From positions 4,216,001 through 4,280,000 of the forward strand of contig NC_083520.1 of assembly GCF_032362555.1 (NCBI RefSeq): a stretch of DNA of 64,000 nt, in the 5' to 3' direction. The translations under genes and the position numbers were made by a program. This document shows positions 1 through 64,000 of the stretch, in pieces. The notes beneath the pieces are model-generated. The model saw only the letters and a list, made by a program, of their open reading frames with translations, was not told where the DNA came from and made no database searches. Within the stretch, counting starts at the first letter, position 1. The number at the start of each line of letters is the position of its first letter. The stretch is from Amyelois transitella. Taxonomy: Eukaryota > Arthropoda > Insecta > Lepidoptera > Pyralidae.

Positions 1-1466
1 CATACAAATTTTCATTAAAATAACATTATATAAATCTAAATATATGTAGGAATGTTTTATTAGAATAGACTAGAAAATTAGAAATCTGGAAAAGTTCATT
101 TAACATGAAACATATGACAAATTTTCTTTACTTTGCCAACGTAAAATAAGTACATTATAGGTACTCGTATTTGATATATATGTTCATCTTTCTTGCAATA
201 TCTGAGTGAAAAAGATTTCTGAACACTCACTTACGCAAATTTTATTTATCGGCCCTCATAACTCAATATATCGTCTTTACATCTGATTTGAACGTTGAAA
301 TGAGGGTCTTTCCTTTGATATACATGCGTTTGATAAGTGGGACAAAGAATTGGGAAGCGGCCCTGTCAGAAGCGACGGAAACCTCATAGTATTCAAGCTA
401 TATTTGGGTTTATCATTCATGAACCTTCTATAATTTATACATGTAAAATGAATCTAGATGACACATCTAATGATCATTGTTATAAAGTTCAAAATCAAGT
501 AGCACCACCCATATTGTAAGTGGAGTAAACGCCTACGCTTCGCATATATTTGTATAGAGAAAGTAGCTTCTATTGTAAGTCTCATGTAAACAGTACAAAT
601 GAAACTATTCGTATAATACTTAAAATGCATGTCGTAGATGTTTGCTGAAAAAGATTATCATTGTAAAAGAACTAGATTATACAGTACTGGAATACAGTAC
701 CTGGAAATGGGTTACAATAATAAAAAAATACCTTCTTTTAAAGTAAACCTGTTTAACCTTACAGAATAAGTAAAGAAAATACCATGTGTGGCTTATAAAT
801 AAATGCTTGAATAGATATCAAGCTTAAAAATGTTCATATCGCTATCATTTTCATGAAAGATGATGGTTTTAAAAATTTCATACCCATTACTTAATATCTA
901 CCTTAACAAGTATAGGTACCTCTTCAATTTTAATAGAAACAAGACAAAAACTAGATTTTGTTTAAATTTCGTTTCACAAGGCAAAGGTGCGGGCCTAATC
1001 TAGTTGGTCGTATTACTTAAAGTATTTAGATTAAAATAGCGTACCCAACTTGACCAAAGCAGTATTCTCTGACCACAAATGGGCGAGGAGTTATGAGAAA
1101 AGTTCAGACCCTGCGCGGTCAACTTTGCGGACAAACAAGGAATAGAAAAGAACTGCTGTTTCTAAACTCTATTTATAAACATTAAAACTAGTGTTCAGTG
1201 TAATGAACGTTTTCCCGGTTGCAAGATAATAACAGTAAAGATACGCCTGCGTTTACAGGAATCAGGTTGACTAAACATCATCGGGTATTATAATCTTAAT
1301 TATATCTTTGTTTTTGTGCCAGTCAATCTGCGTATGACGCTACAAATATTTCCATAACATGAGTTAAGAGTTATACCTACAATGTATTGTCATTCAACCG
1401 ACTCTATAGATTAACCTACGACATATTTATGAAAATATAATTGATAACGAATACAAAACTTTAGCT
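1..1466. other. AT-rich intergenic stretch, no gene seen
   Basis: I see no open frame with codon structure, no RNA gene and no repeat family that I recognise. A 60-codon frame at 337-519 has no recognisable motif and looks like chance. A slightly GC-richer patch lies around 1080-1140. Confidence 0.5.
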
Positions 1467-1868
1467 TTGGAGCTGCCACAACTTAACTGTTTGCCAAAGA
1501 AGGAGCCAGGTTGTAATTGTAGAAAGAAATGAGAATAAATTGAACAATGTTTTCATGGGAATGAGAAGAAAAAGATGTAGGTATAGGTCAATAATGGTGG
1601 AATTAGTAGGATAGCGGGAACAGAGGATGAAAATGCAATCAAAGTATTTGAAGAAGTTATAGGGGTCAATCTACGAGCCGCTGTGTATATAACCTACTAT
1701 TTGGAATATATTTAAAAAGGCTACAGTACTTGATAGGGCTAGGGCTAGTGAATCAGATGAAGTGGCTGAATGGTTGTGTTTTTGGCTAGCGACAAAGCTA
1801 AGGGTCCTACTGGATCCCCGTTTGTTCAAAGCAACTACATCAGCACTGGCAGAAGCAATATCGCAATA
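1467..1868 (+). pseudogene. Decayed SDR gene copy (internally deleted, frameshifted)
   Basis: Translated pieces line up with the two intact SDR genes downstream. They cover the end of the nucleotide-binding glycine motif and the strand after it (GAATT, then KEGARLVIVERNENKLNNV-like), then the NAG region (VNNGGISRIAGTEDENA), then the C-terminal part (WNIFKKATVL followed by SDEVAEW). Two blocks are missing: roughly residues 50-86 and 123-204 of the intact protein, the second containing the catalytic Ser, Tyr and Lys. A frameshift after the VAE motif moves VFLASDKAKGPTGSPFV into another frame. The start codon and first dozen residues are also gone. It cannot encode a working enzyme. Its position at the head of the array suggests an old tandem duplicate that died by deletion. 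Confidence 0.85.
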
Positions 1869-3639
1869 ATTATTTTATTTTTTGTATATTGCATGCATTA
1901 GCTTAATTTAGGTATTAGTTTTCTTATATTTCATGTTTAATAATTAATATGTAGATATTTAGTTTAATTAAAATCTGAAACGGATAAATTAAATTTATCC
2001 AGAAATACAGATTACAGTATTTTGTGCCGTTTATCCTCACGGATTATAGTAAGGGTCGAAAGTTTAAAACATTTCTACTTGACGAACGATTTTAACAACG
2101 TTTTCCTAGGATTTGTAGCCAAATTCTCATATGTATGTCTACTAGTATAAGTATTTTGTATTATTTATCCAAATAACTATTTATGGTACTGAAATACAAT
2201 AACACTGATTCTTTAGTTCATTATCTTCTGATAACCGAGTTTCTGTACGTGATTGATTATTCCCCATTTTGCTAATTAATTTAATAAAAGTTATTACTTT
2301 ATATATATATTTATATACATATTATACATACTTAGGTTAAGCATACAAAACATTATTTAGACATCTATTTTTATTGTTTTAATATATGTATGTATATACA
2401 TCAAAAATTTTCAAGATGTTTATAAATTTCTGCAAAGTAATTTAATGAAATTGTAATTACGCTTCCAGCTTGATTTCAGTTTGTTGTTAATTTCTAAACA
2501 AATAAATTGGTTTCCATTCCATTATGATCGATAACAACTTGCGGAAGTCAAAATTGTTATCTTATATCAGACGGTTTATTAATATTATTTCATAGCTTGA
2601 ATAATAACGATTAAAAACGGTTACAAGTTTCTAACTTGTAAACTTGTACATATCCGTTATTTGTAATAAAATATGCAAGGTTGCGGTGCAGATAATAGAG
2701 GTGCTTTTATTAAACAAAAAATATTACCAAAACTATTACTCTCTCCTCATATGTGCGATGTTTTTGTAAAATTTTCAGCTTCGATTAGGTACTTTAATAC
2801 AAAAACCCAAATCAAAATATGTTGGGTAGTCTTATAGGGACAGAAGCGTGAAGGTACTTTGTATTATACTATGTAGTGAGATAGGTCAAGTGATTCCAAT
2901 GAGTGACTCTAAAAAACTTAAACTATTTTAAACCCAAATGCGATTATGTATCTTTATTGATGATTCGTTTTTACTAACATCCACTTTATTGAATGCTCTT
3001 CGATTTTCTTATAGTAATGGTTAATATGATGAGGAAATGTCGGATGTTTAATCATTAATCGACCTCAAAAATAAAGGACGTATTTTGAACTAAGCTCTGT
3101 GTAGCACCTCCCGGAATCTACCCTTCGTAGGGAGAAGGCTCAAACTCGACAATATCAGGAGGCTGATGACATAAATATAAATTATGATGATATAAATCAT
3201 ATCGATATCGCTGTCATTATAGATTATTATTTATTAGATATGTACATAGTACACAATGACATTTAAATGTTTATTTAATTGATTAAAATATAATTGTCAT
3301 TAGAACAGACGTCAGTTAAGGGAAAGTGCTTGCTACACTAGATACTAGAATTACGAGTCAGACTATGTAATGTTGAAAAAAAATTTAAAGTGAATTGATA
3401 CTAACCACAATGTGAGGAACCTATAGTTATAAGAAAAATAAACATTGATGGATCTTCCGCTTAATTAATTTTGTGCATGAACAAAAATAAAACTACACAC
3501 CCTTTCAAAATATTGTAAAGTAGTTACTTAATTCTTGCACGCGTGTCCACATGCGTGAAAAATGAATTACTCATTTTTTTTTTAATTTCTGAAAATTATC
3601 TTGAACTACACAAGAAACTTCAATGCCAAATTTAGAATT
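1869..3639. other. AT-rich intergenic stretch, no gene seen
   Basis: Very AT-rich with short TA runs (about 2295-2330 and 2380-2400). A GC-richer patch at about 3095-3170 stands out but matches nothing I can name. No supported gene. Confidence 0.45.
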
Positions 3640-3715
3640 TCTAGGCCCCGAATTTTGGGCTATGCTTTAAAAAGTAAGGTTAATCAATCAGTCAATATCT
3701 TATTCCATCCATATA
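3640..3715 (+). repeat. Copy of dispersed repeat family R4 (TTCTAGACCC type)
   Basis: The segment starting TTCTAGGCCC, then GGGCTATGCTTT and a CAGTCAAT stretch, is a diverged relative of segments at 5975-6060 and 36730-36960. Those share a TTCTAGACCCAG start, a CTGTGCGTTGATAT core and a CAGTCAGTGTC end. It lies just upstream of the first intact SDR gene. The family's class is unknown to me; it is short and probably a fragment of a larger element. Confidence 0.45.
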
Positions 3716-3850
3716 AAATAAAAAAAAATGTTGTTGTGAGCTTCGCTTTTACAGAGTTTTTTTATTTACCGAATAAATGCAATTGATAAGTATTAGTTTA
3801 ATACAGAACGTCTTTATCTCTTTCAACGATAGCTAATCATCAAAAGTGAG

Positions 3851-3878
3851 TATATATTAATTGTACGCGCTTGGTCAG
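3851..3878 (+). promoter_or_regulatory. Possible TATA/initiator core promoter of the first SDR gene
   Basis: A TATATATTA run at 3851-3859 lies about 26 bases before the A of a GGTCAGA initiator-like site at 3877. That would leave a 5' leader of about 32 bases before the ATG at 3909. The spacing fits insect core promoters, but both elements are short and the DNA is AT-rich, so chance is possible. Confidence 0.35.
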
Positions 3879-3908
3879 ATAAACATATTTTAAGATATCG
3901 CCGTAAAG

Positions 3909-4703
3909 ATGGATTTAAATAATAAAGTAGTTATTGTGACTGGTGGAAGTTCGGGTATTGGAGCTGCCACTGCACTACTTTTCACTAAAGAAGGTTCAAG
4001 AGTTGTAATTGTGGGAAGAAACGAAAAAAAACTGAAAAATGTAGCAGGAGAATGTGAGAAATTGGGAAATAAACCTCTTGTAATTGTTGCCGATGTGTCC
4101 AAAGATCCTGAAGCAAAGAGAATTATTGATACTACAGTGAATCAATATGGACAAATAGATGTGTTGGTCAACAATGCTGGTATTAGCAGGTCCGCTGGTA
4201 TAGGCGATGAAAATGCTTTAAACCTTTTTGATGAAATCATGGCTGTCAATCTTAGATCAGTGGTTTACCTTACCCATCTTGCAACTCCTTATCTCGTTGC
4301 AAGTAAAGGTAATATAATAAATGTATCAAGTATTGCTAGTACCGGAGTAATAGCCCCAAAGAGTTTTGCTTACTGCACATCTAAAGCGGGTCTGGATCAC
4401 TTTTCAAGATGCGTAGCATTAGAACTAGCTCCCAAAGGCGTGCGATGTAACATTGTCAACCCAGGTCCTGTTCGGACTGACATTATTGAGAATTCCGGTT
4501 TTAATGCAGAAATAGCAGCGGCGATTTGGAAATCCATGGAAAAGGCAACTCTCCTTGGAAGGGTTAGTGATTCAAACGAAGTGGCTGAGTTAGTTGTTTT
4601 TTTAGCGAGTGACAAAGCGAAAGGTATTACTGGATCTTCGTTTGTGACTGATAATGGAAGCTCATTGCTAGGAGTTATTTCGTCGCCGATTTTTGAACAA
4701 TAA
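3909..4703 (+). CDS. Classical short-chain dehydrogenase/reductase (FabG-like), intact
   Basis: Single-exon gene, 264 residues, the usual length of a classical SDR. Visible motifs: TGGSSGIG cofactor loop at residues 11-18, ADVS at about 61-64, NNAG at 88-91, the structural Asn in VNLRS (N114), the active-site Ser in NVSSIAS (about S141), YCTSK carrying catalytic Y155 and K159, and NPGPVRT at 184-190. These imply an NAD(P)(H)-dependent alcohol/ketone oxidoreductase with a Rossmann fold. There is no signal peptide, so it should be cytosolic. Substrate cannot be read from sequence. Family relatives in moths are usually annotated only as 3-oxoacyl-ACP reductase-like or uncharacterised oxidoreductases. 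The ATG at 3909 is the first in frame and is followed at once by the conserved NKVVIVTGG strand. A poly(A) signal AATAAA lies at 4726-4731. The paralogue at 7234 is about 70% identical by eye. Confidence 0.95.
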   Translation: MDLNNKVVIVTGGSSGIGAATALLFTKEGSRVVIVGRNEKKLKNVAGECEKLGNKPLVIVADVSKDPEAKRIIDTTVNQYGQIDVLVNNAGISRSAGIGDENALNLFDEIMAVNLRSVVYLTHLATPYLVASKGNIINVSSIASTGVIAPKSFAYCTSKAGLDHFSRCVALELAPKGVRCNIVNPGPVRTDIIENSGFNAEIAAAIWKSMEKATLLGRVSDSNEVAELVVFLASDKAKGITGSSFVTDNGSSLLGVISSPIFEQ

Positions 4704-5144
4704 AAAACAACTTACGTTTTTGTAGAATAAAATACTTTTTTCTGACAAAATTTAATTATTTTTATGCACATTTCTAATTTGAATACGGAGTATGTTGTTT
4801 ATTTTTTAGGCCTTTCTTTAAGGAAATGGTTAGCGCAAGGTTCTATTGAGTTTGTTAAAACACAATTAGTGCAAAAGCGAGAAAATAGACTTCTGTTTAA
4901 TAAATCTCATCATAAATAGGCATTTTAAAAAGTCTAGACGCAATAACTAAACACGAATTATCACATTATCTCATGTTATTCCATGCCTACATAAAAATGG
5001 CATATTTACGACTTCTAACAACGAATCCCGATTCATTCCTCACTATAAAAAGAAAATTTAATTTCTTACTTAGTTATTTTTCTCGTCATAAATTTCGTTA
5101 TCGTTTACATTGATACTATATTGTTCCAATTTCAATGGAAATCC
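4704..5144. other. 3' flank of SDR gene, otherwise empty
   Basis: Contains the AATAAA signal at 4726-4731 and then AT-rich DNA without supported features. Confidence 0.5.
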
Positions 5145-5339
5145 CGTCTAAAGTCTGTTCTGTTTTCACAGCTAAACTGCTAGACCGATTCAAATGTATT
5201 TTGGTATGCATTTAGCTAAAAATCCGCGTTCTTACATAAGATACTTTTTAAAAAAAAATCAACCCCTGAAATACCAAAATGAGAGGTTACGTAAAAATCG
5301 ACTAAAATTCAGGCGGAGCCGCGGGTAACAGAGAGCTAG
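5145..5339 (+). mobile_element. Decayed Helitron-like repeat ending in GCTAGT
   Basis: Begins near a stretch reading AACTGCTAGACCGATTCAAA, typical of lepidopteran dispersed repeats. It ends GCGGAGCCGCGGGTAACAGA then GAGCTAGT, matching the GCGGG-CAACAGCTAGT terminus seen in other copies in this window (for example 31750 and 15120). Helitrons, including Lep1, end in CTRR preceded by a GC-rich hairpin. The exact left boundary is unclear and the copy is AT-decayed. Confidence 0.45.
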
Positions 5340-5569
5340 TGACGACAAAAGAAAGAGTCATTGATCATGGCCACGCGCCACGCCATGGCCAGAGGGATGA
5401 AAACTCAGTACTTTTCGCTTGCCAGTTGGAAAGTTTTACCATTCTGCTTCCAACGTTTTACATACTTTTTGAACGGAATTGTATAACACTTCATTATATA
5501 ATACTAAGGATTTCAATTACCTAATAAAAAAAGCATTAAGTACCAATTGACTGATGACAACATACAGTT

Positions 5570-5940
5570 AAGTCAACCATACGTCATGAGACCCGGCACA
5601 TAACTCTACGCTGTGGTAATAAAGAGGAATTTGCAGTGAATTTGAGTAAGTTGATATGCTGTTGGTTAACCTTAGAGGTAAAACTTAATGGCGTCGTAAG
5701 CTCAAATTTGATACGTAGGTTTGTTCGTAGAACTGATGACTTTCTAAATGGCAATGACGTTGCCCATGGCAATTACCGGGATTTTAGTGAAGCCGTGGGC
5801 GTATTACTAGGATACACCCACTTCACTAAAATCACGTTCACACATTTATTGACACAGATTCACAATACCCCTCATATTGGAACCGAAGGGATTGAAAACG
5901 CCTTATCGAACAAAGTTCGTGAATAGCTCGATAATATGCT
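5570..5940. other. Unassigned less AT-rich segment with a hairpin
   Basis: This block is less AT-rich than its surroundings and open in one frame on + (5636-5926) and in part on -, but neither translation shows a family I recognise. It contains an imperfect inverted repeat at 5780-5833: 13 bp outer and 9 bp inner arms, a three-base CCG bulge, and a loop of about seven bases. It may be part of an unlabelled mobile element. No function is claimed. Confidence 0.3.
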
Positions 5941-5974
5941 TTTTTATACTAGCGACCTGCCCCTGTTAAATTTA

Positions 5975-6060
5975 TAATTTTTGGACCCAGGTGTTTGAGC
6001 TGTGCTTTGATATGGTAGGCAATGAGTGAGTCAGTGTCATCTTCGATATATTTAGATTGC
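5975..6060 (+). repeat. R4 dispersed repeat copy
   Basis: Shares GGACCCAG, GAGCTGTGCTTTGATAT and GAGTCAGTGTCATCTTC with the copies at 3640 and 36730. It ends in a TATATTTAGAT tail as the 36.9 kb copy does. Confidence 0.5.
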
Positions 6061-7162
6061 TACAAACATAGGTTCCTAAAAAATAATTATTAAGAATTTA
6101 TTATAAGAGGAGAAAAGGTTTTTTCTTATTTTGTAGGTACTTGCCAATCTGAAAAATATTCTATAATAACATCAATATAAATGATGCATATTGATAAAAC
6201 CCTGATTAGTATGAGCAAAGTCATAAATCAAATACAAAGACACAAAATGACTCGGCAATAATTGGTTTCAGTTTGGCCTGATAGTAACGCAGCAAAAAAT
6301 ATGGAAAATTTTAAAACCTTAATTTTACATTTCTAGACCATGTAAGCACTTTTACGTTAGGAAAATAAGAGCACTAATAAGTTTTTTTATTAACATTTCT
6401 CTAATTAAAGATTTAAAAAGCTAACTGCTAACATATCATTGCAGCAGTAACACGTAGTCTTTTATTTTTACTACATACTTTTTAATATGTTATTGAATGT
6501 AAAATAATCTGATCAAAGAGTAAATGGCCTTATGTCATTTGTATGAGTACTTATAGGTATGAATTTGAATTCCACTTATTTGTTGTCATTATCCTCTTTC
6601 GGAAAATATAAGTAGGTACTCATGTACCTACAGCTCAACGCTTAACTATTTATCAATTATACAATGCATGTGCAAAGATGAATAAATAAGGGTAATTAGT
6701 AGTGATAGGCAGGCAGTTCAACATAAAAAAGTCATCATCGGTCATATCTACATTAATGTAAATGCAGATATAAGTTCCGTATGATTTGTTTTTCTTGCTA
6801 GTAATACGCAATTAAGTCTAGATTAAAAGTTCTTCTAATTTTTATTTTAACATAAATATAAGAAGATAAAATAATGAAATATTTTTTCCATCACCTCAGA
6901 TAATTTTCAGAAATCGATTCGACATTAATGAATATATATGAAAATGAGAAATATTTCATTATCATACCGCATTATAATTACGTACCCTGGCGTGATATTC
7001 ATAGCTCTATGTTTCAATATTATCAGCCTATAGCAGAAATAATTTTTAAGAGGTTTTTTCCTTATATACAACGGAACTCTCACAACCAAGTACTCATCAT
7101 TTTGGTAGAAATAAGACCGTTTATCTATTTAAAAAGATAATGTGTTTATTTATGTATGTAAG
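6061..7162. other. AT-rich intergenic stretch between SDR genes
   Basis: No gene, repeat or RNA is recognised. A 70-codon frame at 6928-7140 has no motif and a strongly AT-driven composition. Confidence 0.45.
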
Positions 7163-7205
7163 TATATAAAAACAGAACATCTTAATATTGGAGTCGTTAG
7201 TCAGT
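7163..7205 (+). promoter_or_regulatory. Possible TATA box and TCAGT initiator of the second SDR gene
   Basis: TATATAAAA at 7163-7171 and an arthropod-type initiator TCAGT at 7201-7205, 29 bases before the ATG at 7234. The spacing (about 38-40 bases) is a little longer than usual, so either the TATA or the initiator may not be the one used. Confidence 0.4.
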
Positions 7206-7233
7206 ATCCAGATTCCATGAGATCGTTGTGAAA

Positions 7234-8031
7234 ATGGATTTTAAGAATAAAGTAGTTATTATAACTGGAGCAAGTTCAGGTATCGGAGCTGCTATAGCTT
7301 TACTATTTACAAAAAAAGGTGCTAAGGTTGTTATGGTCGCAAGAAATGAAGACAGATTAAAAAATGTAAGATCGAATTGTGAAAAATTTGGACATCAGCC
7401 TCTAGTGATTGTAGCTGATGTTTCGAAGGATTCAGAAGCAAAAAGAGTCATAAATACAACTGTGAGTCAGTACGGACGTATAGACATTTTAGTAAATAGC
7501 GCTGGCATTAGCAAAATTGCAGGTATAGTGGACGATAATGCATTAAAAGTATTTGACGAAGTAATGAGTGTTAATCTTCGATCAATCGTTTCCCTCACCC
7601 ATCTTGCCACTCCACATCTTATCGCTAGTAAGGGCAATATAGTGAACGTATCAAGCATTCCTGATTTTGGAGCACTGGCAGCTAGAACCTTTTCGTACAG
7701 CACTTCTAAAGCAGCTTTGGATCACTTTTCGAAATGTGTTGCATTTGAACTAGCTCCGGAAGGAGTGCGGTGTAATACCGTCAACCCAAGGCCAGTTCGG
7801 ACCGAAGTTATTGCACATACTGGTGTTAGTAAAGAAGAAGAAGATGCTATTTGGAAAGAAATTGAAAAGGTTACAGCTCTTGGAAGGGTGAGTGACGCTA
7901 GCGAAGTGGCCGAATTAATTGTGTTTTTAGCAAGTAACAAGGCTAGAGGTATAACTGGATCCTCGTTTGTTACTGACAATGGATCGTTATTACAAGGAGT
8001 GTCCATGTCGACATCGTTTGAGTTTAAGTAG
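7234..8031 (+). CDS. Classical short-chain dehydrogenase/reductase, paralogue with altered motifs
   Basis: Single exon, 265 residues, a close paralogue of the gene at 3909. The ATG at 7234 gives a start (MDFKNKVVIITG) matching the paralogue; a GTG two codons earlier is not credible as a eukaryotic start. The cofactor loop TGASSGIG (11-18), N114, the Ser in NVSSIPD (about 141), and Y155 with K159 in YSTSK are all present, so oxidoreductase chemistry is expected. Two family positions are changed: NNAG is NSAG (N89S) and NPGPVRT is NPRPVRT (G186R). The first Asn supports the active-site strand and the Gly lies near the nicotinamide pocket, so cofactor handling or activity may differ. The frame is intact, which argues for continued selection. 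AATAAA at 8046-8051 is a likely poly(A) signal. Substrate unknown. Confidence 0.94.
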   Translation: MDFKNKVVIITGASSGIGAAIALLFTKKGAKVVMVARNEDRLKNVRSNCEKFGHQPLVIVADVSKDSEAKRVINTTVSQYGRIDILVNSAGISKIAGIVDDNALKVFDEVMSVNLRSIVSLTHLATPHLIASKGNIVNVSSIPDFGALAARTFSYSTSKAALDHFSKCVAFELAPEGVRCNTVNPRPVRTEVIAHTGVSKEEEDAIWKEIEKVTALGRVSDASEVAELIVFLASNKARGITGSSFVTDNGSLLQGVSMSTSFEFK

Positions 8032-8352
8032 CCTTTTTTTATTTCAATAAAATACATGCTACTCGAAATTAAGTATTTTTATTAGTTCTCTCACCTTCCG
8101 TATTATTTTTAAACAAAAAAGAAAAGAAATGCGGAACCTACAGAAAGCATGTTTCGAATTATTTCAATTGTTTCTCCCGATACTAAGTTATAAACATAGA
8201 AATTGAATAAACATGTTAACCTAATTAGTTTAGTTTAGACTGTTGACATATTTATGTCAAACAGAAATTAATTTATCGACTATTTCAAATTGTGGCGTGA
8301 CGTCACATTGTCAGCAGGTCATTGCGTTTTATTTCGTTAAACGTTGTTAACT

Positions 8353-8382
8353 ACCGTGTGGTTCCCGGCACCAATATAAAAA
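8353..8382 (+). repeat. R1 repeat, 5'-end fragment only
   Basis: Only the conserved head of R1 is present (CCGTGTGGTTCCCGGCACC followed by AAT). The rest is lost or truncated. Confidence 0.6.
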
Positions 8383-8540
8383 GCAATATAAAACAAAACG
8401 CTGGCAATTAGATAAGTAAGCTTCTCCAATAGTTCGAGTAGATTTTGTCACTATTTTCTTATGTCACAACTATTATCTAATTAATTCAAGAAATAATAAA
8501 TCCTAATCGTTGGTAAGTTGAAGAGTAGTTTGGTTAACAA

Positions 8541-8835
8541 CATTCATTCATTCATTTATATAATACATACATACATATGATCACGTCTATATCCCTTGCG
8601 GGGTAGACAGAGCCAACAGTCTTGAAAAGACTGAATGGCCACGTTCAGCTATTTGGCTTAATGATAGAACCGAGATTCAAATAGTGACAGGTTGCTAGCC
8701 CATCGCCTAAAAGAGGAATCCTAAGTTTATAAGCCTATCCCTATTCATTTATATAATCACGTCTATATCCCTTGCGGGGTAGACAAAGCCAACAAAAGTC
8801 TTGAAAGATTGATAAGCCACGTTCATCGCCGCTTC
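8541..8835 (-). repeat. Two adjoining R1 copies, head to tail
   Basis: R1 is the most abundant dispersed repeat here. Its + consensus runs from GCCGTGTGGTTCCCGGCACC, through CACTCCATCTCTTTCCCATG and GCGATGGGCTAGCAACCTGT, to CTACCCCGCAAGGGATATAG and a (TATG)n tail. Here it is on -. A long copy starts in a CATT/CATA run and reaches the first CCTATCCCTA. A second, shorter copy (from about 8743) starts again with ATAATCACGTCTATATCCC. The constant head, variable length and simple-repeat tail suggest a retroposed SINE-like unit. Confidence 0.75.
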
Positions 8836-9720
8836 TTTTACACATGCCTTTTGATATGGATACCCAGCTAACCAACTGCTGTGTGGTTAACATGTACAGA
8901 GCACCGCACACCTGAATTAAACTTATATAAATATATGGACCTGAATTAAACTTATATATAAAATATTTTTCCCCGTGAGCGGGTAACCTAATTTTTACCT
9001 AATGAAACCTAAATTTAAAGTTAAAGGATGTACTTCCATAAGAAATATAGTTTCTTATTCATCATACATTGTCGGAAACCATTCAATTAGAAATGTATTG
9101 TGCAAGAAAAATAATGTATTCAATGTAACATAAATATGTAAGACGTTTAAAAAAAAGCAATTTTTATTATATTTACAAAAAATCCATATTGTCAAGATTA
9201 TAGCGAGAAAAAATAACAAATTACACCTCGTTGCATTATGTAACTGAATTACAATGCCCATTATTTGTAGCAGAAATTCGCTATCTTAAAATAGATACAA
9301 AATCTTAATTTATCTTTTATATTAATCTGTGAATTGTTCTTTTTTAAGTTACGTGACTAAGCGAAACAAGAAAAGAGTTTATATTAATAAATGTTAAGTA
9401 CTCGTAATTTATTTCCATTTTATTTCTTAAATATTTTATAAAATGACATTACGGCTACGTAACACAATTTATTTAGATTTGATATAATTCTTGATCTTGA
9501 TCTTCAGTATTCAGTCTTGATCACTATCAGATGACAGTCACTCCCTGTAATCATCTGACTTTCCCGTGTCTGAGTGGTGTACCTCGAGGACACAAACCAA
9601 ATAAAAGGCAAGAAGGACGGTGTGACACAGACCTTCCTACTCCAATGTCTAGATCTAGTGGCTCGAAAATATTGATAACTTGGCTGGTATTAAACCTAAA
9701 GAGTAGTAAGTATAAATAGG

Positions 9721-10075
9721 ATGTCGGTGGTCGAATCGATAAGGTGTCTTGTTAAAACGCGGTTGCGCATATAGGCACCAGTTCGAATCCACCGCGGCCA
9801 TGTACCAATGACTATTTTCGAAGTTGTGTACATTAGTTTGATAACTAACCGATGATCTTACGGTGAGGGAATACATTGTGAGAAAACCTGCACATTCAGG
9901 CAACAGGATGTGTAACTATATGATCCAATACGGGTTAGGTTCCCCTGCAAAGGTCGGACGGGAGTCGCTTTGTGTAAAAACCTGACTCACCCAATCCAGG
10001 GTCTAAGGCGACTAAGGCTCCTCTCCAGAGTGGTAAGGATGCAACCGGAAATATAGCCAGGAAGAAGTAATAGTA
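9721..10075 (+). repeat. R3 repeat, near-complete SINE-like copy
   Basis: A head with tRNA-like control boxes (GTGGTCGAATCGATAAGG and later AGTTCGAATCCACCGCGGCC at about 9780) is followed by a body. The body contains CATGTACCAATGACT, GAAAACCTGCACATTCAGG, GGTCGGACGGGAGTCGCTT, AAAACCTGACTCACCCAATC and CCTCTCCAGAG. The same body recurs at 12965 (-), 23120, 25210, 30355 (-), 30930, 35825 (-) and 43640. An RNA polymerase III-promoted, tRNA-derived SINE is the most likely explanation. Confidence 0.65.
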
Positions 10076-11422
10076 AGTATAAATAGAAAATGTTTTTATT
10101 TACTTTTGTACTTACCTTGTATTTTTAATATTGGTTATCTTTGTATACTAAAGGTTTGCTTTAACTTTGTTTCAGATTGAGCATGATTTGAAAAAGTGAG
10201 GTAAGTTTAGCTAAATATATTAAAGAATAAGTAAAAATCTGGAAAAACAAGGAAATGTCACTTGATTTGAGGCTAGCTGAATTAGTGTTATATATCCCGA
10301 AATGTTATTGATAATGTATTTCTATTATTTTATTAGCCATCGGCCTAGAAATAATGTTCTAAATAGATGATTAACTAGAAATTGGCTTTTACTCCATCAG
10401 GGATATTTTATTAAAGAAGCTTCAACAATTTTTATTTCTTCACCGTGGCTGTAAAACAAAGGTAAAAATGAAATACAAAACTTTCAACTTCGAGCAGATT
10501 CTTGTTTAGTAAACTTTGAACAAACTTTACAGACAAAAGCCCTTTAAATGATCAACTAAAACAATTTTACAATCGCAGAATTCATGAAAGGATTTTATAT
10601 TATTTTATCCATACTAACTGGATCATGAGTGAGACAAAAAGGAGAAGAAGAAGGAGAAGACCATTATCATTTAACTAATTTATTGTGAAATGCGAATGAA
10701 GCGAAATAATTATACAGGGATCGTGGTACTAAAAATGATGTAGCCTCTCCCTACAAATAAGTGTGATTTGTATATAAATTTGTATTTTAAAATTTATGTT
10801 CATGCTCTGGACTTTTTTGACGAATATTGCATAAGTATATTAACTTTAATGATAGGTATTTGTGCAACTTTTACGTCTTGAAATCTTAAATTTAGACTTA
10901 ATTAAATTAAGAATTAATGAACTAGTTAATCAACTCAAAACAATAAAATAAGCACTAGAACTTTACAAATTCTTGTTATTTAATTGAAAATAAAAAAGAT
11001 ATGTTACCTCATTTTGCTTATTACACGCAAGCTCACATTATTCACATTATAAAAATACCTATGTTTTTGGTATTTAATGTTTCGAAATTCAGGTCTATCC
11101 AAGACGTATTAATGTCTTAACGTCTTGGATTCTTATGTCCCTTGATCACAAAAGTTTTTTCAAGATTTACAAATTTATAAATGCGAGTGTTCAGTAATTT
11201 AATCATCCCGATTCCCATTTCAACATTTTACGCACTGTTAACAAGGTAATTGGAGGTACTTTTTGTAACTGTGAAGAAAACGAGATTAAACCAGCTAAAG
11301 CCCTGAGAAAAACTGAATAAACAGTGCCGAGTGTTTGTGCGACAAGACCTAGACGGATTTGAAAGAAATCCCTCGTCCAACTGTTTTTTGTTGCCCCCTA
11401 GCAATTTAATTTCACTCTTGTT

Positions 11423-11682
11423 GCCGTGTGGTTTCCGGCACCAATAAAAAAAGAATAGGACCACTCCATCTCGTTCCCAACAACGTTCGTTCGTCGTAAC
11501 AAGCGATTAAGGGATGGGCTTATAAACTTGAGATTCTTCTTTAAGGCAATGGGCTAGCAACCTGTCACTATTTGAGTCTCAATTCTATTATTGAGCCCAA
11601 CAGCTAACCGTGGCCTATCAGTATTTTCAAGACTGCTGGCTCTGTCTACCCCGCATGGGATACAGATATGATTATATGTCAT
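11423..11682 (+). repeat. R1 repeat, near full length
   Basis: Contains the R1 head (CCGTGTGGTTTCCGGCACC), the ACCACTCCATCTC block, CAATGGGCTAGCAACCTGTC, and the CTACCCCGCATGGGATA 3' block running into an ATTATATG tail. Confidence 0.8.
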
Positions 11683-11689
11683 ATTATGC

Positions 11690-11835
11690 CTTATTCCTCG
11701 ACTGGCTTTAGTCCCGGTCATATTATAAAGAGGAGCCCGGGTCTTTTGTGACCAAAATAATTCCGGATGGATAAAGTCAGATTTTATCACGAAGCGATTC
11801 CCGTCAGACCTCCACCACCTTTGCAGGGGAACCTA
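11690..11835 (-). repeat. R3 repeat fragment
   Basis: Reads as the reverse of the R3 body: TTTAGTCCCGGTCAT, GAGGAGCCCGGG, then CCCGTCAGACCTCC and CTTTGCAGGGGAACC. It abuts the R1 copy upstream. Confidence 0.6.
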
Positions 11836-12689
11836 AACATAAAGATCAAGGTCTAGGATCATGGATCCTGACAGTTTCATCGTCCAAACATGCTGTGAAA
11901 ATTTCCTTAACGCATAAAAATTCATGCTATTAACGAATAAAAAAGCATATGGGGGATATGGTTTTTTGAATTCAAGTAATCAATTGGGTTTCCTTCATCC
12001 TACATAAAATGTAACGACCACCGAGATTTGTAAAATAATGTCGCTGCATAAAATACTATAGTTAGGTAACTCTTGCTTGTAATCATGAGTTTTGTATTCT
12101 TTACATTGTATTATTACCCGTATGTATATCAAGCATATTCGAGATAAGTTTCTGTAATTTTGTAAAATTTTAAATTATTTATAATAAAAATTTCAAATAG
12201 TCATTAAATAAGCATATTTAATGATAGCAAAAATTTACATGTGTTTATAAATTTGTACATCGTACGGATCTGGAAGAAAAAAATATGATACTCAAATAGA
12301 TATTTTTTTCGTATTTTTTACACATTTTTTAAATTAAATTTGACACAGAGATAAAGACTTTACCTTGATTGACTTTTAAAAACTGTGCAGAAAGAGAATC
12401 GGCTTGTGCGCACTATGTTTTTTTTTTGTTACCAGACCAGCATAGATGAGTTCAAAGAATTTATATGTTTCAAACGATAATTGTATACCTCATGTTATTT
12501 AATTTAATCATAAATCAGTATTTTATCTTCTGACTACGCGTAGAAATGATGACATTACATTTATAAAAACCGAGCAGTCATGCCACATACAAAACAATGT
12601 AGAATGAATAAAGAAATATTATCTCATCATTTCTAGTGATAAGTAATATTTCATTATATTCATTACAGTAAAATAAGGTGGTTATCAAC

Positions 12690-12957
12690 ATCATACATAT
12701 GTACATACATATAATCACGTATATGTCCCTTGCGGGGTAGATAGAGCCAACAGTCTGGAAAAGACTGATAGGCCACGTTCAGCTTTTTGGCTTTAAGATA
12801 GAATTGAGATTGAAATAGTGACAGGTTGCTAGCCCATCGCCTAAAAGAAGAATCCCAAGTTTATAAACCTTTCCCTTAGTGCCTTTCACGACATCCAAAG
12901 GAAAGAGATGGAGTGGTCCAATTCTTTATTCTATTAATGCCGGGAACTACACGGTAC
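12690..12957 (-). repeat. R1 repeat, near full length
   Basis: Starts in a CATACATAT run, then CCCTTGCGGGGTAGATAGAG, the AGGTTGCTAGCCCATCGCC block, and ends with the reverse of the head (GCCGGGAACTACACGGTA). Confidence 0.8.
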
Positions 12958-12964
12958 AACATCA

Positions 12965-13255
12965 TTCTAACCTCTTTGGAGACGGGCCCAGGATAAGTCA
13001 TGCTCACGATCCTGGATTGAGCGAGTCAGGTTATTACACGAACTTTTGCAGGGCAACCTACTCGTTGGTAACCTCTATACTGACTGTAGTTACACACTGG
13101 CTGAATGTGCAGGTTTTCTTACCACACCGTAAGTAAGATGTACATAACTCTAAAAGAGCCATTGGCACGGGAATGGGGTTGAATTTGAACCTGTGCCTCT
13201 TGATGCATCACAATGTTTAATCGGGAAACCTTTCAGCCACTGGCGCTTGTGGTAG
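12965..13255 (-). repeat. R3 repeat, near full length
   Basis: Reverse-strand R3 with GGGCCCAGGATAAG, ATCCTGGATTGAGCGAGTCA, CTGAATGTGCAGGTTTTCTT and CATTGGCACGGG, ending at a reversed B-box-like stretch (about 13185). It sits immediately next to an R1 copy in the same orientation. Confidence 0.6.
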
Positions 13256-14291
13256 TAAATACTTAAATTTCAAAACATTGCAGCTACCACGATTAAACTT
13301 TAGTCATTAATTTTGTTCTTCATAATAAAACTAAAACTTATTTGTACAAAAACAATTTGATTATTACCTTAACAACAACTTTATCGCTTCTTTAATTTTT
13401 GTTTAATTTCTAAAATTACAATTCTCAAGGTGTACATGAAGAAAATGAACATTCCATTAGTATCTTTTTAAGAAATGTCTTAACTCCTTTTTCCTGTCGA
13501 TGTTTTTTGTAACCACACGGCAAAATGAAAATTACTCGATAAAATTATCCAATTATTCGTACTGAAACACGAAGTCGTATTATACGAGTATATTATTCGT
13601 AATTCAGACAAAAAAGGAACTTATTTAAAAACATGGATTTCCGCTGACTTTTTCGCGGGCTGTCACCGCCGATCAGCTCCGATCCTGAACTCTGACTGCG
13701 AAATGGCGCTACATTGATTTCGTGAAATGTTGTTTGTTTCCTGCCGTATTGTATCTGTGATGGAAATATATGCATGAATGGTCTTCGGAGAACGAATAAA
13801 GGATCCCGAAGCAAAGCGGAAAAGTTACATGCAAATGAAAAAGATGAGAGAGGACTTCTTTTGAGAAACCAATTCTTTCAAATAAAAGGCAGTTAAACAA
13901 ACGATACTATATTATATAAACGTACATTACAGATGTTGCAAGTCTTAATAATAATAAATGGTTTCTTTCAGCTTCAAATGAAAGCAAAATCGATAAAAAG
14001 ATTTGCCTCTCGACAAAATAAGATACTCCTTTCTAGTTCAATCATTGAGTTGGGCTTCAAGTAATGTCCCGCAAAATTGGGTCAGGAAACAGCACGGACG
14101 CTTCGTTATGCAACCTTCGATTGCAAATATTGGCTTTTATTGGACTTTCAATGGCGTGATAAATATAAATTTCTTTAATAATGTAGTCTTTGATACTAGC
14201 AAGAAGATGAAGTTATTTGCGCAATTTCCCGATTCGATAGAATGAAGATCAAAAGCGTACGTACTACGAAAAGGTACAAACTAACTTTTTT

Positions 14292-14460
14292 TTACCCGCA
14301 GCTTTGCCCGCGCGAATAAGCGCCACCTTCAAAAAGTACCCTATGATCTGCTTCTCCAGACTCCAAATTATACTATTAAAATGCTAAATTTCAAGGAGAT
14401 TGGTTAAAAAAAAATAAACTTACTTTCGCATTTATATCATTAGTATTTATGGATTAGGAT
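14292..14460 (-). mobile_element. Helitron-like repeat, reverse orientation
   Basis: Starts CCCGCAGCTTTGCCCGCGCG (the reverse of the GC-rich 3' end) and runs through AAAAAGTACCCTATG and CTTCTCCAGACTCCAAATTA to TTTCGCATTTATATCATTAG, the reverse of the usual ATACTAAT...GCGAAAG start. This is the non-autonomous Lep1-type layout. Confidence 0.55.
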
Positions 14461-14984
14461 TTCATATAGGGGGAAATTCAATGGTGTATTGTACTAACAA
14501 TACAAAATCATCACCGACGATGTCAATGCTGATCTCAAGCCAATACGATCAGTAGATATAACATTTAGATTTTATGAATTAGTTATTTCCGACCAAATCA
14601 ATTTGTTTTGTGTACTATCAACGTTTGATAAAAAATGTCACCGCGACATCTACATACATCGTCGTGCTAGATTGTCATAATTATAATAGTTTCCATTAAC
14701 TTATTAATTTTCTAGAACATAATCATTAAGAACAGTATAGGTTTAAATTTATCGAGAATGTTCGTACTTTCTTCGCAAGAGTACCTATAGCCAAAATAAA
14801 CACCGAACAAATTCACTCGAAGACGAATGAAGTCGTCGTTTTCACGGTTTTATTGAACTTTGGCGACGCAGGCTTGTATGTAAATCTGAGTTTGCCATTC
14901 GATATGGGATCCATTAGGGGTTGAATTTTAGGAAAAAAAAGTCACAATATATTGCTATATGCCTACGAGTACAATACTTTATCA

Positions 14985-15123
14985 TTAATGTTTATAAATA
15001 TGTGAAAGTTTGTAGAGATATATTGCAAGCAAGAAAAGTAATATAGCTTTGACATTGGAATAATTGAATAAGTAAAAATTTATGAAGATTTAAGGCGAAC
15101 GAAGCTGCGGGAAATAGCTAGTT
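14985..15123 (+). mobile_element. Helitron-like repeat, internally deleted
   Basis: Starts ATTAATGTTTATAAATATGTGAAAG and ends GAACGAAGCTGCGGG then AAATAGCTAGT. This matches the family's ends, but the middle is short and decayed. Confidence 0.5.
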
Positions 15124-15296
15124 TTCATATTTTACGAGTAACTAGTCGGTGCGGAAATCTATATATTCAGGCAACTGCATATAAGGAGAAGAAGCTGTTA
15201 ATAATATTTATATCCATAGGTCAACTCTGAAAAATGAAGGGTACAATCGGGTACAAGCGGTACACGCAAAATTGAGCCAGAGAGAAAGGTACACTA

Positions 15297-15412
15297 CATA
15301 TCCTTGCTGCTACGACGGTCGTAGCTACAGACTACGAATACTACGCCAATTGTAAGAGCTGCTACGATACTCGCGTAGCTGTGGTTACGAAAGCTACAAA
15401 AAGTTATTATAG
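15297..15412. repeat. Clustered GCTACGA motifs in both orientations
   Basis: Several GCTACGA/TCGTAGC words occur in about 110 bases, including the short palindrome GCTACGACGGTCGTAGC and later CTACGATACTCGCGTAGC. It could be a decayed satellite unit or a structured element; no family is recognised. Confidence 0.4.
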
Positions 15413-16690
15413 GCACTAAAGTATAACATTAAAATCTTATTTAATAAGTGACTGACTGATAGAAAAAGTTCAGCCAGTACTAAAACTACCGGGCTTAAGA
15501 ATTATTTAAAGTGAATATGCTGAAATGCCATCAATGAAATTCCTACAATAATGGAAAATAAACAAGATTTTCTGCCACCGCCGGAATGGAAAGTGGCGGA
15601 ATTTTTCTTCTTAAGCGGGCAGAGTCACGAGCGTACTCTAGTAGTTTGTGTTAGTAGATGTATTGTATAGCTAGCTCTTTGTTCGCCATAATTAATTTCT
15701 GATTACTTTCTTCGTGTAGTGCTGCTCAAAGATTTTCATTAATTAATACAGCTAGGAAAATTTTGCATCTATTAATATTGAGTGCGTACAATGGAATAGG
15801 GGCTAAAATTATTTTCCATTTTACTCATTTCTGGGTCCTGAGCCTGTTCAACTTTTTAATTAGGTTTATAATATTGAATTAGGACAACATGCAATTACAG
15901 TAAATAATGAAAACCAATTAAAATAAACAATTAAGGAATATTCGTTGTTTTATGCACAAAATATACATTTACCAACCTTATTTGGTTCATTGCAAATCAG
16001 CATAGGTACATTAGTTTTTTTACTTGTGCAGTACACGAGAACACTATCGGATTCGGGCAAATGGATGTGTTATAACATCCAAGGTGTTTGCAAGTCTTGC
16101 GACAACTGGCCCTGTCTAGCTCGTAAAGCATAAAGACGTGATATGTATATAAGGCTCAATCTGATCCATTATTTGCCAGTGGCAAAGATAATAGCAATTT
16201 TAATGTTGAAAACATTTTCCCATTTACTCTTCGTTCTTGTTTCGCTAATTTCACATAAATTCGGCTTTCTCAGTAGACAGTATTAATCTTCCAAGACGGG
16301 AAAACAAACGGGACTAAATGAAAAAATAGCGAAATAACATTTTGTAAGTTACTTCCAAGTCCTTTTATGTAACAACGTTATATTTTTTATGAAATTCCTA
16401 AGTGGCTTACTCCGTCTTGAAGTCAGTTATTTCATAACGGAATAAAGTACATAACAACGTTATAACATCAGCCTTTTCAAATTGCTACTGTATTGTTTAG
16501 TTAAGCAATCGAGAAAATCTTCAAAAAATTATGATACGTGAGCACTTACAATATATTTTATGTTTATAGATAAACCTAAAAAATAGCCAAATGGGAGTCA
16601 GATACTCTTTGTTCGGCTGTTAAGTTTTATTATTCACTTTACAATCATAAGGGTCTAAAATCACAACTATGTACTTTGTTGTTTGTACTT

Positions 16691-16797
16691 ACATATAAAG
16701 ACGTCTATATCCTGCTGTTTGGTTTAATTATACTCGTAGAATAGGTAAAAATTCAAATAGTGACAGGTTGCTAGCCCGTCGACTAAAAGAAGAAACT
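16691..16797 (-). repeat. R1 repeat fragment
   Basis: Retains ACGTCTATATCC, CTGTTTGGTTTAAT and AATAGTGACAGGTTGCTAGC. The 5' head side is missing. Confidence 0.6.
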
Positions 16798-16902
16798 TTT
16801 TTCTATTGGTAAATGAAGGTGATGAGGTTGTAAAAGCTGTTAATATTTTTAATCCATATACGCAAACGACACAAATAATTATGTTATAAAAATATTTAAT
16901 AC

Positions 16903-17065
16903 TAGCTGTTGCCCGCGACTTTGTCAGCGTAAATTTCGACTTGAATATTGATCATACAGTCAGATACAGACAGACAGACAAAAATGTAAAAAAACATTAT
17001 CTACCCGTTTCAGTCAAAATATTAAATGTACAGACATAATATTTTACCGTTTTATTATATGTAGT
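16903..17065 (-). mobile_element. Helitron-like repeat (GCTGTTGCCCGCGACTT family)
   Basis: Starts ACTAGCTGTTGCCCGCGACT, has CTTGAATATTGATCATACAG, runs of CAGACAGA, TTTCAGTCAAAATATTAAAT, and ends at a GTTTTATTATATGTAGTA stretch. Closely related to 28541-28695, and to the right half of 17690-17955. Confidence 0.6.
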
Positions 17066-17230
17066 ATTTAGATTTTCAGTTTTTTGAAATAAAAAACTCA
17101 TCCAACACAAAAAAAATATATTTAATAAAAAAAAATATCTTGATTTTGTTGGGGTCGAACTTGGACCGCCCACTTCACAGTCTCACGCGCCAACCACTGC
17201 GCCGTTGCGGTGGTGTCGAAATTAAAGTAG

Positions 17231-17489
17231 ACTACATACATACATATGGTCACGTCTAAATCCCTTGCGGGGTAGACAGAGCCAACAGGCTTAAAAGTCT
17301 GAATGGCCACGTTCAGCTATTTGGCTTAATGATAGAATTGAGATTCAAATAGTGATAGGTTGCTCGCCCATCGCCTGAAAAGAATCACGAGTTTGTAAGC
17401 CTATCCATTAGTCGCCTTTTACGACATCCATGGGAAAGAGATGGAGTGGTCATTTTCTTTTTTGTATTTTTGCCGGGAACCACACGGTA
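17231..17489 (-). repeat. R1 repeat, full length
   Basis: A (CATA)n start, CCCTTGCGGGGTAGACAGAG, GGTTGCTCGCCCATCGCC, CCATGGGAAAGAGATGGAGT and the terminal GCCGGGAACCACACGGTA are all present. Confidence 0.85.
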
Positions 17490-17689
17490 CTTAAGTAGAC
17501 TAACAAACCAAAAATATTTTTACGTGAGAATTACGCATGTTATGTGCGGCAAAACCAGAATATTATCAAACTTATTTTCACTAATATTTATATGTTATAG
17601 GTATTATGCTGTCGTACAATGATAAATGCCTTTGAATTTTGAATTTCGTAACTTATTTGCAGGTAAACTCATGCTTTGAGTTCATTAAA

Positions 17690-17955
17690 ATATTGATAAC
17701 TTTTTTTTTAGTGAACCGATTTTGATTTTGATCTTTAAATGTTCTTCTGAGTTAAAACAAAGCAATTGGTGAAAGTTTGAAGTAAATCGGTTCAGTACTT
17801 TCGGAGATAATCGTGATTATACATACAGACAGACAAGAAATTCTAAAAAAATATTTTAGCTTTCTATTATTCATTCTAAGTGTCCCTCTATCCATTTCAG
17901 TCAAAAATACTTAATGTACAGACAAAATATTTTTACTGTTTTATTATATGTATAG
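17690..17955 (-). mobile_element. Dispersed repeat with shared Helitron-like tail
   Basis: Left part reads AGTGAACCGATTTTGATTTTG and TCGGTTCAGTACTTTCGGAG. The right part shares CCATTTCAGTCAAAAATACT and TACTGTTTTATTATATGTAT with the copies at 16903 and 28541. This is a longer, less deleted member of that family. Confidence 0.5.
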
Positions 17956-19054
17956 AAGGGAAAGTTTGTTAGTGTGTTTCCACAATTTTCCGGATTTTTT
18001 TTGATAGTTAGGAGTACTGAGAAGAAAAAGGTACAATCATCCCTGCAAAGTACTGCTCCTGTGGGAATTTCGTTAAGCGAATATAAAGCGAAAAAGTTCG
18101 CTAAAGCAAGCAAATAAATACCTATATATTTTTATGTTGAAAACACTCTAATCGTCCGCAATTTATTCTAAATGACGTGAGAAATCCCGATTCCCGGCAA
18201 TCCCGGACGGATGTGTGGAGTGACTCGCGGGGTTGGAACGGTGCCCAAGTCAGAAGTTAGTCGGAGCAGCTATATTGCCGGCTGTTAGATTGGAGACAGG
18301 CTTGAAATTTACTGATTAAATCGTTTTCAAAAGCTGCAGTTTAAGTAAGGAATATCTCTATCACCGACGTTTTACAATTGGCTAAGTAAATGCTTTTCTA
18401 ACGTAGACTTAAACTTTTTTTTGTTAAAGAAAAAGCAGATTCTCACCAATCTCAAAATGACATTCAAAGGTGTAGAGGATCCTAATCCAAAAATTTATTG
18501 GGTTTACGCGGTCGAAGCCGCGAGTTACTTTAGCATTTTAATAACAAAAGAACAACAACAACGTTGCCACACTAAAAATGTCCTTCTAAATCGTTTCAAA
18601 TTCAGAGCATCCCTATTTAATTATCTCGAAATAAAAACGAGAAACCATTTTGTGGCTTCACAAAATTAGAATCGTAAAGTTGGTAATTGGAGGGACACGA
18701 AAACAATTTGGGTGATCTCATAAAAAAATTTGATTACCCCTAAACTGTGCGCATACATTTTAATTTATCCAATTTATAAATGCGTGCTCTTGATTAATTT
18801 GTTGTTTCCTAAATTTTATAATTTTACTCGTTCTCGGTAAAGTAACTTTAAAAGATGATAGATTTGATAGTTCCACAGTAAGACTTACTGCTAAATATTT
18901 AATAAAAATATATTTAAATCATCTTTGCATATTTAAGGACATACAACATTTTCAATCATACCCGACGAAGTTAATCTTACTTGGTCTGATCGAAGAAAAA
19001 GCCTACAATTATACCGTGTATGATTAAAAAAATCATTGTGACGATCGTGGCAAA

Positions 19055-19125
19055 TGGGAAGTAGTCTCTGCCTACCTATCCGGGAAAGAGGAGTGATATT
19101 TATGTATGTTTATATGTATGAACTT
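19055..19125 (+). mobile_element. LINE 3'-end fragment
   Basis: CGATCGTGGCAAATGGGAAG, GTAGTCTCTGCCTACC, and GGGAAAGAGGAGTGAT followed by a TATG-rich tail. The same terminus occurs at 21258-21313 and, decayed, at 32355 and 49540. In insects this sequence encodes the extreme C-terminus and 3' tail of a non-LTR retrotransposon, so this is a severely 5'-truncated copy. Confidence 0.5.
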
Positions 19126-19374
19126 GCAGGCACTAGCTGTTATAAGTATTAAAAATTCAGAAATACATCCATGTAGCTTATGTGCTATAAAAAGCGAGTG
19201 ACGGGAAAAAGCAATAAATTAAAAAAGGCGAAATGTCAGGCTATGAGCGGCCTGCTGGGTAACCAGGTCACAACAGGTATACACGGAGCTAGGGGCGTTT
19301 CCGCTCAGTCGACTATGGCACAAATTAAAGAGGGAAGCAGATGATGAGTTAATTACAATATTAATTTCAGACGT

Positions 19375-19480
19375 CAACCAATGTTGTGAAACTAAAAATT
19401 ATGAAAATTATTAAAGTATGTTCGATATGTCCCACCATAATGAATAAAAGGTTTAAATTTGAATTAGAACGCTCGTTGTT
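19375..19480 (+). repeat. Dispersed repeat shared with 54610-54705
   Basis: ACGTCAACCAATGTTGTGAA followed, about 70 bases later, by an ATAATGAATAAAAGGTTTAA-like tail. The copy at 54610 has the same opening and a similar AATTAATAAAAAATTTGAAT tail. Class unknown. Confidence 0.5.
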
Positions 19481-19544
19481 GTGTTTGTAGTATTTCGTAG
19501 TGCAAAAGCCGTTTGTGTTTTATTTGTATTTTCTACATACAAAG

Positions 19545-19765
19545 TGCCGTGCAGTTACCGGCTATACAAAAAAGAATGGGACCACTCCATCTCTTTCCCA
19601 TGGTTTTCGTAGGCAACTAAGGGATAGACTTAAAAACATGGGATTTTTCTTTTAGGCGATGGGCTAGGAACCTGTCACTATTTGAATTCTATTATTAAGC
19701 CAAACAGCTGAACGTGACCTGTCAGTCTTTTTGGGACTGTTGGTTCTGTATGTCTGTTTGTATAT
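19545..19765 (+). repeat. R1 repeat, diverged full-length copy
   Basis: Head GTGCCGTGCAGTTACCGGC, then GGGACCACTCCATCTC, GCGATGGGCTAGGAACCTGT and CTGAACGTGACCTGTCAGTC, losing similarity near TGTTGGTTCTGTATGTCTG. Confidence 0.75.
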
Positions 19766-21257
19766 ACTAAGTTGCTTTTATTTTAAATCCTGGCTAAAAG
19801 AGATTTCAATAAGTATTAGCGGTAGACGTGGCGTTTGAGTCTTGTGACAAATGAGTCTCTTATTCATAAGTGATAAAAATATGCTACATATATGTATGTA
19901 GTAGTCTTCGAAAACATAACTTTCTGTTTTATAAATAATTCGTGCTCAGAGGGCTGAATGGCGCTTTTGGCTCTTGGCGTCCACTAGATGGCAATCATAA
20001 CAACGAATAGGTAGGCTTCATTTTTGCTGCGTCGATGTTTAACTTATGTGCTTTGTTTTTCATGAGCATTGCAATGTCTGTTTTTAGGATTTATTGATAT
20101 TAGGGTATATATCTATATATTTTATATATAAAAAAAAGATTTGCCATAAGAGTGATCTTAAGAACACAGGTTAGGATGTACCGTCAGGACGAGCACAGCA
20201 CTGAGAGTTTTTTATTCCGGAAAAAATACTGTTCCCGCGGGATTTGCTTTATGTAATCCACCATCCACGATTCAATAATACGGCCATTGCCTATATTTTT
20301 ACCTAAAACTAACAGTCTAGTTCAGTTCAGACAGTAACATTTTCTATCACATAAGTAAGTATTTTAAAAATTCTGCGCTGACATGCTTTACATTATTATA
20401 TTAGTATTAGTATTATATCATGAATAAAAAAACTTGGTTAGCGTAGGTTATTTGAAAAAACATTTTCCCCGCCAAAAATATTTTAACCCCAACACTTTCC
20501 TTTTGGTGTTAAGGTCGGTATACACACATTATTTAAACATTTATTCACCTTTTGTATTGTTCATTGTACACTGATCCAAACAGTTAATTTTCACAGGTTT
20601 TATTTTACCAGAATTAGAATATAGTGAAATCTGAACTTACGTTTACAAAAATCTATGAAAAAGTCACCAAATATTTATAGCACCTATAAAGGTTCTATTA
20701 AACATGTTTTTTTTTTTGGAGAGAGGTATACGGATCACACCATTTTTTTTAACCATGAATACTGCATTGTTTGTTTCGTTCAAATTCATCACACTCTTCG
20801 TCCAAGCTGATCGGCTCTTCTTGAACTGACTTTCACAAAGACGTCCCAGATAGTGTAGTTAAAAGCTAAATTCTGAGTGTAAAACTGGCTTTAAGTCACG
20901 TATTGCGACCAAATTCCTATAAATTGGCTGTCTACCTGCCGAGAAGCTGTCAATCAGCGACCCTACTCAGATCGACAGAGGACGAAACTTAGTCCGCCCG
21001 CTCTTACATCAATCAGAACATCTGTTGCCCTCAACAATACCAACTTCTTTCATAATATTAGAGAACTCTAAATATAGTAGCGAACTTTCTTTTGTTCGTA
21101 CATAATCTATACTAATATTTTAAAGATGTATAGTTTGTAAGTTTATATTGAACTATATATATAGGGTGTTACAGGCTATAGGCCCAGTCGTAGCAGACCG
21201 CTTGTCCTCTGATAATAATTTAACCTGAAATACATATTATCACGTCAACATTGGTTT

Positions 21258-21313
21258 TGTAGTCTCTGCCTACCCCTCCGGGAAAGAGGCGTGATATTAT
21301 GTATGTATGTATA
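21258..21313 (+). mobile_element. LINE 3'-end fragment with (TATG)n tail
   Basis: GTAGTCTCTGCCTACCCCTC, CGGGAAAGAGGCGTGAT and a TATGTATGTATGTAT tail. Same family as 19055. Confidence 0.5.
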
Positions 21314-22680
21314 TTGGTTTTGGGTTATTATATTGCTATTAAACACGTTCGCATGGACAGCATGATGATGAACTTGCGACTTCATGGTGTTTTCAATGTT
21401 TAATCCCACGGTAACATTACTTTTTCTGTAGATCATTGTTTCTATGTCAATTTTAGTAGGTACTTCTTCTATTGGTATATGATATTTTGAAAACATTGCT
21501 TTGATGTTGCTTTGGTAGCGAAGAAAAAACAAAGTATGTACCTACTTTTCTCAAACAGATTATAAAAGTAGAGCGAGGAAAAATGCCTTTATAAACTTGG
21601 GTTTTTCTATGCCTAGCAACCTGTCAAAAAAACTAATATAAAAATGTACTTTTGTGGCCGTGAAAGGTAGCGTCACATCTTATGAACTAGGTACTCATCT
21701 AATAGAGAATTACATTTTCTTAATATGGGTTTACTAAAAATCTAGTTATTATAATATTGTTTTAATAATTAGTTATAAAACTCGTAGTAACCGCTAAATT
21801 TACTTCTACGAATGGCCAATTTAACTTTTGTTTTTAGTTGTAGATATAAAATTGAATTTGAGCCTTCAAGTTTAGGGACCTTCAAGTTTTTAGCTTTATT
21901 ACTCTACAGTTTCCGCTGTCTGAAGCGATCTTATTTTGGAATAAAATCTACCCGGGAGTTTAAGAGAAACGTTAGGATTGAGGGATTTAAAGGGGCAAAG
22001 TTATTTCTAAATCTGTATCTGTTTGGATTGTGTTAGAAACCCTCGCGGAATGGCTTTAAATATAAAGGATAAATAGCGATAGAGGGTGCAACTGGAAGTA
22101 TGGAAAAATAACAGTAAAGAATATAATGAAGAAAATTTCTATCTTTTCTATTTCTTTATTTAAATTTATTACAAAACATATAAACAGATGGCTTTTTAAC
22201 AACCTGATGGGTACGGTAGATTAAGAAGAAGATTTATAGAGATTATTTATAATAGAGAAAATTAATTACTAGGTAATCATGTAATTTGTATACACCAAAA
22301 TATTTATTTTAATTAAAAAAAGAAGATACATGTATGAAATCACGCCTCTTTCCCTTAGGAACAGGCAGTAATCCCTACACTTGCTTCAATCCCTGCATAC
22401 TCCATCTCGTTTTCATTAACACATATAGCAGATTTAAATATTATTCAAACGTACTATTGTTTTGATATTACAATGAATATTCTCCGAGAATGTACACCAA
22501 CCAGTATGAAAGGTGTAAAACAGGCGGCGCTCAAAGTTCCGGGTTCCATTGTAAAGTTAGCATGGCGAAACTTTGACGGCTGTCGGCGAAAGCGAAACGA
22601 AGATAACTGATTCAGCGGAGACCGACGCCAGCTAAGAGTATCTAGATTCTATGATATATGTATATAGGTCTAGTTATATA

Positions 22681-22948
22681 GTGCCGTGTGGTTCCCGGCA
22701 CCAATAGAAAAAAAATAGGACCACTCCATCTCTTTCCCATGGATGTCGTAAAAGGCGACTAAGGGATAGGCTTACAAACTTGGGATTCTTTTTTAGGCGA
22801 TGGGCTAGCAACCTGTCACTATTTGAATCTCAATTCTATCATTAAGCCAAATAGCTGAACGTGGCCATTCGGTCCTTTCAAGACTGTTGACTCTGTCTAC
22901 CCCGCAAGGGATTTAGACGTGACCATATGTATCTATGTATGTATATAA
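22681..22948 (+). repeat. R1 repeat, full length (best reference copy)
   Basis: Contains every block of the family in order: GCCGTGTGGTTCCCGGCACC, ACCACTCCATCTCTTTCCCA, GTAAAAGGCGACTAAGGGAT, GCGATGGGCTAGCAACCTGT, AGCTGAACGTGGCC, CTACCCCGCAAGGGAT, and a TATGTATCTATGTATGTATA tail. Confidence 0.85.
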
Positions 22949-23119
22949 ATACATACTTATTATTACGTGTGATCAAGGTGCGTTTGTCTTGGCCGTTAAT
23001 TTTCACGATTCGCATTGCCTAATATAATTATGCAATCCTACTTGTAGGAGCCATGCCACGTCAGTAGAACCTATCTCAATAATAACTTGAAAGGATGTAC
23101 CTTCAATATGAGTGAAGTT

Positions 23120-23268
23120 TTTGAGCAGGGGCTGTGTAGTTCAGAGAAGTTGCTTGATATAACCTAACCCAGGATTGACCATGTTCCACGGCCTACTCCG
23201 GGCTCCTCTCCAGAGGTAACGATAAGGATCTAGTTCCACTGAGATTAACGCCAGGAGGAAGAAAATAC
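23120..23268 (+). repeat. R3 repeat fragment
   Basis: Retains ACCCAGGATTGACCATG, CGGGCTCCTCTCCAGAG and ATTAACGCCAGGAGGAAGA from the 3' half of R3. Confidence 0.55.
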
Positions 23269-23312
23269 CTGTTATAAAATATTAAATGATTAAAATAATA
23301 AGTATATTTTAC

Positions 23313-23386
23313 AGAACCAAAAGCCTTGCAAAGTTTGAAAGGCCACATTCAGCTGTTTGGTTTAATGATAGAATTGAGTTTCAAAT
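23313..23386 (-). repeat. R1 repeat fragment
   Basis: AAGGCCACATTCAGCTGTTT then GGTTTAATGATAGAATTGAG matches the middle of R1 in reverse. Confidence 0.6.
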
Positions 23387-23844
23387 TTACAACAATTTAC
23401 TCTAATATATAAATACTTTTAAAGGACATGACGTGTTTTTCGTTTATTTTACTCTAACATGATGCTAATCCTGCTGTCAAATTAGTCCGGAAGATTGATG
23501 ATGCCACTTTTTACGAATTCTCTATTACAAAATTGGTGCCTTTTGTTCCAGAGCTTACGGCGACAGCAAATAATACATATACATTTTAAAATACTCTAAC
23601 GACACAATAGGAATTGTTGTGTTATATTATTTAACTGTACTTAAATATTATAATCTTACCTGTATGTATATAAAAACAATGTAATTTTAACTTCAATATC
23701 TTGGCAAACGACCGGTAACGTATAAATGACGCTTTGCGATTACTTACAACCTTCTTTCAATGTTGGTTTTACGGTACCTTAATGTTATTGGAACTGCTTT
23801 TAACGACGCTCGCCTAGTTGTTTACTTTATTTAATATCCCAGCT

Positions 23845-24128
23845 AATATCATAAATGCGAAAGTAATTTTATTTGTTTGTTTGTTTGCTACCCCTTCACG
23901 GGTTATCTCCCGAACCAATCTAGGAAGGGCATACGGTACTTTTCATTCAGGTAAAAATTGAAGTTCCTGAGGGATTTGCGATAAAGCTACCTATATTATT
24001 TTGTCTAATGTCTTAGATCTACAGTAACTGCTTCATTATAAATAAATGTTGAAAGTGGCGCTAATAAATCATCTACCGTATAGATGGCGCAAAACTCGTG
24101 CAGGCGTAACGGCGGGTAAAAGCTAGTT
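23845..24128 (+). mobile_element. Lep1-like Helitron just upstream of receptor exon 1
   Basis: Starts TAATATCATAAATGCGAAAG with TTTGTTTGTTTGTTTG, then GGGTTATCTCCCGAACCAAT, and ends GGCGTAACGGCGGGTAAAAG then CTAGT. This is the classical non-autonomous Helitron arrangement. It ends about 50 bases before the splice acceptor of the receptor's first coding exon, so it lies in a 5' UTR intron. Confidence 0.65.
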
Positions 24129-24179
24129 CTTTCATACTCGTAAATAAACAAATAAATATAGACCCAAACCTTGTTTCAG

Positions 24180-24303
24180 GGGGGCGCAATCGCGCGAATG
24201 GTGTTCAGCGATGGGGGGGCCGCGGCGCATGTCCAGTGCGCTGCTGCTGCCCTTTGCCTTGCTGTCTCTGCCTACTGCGGACGCGGCCAATACCACTTAC
24301 AGG
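24180..24303 (+). CDS. Receptor exon 1: 5' UTR end, start codon and signal peptide
   Basis: A TTGTTTCAG acceptor ends at 24179, so an upstream non-coding exon must exist. The ATG at 24211 has purine at -3 and G at +4. It is followed by arginines and a hydrophobic run ([14 protein letters not shown]), a signal peptide likely cut near TADA. The donor GTAAGT starts at 24304. Coding part 24211-24303 (31 codons, ends in phase 0). A second in-frame ATG lies at 24229. Confidence 0.85.
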
Positions 24304-27300
24304 GTAAGTATGTAGTACTGCTCACTGTAATAACAATGTCTTCCTAAACAAAATTTGGGATTTCCTCTTAGAATCTTTGCTGGGATAACAAACCCGAAGG
24401 AAGGAAATATTATATAATGGTTACATAGTTAGTCTATGTAACCATTATATAATATTTCCGTCTTGATAAATGAATAGTTCTGGTCCAGCCTCGCCGTCAT
24501 CAACCCGCGCTAAATAAAATGGCTAGTATATAACTGGAACTGAGGTCAGGAAGAGGGTGTGAGTAAGGCATGCAGCTGACGGTAAATTCTTTACCGACTT
24601 CCTTTACAGCATGTTAACCATTAGAGTATTACACTATGGCAGGCCTTCGAATTGGTGAACTGTTGTTGTAGCCTACCATCAATATACAACACCTTCATTT
24701 CTCGATAACTTTCGACAAGTTCGGTCGAGCTCATGACAGCTCTACTTAACTTTTTGAAAATGCAACTAAAAAAATCACTATGTTAAAACAAAAATAGAGC
24801 CAAGAAACATAAACACAAAAATCAGTGAAACTAAAAACATTTTCCTCAAAATGTTGTATAAAATTATTAACTCGAAACTACGTGAACTCGAACAAATACG
24901 TATCTCAATTTCAAGCCAGGAGCATGTTTATACGAATGCAACTAAGAAAACTTGATAGCATTAATTAATACGTGCTGCTCGCGTGATTGCCTTGTTGTGG
25001 GAGTTCACGTTTGGCAAATAACAAGCTGGCAACGCGAGGAAGCTGCTTTCCAAGAATTCGCTAGTTTCACTCTGTATAGTTAGTTATTAGATACTTGTAC
25101 AGTTAGGATGTAAATTTATTTTGTTTTTATTGATATATATATAATAATATGCAAGTTTTGGACAGTTATGTAATGGTTGTGGAATAAAAAGCATTCAATG
25201 TAGATGTAGATGTCTATCATGAGGAAACCTGCATATTTAAACAGCTGTAAGGCTTGTAAAGGTTGCGAAAGTCAGATGAAAGTCGCTTGAGCAAGAGATT
25301 GAGATGAAAGAAGCACCCCGGCGTTCATATTACCGGGACTAGTTACGACTAACGCCAGTGGGAGAAGAATAAGAGATTTTTTTCATTTATGTACAAAGCA
25401 TTCAAAGGTAAAGCTGAAAATCCAATGATGAAAAAGAAAGACCACACAAAAACGCTTAAAAAGCGGTTGTGGCTCGTTTTCGCACGATATTTTGGCAACA
25501 CCGACTGACGTACCAAATTTTGAATAACAGCAAATTTGTCGCAATCAACTTGCTTCTTTTATGTAGATAACAAAGTTGAACGCCCGTTCCAAAGCTATTT
25601 CGAAGAAACTTTCCTATTAAAACTTCTGGTGACTGGACTGGAGAGTCTAATGGAAGTCATTACCCTATGTAGGTAAATTTAATGTTATTGACAAGCTATA
25701 TTTTGACAACTGAACATGGCCTTTCTGAGTTTGCATTGAGATTGTTGGCGCTGTCTTCTCTGTAAGGGATAAAGACATTTTTATATGTACGTACCTATGT
25801 ATATTTTAGTGCTGCACTCTAGTAATAACATACTTATACCTCGGCTAAACATGTACGAGTACCTTAGTATTAGTATACTAAGGTACTCGTACATGTTTAG
25901 GCGATAGTATTATTTAGTAATAATACTTAAATTTAAAGTCGTTTCAGTTGCTTTAGATAAACAGTAAAAAAGACCGAATACTTTTTTACTTTTTTATTAC
26001 TTTTTTAATAATTACTATCAATATTTACTTGAAGTAAAGTTGTGGCGAATAAACTCTAGAGCTTTGCAATATTCGAGATAGAGATACATATAACTCGATG
26101 TTGCTATTATTTTTATACCTACGTCTACGTACATTTATAGTATTATGATCAATTAATTTTTTTCTGCACCAAAAGAAAAGAATATAAATCCAAAATCATG
26201 ATAACAAACGCATCATTAAAATATTTTTTTAAGTAAATTAAACTTTAATATAACATGCCCGCTCTAGCACGAACCATTTACTTACATGATAAAATAGAAA
26301 AGTTAAAACATACTTTAATCAGAGATGGTAAAAAAACAGTTCCAGAAAATTCAACACTAATTTATTCGAAGTGAAACGTATCGTTACTGAAAATGTAATT
26401 AACTCGAGTGTAATTAGCATAATGGTGCAGAATATAGCACATAATTAATGAACCTCGTTATTCAAGCTGAAAACGTGTAAATAAACTTAAAATATCTGTA
26501 CTGCATAAAACGTACTGTATTATGTGCACGCGCCCCTCTGAATAGATGAGTATTCGTGTTTGCATACACATCAATCTTTGTGGCATATCGTTGTTCAGCT
26601 ATTATTTAATTAATTACTTACTTTTTTAAATTACTTAAAACGATTACTTAATATTTAACGTCTGATACTTTATAAGCTTTATATAATAATTATGTTTGTT
26701 CAAATGGTATCTTACAACTTAATTTCGAGGAAAATAGGTATCTTCAACTGAAATTGTGCTAACACGTTCGGTTAATATGACAATAGGATAAGTAAAAGTG
26801 AGCATTACTTAGGTGCTGCTATCACTGGTGACTGTTAAAGCTTGTATCCAAAAATTAAATCTTGTTGAAATTTATTACTTGTGACTTTTTCAAATAAAAC
26901 TAAATTTTATCTGCTTTGTACGGGATTATCTTTTCTATGGATGTTGTAAAAGGCGATTAAGAGAAAAAGAGATTTTGTTGGTCTACCCCGCAAGAGTTTT
27001 AGACGTGATTGTACCAAACTATTTATGTATGTACATAATTGGCTTGCTCAAATGAGTTCGCTACTGAATAAAGGATACTCGTATCTGAATGATTGTTAGA
27101 GACTTGTACGAGAATATGAGTACAGGCTTACTTTGTTAAAAGTCTGAAAAACCATGATGTGACTAGTAGAAATTATGAATAAAAATAAGCTACATACAAT
27201 CAGGGCAGAACAAAATTATGCTAAGTGATCAATATATTCCTGATAAAAAGTGTATTCCAACGAAACTACATGTTAGACAAAACGGAACCATACGTAGGTA

Positions 27301-30300
27301 CAAACCTTGCGCGAGTTCTGGGCAACATCTGTTTAATATTTCTCAGGCAATTTGTTTTCGTTGACAAATTGTGCTTTCGAGATCCACTTCATGAGCAATT
27401 CGAAACGTCGCTACGAATATATATTTATTTTCCGTGATGTTTTTGCTCCATTATATCATCGGGGTGTACCTACGTCATGTATAAAAAAATAACAAAACAA
27501 CAAGTAAATAAAACGCAAATGCAAATCACACAATAAAATTTAATCTATCATGTTAGTTTATGGAATTATAAGGTATGATGAATGATACTATATTTTTGAC
27601 CTCACCCCGTTATAGCTAATAACAGATGAGAGATTTTTATTTTGCGTGACAATACAACCTCGATTTTGGTGTAAATAGATACTTAGACTTGTTACCATGA
27701 TTTTATAGAAAATTCTCATAGGAGCAAAATTCCGTACAAAAATCGGAATAAAACATTTTCTATCACGACCAGATCGCAAGAACATTGCCATTTAGCTTAG
27801 GAGGGTGAGAATCCCCAAATAATTCACATTCAATTTCAATATCCATTGGAAGTATCAAAGATTAAGTTAGGAGATACTTCACTGACCTACTTTCAACACC
27901 TTATTGAATTGAGTGTATCCGAAACATGATCAATCGAGATCAATTCTAAGCTTTCTCATTCATGTTTTGACATTAAACCTCATATGGTTATTGTAAGACG
28001 AAAAAGCTCTTTTAAATGAAATATGTAGAATGTTACAAGTACTATTCTAGAATTAAATCTAATTTATATAAAAAGTTTTTTTTTAACAATATGGATAAAC
28101 AAAGTACGTTCTAGTTATTTTTTTAACAATATGAAAAAACATAATGAATTACTTATATAAACAATCCCAGTGGCAAAAATAAAATAAACAAGCTTTCAGA
28201 GACGAAATCCGAAACTTTTAAGGTTACACAAAACCACTCCGGTTTGTATAGAATCTTCAATTTCGCAAAGTGAAGATAGGGATCCGTGTATATTGGGAAC
28301 AAAATGCAGAGGCAAAAGGAGACAATAGCAAACCTCCTTTATTTTGTGCTATTTCTAGCTCTTAAATAAAAGAAAATAGGTAATGATTTAGATAGACATA
28401 GCGTTAGTTGCCGAATCGGTAGGTAAGGTTAAAATGCGTAGTGCGCATTAAGTCCATCTCGGCCATGTACCAATGACTCTTTTCTAAGTTGTGAACATTA
28501 GTTTGAGTGCTAATATGGTTTATTAATTTAATGTTTATTTACTAGCTGTTGCCCGCGACTTCGCCCGCGTTAATTTCGAGTTGAATCTTGATCATACAGT
28601 TAGATACAGTAACAAAAAGAAATCTCTATCCATTTCAGTCAAAAATACTAAATGTACAGACAAAATATTTTTACTGTTTTATTATATGTATAGATTTGTT
28701 CTCATAAATTCCTTTATTATAATTTGACTTCCTCAAAATACATCTTTTAACGTCTTACATCGTACCACACTATTCTATATCTTAATTTTTCTTGATATTG
28801 CCAATATTTTGATAATTAATCATAACAATTTCAATAAATAGTTTCCTTAGTTACTGCCTTAGTCACAAAGTCACAAGACGAAATCAAGGAGAAAGAAGAA
28901 GTCGCCTTTAGTCACCTGCTGTGGCATTAAAATTTTCATCGTCTATTTAAAGTTTATTATCATATCAAAATTTCGCATCGTTCTGAATATTTTATTAAAT
29001 TATACATAGGAATGTTTTGAATAATCTCATTCATAGCATAACCCGAGCACTAACAAGATGCAAACAATCGTTTACGTGTTTTCTGCACTCTAGAGAAAAT
29101 AAGATTGCTTTTTCTCAGCTACTAAAACTAGGTATATTTACATAATAATAGGCGATGAATTATGCATGAAAGACTGCTCCAGTCAGCGGTTGCAGGTGGG
29201 GTATTGCATATTATTTGAATTTTACTGTTAAGATACTTACTCTTACGTAGAATGAGTATAAATGAAAGATAGCTTTAAAACAATATTTAAACTTACATAC
29301 ATACATATAATCACGTCTTTATTCCTTACGGGGTAGACAGTCTCATAAAGACTGTAAGGCCACGTTCAGCTGTATGGCTTAAAGATGGAATTGAAATTTA
29401 AATAGTGAAAGTTTGCTAGCCAATTGCCTAAAAGAAGAATTCCAAGTTTACTAGTCTATCTCTAAGTCATCTTTTATGACCTCAATGGAAAGGAGATAGA
29501 GTGATCCTATTTTAACAGCCGAAAACCACACTCTATCATCTAAACTTTTACTGACATACGAGTAGTTAATGCATAACATAACTCAAATACAATTACCAAG
29601 TTATCACATATTGATATTGATGGGTTGAACGCCTGAAAGCTTGCTTGTAATTACCTATAAAAAAAATGAAACCGAGTAGAAAAACGACTGTTTAAATAGA
29701 GTATTCTTGAATTTATTTACACTTGAGTTAAACATATTTAACTATCACAAATATAAAAGTATATTTGTTTGTTCTGCTCTTCACGTCCAGCCGGACCAAT
29801 GAAATAAAGATATTGTACAAAGATAGTTGACAGACCGAAGATAGATGTTATTTTATTTGAAAGAAAATAAAACTTAAATGTATCAGCTCTCTTATTACTA
29901 TAACTAGAGAGCACCCGCGGCTCCACCCGCCTAATAAAGAATAGGTACGAGTATATGAACAAAGTTTAGGGTTGTGAAGAAACAAATATTTGTGCTCGTA
30001 CTTTTAACAAAATAATGAGCATAGGAGCATAGGAGTACCTACTAAAACATATTATTGTTCACCAGAATCCATTTCGTAAACTCATTCTGCCTTGTACACT
30101 TATGTACTTAAAGGGTTATACATACAGCGATCCTAAATAAACCTAGGATCACTGTTTAACACACAAAAGCATATTAACTGAGCCATCATAGAGTAATAAA
30201 GGCTGTCAACATACATACATACATATTACGGCTATATCCCTTATCAGATAAGGGATAAAGACGTAGTCATTAGCTAAAATCATGTAAGCAAATGCTAAGT

Positions 30301-33300
30301 TAGGATATTATGAAATTATCGGGGAAGCAAAAAGGCTTGAGCAATAGTTATTCTTCTTTCCCCGGGCTTTACTCCCGGTTACATCCTCAGTTCTTATGAA
30401 AACATCCCCACGACTTTGGAGAGGAGCCCGGGGTACGCCTTTGACCATGGATCCTGGATTCGATGAATCATTGTCTTACACGAAGAGACTCCCATCTGAC
30501 CTCAGCAACCCTTATATGGGAATCTTACCAACACCACGACCATGACCACACGTGATTACACATGATACACGTGGCTCTTATACCTACCTAATAATTGTTC
30601 TCAATGTTCACAAAACTAATTGGTATATCAAATCATAACACAATTACTCTAGTTAATTAATTAGACAAGTAATGAACTAAGTAGGTACTTATATTAGTTA
30701 TAGATAGCGATATAGGCAGCCGTGTGACCCAGTTCTCACCACAAAACCTGCCAGCTTCACAACTGATTTCAGATTGTATTAAAATAGTATTGTTAAGATG
30801 TCATTACATTGTGCCTTTGTTACCCAGAATTTGAGAAAGTACAACTCCAGCCTCCATCCATTTAGTTCCCGTGACTTTCACAAGACCACTATCGCTTTCT
30901 TGTCCATGTCAGTAGAGGGAGTAAGCACTAACACCTGTAACAACCCTGTGAAGGTTGCGAAAGACAGGCGGGAGTAGCTTCATCCAAAAACCTGACTTAC
31001 CCAATCCAGGACTTACGAAGAAAGAACTTCGGTAAAGGCGTACAGACTCGTCACCAGAGAGTATATTTCCTAGTATACCTCATTAGGTATTAATTAACCA
31101 GTCTAGTCATAACCAGTCTGGTCATTACCAGACTGGTTAATTTCAAAGTAAGTTTCTCTATAAAAAAGTTATTAAACCGAGTAGTAAATAATAGTTATTT
31201 CGGATACGATACATTTATATTTTGTTCGTTGGATTATAATGCCTCTGCTCTGGTAAGTCTACGAAAAATTCATATTAAAAATATATCTAGTACTGGGCAT
31301 GCACGTGTCGTGCCACGCTTATAGTCCCCTATTTATAGTTGCCCATCACAATAGAAAAACGTTTAATGTAAACGGCATAGCAGCAACCTTTAATCGTATT
31401 TGTTATGTTTTTAATACTGAGTTCAGTTTACTTTAAATACTTAGGTCGACCGTTATCGTTGTGTTAGTTCTAGGTGAAAGGTGCCAAGATTTTTAACAAT
31501 CAATAATGTGCTTAATTTATAATCATAAAGGTATCAATTAGTAACTTCATTGAATCCTACTAATATTAAAAATGCGAAAGTTTGCGAGTATGTCAGAATG
31601 TCAGTATGGATGTTTGTTATTCTTTCACGCAAGAATTACGTTGAAATTTGATATGTAGGTAGGTGAAAAAAATTTACATATAGGCTACTTTTTATCCCGG
31701 AGTCCCCGCAGGAATGATTCCACGCGGACGAAGTCGCGGGCGGCCTCTAGTTTATGCAAAAGTGAATCAAGTACTAAGACTCTAAAAAGATAAGTTCAAA
31801 GTTGGATATGGGTGGAACTAATAAGCTTTTCTCGCAGACTCTCAATCCTTAAGTGAAGTCGTTCTTATATAATTTCTTTTAAAATTCGTTTAAGAACCGC
31901 GTAACATGATCTTAAAGTACACAATATATAGAGGTACCGCTGAACAATATTGTTCTCCTTATTCAACTGATAGCGTCATAAAGTACAGTCAACAGCGTAG
32001 CAAACTAGAACATAAACCCTAAAGTCGTGGCATTATTTTGAATATAACGATGCATAATGTAGATTGCTTTGTACATCGTGTAATGTTACTTTAGAAGAAA
32101 CATGTATTCATTTCCCTGTCGTAAGAGGCGAATCAGGAAATAAGAATGTTAGGTTCTCCTATAAATAGAGTCACCATAGATTTCAGAATAAGTAAAATTA
32201 ACTAAGCAAATAAACAGTTATTAAATAAACAGGTAGAAGGGGAAGTTTTAGAAGGCCTAGAAAAACTAACCTTGATCAAAACACGTCCTGAGAAGATTGC
32301 CCTAACATGAAGAGAATTATGAATAGGATTGATGAAGCGAAAGGAGTATGCAGGGATCGTTGCAAGTGGAAAAATGTAGTCAATGCCTAAGTCACTTTAC
32401 GATTTGGCCCACTGTACACACGGCTGCTTAGTAAGCCTACTCACTGGTTTGCCTCGGGCCCGAGAGATTTGTGAAGAAGTTTAAAGACCAGCATTTACGT
32501 GTAGTTGTTTATGAAAATCTGCCCTCTGGCCTGACCTTTGCAGGAAGAAATAAAAAATCATAGAACGATGTTCTTCACACTCTTTATTAAAATTGTAACT
32601 GCACTATATAGTTTCGTTTTCAGATGTTATTTGTAAACTATACATATTTCAAGAGGAAAATTGTATTTATGGAAGATCCCTATATAAAACTGTAGGCAAA
32701 AACTAGTCAAACATAAATAAACATAGGGCCGTGAGCGGTTAGATAGCTCAGCGGCCACTCGATCAAGCGAAGAGTCCGAGTGGTCAGCACATATTTAGCT
32801 CGACGATGCGAAGGCCCTTCTGACTCAAAGCCCTTGAAAGCTAGACGGGTTTACAATATAAGCCGCTTGATATCTTTATAAATTGTATTATTGCTCAAGC
32901 CATTTTGTGTAACATATTTTATGGCAGACAGTAGAAGCAAAGGTTTATAAAGAAGCTTTCGGTGTTTAGTTTTATTATTTGCAATATATACTTGAATATA
33001 TTATGTATTTGCAAAAAAAAATTGATGCAGAAAAAAGTGGATCCATTTTATTTTTTGGAAATCATTCGGCATGATTAAATTATGTATTGTGCGGTAATGT
33101 TGTACTGAAAAAGCTTATCTTGATTGCTTACGAGCTCAAAAATGAATTCCGATCCCAAAATTTTCCCCGAATCTTTGATAATAGAACTCTGTTTTCGTGT
33201 TTAATTAACGCGAATATTACATTACACATCGTTCCATTTCATCTGACACGCCTCATTTAATAGGATAGCACTTGCTTATAATAACATTCTCTAAGAGCTC

Positions 33301-36300
33301 AATCCTGGATTAAGGGGGTCAGTGGAGAGCCTATTATCAGATACAGGGAAGATAATGCCTGCGTCACAAAATAATAAGAGTATGTAACAAGTGTCTTGTT
33401 TTAAATAAAGAAGAAAGTTCACTTTTTATTTTATAAATTAAGAGCGACCCTCCCCGACTTCGCACGGGTAGCATTTATAATAATAAACCTTCCTCGAAAA
33501 AACCCTGAAACAGGAAAAAAATCTGTCCATAACTTTCCAAAATTAGCGCATACATAGACAGAGAAAATGGAAGACTTTATAGATAGTGTACTGATAGTGT
33601 AGATAATCGCACATACCTATCGCATTAAATGCACAATGGTCAAAAATGCAATGTAATAAGTTTCACACTATTATCTTTCAATATCAGTTTGGTCCAAAGG
33701 TTCGACTGGCAGAGAATGCCTTGTGGCATTAAGTCCACCTGTTGTACATTTAACGTGCATATAAAGTTTAAAAAAATATTATCTATTACCCATTATAAAG
33801 AGATAAGAATTCATAAATAGTAGAATGTCTTACATTTAGCTATGAACTTTTACTTTATTAAGTACTTGCATATAAGAACAATACATCTCACTAAAGGACA
33901 AAGAAATTCGTTATAAACATCTGTTATCTCTTCAATTTGTGCTCACGTTGAGACGAAGTATTCCCCCACAATAACCATGGGAATTCTCCGAGCATTTCAA
34001 TTATGAAGCTGTTGTCACGGGGCTGTTTGTGTTCCATTTGCACAGTAATTCCTGGGCTTTGACTACTGTACTGTTATTCGAAGAAGCGTTACATGCAATG
34101 TTTGTACACGCTCCATCGTCCTTTTCGGAGTTTCCAATCAATATATGTTTGTTTTACTAAGTCGTGTTCACACTTTGGTGATGGTTTAATTCTCGGTGAC
34201 CTACTATCGAAGACAAAGCCTCACTAACAATACTATGTCTCCTGGGTATACCTACCAATGCAATATATTTTAAATTGACTAAATTTCAACCAAATCGGCG
34301 AGTTAACATTAAGAATGTCAAAAAACGAATATGTAACGTTTTTATGTGAGGGCACGAATCCCTAAAAGTTTGTGGACAATATACGCCCTACACAAGAAGA
34401 CCTTCATTTGAATGAACAAGACATGACGCTATAAACACGCAAAGGGAAAGCAGCATTATTCAAAATAGGGAAATGTAGAGTTTGGAAAGGAAATGAACTA
34501 CCGTAAACTAACTGCCGTGTGGTTCCCGGCACAAACATAAAAAAGAAAAGGATTGACTCGTAAATAAGGGAAACTTAGGATTCTTCATTTATGCGATTGG
34601 CTTGCAACCTGTCACTATTTGAATTTCAATTCTATCATTAAGCCAAACTGCTGAACGTGGCCTTTCAGTTTTTCAAGACTGTTGGCTCTGTCTGCCCCGC
34701 AAGGCCGTAGACTGATTGACCGTGACTATATGCATGTATGTATGAAATACAAGAAGATGCTACTTACTTAATATCTACAAAAAGTTTTTATTTTTTTTTC
34801 AGACATTATTTAGTCTAGTCTAAGATGGATTACCATATTCATCTTTATTTGTAACCATGATCCAATCTGGTCTGATTTCCTTGTTAGGGTCACAAAGGTC
34901 GGACATCAGTAACTCTACTGTAGTCACCTGACCTTACAACCCTTGGGCCTTGGCAAAGGCAAAGGACTGTGGGTCCGAGCATGACAAAAAAAGAAGGACA
35001 TTGATGAATGAAATGAGATTAAAATGTACATATATGTAAAATATTGAACCGAGTCTCGTTCCCGGAAGGTTAGAAATTTTTTATTATCTTCACTTACTAA
35101 ATCAGTTCATATATACCTAAGATTTATTAACATATTTTTTCTTTTAACTATAAATATAATATGTATCCACACAAATAATACATTACATTTAACCTTATAG
35201 TAATTTATGTATTTACGATTTAATATGTTGTTTTTAAAAACGAAATGCAAAACGTGAAATTAAGAAAAAAACAATTAACTTATGATAGTTGTCGCTTTTA
35301 CCTTTACCTAGTCTATCTTTTTTTTATGGAAGGGATTATCTACCTAAAAATGACATTTTTCTCGATAAACAAACATACACATAGTAGAACATGGACATTG
35401 ACATGGCTTTGATACACAAAGGAAAAGCTAAAACTTTGTGAAAATCCGTTAAAAACACATACTAGCATACATACCTACATTCTGCGTGTGACCGACACTC
35501 AGCTATTACATCGCTTATAAATTCTGGCGGTCAAACTGTCCGTTGCCTTAATTAGAGGACCCGCTGTTACAAATAGCATCTGCTGTTGACATCACACCCA
35601 CAAAATATTGAGTACACAGAAAAATAAACACAAAACAGGTCAAGCAGGCACTTGACCGCAAAAATTCTGACAAATGTTTTCATGGCTTCTAAAAGAAACA
35701 GGTGTGAAAGGTACAGGAAAGTGTGCACACATATCAAATCTTATGGGGTAGACAGAATGGATAGTCAAAAGACGAGAACTTTTTTGTCTTCTCACTCATG
35801 GTGTTAGACTTAGTTAAGTCGTCCGGTCTATCCGACAAGTCCCATTGAGAAGCCCGGAGTTCTGGAGTTTCCGGAGAGAAGTCCGGTGTCGTCTTTGACC
35901 ACGATAAGTCAGGTTTTTACACAAAGCGAATCATGTCTGATCTCCGCAACCTTTGCAGGTCATGGTTACACATCCAGTTGCCTAAATGTGCAGGATTTCA
36001 AGAGATTATTTTGGTAGTCTTATGAGGTAGACAGAGTAGATAGTCAACAGACTACTGAAAAGCAGCGTTAAGTCTACTAAATGAATGATAATACTCTTAC
36101 AATAAAAGTGAGATTCAAAGGTAAAGTTCTTCTCTCCAAATGGTACCTTGAAATAAGAAATCTATCTAAATAAAGTCGAACCACCTCAAAACGTTTCTAT
36201 CAACGTAATGCCCTGGCTGAATCAAATTATTACCACAGTCCTTGAAAAAGATATTCACTCCAATTTTTCTGAATTAATTTCACATTAGTCACCTGGTGCT

Positions 36301-39300
36301 TGACTTTGAGAAATTACTGAAAGCGGGATATTTGTCGAGTTTTGCTGCCTGTGTGTGTATATCATGTGTGTGTGTGTGAATTCTGGGATATTAATGTAAC
36401 ATTTTAGTGAGTCTTATTTTTTTTTCAAACAAGCTTTTACCCACCGCTTCGCCCGCGCCAATTTAGTTCCACAAATAAAATATTACAGGATTTTTCGCAA
36501 ATCCCACGGAAACTATGGTTTTTACCGGGATAAAAAGTGCCCTATGTCCTTTTCCAAACTCGAAATTATATATACGCAATATTTCAAGAAGACAGGTTAA
36601 GTAGATAACGTGTAAAGAGACAACAAATATAATAAACTTTCCATCGTATTGCCCATCCAGATGCCTGCAGCTCCGCCCGTGTAAGTCGAAAACCCCTAAT
36701 CCACATTAGACAACTATATGTTCAATTAAAATTTCTAGACCCAGCATATTGAGCTGTGCGTTTTCTATCAGTCGTTCACTCCGTAACAGAAGAGTTTTAT
36801 AAAGGTAGATTCGAGATCGGGAATTAAGAGAAATCCTCTCTTAGTGACCTTTAGAACACATAAGGTATATACCAAATTTCAAATCTCTAGACCCAGCGAT
36901 ATGGTCTGTGCGTTGATATATCAGTTAATAAGTCAGTCAGTGTCCTCTTTATATTTTTAGATATTGTTATTATTTCATAGTATGCATTCAAAACATTTTT
37001 AAAATTATTCGATAAAATAAAATTTTCTCTTAGGTACTAGAAATGGATACTTATCTTTGTAGAATCTCTACGCCGGTTCGACTTTCGTAGGCTGATACAA
37101 TGCTCGTAGCACGTCTACAAAATGTTCTAGTGATAATAGAATAAGCTCTTCACTCGTACTTCCAAGGTTCAATATATACCTATAGCTCATCGATATATAG
37201 CCGCGCTGTAGTGAATTTCTCTAGAATTTATTCAACGTTAGTATATAGGTATATACAGTTATATATAAGTATAGTTTTTAGTGTTTCAGTTCTAGGTTTA
37301 CCAATTTATTGCACATAATAATCTACTACTGTAGGCATTTAAATAAATTGCACGTTATTTCTGAAACGGATAACGAACACGAATGCTGAGCCACAATGTT
37401 CGCAATATTTCTGCTCCAAACCTGTCCAAAACATAATATCTGCGATCTGCTATCCTACATTTGCTCGAATATTCCACAGACAAGTTTATTTGAAATACAA
37501 ATTGAAAATGAACGAAATTTTTTTAAGCGCTTACTTTTATCATCAATAAATTTTGAACGGCTGAAAAGATTTTTATCAAAATACTGAATTCTTATAAACA
37601 AATGCATTAATTTACTTTCAAACGGCATTGAGGCATACCTACCTGTTTTTCCTCGGGTACATACGTACTCTTATTAAATATTTTCTTTACTTCTCCTACG
37701 TTTCATGTGCAAAATTGAGGTTATTCACATGCTTCCCACCCCCTCAATTAATCACTTTATCCATGTACTAGTCTTTTATTTAAATTAAACAAATCTGAAA
37801 ACACTACATATGTAAAGACGGCAGTCACATAATAACGTCATACTTGTATCTTTTAATCGTTATTTTAATAATAGTGATTTCTACGTAAAATGTGCCGATG
37901 AAAATCTCTAAGCATCAAAGTATTTCTTCTTATATTTATACGTAATACATCTAAGGTCGCGGGAATGCCAGTAAACGTGAATCGGAAATAGCTACCTATT
38001 TCTATTCAGTGGAAGCGTCGATGTTTCTAACTTCTTTAAGTTAGTTCTATTTTGTGCTTTTTTTTTTGTTTTATTTACGTGTAACGACGTGTCAGCACTC
38101 TTAATAGATGACGTGAAGGAATTAACACTATATCTCAGGTAAAACTGATGATGTAAGCTGGACTAGGCTTTTGATTAGACTGTCGTATTAACAGAGCCAC
38201 GGTCGTGAAATCGCTCCGCAATTAAATTGAGTACATAGTTTTACACGTTTTATCCATGCAATCAAACTTAGGTACGCTTTAAAACTTTCAAGAATTATAT
38301 TATCGAGTGGTAACTTTGCCTCGAAATTATTATTACGATAAAATTATTTAAATTTAGCTTCAGGTATAAGATGTTGAAGATAAACTTAGGCTTTGAAGCA
38401 GAAAATAAAGGAATACAAATAATAATAGTGTATGATTACAGGACGAACTGGAATCATCATTGCGCCTAGTTCACGCGGTTGCGAGTGGGGCCACGGGTGC
38501 GTTGTGCGTCACCCAGCGGTATGGAAGGCTACTGGCTCCACTACATGTGAGCAGGTGGGACTCTGTCCGCGCCAGGGCAGACCTCGCCGCGAACATACTC
38601 CATCAGTTAGGATTAGAGAATGCTGGTTAGTACTTTGTTCTTTTTGGGGTCGATTGATTTGTATTTTCTGGACTTATGGCGTTGCTTGTTGCATTTTTTT
38701 ACTAAGACATCAAAATTTCTATCACAGATTTTCTCACGGCCGTTTCCCAAGGGCTAGTGATGGGGGCGACGATTCCAGAACGTGCTGTTGGGGCAAGGGC
38801 CATAGCCTTGCGTGCTGATGGCGTTGTCAACAGCGCTGTGGCCTGGCAGAGGTTTGGGACAGCTGACCCTGTGGTGTCTGCTTCGCCGCCCTTGGAGGAA
38901 CAGCCTAATCCTGAATACCCTTGGTAAGTTATATCTTATAGGTAATTTCCGCTCGAAACAGATGTGAATGTAGAGATATTTTCCAGCAGACTTATTCACG
39001 AATTATGACAATGACAAATCTTATTTCCCATCGCTCTAACAGTTAACCAAAATGTAAAGAGTGAGAATATAAAATAAAGGTATGCTTTGAAAACGATCTT
39101 TAATTATGTACTGCGCGGAGGTAGCCGTTATTAAAAGTTTCCAACGGAATATTTTGTAAGTTACAAACTAATACTAATTAACACTTTGAAGATACTAGAA
39201 ATTTGAAACAAAATTCTATAATTAAAAAACAGTATACTCTTTCTGCACAGATTTTAAAGGCAATTAAATTAAGGGAAAGCTTTATGAACTTGGGTTTCTC

Positions 39301-42300
39301 CCCCTTGGCATATCAACCGGTACCTAACTATTAATCTTAACCTTTTGAACGTGGTTCGAATATTTTCCAAGACTACTGGCATTGTCCAAGCCGATTAAAG
39401 AATAAAGACGTGAATATACTTATGTAAAAAAATGTTTTTCGTTCATGATTCTAGGTACGAATCAGTTCACAACAGCAAAACACTTCGATCTACAAAGTTC
39501 ATGCCTCCAAGCCCTGGGGCCACCATGGAGGGGTGGTGGACATACCCTTATTACAACTGCGAAGCGAAACGCTGGTTGCTGTCATATACTGTGCCCGTTG
39601 CTACAATCCGAGGGTAATTTACCATATTTATAACTATGGGAACGTTACTTTGTAACAGCATTGATCCTCAAAGGAAACAGCTGTGATTTATTGATAAGAT
39701 TTAAAAAAAAGAAGGAAGAAAAGCATCGGTTAAATAAAGCTGATATAAGTCGTGTCCCAAGCTTAAGCTTTCCATTCTCTTCATCAATGAAAACCGAATT
39801 ACCTACGGAGTTTTAGCATACCTATAATTCTGGCAAGGTATCCTAAGTAAATTACCTATCTTATTATTCATTTTACGAAATCTCTGAGGTTATTATAGAA
39901 GATAGATGATGGAAAGATAAGGAATATGCCTTAACGTTAGGGAATTGCTCCGGTGATCAGCACTTGCTCCTCAAGTACTAAGAAAATCGACCTTTTTCTT
40001 GATTATACGGCTTTTATAATGCTTTTTAACCCTCCATATACCTAATGTCTGATTAAAATCTGAAAGTTTCACTGTAAATTCAACATTATGTCTTCGTGAA
40101 ATAAGCTTTAAATTTGCGTTTCAGGTTAAAAGGCATCGTTTCGCTGGATATAGACATATCTAGTTTAGAGATCAACCAGTGCGAAGTTATCGCTGATGAA
40201 GAAAATGATAACCAAATATATTCTTTCCACGGCACCCATAAGTGCCCTAATGAGACCACTTACGTGAGTAATTAGATCTTATCACAACTAGAAGTATCTT
40301 GATTGATTCTTTCTTAATGATATAGGTAACTAATTATTGTCTATGCTCCGGGGCTTTGCTCCCTAAGGAATTTACAGCTTATGCTAAGTACTTCTTCCTC
40401 TTGGCTATAGTCCCGATTACCTACATCCACAGCACTCTGTCTAGGAGCTCGGAGTACGCCCTAATAATCGATCGCTGAAAAAATAATTTTTCACTTTCAT
40501 TTCAGTGTGAATACAAACCGAATAGAGAAGTAACTGTACGACATTCGGGATGGGCCCGTGGACTGTACATTTGCAGATGTCGCCCAGGATATTACTCTAT
40601 AAATCATCCAGAGGGATTTAACGGGTCTTTAGTAGAAGGTATGGTTGTTGTTCTAAGTTAGTTTAGTCGTGCATTCAGCTGTGTATTGTGGCCCAAATAG
40701 CTTGACACAGGTACTTAGCTAACTAAACTGTATTTAATGTACCTATTTTATAGGTACAATCAACCGACAGATCAAATTATCCTACATAGAACTCTATAAC
40801 GCCGTTATAGAGAGTAGATTGTTAAGCTGTTGACTATGCAAAGTAATAGATAGTAATTGTACCTAAGCAAATAGGTCTATAATTATATAAGATCGACTAA
40901 AACCACTACGAAAAATTACCAATACGTAATGTAGAACAGATAATTATGTATGTACCTATGAATCAGTCAAGAGAAAGCTCTTCACATTATCTTTGCTTGG
41001 GTACTTCCAAAAACAATTCGTTAATGTTTGACAGTGACAGACAAGATTTTGGTTTATTTATGATTTCGAACGTAAGTGATTTTTCTTGAATGTAGTGGAA
41101 ATAACAAAAAAGATCACTTGTATGTATAAAAATTGCGAAAAAAAAAAACTCGAACTGCGAAGAAAAATTAAAACAAAACAATAATTATTTTAATTACTGA
41201 TTTTAGAAAAGCATGACTTTTACCAAGTCAATAAAATTTCCTTAAATATTTTTATTGACTTGGTAACACTAAGTTTGTTTGTAAACAAAGAAAACTTTTG
41301 TGTAAAAGAAACAGAATCTTCGATAAATATTACAATTTGTCTGTAATTTTTCAGTTGCGTATCAAGAATATCAAGAAAACCGATTAGATAACTGGAGCGA
41401 ACCGTACGAGTGTTTAAAATGCCAACCTGGTTGCGAAACATGCCGCGGTCCAGAGCCCTGCCTGGCAACTTACAACTGGCCTTTTCGGTAGGCACATTTT
41501 AAGGATTTTAAGTTTGTTTGAAGGCCTGTTCGGCGCAGTGGTATTGTACCGGGTTTGATCATCTTTAAAAACAATTTTAATCTGTTCTTTCAGTTATTTA
41601 GGTACATGACAAAGATCACAAAAGTAATGTGCTAACTTTGGGAACAAATGATTTATTAAATCAGTTTAATAGTTAGTGTTTGAGCTTATTAAGACACATT
41701 CAGACACCTGTGGAAGGTAACCCTAACTGATGGTTAAAGTGACCTGAAATAAGTAAAGTATTTTGGATCAACTCATACCCTGAGCAGCATTGCAATACAG
41801 TAGAATTTAGGTAGACTATGAATTCTGCTAAGAGTACACATTTAACAAGAAACATGACTTAAAGTTTAAACATCTGTGTGAGTTTAAATGATTGTAGGAC
41901 AGTTTGTTATGCCATATCTATGCAATATTGCAATAATAAATAATGATAACTTAATTTTTGTTAAACATTTCAGGATATCCCTCCTAGTAATATCAGTGAG
42001 TTGTGCTGTGATGACGGTTCTACTAGCCATCTACACAAGACACCATCGGCGAGTGAAGGTGTTCCGGGTAGCGAGCCCGGTCTTCCTGTCCATTACGTTA
42101 CTGGGATGTGCTATTATGTATATGGAGGTAAATATCCAACCGTACAAGTTTTTATAAAATGTCAAAATGTGATGAAATTTAAAAAATGGAATTAACTTAA
42201 TTTAAAGAAAATTATGACACATAGAAAAATTATACATTATATATTTAACGGCCTCTGTGGCTCAGCGGTACTACGCTTGTCTGTGACACCGGAGGTCCCG

Positions 42301-42487
42301 GGTTCGAATCCCGGTCAGGGCATGATGAGAAAAGAACTTTTTCTGATTGTCTTGGGTCTTGGATGTTTATCTATATAAGTATTTATTATAAAATATAGTA
42401 TCGTTGAGTTAGTATCTCGTAACACAAGTTTAGAACTTACTTCGAGGCTAACTCAATCAGTGTAATTTGTCCCGTATATATTTATTT

Positions 42488-42531
<44 letters not shown>

Positions 42532-45500
42532 ATACATAGTCACGTCTATATCCCTCACGGGGTAGACAAAGCCAACAATCTGAAAAGACTGATAGGCTAC
42601 ATTCAGCTGTTTGGCTTAATGATAAAATTGAGAATCAAATAGTGTCAGGTTGCTAGCCCATTGCCTACAAGAACAATCCCAAGTTTAAATTCCTATCCCT
42701 TCGTCGCCTTTTACGACATCATACACATAGGTGGTATTTTCCTTAATTTAGTGTAGTTGTTCTTACTACCAGAAATAAAAATACAATTCAACCAGAACAA
42801 ATTGATAATTTAACTCTTTTTTTCTTTCAGATGGCAGCTATATTCCCAGTGTTGGATAGATATTCATGTATAGCGACAAAATGGACTCGACACATGGGAT
42901 TTTGTATCACGTACACTGCCTTGCTCATGAAAACATGGAGGTATTTGCAGTCATTATAAATTTAACACCTTCTCTAAGTCATCCTCTATATCAGTGTAAC
43001 CCTTCATTAAATAAATTCTTCAAATGTTAACTTAAAATTTATTTATTTATGCTCTATTGTTTAATACAATCTGTACAGCACAATAAGCATTAAACTTAGT
43101 ATTTCTCCAAAAACAAAAAGTATTGGCATAACTTTAAAGGTCCCATTTTTGCAATTCCCCCCTTTTCAATTTAAAATTCATACACTTCTTGCCCAAAATC
43201 GTAGAGAGATTTTTATTGTTCCACTTGTTTTGATCCCTTTTTGGTATTATTTCAACATTCTACCATCTAGCTTAACATGACCATAGATGCTTTTGATTAT
43301 TCACTCATTCTTCCCCATGAGGGATAAAGAAAGACGTAAAATTTGTATGCATTCGTGTTGCAGGGTATCCCTTACATACCGAGTGAAGTCTGCCCATAAG
43401 TTGAAGTTGACCGACAAACAATTATTACAATGGATGGCGCCGATTCTTCTCATCATGCTGGTCTACTTGGGGACGTGGACGCTGTCCGCGCCGCCCGATG
43501 CTGAAGTTGTAAGTTGACATACCCTCTTCATTATAGAAATTGGAATAATATTAGGCAATAAAAAAGTTATATTATATGCAATTTTTTATACTTGAAAGTC
43601 TTACCTGTACATTCAACTGGATGCGGAACCATGATTTAATAGATATGGGTTTGGCTTTCCCTGCAAAGGTTGCGGAGTTCAGATAGGCGTCGCTTTGCGT
43701 AAAAACTTGACTTACCCAATCAAGGATCCACGGTCAAGGATGTACCCCCGGCTCCACTCCTTCACGACTCTGTGGCGCAACGGCAGTGCGCTTGTCTGAC
43801 TCAATAGGTGTCGGATTCGTATCTCGGTCATGGCATGATAAGAAACGAATCTTTTCTGATTGGCCTGGCTCCTGGATGTTTATCATAACACAAATTTAAA
43901 ACTTACTTCGATGTGTGTGATAAAAATAAAGTAGTGATAATGTAACCGAGACTATAGTCTGAAGGAAGAAGACTTGAATCTTCAAGTGTAATGTGTCTTT
44001 ATTACTTATTACTTTACGGGATAATTTAAAACCTTTGTATGTCCATCCTCATATTCTGATATTTTTAAGATTCAGGTGATAATGAAATTTCCCTCAAAAT
44101 GTTTTTAATTGTAATTTTCAGATCAAAGACAATAAAGGATTGAAATTCAAGCAATGCACGTATAACTGGTGGGATCATAGTTTAGCTATAGGTAAGTTTC
44201 AATTTATTTATAAGTAAATATTTAATTATCACGTGGCAGGTTATTCTGTGAAAAATCGTAGGAATTTGTGAGAAATCAAAATATAATAATAATAAGTTTT
44301 TAATTATTTTCAGGTGAAATTCTTTTTCTACTATGGGGCGTGAGAGTGTGCTATCGGGTTAGACACGCCGAGAGTCTGTACAACGAGGCGCGGCTCATAT
44401 CCATAGCTATTTACAACATCTTCACCGTCAACTCTATGATGATCGCTTTCCAGTGAGTTATTTGTAGGATATTGACAAAATTTTCCATTTTTTTTAAGCT
44501 TCAACAGCAAAAAACACGATGTCTATTGGGTCGTTTAATATTATACTAATCAATATCTCATGCTATATTTATCTCGTTTCAGTTTACTCATCCTGCCACA
44601 AGCCGGGCCGGACATAAAATATCTTTTAGGATTTATTAGAACACAGCTGTCAACATCCACCACAGTGTTATTGGTATTCTTACCTAAGGTATGTTTTTAC
44701 AGTTTACTTCAGTGTACTTCATATAGAAAAACGCTTTGAATTGAACTTACACGCAAAAGCTAGTATTCAGTAGGAACGGTATTGTAAAGAAGTTTACGTA
44801 CTTAATGTTAGATTCTTACTCCATTGTAAAATGACGGTCATATTTTCCGTGTATCTTCTTTTGACAGACGTGATAATATGTTTGTTATATACTTTTATTT
44901 GGTCAACCAGGTGCTACGCGTAGTTCGCGGTACGGGAGATACGTGGGACAGCCGAGCTCGAGCCCGAGGCGTTCCCGCCTCGTCTTCCCTCAACGGCATC
45001 GGGTTAGTGCCTGACGAACCTCCCGACCTCTATCAGGAGAACGAGGAACTAAAGGTGACAATTTTGAATTACATTTATTTTTAGAAAAATGACAGTCTCT
45101 ATGTTGCGTGTCTATGGTGCTGGAGATACGTGGGGCAGTTGAGTTCAAACCCGAGGAATTCTCGCTTCGTCTTATAAACGGCATCGGATTAGTGCCTGAC
45201 CTCTATCAAGTGAACGAGGAACTAAACTTTAACTTTTTCTGATTGGCTTGGGTCTTGGATGTTTATCTATATAAGTATTTATTATAAAATATAGCATCGT
45301 TGGGTTAGTATCTCGTAACACAAGTCTCGAACTTACTTCGAGGCTAACTCAATCTGTGTAATTTGTCATGTATAAAAAAAAAAAATTTGAAACTCATATT
45401 CAGGTGGTTTCAAACGAAAAATGACAGACGCTATAATGTGTGAACTGACTATGGTAAAGACCTCTATCAAGAGAACGAGGAACTAAAAAACTAAGAAAGT

Positions 45501-47079
45501 ATGTACTAAGTAATTTAACAAGTAGCTTTTCTATTTAAGTGGTTCTGATGAAATTCTGATATTAGGTGATGTACTATAATAATTTTGCATAGTTTATGGT
45601 ACCTACTAGGAAAATGTGGAAAAATACCGTAACACACTAGTGATTAACAAAGTTTTGAATAAACAAAAATAATATATATTTTTTTATAATTCCAGGAGGA
45701 AGTGCAAAAGCTAGCAGCTCAAATAGAATTCATGAAGATAGTACAAATGGAGATGCACAACAGACATTTGAGGCCCCGCGTCGGCAGTTATTTCACGGCT
45801 AATGCCAGCGCCAACGCTAAACAGAGTCCGATGCATCCTAACACTGTCAACATTACACAGGTAATTACATTATTGTCAGGCACTAAAATAATCTGAAAGT
45901 GAATATAAATTTAATACGAATGTAGGTACCTAATAAAAATGCAAGTAATAATGATGCTGCGCAGGTCAGATGGGAGTCACTTCGAGTAAAAATCTAACTT
46001 ACTCAGTCATGTGTCATTGTAGCTTTCGAATGGATGAACCAATAGGCTATTTTACACCATGTAAAAAAAAATATAAAAATGCACGTATCTTATAGATTTT
46101 GTAAAAAATAAAAGAAAAACATCGATCATTATTCATAAAAGTGCAATATGGATTTTATAATTCAATTTAAAAAATCCTCTTTTTTAATCTGTTCTTCAAA
46201 AGTCGAAAACGCTATCCGCCATGTTGGGTACTGACGTGACGTCATACTTTTAGTAAACAAATATCGAATCGAAAACATATTGATGATGTCAGGCTCTGTT
46301 TATTTTGAAATTTTAAAATTTCTATCACGTTTTTGGGTTTTTACTCTTTAATAATTTAATAGAATCATGGAAGACGGTTTTGTGAAAGCAGACAATATAA
46401 ATCTACTGAGGATTAATACGTTGATGGTGGCGAAATTTTTTGCGTCCAATCCCGATTTCTGTTCTGCTGAGTTAAGATTTTTCTGGTGTTTTTATACTTG
46501 TATTCTTGCATTCAGGAACAAGACACCAACAATATGTATTGTAATTCATTATTACAAAAATCTTTTTACTTTAGTCTTACGTAGAGCCGTATTGTTTACT
46601 AAAAGTATGACGTCACGAGTCAAAACAGCATGGCGGATGGCGTTTTCGCGCGAAAATACAAAATCATAAATAATAAATCGTTTTTAGAGCACTTTTCGGC
46701 TTCAAAAAATTTTAATAAAAATTCTATAGGTATAACACAGTCTCAGGATTGATTTAAAACAGTTTTCAAAAAAGAGTGTAATAGCCTATTCAAATTTGAG
46801 TGAAAGTTGTATTAATCAGTAAGGTTCTCAACTAAAAATGTTTGATGAAAATCGGTCTAAGATTCGATTTCTAATGTATTTTATCACAACTCCATCTCAA
46901 GTGTATCAAATGAAAGGGCTTGAGTAGTAGGTACTTAATTTAAATTAAAAAAAAAAATCACCTTATTCTATGTACTATTCCCAATTCATAGAATTAGTTG
47001 TTTTTTTTTTTAATTATTTAAATGTATTGTGATTTGTTTCCAGTCAATGGACAGCACGGAGTGGGCGGGCCCCGTGTGA
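24211..47079 (+). CDS. Orphan class C GPCR of the GPR158/GPR179 (mGlyR-like) family, 16 coding exons
   Basis: Hand-assembled gene: 24211-24303, 38442-38625, 38728-38923, 39455-39613, 40125-40263, 40506-40638, 41355-41487, 41974-42127, 42831-42940, 43364-43508, 44122-44191, 44314-44452, 44583-44688, 44911-45054, 45696-45860, 47044-47079. All junctions are GT-AG and phases agree, giving 701 codons. Order of parts: signal peptide (1-27), Cache-like ectodomain (about 60-235, with [16 protein letters not shown] and [11 protein letters not shown]), Cys-rich EGF-like module (244-345, with [10 protein letters not shown] and CxxCxxGCxTCxGPEPC), seven membrane segments (about 346-587, ending VFLPK at TM7), and a short tail with a charged helix ([12 protein letters not shown]). 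The ectodomain plus seven-helix order is that of GPR158/GPR179, whose vertebrate GPR158 binds glycine and recruits RGS7. Insects have several paralogues (in Drosophila, Smog and CG31760-like). I cannot tell which this is, so no symbol is given. The vertebrate proteins have much longer tails. Located at the plasma membrane. Confidence 0.9.
24403..24459. repeat. Perfect inverted repeat: 26-bp arms, 5-nt loop
   Basis: Arms 24403-24428 and 24434-24459 are exact reverse complements, separated by TTAGT. It lies 100 bases downstream of the receptor exon 1 donor. No element ends or target duplications are visible. Confidence 0.9.
25210..25375 (+). repeat. R3 repeat fragment
   Basis: Contains GAGGAAACCTGCATATTTAA, GGTTGCGAAAGTCAGATGA and ACTAACGCCAGTGGGAGAAG, diverged from the R3 body. 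Confidence 0.5.
25704..25803 (+). repeat. R1 repeat 3' fragment
   Basis: CTGAACATGGCCTTTCTGAG, TTGGCGCTGTCTTC, AGGGATAAAGAC and a TATGTACGTACCTATGTAT tail match the last third of R1. Confidence 0.6.
25845..25900. repeat. Perfect inverted repeat: 26-bp arms, 4-nt loop
   Basis: Arms 25845-25870 and 25875-25900 are exact reverse complements around TAGT. The sequence is unrelated to the hairpin at 24403, but the arm length and small loop are the same. Confidence 0.9.
26930..27036 (+). repeat. R1 repeat, internally deleted
   Basis: CTATGGATGTTGTAAAAGGC is followed almost directly by GTTGGTCTACCCCGCAAGAG and a TTATGTATGTAC tail, so the middle of R1 is missing. Confidence 0.65.
28409..28510 (+). 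repeat. R3 repeat head fragment
   Basis: TTGCCGAATCGGTAGGTAAG, CTCGGCCATGTACCAATGAC and GTTGTGAACATTAGTTTG match the first third of the R3 copy at 9721. Confidence 0.55.
28541..28695 (-). mobile_element. Helitron-like repeat (GCTGTTGCCCGCGACTT family)
   Basis: Begins ACTAGCTGTTGCCCGCGACT, has AATCTTGATCATACAGTTAG and CCATTTCAGTCAAAAATACT, and ends TTTTATTATATGTATAGA. Nearly the same as 16903-17065. Confidence 0.6.
29293..29535 (-). repeat. R1 repeat, near full length
   Basis: A CATACATACATATAATCACG start, GGGGTAGACAG, GGCCACGTTCAGCTG, TTGCTAGCC, and a degraded end GCCGAAAACCACACTC. Confidence 0.75.
30210..30266 (-). repeat. R1 tail fragment
   Basis: A CATACATACATACATAT run followed by GGCTATATCCCTTATC. 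Only the 3' end of R1 remains. Confidence 0.45.
30355..30545 (-). repeat. R3 repeat, partial
   Basis: TTTACTCCCGGTTACATCCT, GGAGAGGAGCCCGGGG, ATGGATCCTGGATTCGATGA and AGACTCCCATCTGACCTCAG are the R3 body in reverse. Confidence 0.6.
30930..31072 (+). repeat. R3 repeat, partial
   Basis: GAAGGTTGCGAAAGACAGGC, GGGAGTAGCTTCATCC and AAAACCTGACTTACCCAATC match the R3 body. Confidence 0.55.
31093..31141. repeat. Alternative-pairing inverted repeat
   Basis: ACCAGTCTGGT and ACCAGACTGGT form a 12-bp stem (31111-31122 with 31127-31138, 4-nt loop). An earlier near-copy at 31093-31107 can pair with the same right arm (15 positions, one mismatch), so two hairpins compete. Confidence 0.7.
31556..31753 (+). 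mobile_element. Complete Lep1-like Helitron
   Basis: Starts CCTACTAATATTAAAAATGC then GAAAGTTTGCGAG. Has TAGGCTACTTTTTATCCCGG in the middle and ends GGACGAAGTCGCGGGCGGCC then TCTAGT. This is the cleanest copy of the type in the window. Confidence 0.65.
32268..32415 (+). mobile_element. LINE 3'-end remnant
   Basis: A LINE-like 3' sequence (TTGATGAAGCGAAAGGAGTA, TGCAGGGATCGTTGCAAGTG, AATGTAGTCAATGCC) corresponds to the C-terminus coded by lepidopteran non-LTR elements (AKGVCRDR-K followed by a V-V motif). It is interrupted by stops. Related to the copy at 56040. Confidence 0.5.
33440..33565 (-). mobile_element. Helitron-like fragment
   Basis: GCGACCCTCCCCGACTTCGC then ACGGGTAGC is the reverse of a common GC-rich repeat terminus. 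The remainder, ending near ACATAGACAGAG, is decayed. Confidence 0.4.
34513..34745 (+). repeat. R1 repeat with a deletion in the first third
   Basis: The head GCCGTGTGGTTCCCGGCACA is intact. The CCATCTCTTTCCC block is lost. The ATTGGCTTGCAACCTGTCAC and CTGAACGTGGCCTTTCAG blocks and a TGCATGTATGTATG tail are present. Confidence 0.75.
35825..36000 (-). repeat. R3 repeat, partial
   Basis: GAGAAGTCCGGTGTCGTCTT, AAGTCAGGTTTTTACACAAA, GTCTGATCTCCGCAACCTTT and CCTAAATGTGCAGGATTTC are the R3 body in reverse. Confidence 0.55.
36428..36640 (-). mobile_element. Helitron-like repeat, reverse orientation
   Basis: Starts CAAGCTTTTACCCACCGCTT then CGCCCGCGCC, with AAAAAGTGCCCTATGTCCTT (shared with the copy at 14292) and an AT-rich end near 36640. 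Confidence 0.5.
36660..36960 (+). repeat. R4 dispersed repeat, two tandem partial copies
   Basis: TTTCTAGACCCAGCATATTG and, about 150 bases later, CTCTAGACCCAGCGATATGG, each followed by a CTGTGCGTT core and a CAGTCGTT or CAGTCAGTGTC end. These are the best examples of the R4 family. Confidence 0.55.
38442..38625 (+). CDS. Receptor exon 2 (ectodomain)
   Basis: Acceptor ATTACAG ends at 38441, donor GTTAGT at 38626. 184 bases, enters in phase 0 and leaves one base over. Encodes [13 protein letters not shown] through [10 protein letters not shown]. Longer frames here in other registers are shadows caused by GC-rich codon use. Confidence 0.88.
38728..38923 (+). CDS. Receptor exon 3 (start of Cache-like domain)
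   Basis: Acceptor TATCACAG, donor GTAAGT. 196 bases, encoding [20 protein letters not shown] through QPNPEYP. Phase continues exactly from exon 2. Confidence 0.88.
39274..39425 (+). repeat. R1 repeat, heavily decayed
   Basis: CTTTATGAACTTGGGTTTCT, GAACGTGGTTCGAAT, TTTTCCAAGACTACTGGC and AATAAAGACGTGAAT follow the order of R1. It lies in the intron before exon 4. Confidence 0.5.
39455..39613 (+). CDS. Receptor exon 4 (Cache-like core)
   Basis: Acceptor TGATTCTAG, donor GTAATT. 159 bases. Encodes [28 protein letters not shown] and [13 protein letters not shown]. The aromatic-rich W-x-x-P-Y-x-N/D-C pattern and the following strand are the family signature that decided the call. Confidence 0.9.
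40125..40263 (+). CDS. Receptor exon 5 (end of Cache-like domain)
   Basis: Acceptor GCGTTTCAG, donor GTGAGT. 139 bases. Encodes [16 protein letters not shown] (typical last strand of a Cache fold) and then the first Cys of the Cys-rich module (HKCPNETTY). Confidence 0.9.
40380..40475 (-). repeat. R3 repeat fragment
   Basis: GGCTATAGTCCCGATTACCT, CATCCACAGCACTCTG and CTAGGAGCTCGGAGTACGCC are diverged reverse R3. Intron 5 of the receptor. Confidence 0.45.
40506..40638 (+). CDS. Receptor exon 6 (EGF-like, Cys-rich)
   Basis: Acceptor CATTTCAG, donor GTATGG. 133 bases. Encodes CEYKPNREV and [13 protein letters not shown], with EGF-like cysteine spacing. Confidence 0.9.
41220..41266. repeat. Perfect inverted repeat: 17-bp arms, 13-nt loop
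   Basis: Arms 41220-41236 and 41250-41266 (TTACCAAGTCAATAAAA and its reverse complement). It lies in the intron 88 bases before receptor exon 7. Confidence 0.88.
41355..41487 (+). CDS. Receptor exon 7 (Cys-rich linker to TM1)
   Basis: Acceptor TTTTTCAG, donor GTAGGC. 133 bases. Encodes [18 protein letters not shown], the six-cysteine linker typical of class C receptors, then TYNWPF. Confidence 0.92.
41974..42127 (+). CDS. Receptor exon 8 (TM1-TM2)
   Basis: Acceptor ACATTTCAG, donor GTAAAT. 154 bases. Encodes [19 protein letters not shown] (TM1), a basic intracellular loop ([11 protein letters not shown]) and [14 protein letters not shown] (TM2). Confidence 0.93.
42250..42526 (+). mobile_element. 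tRNA-derived SINE (R2) with poly(A) tail
   Basis: A tRNA-like head (42250-42322) has an A box TGGCTCAGCGGT and a B box GGTTCGAATCC. It is followed by a unique body (TTTTCTGATTGTCTTGGGTC, CTCGTAACACAAG, CTTCGAGGCTAACTCAATC) and an A-run of about 35 (42492-42526). It sits in the receptor intron after exon 8. The long pure A tail suggests recent insertion. A true tRNA is unlikely because of the body and tail. Confidence 0.85.
42528..42728 (-). repeat. R1 repeat immediately after the SINE tail
   Basis: ATACATATACATAGTCACGT, CCCTCACGGGGTAGACAAAG, GGTTGCTAGCCCATTGCC and CGTCGCCTTTTACGACATC. It is cut off before the R1 head. It directly abuts the poly(A) of the SINE, so one probably inserted into the end of the other. 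Confidence 0.75.
42831..42940 (+). CDS. Receptor exon 9 (TM3)
   Basis: Acceptor TTCTTTCAG, donor GTATTT. 110 bases. Encodes [20 protein letters not shown] then [15 protein letters not shown]. The extracellular Cys before TM3 is the conserved disulphide position in this receptor class. Confidence 0.92.
43364..43508 (+). CDS. Receptor exon 10 (intracellular loop 2, TM4)
   Basis: Acceptor TGTTGCAG, donor GTAAGT. 145 bases. Encodes [20 protein letters not shown] then [18 protein letters not shown]. Confidence 0.92.
43640..43765 (+). repeat. R3 repeat fragment
   Basis: GGTTGCGGAGTTCAGATAGG, AAAACTTGACTTACCCAATC, AAGGATCCACGGTCAAGG and CCCCCGGCTCCACTCC. It lies directly before a SINE R2 copy. Confidence 0.6.
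43767..43990 (+). mobile_element. tRNA-derived SINE (R2), older copy
   Basis: Head CTCTGTGGCGCAACGGCAGT, a degraded B box, body TTTTCTGATTGGCCTGGCTC and CATAACACAAATTTAAAACTT. No clean poly(A). Confidence 0.65.
44122..44191 (+). CDS. Receptor exon 11 (extracellular loop 2)
   Basis: Acceptor AATTTTCAG, donor GTAAGT. 70 bases. Encodes [20 protein letters not shown], carrying the partner Cys of the TM3 disulphide. Confidence 0.9.
44314..44452 (+). CDS. Receptor exon 12 (TM5-TM6)
   Basis: Acceptor ATTTTCAG, donor GTGAGT. 139 bases. Encodes [20 protein letters not shown], then [20 protein letters not shown] and MMIAF. Confidence 0.92.
44583..44688 (+). CDS. Receptor exon 13 (TM7)
   Basis: Acceptor CGTTTCAG, donor GTATGT. 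106 bases. Encodes [20 protein letters not shown], then [13 protein letters not shown]. The FLPK ending of TM7 is a class C hallmark. Confidence 0.93.
44911..45054 (+). CDS. Receptor exon 14 (start of cytoplasmic tail)
   Basis: Acceptor GTCAACCAG, donor GTGACA (weak). 144 bases, both ends in phase 0. Encodes [20 protein letters not shown] through [11 protein letters not shown] symmetric exon that has decayed duplicates downstream at 45115 and 45459. Confidence 0.88.
45115..45227 (+). pseudogene. Decayed duplicate of receptor exon 14
   Basis: Lines up along most of exon 14: GCTGGAGATACGTGGG, AAACCCGAGG, AACGGCATCGGATTAGTGCC, CTCTATCAAGTGAACGAGG and AACTAAA. It has an in-frame TGA after the GDTWGS-equivalent residues. 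It lacks 12 bases between two GAC words and lacks the donor. It lies 60 bases after the real exon and cannot be spliced in usefully. Confidence 0.85.
45229..45388 (+). mobile_element. SINE R2, 5'-truncated
   Basis: Starts inside the SINE body (CTTTTTCTGATTGGCTTGGG) and ends with the CTTCGAGGCTAACTCAATC block and a short A-run. No tRNA-like head. It separates the two exon 14 duplicates. Confidence 0.8.
45459..45488 (+). pseudogene. Second, shorter duplicate of the end of receptor exon 14
   Basis: GACCTCTATCAAGAGAACGA then GGAACTAAAA repeats the last 29 bases of exon 14 with one change. The flank just upstream (AAAATGACAGACGCTATAAT) resembles the flank of the first duplicate (AAAAATGACAGTCTCTATGT), so the copied unit was larger than the exon. 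Confidence 0.75.
45696..45860 (+). CDS. Receptor exon 15 (helical tail segment)
   Basis: Acceptor TAATTCCAG, donor GTAATT. 165 bases, phase 0 at both ends. Encodes [20 protein letters not shown] then a polar stretch. The [19 protein letters not shown] junction with exon 14 makes a heptad-like helix suited to coiled-coil pairing, as in metabotropic class C receptors. Confidence 0.88.
46041..46790 (+). mobile_element. DNA element with long inverted repeats and a short ORF
   Basis: Ends are inverted: AATAGGCTATTTTACAC on the left and GTGTAATAGCCTATT on the right. The inverted relation continues inside for about 200 bases (CGAAAACGCTATCCGCCATG against CATGGCGGATGGCGTTTTCG, and CGTGACGTCATACTTTTAGT against its reverse complement), so each arm is about 200 bp with decay. 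Between the arms is an ORF at 46367-46669 whose first part ([10 protein letters not shown], then [20 protein letters not shown]) recurs in the element at 56394. No transposase domain is visible. No clear target-site duplication. It lies in the last intron of the receptor gene. Confidence 0.75.
47044..47079 (+). CDS. Receptor exon 16, last coding exon
   Basis: Acceptor GTTTCCAG. Encodes [11 protein letters not shown] then TGA at 47077-47079. The stop is followed by C (UGA-C), a leaky context. The frame stays open for 33 more codons in very GC-rich DNA up to TGA at 47179-47181 (see findings). Confidence 0.85.
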   Translation, partial: SMDSTEWAGPV

Positions 47080-47343
47080 CTGGTGGCGCTGAGCGACGGC
47101 GGCTGGGCGTGGCCGGGCGCGCGGCCCGCCGGCGCGCGCGTGCGCAGGCGGCCCGACGCGCGCGCGCCCGCCTTCGTGTGACATTATATATTTACAAATA
47201 AAGATATGTTGTATCATTTAGTTCAACGTTCGTTTCTAAAACGCTAGTGATGAAGAAGCGGAGGAGTAAACTGGCTGCAGTTTTGTTATAACGAGTAGAA
47301 CTGTGAGCTTGCATGTGACGCGTGGTCGTGCTTTATAAATAAA
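47080..47343 (+). other. Receptor 3' region with GC-rich block and poly(A) signals
   Basis: A block of extreme GC content (47080-47180) is followed abruptly by AT-rich DNA. AATAAA signals occur at 47197-47202 and 47338-47343. The transcript may extend further. Confidence 0.6.
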
Positions 47344-50300
47344 AATATATTTATTTTTAGAATACCTTATTCGAGGTTCGCTTTTAACTAGTGACGGTTA
47401 GCGACAGCGAGGAGGCGTGTGTCAGCGCCAGGCCATTATGTTAGTTGGCGTAGTGAAACTCAATAGTTAGAAACTTGAAGCAGGATGTGCGCCCGTTTTC
47501 GTGTGACCATACGAAGACTCGCCCATACGTTTTAATATTTTCAAATAAGATGTCAGTACAATGTAGCTTTTTGAGAGAAAGTGAAAAAAATAAAGAAACA
47601 ACACTATGTTAGCTAACATGCAACTATAAGTACCTACTTGATTTTTTGGATGCCATAAAATTGAAAATTACTCATGAAAAAAAAAAATAATTTAATTTAT
47701 CAGGATTTTTTAAACACTAGTTAAATTAAAGAAGAAATATAAAGCCAGTGAATTTTTTTTATGCCACCATAACTTGGTTTGCAATGCCCCTTTGTGTGGA
47801 ATTTTGATATTTTATAAATTTGTATAGGAACTTTTGTCTCCCATGTGGTAGTCATTCTGTAGATTTGGTTGGTTTAACGTCGGCATGCAAAGAAAATAAA
47901 TATATAAGACTAGATAATATGTAGTTATTGACTTCATCAAAGTCGTACTTATGTAGGTATAATTTCGAAATGTAAGCTGTGAGATGAGGGGATTCTTAAA
48001 CTGTTGTTTACAGGAATTTTATTTGTAAGTATCTACCTATGTAGTTATTTTTTTATAGTTGGTAATGTATTTAAAAATATCTATTTAACATGAAAAAAGT
48101 TAAATCGCTATTAGATGAGTCCCAAAGAGTCCCAATTTTTTCAATAGAAATATAGTCGGGGCTGTGAGAGGAATTCAATCGACAATTGCAAAGTTAATAC
48201 ATTCAAGCAACAAATAATAACACCATGTTTCATATCAATTATTAACTTTAAAAATTAAATCACTGGTTTTAAAAATCGAATTCATAAAAAGAATATTTAA
48301 ACTCCATTAAATTTTAACGTAATTAATGAACTTATTGCTAATAGCATTCTTTGTAAGTAATGATAAACATCAAGACAATCCACACATTATTGGTCCACAA
48401 GCTGTTGATCGCGCATTAAATCTCTAATATTTAACTTTTTATTTAATTCTAGTGTCTAAACTCTATTATTGCAAAGTTTCATGAAAATTCCGTTCCATAG
48501 TTCTTGCGTGAAAGAGACACAAACACATAAACATCGTTACAAACTTTTGGTATTTAATTATTCAAGTAGTATTTAATTTGGCAGACTCGACGCTTGTTAG
48601 CATTCTGTGATAGAAACAGCAGATAAAATCTTAACATTCATGAATACTTATAAAAAAATTATATCTTAAATGTGATGTGTAAGATAGGTAAGCGGAATCA
48701 GGTATGTTCCTTTCTAACTATTTAGCGGGAGCTATGTCCAGCCCTCACCGCCACAAAAAAGATTTTACAACACAGGTGGACAAAGATTTGATACATTACT
48801 TCACTAAACGAAATTACATGAAAGATAAAGAACAATCGGCACGACTCTATTTTATTAAATGATTATATTCCAATTTTGTCTATTTATTTATGTAAATACA
48901 TGTTTTTTATAATTTTTAAGTCTATGTACATTTTACTAGACTGAAAAGTCGCTTAGTCAATCAAATACTTGTATCTACTTTGTAAATAGGTAATGTATAC
49001 TTTTGCTTTGAGTTTAATTTTTGTGGTGTTGTAGTTATATAGCATAGATATAAAAAAAATTATTGTTGAATTGATGCTCTGTATGTGTTTAGGGCTGACA
49101 ATAAGAAAAAACAAAAAAGTTATTTTAATAAGCCTCCGGAAATCAAATAAACAATCAATGAAAAGTAAACAAACATTAATTAACAATTTGTTGACTAATC
49201 AAAATTATTTCATAAAATGTTTTAGTCTAGTTATTTATTGTATACTATAGGTACATAGAATAAATAAAATGATTTGTAAATATGATGAAAATTCATCGTA
49301 AAGCATAAATTCTAAAGTGATGTACATAAATTAGTGATTATTTATTTTATTTTATTTATCGTCTGTGATAATGTATATTCGTCATTATTAAATGTTATTA
49401 TATAAAAGCTTTATATTGAGATATGTCATTTGGATGAAAGACGCTTACACGCTGTGCACATAGCACAAAAATTATCTTTGCTAGATTTTTGTTGATTTAT
49501 GAATGTGGATGGAGCAAAAAAATTTAGAACAATTGTAAGTGGAAAGATCTACCTTGTATTGCCTATCACTCCGTGAAAGAGGCGTAATTTGTAGGTAGTA
49601 GTGAATGTCAAAATAGTATCTGCAATTCAGACTTTCTTGAGCAGCCTCATAACCTATCCCTGGGTGGTATACTGTGGCTCAGCAATCCGAAGTGATCTTT
49701 GTTTGATGACGTCATTTCTTGTTGTCTTCCACTGATGAATCTGAAGTCTTACAGAATACTCTAACGATACCCATCGGCCACTTGGTTAACCCATGTTTGC
49801 TTTTCATGGCAACATTTCTTCTTCACAATTATTTTTTTATTTTTACATTTAATATTTACGGAGTACAATTTTTTGCCTGTTAGATACATACTTTATGTAT
49901 CTAACAGGCAAAAAATTGCCAAAAAATTGCTTGTACTCCTTGCTCACATGTTACAAAACATTTTAATCGTCCTGCTAGCTTTTGTCCCAGATTCAATAAA
50001 AAGTTGCTTTGCCTAGCGTTTAGAAAGAAATTCATTCATCCAAAATTTCGCTTTCATTTGCAAATGGTAAGTACCGTTGGGGGCAAAAACTAATTACTTT
50101 TTCATATACTTATTTATATCGATCGTGATTAGTTATATCTGCTCTTGCCCAGCTGGATTTCGAATAAATATTATTATTGACTGAACAGAGTAATCTCATA
50201 ACATACTTATATTTAAAAAAAACGATAACAATAAATTAAAAAAAAACTTTTTTTATGCTTAGTAACCAATTTTAATTTTACATTTTTATGTTTCTGCTAA

Positions 50301-52465
50301 TGAAAGCGATTCGTTTGTTAATGAAGTGAAACTAAGTTATATAAAAATGTATCCTTGTAAAGTCGCTTGTAACATTTTCACAAGACAGTTATTATTATAA
50401 TAAGAAAGTGTAGCGTATCTGTTTGTACTAGTTTTACCAATTTAGGTTTATAGGCTTTGTGTAAGCTTTGCTCCCATTTAAGGGGTTGGTGAATCTCATC
50501 AAATTTAGGATAAAAACCTTTCTTTCTCTCTCTTAATAATTTGAAAACATTTTCTCCTGTATCAAAATTAGTTTAAATAAAGTATAAGGTTTTAAAAATT
50601 TAATTTTTCTCTTAACTTTTTTAACATCTATTAGATACTAAAGTATTAAAATAAAAAGATTAAAATATCTCGGTCACCTATTCCGAGGGAAAACAGCTGA
50701 CCCGATTTTATTGAAATTTTGTATGAACAGAAAAAAATATTTTTTAATAAACTATTAAAGAGTAAGTAATAAGTTAGTAGTTAATTGTGTATGAATCAGC
50801 CTCGTGTTTTTTTTGCACAAAATATCATATATCAACATAATTGTTTTTATAAATAGGCAGGAAATCGATTAGTATACCTATAAATATAATTTTGATCTAA
50901 ATATTGTTGTTATATGGAGTAATAAATACTAGTTTTGTAGAGCCAAGCTCATCCTGAAATTTCAATAGCATAAGTCATAAATGTGATACCAAATAGTTTA
51001 GTATAGATAAAAAAATTGACATTCTATTTCAAACAAGCATGCTGCCATCTGAGCACCTTGTCTCGCATGAATTTGGTGGACTTTGTTTATGATTTTACTT
51101 GTTATATCTTTTTTATATGTGGTATGTAGAATAATCATTAAAATATAGTTTTGTATCAGAGCATGCTACAGGTCGACTTTATCTTCAATTTTTAACAATA
51201 GGTTCAGTATATGACAACTATCAATCCAATCCAATGGAAATCAGTCATCACTTTCCATGTATTTGACTACTTCATTTACCTACATGATGATGGGATGTTA
51301 AACTTTTCGACACTTCATAATCTTTTAAAAATAATTTCATAAACTAATTAATACTAATAAATTTACAAAATTTGGATATGGTTTTCATTTCTATTATCTC
51401 ATCCAATAATTTTTTATTAATAGACTATGTATCTGTAGAACTAAAAAAAAAACATTTGTGCCAAGTTACAACTTTTTGAAGTGAATTCATATAGATTCAC
51501 AATTTATGAATTTTGTATAAGACTTTTTTTGGATGTTTAAAATGTACTTATAATGTAATAATGGGTGTTAAAAATATAGAATTGGTGTAATATTGTTACT
51601 ATCAGATACTTAGTTGTAGATAAAATGTATAATGTAAGAGTTTTTGTTTTTACATTAAAATAAAACTGACTGTTTCATTGATATATATATTTTATTTTAT
51701 CATTATTTATATCTCTTCTGCAGAACCCCATGAATTTCCATAATTGATAGTTTATTATTAATTTATATGGAAACCTAAAAACAAATTTACCTAAGTGGAA
51801 ATTTTTAGGTCTGAAGTACCTAACTTGCAAAACAAAATATCAGTATAAAGAATGTAGTATTAAGTTGAAGGTATTAATTTAAGCGGTAAGTAACAATTGC
51901 AGTGGTATGTTTTTTTATGTTATCTACATCACAAATAATGCCTTAACAGGGATTTGACAGCTTATTTAGTTTGTGTTAAAGTAATGGTGCAACCTACACT
52001 TACATTGAAGTAAAGTTTCATTTTACAAAATCAAAAGACTTTTGTTAGCCATATGGTTGAAATGGTAAACATGATGACAATTATGTACAAGAGTAAGCAG
52101 TAATCTAAGATTTGGGGCCAGTAATGCAGGAGCCGACATCCCACCTGTGACCAGGACCCAGCAGTGTAAGCCAGGTTATTAAATAACCGATGCTTGTCTC
52201 ACCAATGTGAACCCATTTAAGAAACTTTATGGATGCACATTCAAATGTTTTCATTACAAACGGAGTCAGAAAAACATTTTCCTACACCATAAGTGCAGTG
52301 CTTAGCATTCATACTTAGTTATGTTACTCTAAAAAAAGACAAGAGCTTTACCATTAAAGAAAAAAATAGCAATCAAATCAATTTGTAAAGAATATACTTA
52401 ACAGTGCTCTATACTGCATTTGTGCATAAAAAATACCTAAAAGATACATACTGCCCATTTACATT
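47344..52465. other. 5 kb AT-rich interval without genes
   Basis: No supported ORF or RNA gene. It holds a near-perfect hairpin (49860-49939) and a decayed LINE terminus (about 49540-49600, GTAAGTGGAAAGATC and CGTGAAAGAGGCGTAAT). The remainder could be extended 3' UTR of the receptor or simple intergenic DNA. Confidence 0.5.
49860..49939. repeat. Near-perfect hairpin with a duplicated segment in one arm
   Basis: Inner arms 49866-49890 and 49894-49918 pair perfectly over 25 bp with a 3-nt loop. Outer arms 49860-49868 and 49931-49939 (GGAGTACAA/TTGTACTCC) also pair. They are displaced by about 12 extra bases in the right arm that repeat CCAAAAAATTG. Confidence 0.85.
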
Positions 52466-52471
52466 TTTAAT
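52466..52471 (-). terminator. Possible poly(A) signal of Mis12
   Basis: ATTAAA on the - strand, 56 bases past the stop codon. A variant signal; other AATAAA sites further away are possible. Confidence 0.3.
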
Positions 52472-52526
52472 GTCTTTTTAAGGATATCACAATCACTGTA
52501 AGTCAATAAAACTAACACAAACATGT

Positions 52527-53147
52527 TCAATCATCAATAAACCTACTCTCATCACTTTTTTTCATAAAAGGTACACTTGCACACAAGAATTGAGTATCAT
52601 TTTGAATTGATTTTATACTGCAACTAGCATCAATGCTTTTGTGTAACAAATCTAAAACTTCCATATCTTTATTGGCAGTTTCACAAACTTTTTCCACTGA
52701 TGCTAGTTCTTCTTCCTCTGCAAGCAATATAGCTTCCACCAGAGCACCTCTTTCTACACGTTTTCTTAAGGCAGAAACCTCTTTCTTCAGACTGTCATAA
52801 TCTACATCAGCTACTTCTTGCATTTGGACTTCATCTCCAGGCAGAAGTACGTTGCTAGGTATCTTCAGGATACGATCAATTTCATCATCTATGATCTCCA
52901 AGGAAGGACCAGCGCGTTCACAATACAATTTTATTAGCTTGTCACAAGAGTGTTTAATTGTTGTCTGGTCAGTATGATTAAGATCCCAAGATTCTTTTAA
53001 AGATGACTCCATTTCTTTTACGCCTGTCGTAATTTTTTGTTCTACCATTTGCCGCACTGCTATTTTTAATCTTTGTGCACCGAACCCAAAATGTTGGGTT
53101 TCATATTCTTCTTCAGTTCCACCAGTCCAGGACAGCGTTTTGATCAT
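52527..53147 (-). CDS. Mis12: Kinetochore protein Mis12
   Basis: Single-exon gene, 206 residues (human MIS12 is 205). Diagnostic motifs are in the right order: YETQHFGFGAQ at 15-25 (the N-terminal head-domain signature) and ILKIPSNVLLPGD at 93-105. A long charged helical region, about 115-172, is suited to coiled coil. Mis12 is a core subunit of the four-protein Mis12 complex in the KMN network, which links inner centromere chromatin to the Ndc80 microtubule coupler. I start at the ATG at 53147; the open frame extends four codons further to a TTG, which is not a normal start. The A at -3 of this ATG fits an initiator context. The gene stands alone on - between repeat-rich flanks. Lepidoptera have holocentric chromosomes and lack CENP-A and CENP-C, yet keep the outer kinetochore, so the gene is expected. 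Confidence 0.93.
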   Translation of the reverse strand: MIKTLSWTGGTEEEYETQHFGFGAQRLKIAVRQMVEQKITTGVKEMESSLKESWDLNHTDQTTIKHSCDKLIKLYCERAGPSLEIIDDEIDRILKIPSNVLLPGDEVQMQEVADVDYDSLKKEVSALRKRVERGALVEAILLAEEEELASVEKVCETANKDMEVLDLLHKSIDASCSIKSIQNDTQFLCASVPFMKKSDESRFIDD

Positions 53148-53416
53148 TTTTCTACACAAAGCGAATTAAAAGAATGAAATGATGAAATCAACAAGCAACT
53201 TATTCGAATAAAACGGAAAACGAATGATGCTTTGCTTTTGTTTGTCGATCGAGGTTGAGGAGACATTGACAGTGACAGACGGAAAGGGGTCTACTCGCGT
53301 AACAAACATTTTTTATCTTTGCTGTGGAAATAGAAATTCTTTATGAACATGAGCTTATTTTTGCCAGTGCCGAGTTCAAGTCGAGTTTTAGTCAGCCTTT
53401 CGTATACTAAATATAG

Positions 53417-53545
53417 CTATGGATGTTTTACTTCGCTCTTTCCTGGGACTTCAAGGACAACATCAGCAGTCAATAAATCCGTTAATGTAACATTCTCAAT
53501 CCCTTTTTGTAAATCATTTAGTCTTAGATCAGGGATAGGTTCATA
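53417..53545 (-). pseudogene. Orphan 3' coding fragment of an unidentified gene
   Basis: On -, an open stretch reads YEPIPDLRLNDLQKGIENVT then LTDLLTADVVLEVPGKSEVK and HP before TAG at 53417-53419. It has the look of real protein (balanced composition, amphipathic). It has no start codon and runs at its upstream end into an R1 repeat (53531). It may be a terminal exon or a gene remnant cut by the repeat. I do not recognise the family, and chance is possible. It lies 270 bases upstream of the Mis12 start, same strand. Confidence 0.3.
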
Positions 53546-53706
53546 AACTTGGGATTATTTTTTTTAGGCGATGGGCTATCAAACTGTCACTATTTAAATC
53601 TTTATTCTATTAATGGACCTCACAACTAAACGTGGCCCGTCAGTCTTTCGAGACTACTGGCTCTGTCTATCCTGCAAGGGATATAAACGTGATTATATGA
53701 ATGAAT
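53531..53706 (+). repeat. R1 repeat lacking its head
   Basis: Starts at GGGATAGGTTCATAAACTTG and continues through GCGATGGGCTATC, CTAAACGTGGCCCGTCAGTC and CTATCCTGCAAGGGATATAA, with an ATGAATGAATGG tail. Confidence 0.75.
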
Positions 53707-53817
53707 GGACATTATGTATATACCGCTGGCGCTAGACCATATTTTAGCTCAGTAAGCTGCTATTTTAGACTTGACTGAATTTAGAGAAGCATGTTGTTAT
53801 CGCAATATATATAAAAA

Positions 53818-54055
53818 CTAGCTGTCCCGGCAAACGTTTTTTTGCCATATAAATATGTTTTAAGGAATTTCTAGTTAAAAAAAAAGATAAGGGTGGACAA
53901 CCCTTAACACTTAGGGGTATGAAAAATAGATGTTACGATTCTCAGACCTACTGAATATGCATGCAAAATTTGGTTAAAATCGGTAAAGCCGTTTCGGAGG
54001 AGTACGGAGACACACATTGTGACACGAGAATTTTATCTATAAGAAAGATAGAGAT
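53818..54055 (-). mobile_element. Helitron-like repeat (CTGTCCCGGCAAACGT family)
   Basis: Begins ACTAGCTGTCCCGGCAAACG, contains GGGGTATGAAAAATAGATGT and GATTCTCAGACCTACTGAAT, and ends CGTTTCGGAGGAGTACGGAG, CACATTGTGACACGAGAATT then TTATCTATAAG. An inverted relative lies at 55108. Confidence 0.65.
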
Positions 54056-54609
54056 CTTCTTTACAAGAATCATAGAACTTCAATCAAACATGGAAATGTT
54101 ACTGGGTTGCGGTGAGCGTGCAAACGTTAAGATTCACAAGTCTTAATAACTTCAATACAAGCAATGCAATTCGCCTTACCCTAAGAATATAAATGTACAC
54201 TACAGAAGTAGGTTCCACATTCATAACGTGTTATGAGCTATTTTACTTTTATCAACTACGCAATGAAGGCTCATTTAAAATAATAATTTATCTAATACTA
54301 GCTGTTGCCCACGGCAGTATTTCTGCTAGATAAATGGTACTCTTGTTCTTCTCGATACTTCTATGGGTTTCAGGCGTGTTTGGACATATTGCCCGCGAAT
54401 TCGTACGTCATTCGTAGGTCATTGTTGACGTGTTTTACAGCTTCCTTGGGAATTCGTAGAAATCTCATAAATGTTCACTACAATATCTAAGGAATAAATT
54501 GGCCAAAGTTACGAAAATATTGAAGAAAATGCTGTAGTGTATTTATTACAACTACTTGTGTACTGACGCTTTGGAATCGGCAGTAAACTTAGTTCTAAGT
54601 AATTTATTT

Positions 54610-54705
54610 GACGTCAACCAATGTTGTGAAATAAGACATAAGATAATTTTTAAGTGATGTTTGAAACGCCCAATAATAATTAATAAAAAATTTGAATCTG
54701 AATTA
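54610..54705 (+). repeat. Dispersed repeat shared with 19375-19480
   Basis: ACGTCAACCAATGTTGTGAA followed by an AT-rich body and an AATAAAAAATTTGAATCTGA tail. Confidence 0.5.
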
Positions 54706-55107
54706 TTGAGTTCTATGATTATGTCCTTCTTCTAAAAAAGTGGCGCGAAAATTTAAACCCTTATGCAGAGGTACATCTTTAAAATCCATCATGGCCGCTT
54801 TGTAGTGCGATATGTCTGGCAGGTCTGTCGATATCGATAGTTTTAACATACATAAATGCATCAATTCACGTCTATTACCCGTAGGGATAGATACGGACAT
54901 AATTTTTCCCCTAGCAACAATCCCTGCAAACTTCTTACGCTTAAATCACATTCATAATTCACCGCTGATGGTCGATTTTATTGATAGAGACCGGGTCAAT
55001 AATCGATACTGTTTTTGACATAGGCTCGACACTAAAGTAAAGGTGCATTTTGAGAAATATACACTACATTGTGATTTTACGCCATAAAAAGGATGTTTTT
55101 GTTATAA

Positions 55108-55275
55108 ATCTTATATATAAAATTCTCGTGTCACAATGTTCGTTCCCGTACTCCTCCGAAACGCCTTGACCGATTCTCATGAACTTTGTAAGTGTATTGA
55201 GTACCTATATCTGAGAATCAGCCATCATCTATTTTTCATATCCACACGTTTGCCGGGACAGCTTATAATTAAGAT
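55108..55275 (+). mobile_element. Helitron-like repeat (CTGTCCCGGCAAACGT family), opposite orientation
   Basis: Begins TCTTATATATAAAATTCTCG, continues TCCCGTACTCCTCCGAAACG and GAGAATCAGCCATCATCTAT, and ends GTTTGCCGGGACAGCT. Mirrors the copy at 53818. Confidence 0.65.
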
Positions 55276-55286
55276 AAATATTCAAG

Positions 55287-55553
55287 CTGTGCCGTTTGGT
55301 TCCCGGCACCAATAAAAAAATAGGACCACTCCATCTCTTTCCCATGGATGTCAAAAAGGCGACTAAGGGATAGGCTTATAAACTTGGGATTCTTCTGTTA
55401 GGCGATGGGCTAGCAACCTGTCACTATTTGAATCTCAATGCTATCATTAAGCCAAACAGCTGAACGTGTCCTATCAGTCTTTTTAAGACTGTTGGCTCTG
55501 GTTACCCCGCAAGGGATATAGACGTGATTACATGAATGAATGAATCGTGGACC
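55287..55553 (+). repeat. R1 repeat, full length
   Basis: Head GCCGTTTGGTTCCCGGCACC, ACCACTCCATCTCTTTCCCA, GCGATGGGCTAGCAACCTGT, CTGAACGTGTCC, TTACCCCGCAAGGGATATAG and an ATGAATGAATGAAT tail. The tail differs from the TATG type, so at least two tail types exist. Confidence 0.85.
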
Positions 55554-56039
55554 TAAAACAATAGTTTTTGAGATATGACTCTTTCTAGTTGAGTAAAGTT
55601 TTTGTAATGTCAAAAACCCCCCGTATTGAGAGAAATTAGCGCACATGGTTTGTTTCTGAAACTTCGACAAACGTTTCACTGCCGGATGAGCCGCCGACAG
55701 AATGTTTCGTTTCTAGCGCACCGTACCGAAAAGATTTTTGAAATCTATGTTGTTTTGGAGTCCTTTAAGGACCGAAAAAGAAATACTTCAAACAATTGAA
55801 AGTAGCGTATATACTCTTCCCATGATTCGGCTCGTGTAACTGGAAGATTCGTAGAGCTGCGGGTGGTGGTGGTGTTTAAGTTACTATCTCAGGGATTAAA
55901 CCCTAATATTCTTAAACACAAGCAATTACTTATCAAGGTGAATTTGGAGACAAGAAACTTATAAAATGAGAATTTGTGGTTCGAGTTTTCTCTTTGTACG
56001 TCCATCATCAGTATAAAATTAAAAAATAAGACTATTCCT

Positions 56040-56393
56040 AACATCCCATCGGAGGAGTAGGCATAGACAACTTACTGAAATGCGGTAGAAATGAGAGTGG
56101 TAAGTAGCGCCTTTGATCAGTATAACATTAAGTGACAGGACATGGAACAGCGTGTTAAGTGAATGTTATGATGGTTGGGTCGTATGAAGAGGTTTAATAA
56201 CAGCAGGTTGACTAAGCAATGAGTGTGAATGGGAACCTTGAATGGGGAAGGCCAAACGAATTAACTACCTCGGTCAAATTCGGAAAGTCTTGGTCTTGAG
56301 TACTCTTAACCGACCAGCCTGCAAAGAGTTATGTGCATAGGTAATGCATGCGAAGTAGATACCCATACCTATGCAGAGATCATGGCAAGTGAG
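56040..56393 (+). mobile_element. Decayed LINE 3' end
   Basis: GGTTGGGTCGTATGAAGAGG, GCAGGTTGACTAAGC, GGGGAAGGCCAAACGAATTA and TGCAGAGATCATGGCAAGTG correspond to the C-terminal region commonly coded by lepidopteran non-LTR elements (W-F-G-H-V-x-R, then G-R-P, then C-R-D-x-x-K). Many stops. The inverted-repeat element at 56394 sits directly in its 3' end. Confidence 0.6.
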
Positions 56394-57297
56394 AATAGGG
56401 TACCGGACAACTTTTCAGATTGTGTTTAAAAATAATCTTTATTTATTTATATATCCATAAAAAATATTATTTTAAATAAATAAATCATTTGGAGTATTAA
56501 AAAACGTCAAAAACGTAATTTATTTAAAATTGCCGCGAAAACAGCACTTTACGTCAATTCAGTTTGGAAAACAAGCCTTATTACAAGTGATCAGTGCTTG
56601 GATAATTTAAGTATTTTCTCGCAGATCTAGAAACATGCAAAACCCATAATAATGTAACCTTTAAAATCATAAAAAAAAACATATGTGAAAATAACTTTGT
56701 AAGCAATGAAACTAGTTTTAGGTTATGTTTTCGTTTGTTATTTTTTCAATAATTTCTGTTGTTAAGATAAACAAAAAGAGGTTGAAATACTTACACAAAT
56801 GTTTTCACATTGCGAAATTCAGCAAAATAAAAGTCGGTATTAGTGGCAAAGAAACTGCCGACCATGAAAATATCAATCTTTTGAGAGATTTCTATTGTCG
56901 GCTTTATTAACCTTGTTCCATGATAAAAGCTCGATATAGGCGGCTTCAAGCACTTGCGACAACTTCTGTTATGAGTAAAGTCCTTCAATTCTTAACTAAT
57001 TACAATTAAATATTTTTAGAAAAATGCTAATAAATCGTAGAATAACTCGAAATAACATACAAAGCAGTGTTGTTTACTTATCACTTCTGAGGTATGACGT
57101 CACCCACTGTGATTGGTGTTTGGGTTCTTACGCTGCACAGATAAAAAATATTGGATTTTTGCAACTTTATTTATTGATTTAAAATTATAAATCATTGTTA
57201 TTTCTTAAAAATCTTTACTAAGTGATGTTCTTGTATAAAAAACTTTATTTTAAAACACAACTTAGATTTTTTTTCGATTACTGTCCGGTACCCTATT
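56394..57297 (-). mobile_element. DNA element with inverted ends, sister of 46041-46790
   Basis: Ends AATAGGGTACCGGACA and TGTCCGGTACCCTATT are exact inverted repeats. Flanks carry GAG on both sides (GTGAG before, GAGTG after), a possible 3-bp target duplication. Inside on - is a remnant of the ORF seen at 46367: an ATGGAACAAGGTT start with a frameshift, then DIFMVGSFFATNTDFYFAEF and RNVKTF, followed by a GTGTAAGTAT splice-donor-like sequence. A TATGACGTCAC word lies near the right arm, as in the sister element. No transposase domain is visible; the element is probably non-autonomous. Confidence 0.75.
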
Positions 57298-58589
57298 GAG
57301 TGAGAGACTTTATAACGTACCTTTAAAAACTTAACATGATTTTAATCCGTGAACACGATGTATCACGTGTGTACGAAAATGATTTTTGCACTTCTAATGG
57401 ATAAGATTTTATCAATCATAGATAAAAAAATATATATCGATAGTGCAAAACAAAAATAAAGATTTTTAGAAACTGATTAGATAAAAATGACTACGTGTTG
57501 AATCGCAAATTCACGACACGATCCTTTTATGACGTCAGCGATACATTGATATTCACTCGTGTATTGATTTTGTGGGGGAAACAGTGTATGTTGATCAATG
57601 TGCATTTGTGATAATCCGTTGTCTATTCACGGGGACGAATAAGATTTGATGTCAACAACGAAATATCAACAAAAAATTATACGTACATTCATGAAACGAA
57701 AATTGACAATGCATTCGTATCTTTTTGCTTTCTCTATATCTCAGGATAACCGCAATGATATAAGGGAACATAAAATACATAGGTATCTTAAAACAAAAGA
57801 GAATAGCCTTGCAGGGTACATTTATGGGGCGCATATAAAATTAATCATCACAAAGATAGGTTAGGCACCTATCTATCTTTAGTATCAAATTATAAAGATC
57901 GTAATATCGTCACCTATTCCAGATATGTGATAATACGAGTATTACAAGAAGGAGAAGAAAGAGGAGTACCCACAAATTGTATTATAAAGAAAAACCTATT
58001 ACTTCAATCACTTACGACAACCATGGGAGAAAGATGGAGTGGTCTGGTGTATAACAATGGGAAAGAAACGCGCAAAGTACACACGACTCAGGAGATACCG
58101 GGGTCACTTCCCTCAATTAATTCGATATGGCACAGTTGTTTCTTGAGCCTACTATACGTATCTTGCAAAGTTTAAGCAAGTATAAATTGCGTGCCTAAAA
58201 CAAGCCAGTTAGAATAGGGGTTATACAAGGGTTAATATTAGGGCCTAAGCCCTACTATTTACTTATCCACATTCACATCTATACTTATATTGTAAAAAGG
58301 TAAGAGCGTTTGTGAGTTTTATGTTTGAGGCAGGTTAATCTATTAAAAATAAAAAATGTAAAAAAAAAATGTGCATTTTGAGAGCTGTTACTACACAAGC
58401 ATATTATTCCATAAAATTAAAAGTTATTCCATCATCTACATCAAGATCTCAATTCCATCATAATATTACTATAAACGTGGCCTGCGAGTCTTGTGACTCA
58501 GTAAAAACGAAATACTAATGCTCCAAAAGATAAGTAAATAAATTCGTCAAATTTCAGGCTATTGGGTGTAACGTCATTATGTTACAAGC
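57298..58589. other. AT-rich stretch with repeat scraps
   Basis: R1 scraps at about 58010-58060 (CATGGGAGAAAGATGGAGTG) and 58438-58500 (TCTCAATTCCATCATAATAT, AACGTGGCC). The remaining sequence has no recognised feature. Confidence 0.4.
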
Positions 58590-59060
58590 AGAGATGTTCC
58601 GTTATCAGCCGGGTCGCAGAGGTCAGACGGGAGTGGCTCCGTACAATTATCTGTCCGCTTATAACTTCCTAAGACTGTAGTATTAGGCGTAACTAGGGTT
58701 GGACGCAATCGGGACAAAATCAGGAGTATAATAATAATAATAACCGGTTGGTTCTCACCTTTCCGGAGTCGGATGACCGCTTGAGAGCTTGATCCAAGGT
58801 TGGGTAAGTTAGGTGGTCGTCCCACTTATCCCATCCCATGGGAAAACTTAATGGGACTAGTGGAATAGACGTGGATTTTACACGAAGCAATTACCATTTG
58901 AACTCTGCAATCGCCAGAATAGCTTTCTTCACGACGTTTTCCCTCACCGTCAGATTATTGGTTAACAATCTGAATTACTCAGTAAAGTCTCCATGGCCAC
59001 AGAGAATATGTGAAATAACCTTTTTTTGGCACATTAACCGTTCGACCAGTGACGCTATTA
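58590..59060 (+). repeat. R3-related repeat cluster
   Basis: CGCAGAGGTCAGACGGGAGT, GCGTAACTAGGGTTGGACGC and CCTTTCCGGAGTCGGATGAC are diverged R3-type body sequence. The part from about 58860 (ACACGAAGCAATTACCATTT, then GACGTTTTCCCTCACCGTCA) reads like another reversed SINE fragment. The - strand frame here is a shadow. Confidence 0.45.
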
Positions 59061-59276
59061 TCATGAAATTGTGACTAGATAATAAAAGAAGAATAGGTAC
59101 AATCTTATGAGTAACATAATATGACGTCACTATTAATAACTGCGCGTGCATGGTATCACTTTGTATGGCTCTGGTCGACTATGTTTTTGTGATAACCGTA
59201 CCGGCGAGGTTAAAAGAGCCGTTGTAAACATACATGAAGATAAATTAGTCATATGTCAGTTCAGTTTCTTCATGAT

Positions 59277-59320
59277 AATATCAGACTCAATGGATAATGA
59301 AATCCATTGAGTCTGATATT
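59277..59320. repeat. Perfect inverted repeat: 19-bp arms, 6-nt loop
   Basis: Arms 59277-59295 and 59302-59320 (AATATCAGACTCAATGGAT and its exact reverse complement). Confidence 0.88.
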
Positions 59321-59876
59321 AGAAAGCCACACATAATTTGCCACAAACAGTGAAAATGGAGATTAAGTTATTGGCAAAACGGGCAAGAGTAAACGAAATT
59401 GCTTTCTAAGGTGTCCTTTCGTAGGATAGGAATATTTGGATAGATGAGACTACAAATTAGCACCCTACACCAAATACTATGTCATCTCTGATCGGGACAA
59501 AATATGTAGATATTGTATTTACTCAAAAACTTAGGATGAACTGGATCTGATTCTACCTTTTCTTTCCGTTATTCCAGATATGTGTTATCATTACCCTATT
59601 ACATAGGTATGTCTATCTATATCTTGTTTACAAAGCTTGGACGTTTCAAGAAAACGGTTTTGTTTATTTGGACCGGTGACCTATTCGATTTGTGTTGAGA
59701 TTGCAACTGTTGCGTAAATGAACGGTGCCAGCCGGCCTTTAATTACAATTTCACGAAACTGAATTCGGTGCAAAATGTTTTGTAAGTTGTAGCCCGCTCG
59801 ATTCACGTTTGGAGAATGCTTCTCACGTCACGCTCGTACAGAGTCCGCGTCCGCAATCCACTTCAGATAGCAGCTC

Positions 59877-60153
59877 AGTCACAACGCGGTTTCCGTCGCG
59901 GATTCACGTCTGTGTTTCTCCTCCCTCAAACAATAACATAACCTCTCGTATCGTTATCAACAAAACTTTCACCCGCGTTCAGTTTTTTTGTCGCATAATC
60001 AAAAACGTTGTTCTGCATTTTTTCATGTCTAAATTATAGTGCGCTTTCTAGCACCTGTGAAAGTGTTTGCGGAGTTGCATTGTTTGAATTTGTGGTGATC
60101 GTGATCAGTTTGCGGGTTCTGGCCGTGAACTTGTTGCTTGAACTGCTGTTGTG
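59877..60153 (+). promoter_or_regulatory. Candidate promoter and non-coding first exon of a gene beyond the window
   Basis: A GC-richer island (about 59700-60160) contains a TCAGT initiator (59875-59879) and ends at a strong splice donor, GTG then GTAAGTT (donor GT at 60154). No conserved ORF is seen, so a 5' UTR exon on + is the simplest reading. The 80-codon - frame over 60029-60271 is low complexity and probably incidental. Confidence 0.35.
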
Positions 60154-63100
60154 GTAAGTTCTTCCATGCATGAACATGAGCTGTGTTACTTGTTGAGCTA
60201 CGTTTGAGATTCATATTTTCTTTAATAACAATTGCTGATTTCGCGAGAGAATTATTATTGTTCTTGTTCATTAATAGGTTTGTAGTAAAAGGAATTAGTT
60301 AATGCTTTTTGTGCTTCATTTTTTTGGTGACCTACTCTGTTTTCTAGCTAATCGTCGTAATTTGTGTCACCAGTTTACAAAAGTTTTGCTTACTTTTACT
60401 TAATTTTCTTGCAGTTTTAATCAAACCAACCTACCTACGCTATAGTGCTTAACACCACAACCTACCTACGCTGTACTTAGTGCTTAGCACCAGAATTTTT
60501 CTATTAGTTATTCTGATTATGTTCGTTAAATAACATGAATGTTAACCATAACATTAATGTTTAGTAAACTAACGAATTTATTCAAGGCATAGGTACTTAC
60601 CTACCTACCTACTTGTATACATTTTGGAAAAAGCTTTCTCAAAATTTGTATTAGGTAGGTACCTATCTTCGATATTCTCATGGGTATATTTTACAAGAGG
60701 CCTTTCAGAAGCTGCCTCTATAACTTTATCGCATGGTGCCGTATCTATAAACTAATGTGGTCTTCAATAGTCGGCTTTTGTAGTTCCATGAAAGCACTTG
60801 TAACCGGTGCTAATTAATGAGGCACTCTGTAAGATTCTACCAAATTGGCACTCTGAACTTTAGCTAGTCTTAAAATAGAACCGAACCATTGCAACATTAA
60901 CATAATATGTTGAAACTGTCAGAATTATAATTAGAAAATTTTAATAATAAACCTAAAGCAAAAACCTAGGTAGGTAATGTATTTGTAATAAATTATAATA
61001 TTTGTGGTGTACGTGGGTACGAATATTTTGATTTAACTGCACAGAAGCATCAAATTTTTAATGTATTAAATTATTCTATTTTTACAGTTTGTTTCTGTTG
61101 CTGCAAACGAACTTAGTGGGTAGGTAGGTACTTACATAGTAAAATTGTAATGAGATTTCTTGACAGAAAGTGTTAAAACTATTAAAATAATCATTTATAT
61201 AGTAGGAATATTACGTGCACATCCAGTAAAACTTTAAAAAAGTATAAAATTTTGTTTCGGTTGCTTAAGATGGGATGACATCTGAACTAAGTACCTATAT
61301 ACTTCAAATTGCAAGTTATATATTATAAAATTATATTGGAAACCATTCTTTGCATTTGGCACGAGTTGACATTCAAACATCGATAGCCAAAAAGACGTTT
61401 CCGCGTGAGAAATCCATAGTTACGTGCGTGACCTCGCTCTAACATTTGTATGCTATTGAAAAAATCTTGTGATAGCGATACATTATCGTGTGTCGTAGTA
61501 GTCACATTTCCTTCCACGTGTCACATCGTATTTACATAAAAATACAGCATTCACCCGGTCGGGTCACCATTCGTAAGTAATGATATATCAATCAGTTCCC
61601 TAAAAATTAGGTATCAGGTTTGAACAGTTGTGAAATTTCCGTGTTAAGATTAATGTCAAAATTGTTAATATAGATATAAAATTGTGAAATAGGAAGTACC
61701 TATATCAGGTTTTGTTTTTATTTTGGTACCTATTTAGCTTTGTGTGGAACTGATAATGAATGGATGTTATGAACATGACCAACTACTGTAGAAACAAAAT
61801 CTCCCTACCTTTTAAAGAGATTTTGAGATGTATACCTAGTTTCTTAATAAATTAATAAAAGCATTCAAAACAAAAATTTTTCCTACTAGCTTTTTTAAAA
61901 AATAAAGAGTAAAGCAAATAAACGTTATTTTGTTTTGTCGTCGTTATCGTTATTGATAATATCCGCACATTATACTCTTGAACGTCTTCTAACATCGTTA
62001 TTAATATTTAGATAATATTTCTTCTATCTGATAAATAACTAATCATTTTTGTTTATTAAGCCCAATCAATTACAGACTTACATTACTGTCACAGTGGGTG
62101 AGACATGCTCATAAACTGTAATCAGATATAAACAGCATAAAGTAGTTTCGATACTTGTTTCGTGACAGAACTGGCTTTATTGGACCTTACGCTAAAAATC
62201 AGCTACTGTATTCGAGGTTTTGCACTTTATGTAAAAAAAGTTATTCGTGTCAAATATGAAATATACTATTTTAGACTTTTTTTTTCAAGGGGCTCTTATT
62301 TATTTAAACTTACTATCATAAATATAAAAGAAAAAATACTTCATTCCATGTAACGCGCTGTGGACCTCTTTATTAAATTCGTACGTATTAACTACATTAT
62401 TAAGTAATTACCTAGGAAAATGCAGTTCCCATTGCCTCAACTCTGGTTGTTTTTGATCCATTTCAGAATATTTATTTTGTTAGTGATTTATACCATAGTT
62501 TCTAGAATGTTGAATTAAAAAGCAATGGTATGGTCTAAATAATAGAGAGAAATTTGTATCATAAAAGTCATCTCAAATTCAAATGGTTAAAAGATCTGAG
62601 TCAATATATTTGTAGGTATCTAAACCGGTAACCAATAGGGCTCAAAACCAGTTTTGAAGTGTGAGTCTGGGACAATACGAAGCTGTCCAACTAAATATTT
62701 TTAAGGATCAAGTCTTAGTGTGGTTTCAACAAAAACCACTGTTGTTTCTAATATTTACGTGCTTTTGGGTAAAATTTGATAAAAAAAATGTACTTGAAGG
62801 TTTTTGTTTTTGACTAAGTTTGATGTATTTATTGTCCAAAAGTAATTAAAATGTGAGATTATTAAAATATTTGTAGAAGGTTTCCGTTTTGAAATCATTC
62901 ATCTCTACAGGTAATTATACTCTTATGTAAAATTATTGAAAAAAAAATTACTGCGTATAATACCTAGCTGATATTTACTGAATTTTACATTTATTTGTGA
63001 CGTTATAGATGTATTATCGGATGATCGTATGATTTCATAACTATGAGCGTCACAACCTTCAATGGTATCAGAATCAAATCAGAGGTATCATTGTATCACA

Positions 63101-63644
63101 TTACATAACCGATGGCAATACATTGTTTTTGTTTTTTTTCTTGATTTTCTCTGAATTGGCTTTCAGTTTTGATAATTGGAATGCGTTTTCCCTACTTATT
63201 CCATTAAAACAGCTTTGATGATTGGTTGGACTACTTTTAGATAAATAAGCAAATAGTCTCTTAAACTACAAAAATAAATTGATATATGCCTAATTGTAGA
63301 CAAAATAAATAACAAAATTCAGGGCTCGGGAGCAATTTCCATTTCTGGCAAAAAAAAAAAAAACGCAAAGGGAATTAGTTTTCGTCCCACATGTTTGGGA
63401 TTGTAACATGTGATGTGTAGCAGTGAGGAGGGTGCGTGTAGATTACAAAAAATTATAATTCGGATTCAAAATTTTAAGGATAGAAGGATCATGCCATTAC
63501 CATTTTATTATTCTATCTGACCTCTGAATTATCTCTCTTAATGGGTTTACTTAGTCTTAAAAAATAAAATTTTGTGTCTCAAACATTACTTCCATTGACC
63601 TAAAGAGTTTTGGTAGATCCCTGGTTTTTAAAATCGATAAGATG
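60154..63644. other. AT-rich stretch, no gene seen
   Basis: Includes a local imperfect duplication at 60425-60493 (ACCTACCTACGCT twice, each followed by AGTGCTTA-CACCA) and short TACC/GGTA runs (60597-60665, 61118-61130). It would be intron sequence if the first-exon reading above is right. Confidence 0.4.
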
Positions 63645-63918
63645 CAACATGTCTTGATTTGAATTCGCCAGTGGTTCCCGTAGACAATCAGCTAAATGTG
63701 TCGATTACAACAAATAACACAGATTGAACTAGCTTCAAGTCTTGTGCCACGGGATGCAAGTAAACTTCACAGGTAGGGTTAAGGTAGAGTTGTAAGGCTC
63801 AATACCACTGCGCCAAACACGTGATCAAAAAAAGGAAATAAAAGCAATGTATACAACATGTTTTGAATTGAATTCGCCAGTGGTTCCCGTAGACAATCAG
63901 CTAAATGTGTCGATTACA
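63645..63918 (+). repeat. Pair of 65-bp direct repeats, 209 bp apart
   Basis: 63645-63709 and 63854-63918 are identical except for two bases. Both carry GAATTCGCCAGTGGTTCCCG and CTAAATGTGTCGATTACA. The intervening 144 bases are not repeated. Confidence 0.85.
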
Positions 63919-64000
63919 CCTGCGTTGTGCGATTAAACCAACCTTTATTTGCGCACGTCACGTCACCGCGACCCATATCCAAGTTGTTTGGCTCGTATCG

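Follow-up and report, generated by a model that had tools for sequence, protein, structure and literature searches.

Stop-codon readthrough is a known phenomenon: it affects many genes in most of the insects tested, and among the fly and mosquito candidates the stop is TGA in 61–76% and the next base is C in 49–63% (PMC5100048). For G protein-coupled receptors there is a precedent in vertebrates, OPRL1 and OPRK1, whose readthrough was measured in cells and occurs at the motif UGA-CUAG (PMC4132726). Concerning Lepidoptera, the authors of PMC10917498 declare that they are unaware of a documented readthrough frequency. The receptor gene considered here, located in a window of 64,000 nucleotides of the genome of Amyelois transitella, is a candidate new case.

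To judge by its translation, the gene is a class C orphan receptor of the GPR158/GPR179 type. The translation contains a 7tm_3 domain (PF00003, E 9e-33) with best matches to GPR158/GPR179, and, once the exons were joined, it matched GPR179/GPR158 in the PDB (8irj, E 9e-19). All the features described below are on the forward strand. An exon at 44907..45054, recognized by its open frame and PDB match and with borders set by eye, covers the end of the seventh-helix region and runs into the beginning of the coiled-coil tail. The penultimate exon (45696..45860; frame, PDB match and splice letters, left border by eye) ends in NTVNITQ at a phase 0 donor, CAG/gtaatt, and is joined in phase 0 to the exon that starts at 47044 behind the acceptor tttgtttccag.

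The frame that starts at 47044 proceeds as the sequence-only reading had described it: 11 codons that start the last coding exon (47044..47076, from frame reading and splice letters), a first stop that is UGA followed by CUGG (47077..47079), 33 sense codons that constitute the candidate extension, LVALSDGGWAWPGARPAGARVRRRPDARAPAFV (47080..47178), and a second in-frame UGA (47179..47181). An AATAAA that might be a polyadenylation signal, recognized by motif only, lies 15 bases past the second stop (47197..47202). The earlier statement that UGA-C is favoured in insect readthrough agrees with the published candidates (PMC5100048), and the receptor hexamer, UGA-CUGG, differs from the strong one, UGA-CUAG. 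The flank CGTGTGAC was indeed common to both stops (47073 and 47175), and was found also at 47500, 30721 and 35485, the copy at 47500 lying where the region of the second stop has been duplicated in tandem. The GC-rich block had been said to end exactly on the second stop; as a maximal segment it spans 47049–47172, with 85% GC, and its border falls 9 bases short of the last base of that stop. The DNA directly past the stop is AT-rich, as claimed, and the coincidence of stop and composition border is weak evidence, since a stop falls within three codons in 20% of cases in the AT-rich parts of the window.

The coding signature considered here consisted of GC3, rarity and likelihoods, and is not the published Z curve score. 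GC by codon position in the extension was 28/33, 25/33 and 33/33 (GC3 > GC1 > GC2), with P = 0.0033 for the third position in the frame fixed beforehand, a signal that depends on just 13 A/T letters. Third-position composition is coding-like on either side of the first stop (GC3 in 10/11 codons before it) and continuous across it; GC3 in two other exons of the same receptor gene was only 0.55 and 0.60. A GC3 of 100% is beyond what protein-level selection itself explains, and other forces that raise GC at exons could account for it. In terms of coding likelihood, frame 0 was 14.8 to 21 log units ahead of the two other forward frames. Its gain over flat composition was 1.7, 4.2 and 5.2 log units with three hand-chosen parameter sets, and only 1.3 with parameters pooled from three control exons. 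The gap between the sense frame and one antisense frame was no more than about 2 to 3 units, and this antisense frame exceeded flat composition in two of the four parameter sets.

Rarity was estimated in 244 kb of this genome, containing 31,200 stop triplets. After only seven of these does the frame stay open for 33 codons with 28 or more GC third positions, and the receptor stop alone reaches 33; GC3 before the stop is also highest in the receptor (10/11), followed by 8/11 in one other case and by 2 to 5 in the rest. In the same 244 kb, GC reaches 75% or more in four blocks, and the three others are exon-like (GC3 of 1.0, 1.0 and 0.88), one of them being by homology a UBE3C-like HECT exon. 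These single-genome tests argue, with moderate strength, that the 33-codon stretch is now, or was recently, protein-coding in the receptor frame.

The leading explanation, still a tentative one, is that a leaky UGA-C would be read through, adding 33 codons to the receptor tail. The last exon would then encode a single 44-codon tail interrupted by the leaky stop: the majority of ribosomes would terminate at 47077, while a fraction would decode the UGA as an amino acid and continue for 33 codons to 47179. The product would gain, right after the coiled coil, an Arg/Ala/Pro-rich and probably disordered end of the cytoplasmic tail, which selection may have kept. The extension includes ARVR, which may be a trafficking motif of the arginine type; because 42% of shuffles contain a motif of this kind by chance, a role as a trafficking signal is a guess. 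The earlier proposal of receptor readthrough is partly supported, by the coding-like composition and the UGA-C context; its arguments from the open frame and from the composition border carry little weight.

It is doubtful, albeit a serious alternative, that the protein really terminates at the first UGA and that the block is a 3′ UTR, with its GC content and open frame due to chance or to GC-biased conversion spreading from the exon. As the sequence-only reading had itself conceded, high GC makes open frames likely, and 88% of shuffles at the composition of the block stay open; the few A/T letters behind the third-position signal and the small advantage of the coding model under pooled control parameters go in the same direction. 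An untranslated end agrees less well with GC at all 33 third positions, with the resemblance of the three other GC-rich blocks to coding exons, and with the AT-rich DNA that begins at once past the second stop.

A slightly less probable alternative is that the ancestral protein ran to 47179 and the UGA appeared by mutation, in the species or in the individual, or by assembly error, so that the extension would be an untranslated coding relic. The same composition signature would be expected, and recent nonsense substitutions and sequencing errors are named as false signals of its single-species test in PMC5100048, which subtracts an estimate of them scaled from 17 nonsense mutations in D. melanogaster. 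Nevertheless, the fly has 283 to 333 readthrough candidates versus about 17 such mutations, so that the prior favours readthrough, and the UGA-C context favours it further. A diverged tandem copy of 47077–47201 also bears on this point. It was found by sequence comparison at 47385..47548, where it aligns as three collinear segments (identities of 33/50, 17/19 and 13/14), and has TAA-CTAG (UAA-CUAG) at the place of the first stop. Because of this TAA, a weak hint, the first stop may be older than the duplication, which argues against a recent gain; the probability of a chance stop at that place is about 0.07, given the stop rate of AT-rich window parts.

The receptor copy is open, while the tandem copy has lower GC, a slipped frame and further in-frame stops. 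Of 20 differences, 13 are strong-to-weak toward the downstream copy versus 1 weak-to-strong, and the three codon positions have similar numbers of them (7, 5 and 7), with no protein-level constraint seen in this comparison. The GC gap between the copies could equally mean GC gain in the first one. A fuller version of the readthrough explanation, possible but rather unlikely as a whole, is that this orphan GPR158-type receptor of a lepidopteran may have a long-standing translated readthrough tail, whose segment and stop would have been duplicated long ago, the untranslated copy decaying as a built-in neutral control and the in-frame copy being kept open.

Alternative splicing is improbable, whether by an isoform that skips the UGA, by another frame or acceptor, or by use of the downstream copy as an alternative last exon. 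There is a plausible acceptor, tttatttttag at 47360, leading to NTLFEVRF* in phase 0, and four in-frame GT...AG pairs would remove the UGA on paper. Against this, the introns so defined have 18, 33, 72 and 87 bases and, by eye, lack a pyrimidine tract; no AG between the two stops opens an exon continuing frame 0 from the phase-0 donor; and neither of the other forward frames comes near frame 0 in its fit to coding composition. Structure-driven readthrough of the headcase type was considered and rejected, as the predicted fold of the RNA past the stop is no more stable than those of shuffled sequences (z +0.93 and +0.56). Comparison of 44000–50000 with 4227 Rfam families, presumably including those of SECIS, gave no match at gathering scores. 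Selenocysteine insertion, favoured by the UGA codon alone, is extremely improbable, with no SECIS match in that region and no selenoproteins in fully sequenced Lepidoptera according to PMC2500217.

If the readthrough explanation is true, a class C receptor joins the known readthrough genes, the catalogue is widened to an order in which PMC10917498 knows of no documented frequency, and a testable variable receptor tail is provided, for which the decayed copy next to it serves as control. The locus resembles the Drosophila and Anopheles cases in having an in-frame second ORF 10 or more codons long, UGA-C and a coding-like frame 0 past the stop, and differs in being known from a single genome, that of a lepidopteran. 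Like GPR158 and GPR179, the receptor has a class C seven-helix domain followed by a coiled coil, but its tail is short, whereas vertebrate tails are long. With respect to OPRL1 and OPRK1, which have UGA-CUAG and were measured in cells, the present case is a class C receptor with UGA-CUGG (UAA-CUAG in the diverged copy) known from sequence alone; what they would share is a GPCR extended past UGA-CU.

The class C receptor gene on the + strand was recognised by a Pfam 7tm_3 match (E 9e-33) when its last exons were joined and translated, and a PDB search with the joined translation gave GPR179 and GPR158 as the best solved relatives (best E 9e-19), with a match that extends past the seventh helix. 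The penultimate exon runs to 45860 (CAG followed by gtaatt, + strand) and the last one starts at 47044 (+ strand), behind the acceptor tttgtttccag and with a phase 0 junction. In the frame of this last exon, the first stop is the UGA at 47077-47079 (+ strand), after which the extension translates as LVALSDGGWAWPGARPAGARVRRRPDARAPAFV up to a second UGA at 47179-47181. The sequence-only reading had described this first stop, 33 open codons, a GC-rich block and the second UGA, and frame reading and composition bear out the description: 47049-47172 is 85% GC and its surroundings are AT-rich. Far upstream, another GC-rich stretch (24198-24300, + strand) shows by eye an ATG with a frame that is hydrophobic and resembles a signal peptide, and is a candidate first coding exon for a + strand gene, perhaps the receptor.

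No Pfam family was found for the short receptor tail plus extension. The searched genome comprised 327 Mb in 33 contigs, the window being 64 kb of contig 16. This genome yielded no close paralogue of the tail, two matches with E about 2 being taken as chance; neither 46900-47300 nor 47044-47600 had another place, the second match of the former being AT-rich and in the same intron. A repeat or mobile element at the last exon was thus rejected. A single copy of the region is not proven by these searches, since they skip simple repeats and very common words. Searches of the penultimate exon against viral contigs and prokaryotic genome contigs, and of the seven-helix domain against viral contigs, gave no relative, as expected there. 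Separately, nested inverted repeats lie in the intron that precedes the last exon (46041-46068 with 46763-46790, 71%; 46204-46260 with 46592-46648, 84%) and enclose a 104-aa open frame within 46041-46790, perhaps a small non-autonomous mobile element.

The interpretation of the extension as a readthrough tail was partly supported. The open frame is no evidence, because the extension stays open in 88% of shuffles at the same composition, just as the earlier caution that high GC makes open frames likely by chance had it. The GC border on the second stop, previously taken as a mark of coding constraint, is weak evidence, since a stop occurs within three codons of AT-rich DNA in 20% of cases; the flank common to both stops, an 8-mer that occurs five times in the window, was given no weight. 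The arginine motif ARVR in the extension is not above chance, such a motif occurring in 42% of shuffles, and was likewise discounted. The support comes instead from third-position composition: of 13 A/T letters in the extension, 5 fall at first, 8 at second and 0 at third codon positions (hypergeometric P=0.0033 for the absence from third positions, with the frame set in advance by the exon upstream). The extension is matched in this by the 11 codons ahead of the first stop, with a GC3 of 10/11. A coding model favoured frame 0 over the other forward frames by at least 14.8 log units with each of four parameter sets, while one antisense frame lay about 2 to 3 log units from frame 0 and outscored flat composition with two of these sets. 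Compared to flat composition, the gain of frame 0 was +1.7, +4.2 and +5.2 log units with three hand-chosen parameter sets, but only +1.3 with parameters pooled from three control exons. This smaller gain shifts some weight from readthrough to a main rival explanation, that the block is an untranslated GC-rich end of the exon, which we consider rather unlikely.

The control sample of 244,000 bases consisted of the window and 18 of 20 sampled genome stretches, excluding the two that overlap the window. A GC content of at least 75% over 100 bases occurred at four places, the receptor block included. The other three, with exon borders and frames picked by eye, were exon-like open frames on the reverse strand (GC3 of 1.0, 1.0 and 0.88); 17 further rows at 68 to 72% GC were viewed only as open-frame lists at the places concerned. 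One control block is a UBE3C-like HECT exon (stretch L011, - strand, 76% GC) with no Pfam family at the cut-off; the other two had no Pfam match, and one of these no PDB match either. At 1235-1654 of L011, this HECT exon shares one open frame with its own diverged tandem copy of about 55% GC (RFINEQGLDEAGIDQDGVFKG and RFIKEQGLSQAGINQDGLFKG), which may reflect exon duplication or mutually exclusive exon use. The survey of stop triplets covered 31,200 on both strands. In 7 cases the next 33 codons were open and had G or C at 28 or more third positions; the antisense of the receptor block itself (32/33) was one such case, and the first receptor stop was alone in having 33/33. Over the 11 codons that precede each of these stops, GC3 was highest for the receptor (10), followed by that in stretch L017 (8) and the others (2 to 5). 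Taken together, the exon-like blocks and the stop survey indicate that the highest GC marks exon-like sequence in the sample, and that the coding look is continuous across the receptor UGA.

The other main rival, that an ancestrally longer tail gained a stop, would give a single-genome picture identical to that of readthrough. A diverged tandem copy downstream, however, bears on it. The copy aligns in three pieces on the + strand: 47077-47126 with 47385-47434 (33/50 identical), 47164-47182 with 47489-47507 (17/19) and 47188-47201 with 47535-47548 (13/14). The chained alignment scored 45. Three kinds of shuffles, 9,000 in all, reached at most 41.1, and 928 comparisons to other window pieces on both strands at most 35.7; the first piece alone was weaker, its score being reached by 0/1,000 shuffles of the copy and 3/1,000 of the GC-rich side. 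At the place of the first stop, the copy has TAA followed by CTAG, the chance of a stop there being about 0.07. If the homology includes the stop, then it is older than the duplication, which makes an assembly error or a recent nonsense mutation less likely. The downstream copy has 51% GC, an in-frame TAG and a slipped frame; among 20 differences, 13 are G/C to A/T in the downstream copy and 1 is the reverse. The downstream copy appears to be the changed one, although a GC gain in the first copy would look identical. By codon position the differences number 7, 5 and 7, an even spread that gives no sign of protein-level selection. No further copy was found in the genome by the search that skips simple repeats. 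A plausible splice acceptor at 47360 precedes the copy; if used, it would create another version of the last exon, reading NTLFEVRF* in phase 0.

Splicing that bypasses the receptor stop and selenocysteine incorporation at its UGA are both unlikely. From the sequence, readthrough of the receptor stop is the most likely account, though a tentative one to which we give somewhat less than an even chance. It would proceed by low or regulated decoding of UGA by a near-cognate tRNA, and would add a basic end (6 Arg, 2 Asp), probably disordered, to the cytoplasmic tail of the receptor. RNA structure as its driver was rejected, folding at the stop being no different from shuffles, and so was an Rfam family at the receptor end. 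Among the titles and abstract openings listed, none from the readthrough literature on Drosophila, Anopheles, Lepidoptera, Bombyx mori and moths describes the present case; those listed on CG31760/CG32447 and Smog/CG31660/GPR158 do not either, and the literature searched listed no report of readthrough in the GPR158-type family.

As a phenomenon, readthrough is described as abundant in most of the insects tested, Tribolium and Apis being exceptions by the measure of that paper, and fly and mosquito candidates have TGA in 61-76% and C as the next base in 49-63% of cases (PMC5100048). UGA is described as the stop with the highest readthrough potential, UGA-C exceeding other contexts (PMC8417969). 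On the evidence of one genome, the receptor UGA-C is a fair candidate for this known phenomenon. In the strong vertebrate signal, UGA-CUAG, the three bases after C matter too (PMC4132726); the first stop of the receptor differs from it in reading UGA-CUGG.

Follow-up and report, generated by a model that had tools for sequence, protein, structure and literature searches.

Candidate readthrough of a UGA-C stop codon in a GPR158/179-like receptor gene of the moth Amyelois transitella

The gene for a GPR158/179-type class C receptor is complete within the window, which is the 64,000-nucleotide stretch of Amyelois transitella DNA analysed here, and occupies positions 24211-47181; all features below are on the forward (+) strand. 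The encoded receptor is the ortholog of fly CG31760, and it is identical to the Amyelois transitella protein P0002 at 701/701 residues. Coding exon 1 (24211..24303) contains the start codon and the N-terminus, with 31 residues matching the start of P0002, and is followed directly by a GTAAGT donor. Coding exons 2-15 (38442..45860) encode the GPR158/179-like receptor in a single open frame with AG/GT at each junction, and lie at 38442-38625, 38728-38923, 39455-39613 and 40125-40263 (exons 2-5), 40506-40638, 41355-41487, 41974-42127 and 42831-42940 (exons 6-9), 43364-43508, 44122-44191, 44314-44452 and 44583-44688 (exons 10-13), and 44911-45054 and 45696-45860 (exons 14-15). The last exon, exon 16, is preceded by an AG ending at 47043 and is in phase 0, with a coding part of 11 residues (47044..47076); exons 2-15 and the end of exon 16 together match P0002 at 670/670 residues. 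The Pfam domains 7tm_3 (152.4 bits) and GPR158_179_EC (68.5 bits) exceeded their curated cut-offs of 33.5 and 28.1, and both are shared with fly CG31760 and with GPR179 and GPR158 (7she, 8d1b), the closest PDB matches. In the vertebrate PDB chains, the best-scoring stretches reach as far as query residue 632-635 (558 in 7ewl) and leave the tail uncovered.

The first stop codon is a UGA followed by CUGG (47077..47079), and the UGA-C context named in the original prediction is present as TGA C at 47077-47080. As was also claimed, frame 0 continues for 33 codons without a stop (47080..47178) to a second in-frame UGA (47179..47181), in DNA of 87% GC. The predicted readthrough product of this extension, LVALSDGGWAWPGARPAGARVRRRPDARAPAFV, is rich in Ala, Arg, Gly and Pro and ends in A-F-V, in agreement with the description of an Arg/Pro/Ala-rich tail that ends in valine as the short form does. 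Inspection of the sequence revealed no ATG codon in the extension. The first AATAAA past the start of exon 16, a candidate poly(A) signal, lies 15 bases beyond the second stop (47197..47202). On the opposite strand of the region, all three frames are open for 57 codons each. The RNA downstream of the stop had no extra structure compared with shuffles (z +0.97, +1.27).

The extension is far richer in GC than the window (87% vs 34%), and the GC-richest 102-nt stretch of the window is located here (87%, from 47063), with the runner-up elsewhere reaching 69%. The left edge of this GC block is at 47049 (support 47048-47063), close to the exon start, and the first stop marks little composition break (74% to 89% GC, lnL gain 1.9). 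The block had been described as ending exactly at the second stop; this was not confirmed, as the best-supported change-point, 47172 (support 47170-47178), places the edge 1 to 9 nt short of the TGA. The caution that open frames are likely by chance at high GC was justified, because shuffling the block left the frame open in 176,651 of 200,000 trials, and openness by itself is therefore no evidence. The A/T bases of the extension are distributed over codon positions 1/2/3 as 5/8/0 (0/13 at position 3; P = 0.0033), which was matched in extremity by 562 of the 176,651 open shuffles, and every codon ends in G or C (33/33). By this position count, which differs from the Z curve score of the readthrough papers, the extension has a frame-0 coding composition within a single genome, and its codon phase is something that chance does not readily produce.

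Among the gathered insect homologues (isoforms and partials counted), the last residue is V, L, I or M in 142 of 157, and 102 of those 142 hydrophobic-ended proteins have D or E at position -2. In 10 of the 12 lepidopteran clusters the protein ends at the place matching the end of exon 16, always as TEW, then A/S/P/G or nothing, then GPV (nine, with G at -2) or GRV (the tenth). This shared end indicates that the first stop is real; the stop position was judged from proteins, in which codon identity is invisible. The valine end of the short form may be a PDZ-type ligand. The D. melanogaster entry P0137 (isoform B, the only one listed) ends at its own stop with no X, and no short database protein (roughly 24-75 residues) carrying the extension was found.

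The DNA of a distant moth could be read indirectly, since the Choristoneura protein model P0009 is annotated through the region in another frame and its back-translation gives base constraints, with most middle codon bases unconstrained. The first stop of Choristoneura is thereby TNA-C. Over the first 13 codons past the stop, 22 of 29 informative bases fit the extension, which was equalled by 3/200,000 base shuffles and 5/200,000 codon-order shuffles, and offset 0 was the best of 97 offsets (22 vs 17 for the next). Choristoneura can encode the same residue at 11 of these 13 codons, a count equalled by 12/200,000 codon shuffles. In the middle of the extension, past codon 13, the ungapped fit drops to 12/36 informative bases. 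With a two-codon gap, the extension end fits Choristoneura as F-V-stop at 6/8 informative bases, the best among the 12 offsets tried; 635 of 100,000 random 12-mers reached 6 at that offset, and the alanine codon preceding F-V did not fit. Alignment across related moths had been proposed as a check, with a conserved frame and synonymous-biased changes as support. Same-frame coding is possible for 11/13 of the first residues in Choristoneura, and the definite differences, two at position 1 vs five at position 3, give no significant contrast (one-sided P 0.19) in this one species.

The start of the extension (47079-47126) has a decayed copy at 47387..47434, 308 nt downstream, in an ungapped 48-nt alignment whose score was reached by 0/2000 dinucleotide shuffles of 47191-47700 and 1/2000 of 47370-47520. 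A TAA (47385-47387) stands before the copy in register, and a TAG breaks its frame after 18 codons. The extension end with the second stop (47164-47182) also has a copy, at 47489..47507 (17/19), in another frame relative to 47388. The decayed copy has drifted to AT, with 11 GC-to-AT changes vs one opposite, and is further from Choristoneura than the extension is (informative bases fitting the extension only, 10; the copy only, 1; P 0.012). This broken-frame copy is a rough internal control for the extension. It also bears on the flank CGTGTGAC, which is indeed common to both stops as proposed, an octamer with five copies in the window vs 0.5 expected: because the 19-mer that spans the second stop is found again within the decayed 3'-flank copy, the shared flank is no evidence of a readthrough signal.

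Considering these results, we regard conserved functional readthrough at the UGA-C stop of this receptor as the probable explanation, on sequence evidence and with considerable room for doubt. Because the first part of the extension fits a distant moth far better than shuffles do, ribosomes likely read through the stop at times, and we infer both translation of the extension and protein-level selection on it. The UGA-C context, the codon-phase bias, the shared end in 10/12 clusters, the 11/13 fit to Choristoneura with its F-V-stop end, and the loss of frame in the copy all argue for this reading. Weighing against it are the comparison with a single outside species read indirectly, the contrast between positions 1 and 3 (P 0.19), the poor fit past codon 13, the ordinary RNA structure, the result for short database proteins, the fly isoform that ends at its own stop, CUGG in place of CUAG, and the low share of UGA among profiled fly events. 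Some ribosomes would decode UGA with a near-cognate tRNA and continue through the 33 in-frame codons, and the product would be a receptor with a longer C-terminal tail. This would probably exchange one C-terminus for another, in that the long form would bury the valine end of the short form under a probably unstructured Ala/Arg/Gly/Pro-rich tail. We also consider, far more tentatively, that the readthrough cassette has acted as a C-terminal switch since the Pyralidae/Tortricidae split, hiding the valine tail behind a basic valine-ended tail, and that stop and extension were tandem-duplicated, with the second copy showing the birth or death of a cassette; within that scenario the second copy is possibly an alternative last exon (acceptor 47360, NTLFEVRF, then TAA-CTAG).

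The main rival, which we consider unlikely yet deserving of attention, is a GC-rich conserved non-coding element of the 3' UTR, an RNA or DNA signal whose open frame would be a by-product of composition. The frequent openness of shuffles, the partly similar copy further along the 3' flank, as with repeated UTR elements, and a Choristoneura fit that is strong only directly past the stop are consistent with it. Codon position 3, wholly without A/T bases, and the ability of the conserved part to encode the same frame-0 residues argue against it, as do the loss of both sequence and frame in the downstream copy, an unremarkable fold, and no Rfam match over the extension among the nine listed at E up to 1. 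Less probable still is a local GC-rich stretch that is functionless past the stop, with a misleading likeness to Choristoneura. In its favour, open frames are common at such GC, the middle of the extension fits poorly (12/36), and the comparison involves a single species via a gene model in a different frame; the rarity of equal Choristoneura similarity (just 3 and 5 of 200,000 shuffles) and the codon-phase bias (P 0.003) speak against chance. Alternative splicing is quite improbable. Three GT-AG pairs were found, of which two, 72 and 87 nt long, would remove the stop without shifting the frame, and both look weak by eye; with the 72-nt intron (47076-47147, GTGACT ... GCGCAG) spliced out, GPV would run directly into the extension's second half, but this intron is very GC-rich, has no pyrimidine tract and would consume LVALSDGGWAWPG, precisely the part that fits Choristoneura. 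For A-to-I editing, a G preceding the A, as in the UGA here, is a poor neighbour. Selenocysteine or editing of UGA to UGG would each make the codon sense, but such recoding is very improbable, with no SECIS family among the nine matches listed for 46900-50200, all under gathering scores, and with selenoproteins described as absent from the Lepidoptera whose genomes had been sequenced by 2008 (PMC2500217).

Alignment-based catalogues of readthrough exist for flies and mosquitoes (Jungreis et al., 2016, PMC5100048). Like the conserved readthrough genes described from Drosophila and Anopheles (Jungreis et al., 2016; Dunn et al., 2013, PMC3840789), the moth gene has a UGA-C first stop, at a position shared by most lepidopteran models, followed within that exon by a second open frame and by coding-like composition ending near the second stop; those cases rest on an alignment of about 20 species and on ribosome profiling, whereas the moth case was judged from a single genome and a single relative read indirectly. 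The original prediction that UGA-C is favoured is accurate for the evolutionary candidates, which prefer an unchanged UGA and for which cytosine as the next base is taken as an indicator (PMC5100048), but not for all events profiled in Drosophila, where UGA made up only 25% of readthrough events (PMC3840789). A full-text literature search for CG31760 matched neither paper, the candidate lists of both being supplements.

Automeris io, another moth, has an annotated Distal-less gene split by a stop codon, for which readthrough was raised as possible, as here; Distal-less is a transcription factor, unlike the receptor (PMC10917498). In that 2024 genome paper the frequency of readthrough in Lepidoptera was, to its authors' knowledge, undocumented, and among the titles listed by our literature searches, which in one case were 12 of 66, none concerned moth readthrough genes. 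Two mammalian opioid receptor genes, OPRL1 and OPRK1, resemble the moth gene in encoding GPCRs, in having UGA followed by CU and in a lengthened C-terminus, the opioid extension being 28 to 34 residues (PMC4132726). They have UGA CUAG, in which CUAG is an experimentally strong readthrough motif whose deletion nearly abolishes readthrough, whereas the moth receptor has UGA CUGG (PMC4132726).

As the Choristoneura model P0009 illustrates, a protein model annotated in the wrong frame can hold hidden comparative evidence. OPRL1 and OPRK1 belong to another receptor class than the GPR158/179 type, and the moth receptor would be a further case of a mechanism known from flies and mosquitoes. A receptor tail set by termination efficiency, if true, would be a testable case, with the adjoining decayed tandem copy as a natural control.

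The receptor gene was assembled as one open frame from fifteen exon pieces, with AG and GT flanking every inner border. Exon 1 (24211-24303, + strand) completes a protein equal to that of Amyelois transitella (Pyralidae) in the database match P0002, at 701/701 residues. This protein carries the Pfam domains 7tm_3 and GPR158_179_EC, its closest matches among solved structures are GPR179 and GPR158, and many homologues are named at source as "probable G-protein coupled receptor CG31760". The last exon starts at 47044 in phase 0 (+ strand) and encodes 11 residues before TGA at 47077-47079. As the original prediction described, this first stop is a UGA followed by C (the TGA precedes CTGG), and the frame then stays open for 33 codons (LVALSDGGWAWPGARPAGARVRRRPDARAPAFV) up to TGA at 47179-47181; the sequence of this extension contains no ATG. 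The first possible poly(A) signal, predicted from the sequence, is at 47197 (+ strand), so a transcript ending there would consist almost wholly of extension beyond its first stop. Both stops share the octamer CGTGTGAC, which has five + strand occurrences in the window where 0.5 would be expected (30721-30728, 35485-35492, 47073-47080, 47175-47182 and 47500-47507) and none on the other strand, and three of the five copies sit at the receptor end and flank. By eye, the intron frame 45093-45239 resembles the preceding exon 44911-45054 as a partial, degenerate duplicate, with a further trace of similar sequence near 45460. Two long single-exon frames at 3894-4700 and 7201-8028 resemble, again by eye, tandem short-chain dehydrogenase paralogs, and the frames at 1465-1866 look like the remnant of a third.

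As judged from the protein ends, translation does normally terminate at the first stop. Twelve lepidopteran names (P0002 to P0013, each representing one cluster) were present among the matches listed (best 120 of 257), and 10 of these 12 clusters terminate at the position matching the first stop. All 10 have TEW near the end, and the last residues are GPV in nine and GRV in one (Aricia); the exceptions are Choristoneura P0009, which runs in another frame, and Eumeta P0013, which has a different end. Because 10 of 12 clusters share this end, the stop is very unlikely to be an artefact of sequencing or a recent nonsense mutation.

We consider the receptor stop a good candidate for conserved readthrough, of the kind well known in insects, with confidence somewhat above even; the first 13 extension codons and the codon phase count most toward this. 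P0009, a Choristoneura fumiferana model (Tortricidae), appears mis-spliced at its 3' end and continues beyond the stop in another frame; over the stop region it reads GQHGMAGPGVTGRSERQWLALAG..., corresponding to frame 2 of the window DNA. This off-frame reading made a comparison possible, in which back-translation of P0009 largely fixed codon positions 1 and 3 of the receptor frame and hardly position 2. Before the stop, Choristoneura fits DSTEWPGPV, the tail found in Cydia, and then TNA-C, and the window equals it at 20/23 informative bases. The original prediction looked to a conserved frame in related moths; in Choristoneura a fit compatible with this was seen over the first 13 codons, but not over codons 14 to 30 aligned without gaps, where the fit was poor and barely above noise (12/36). 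In the first 13 codons 22/29 informative bases agree, a fit matched three times when the bases were shuffled and five times when the codon order was shuffled (200,000 rounds each), and offset 0 was the top of 97 offsets (22 vs 17). The same residue is encodable at 11 of the 13 codons (L V A L S D x G W x W P G), which was equalled by 12 of 200,000 codon shuffles. The seven definite differences fall at position 1 (two) and position 3 (five), with 13 informative bases each (one-sided P 0.19), and so show no synonymous bias by themselves; position 2 has none among three informative bases. With a two-codon gap placed by eye, the last four codons agree at 6/8 informative bases at F-V-stop, the best of 12 offsets and equalled at that offset by 635 of 100,000 random 12-mers, with mismatches at the alanine codon and at a single base of valine. 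This gap would give Choristoneura an extension of 31 codons, with TNA, which is compatible with a stop, as the putative second stop.

The main alternative is that the extension is conserved non-coding sequence, a reading that leaves its codon phase unexplained. Frame openness was discarded as evidence for readthrough, since high GC yields open frames by chance, as had been cautioned (176,651 of 200,000 base shuffles were open). The codon phase exceeds chance, and openness does not: 13 of the 99 bases are A or T, at codon positions 1/2/3 as 5/8/0 (P 0.0033), and an equally extreme skew occurred in 562 of the 176,651 open shuffles. GC3, compared over exons 2-16, is 0.30 to 0.65 in exons 2-15, 0.91 (10/11) in the last exon up to the first stop and 1.00 in the extension. 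The left edge of the GC-rich block is placed at 47049 (support 47048-47063), close to where the exon begins, and its right edge at 47172 (support 47170-47178), close to the second stop; composition changes little across the first stop. The composition border said to fall exactly on the second UGA is therefore near it and not on it. The extension is rich in Arg, Pro and Ala, as expected: eight of its 33 residues are Ala and six are Arg, with four each of Gly and Pro. An in-frame intron excising the first stop would be either 72 nt (47076-47147) or 87 nt (47061-47147) long, and both candidates would remove the part of the extension that best fits Choristoneura. Decoding of the UGA as selenocysteine is opposed by the Rfam search, in which no SECIS family was among the matches listed for 46900-50200, and by the excerpted statement that Lepidoptera with sequenced genomes were without selenoproteins as of 2008 (PMC2500217). 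The nine Rfam matches were all under gathering scores, eight on the palindrome 49851-49928 and one of a snoRNA model at 47946-48031. Several microRNA models matched the palindrome on both strands, likewise under gathering scores, and it looks like a small inverted-repeat element.

A decayed copy of parts of the extension was found in the 3' flank (+ strand). Its start piece (47387-47434) aligns ungapped to 47079-47126, and its end piece (47489-47507) matches 47164-47182 at 17/19. When 47191-47700 was dinucleotide-shuffled 2000 times, neither score was ever reached; with shuffling within 47370-47520 instead, 1 of 2000 reached the copy score. In register the copy reads TAA, LVTVSDSEEACVSARPLC, TAG, with the end piece in a different frame, and from extension to copy there are 11 GC-to-AT differences vs 1 in the opposite direction. 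At the 29 Choristoneura positions, the extension alone fits at 10, the copy alone at 1, both at 12 and neither at 6 (10 vs 1, P 0.012), which suggests that the stretch behind the receptor UGA retained its sequence and frame and the copy did not. Base composition differs between the two and alone pulls the extension toward GC-rich Choristoneura, so that this comparison is support and not proof. The start-piece score was 32, vs 30 for GC-rich window tiles at 24001 and 23751, 27 for the reversed sequence and 33 for the best of 2000 local shuffles; given these small margins, the case for the copy depends on both collinear pieces jointly. The copy (47387-47507) may once have served, or may still serve, as an alternative last exon, for which an AG at 47360 would join in phase 0 and give NTLFEVRF before TAA-CTAG, as read from the sequence.

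In the proposed readthrough, a near-cognate tRNA would decode the leaky UGA, with the 3' base influencing the outcome; this route, including the importance of the 3' base, is given in excerpts of PMC5100048. The predicted product would include peptides such as LVALSDGGWAWPGAR beyond the first stop. The same excerpts bear out the abundance of readthrough in insects, which was found for most insects tested. The supposed preference for UGA stood in part: first stops of candidates there are usually unchanged and mostly TGA, whereas in fly ribosome profiling, as excerpted, UGA accounted for only 25% of readthrough events (PMC3840789). Folds of 47080-47181 and 47085-47150, examined for an RNA stimulator, were no better than shuffles (168/200 and 180/200 at least as good), so a stem is apparently not needed. 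No candidate for the extension was found among short proteins, and when the bacterial and viral collections were screened for DNA of moths, 171 and 30 stretches fitted the pattern used, none of them confirmed. Among 37 further homologues searched for annotated fly readthrough (P0121-P0157; best 120 of 228), neither an X nor an extension-like tail was present. Readthrough was not evident as a topic in the excerpts of literature naming CG31760, and literature searches combining CG31660, readthrough and Drosophila, or GPR158, readthrough and stop codon, found nothing. Readthrough of the receptor gene was not found described in the literature searched, and supplementary candidate lists may hold the fly or mosquito ortholog.

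The long tail is probably unstructured, and many fly readthrough extensions are unstructured according to excerpts of PMC4999894. Among 157 gathered insect proteins, which include isoforms and partial ones and so are not independent, the C-terminal residue is V, L, I or M in 142, with D or E at -2 in 102 of those. In place of the short GKV/EKV end, several fly models (P0125-P0136, P0147) carry a second type of C-terminus, which is long and ends in PIVV, and from these models the PIVV tail appears to be a splice-made alternative at the same receptor place. The short receptor tail of the moth ends in valine, and it is reasonable to regard it as a putative PDZ-type ligand that would be hidden by readthrough.
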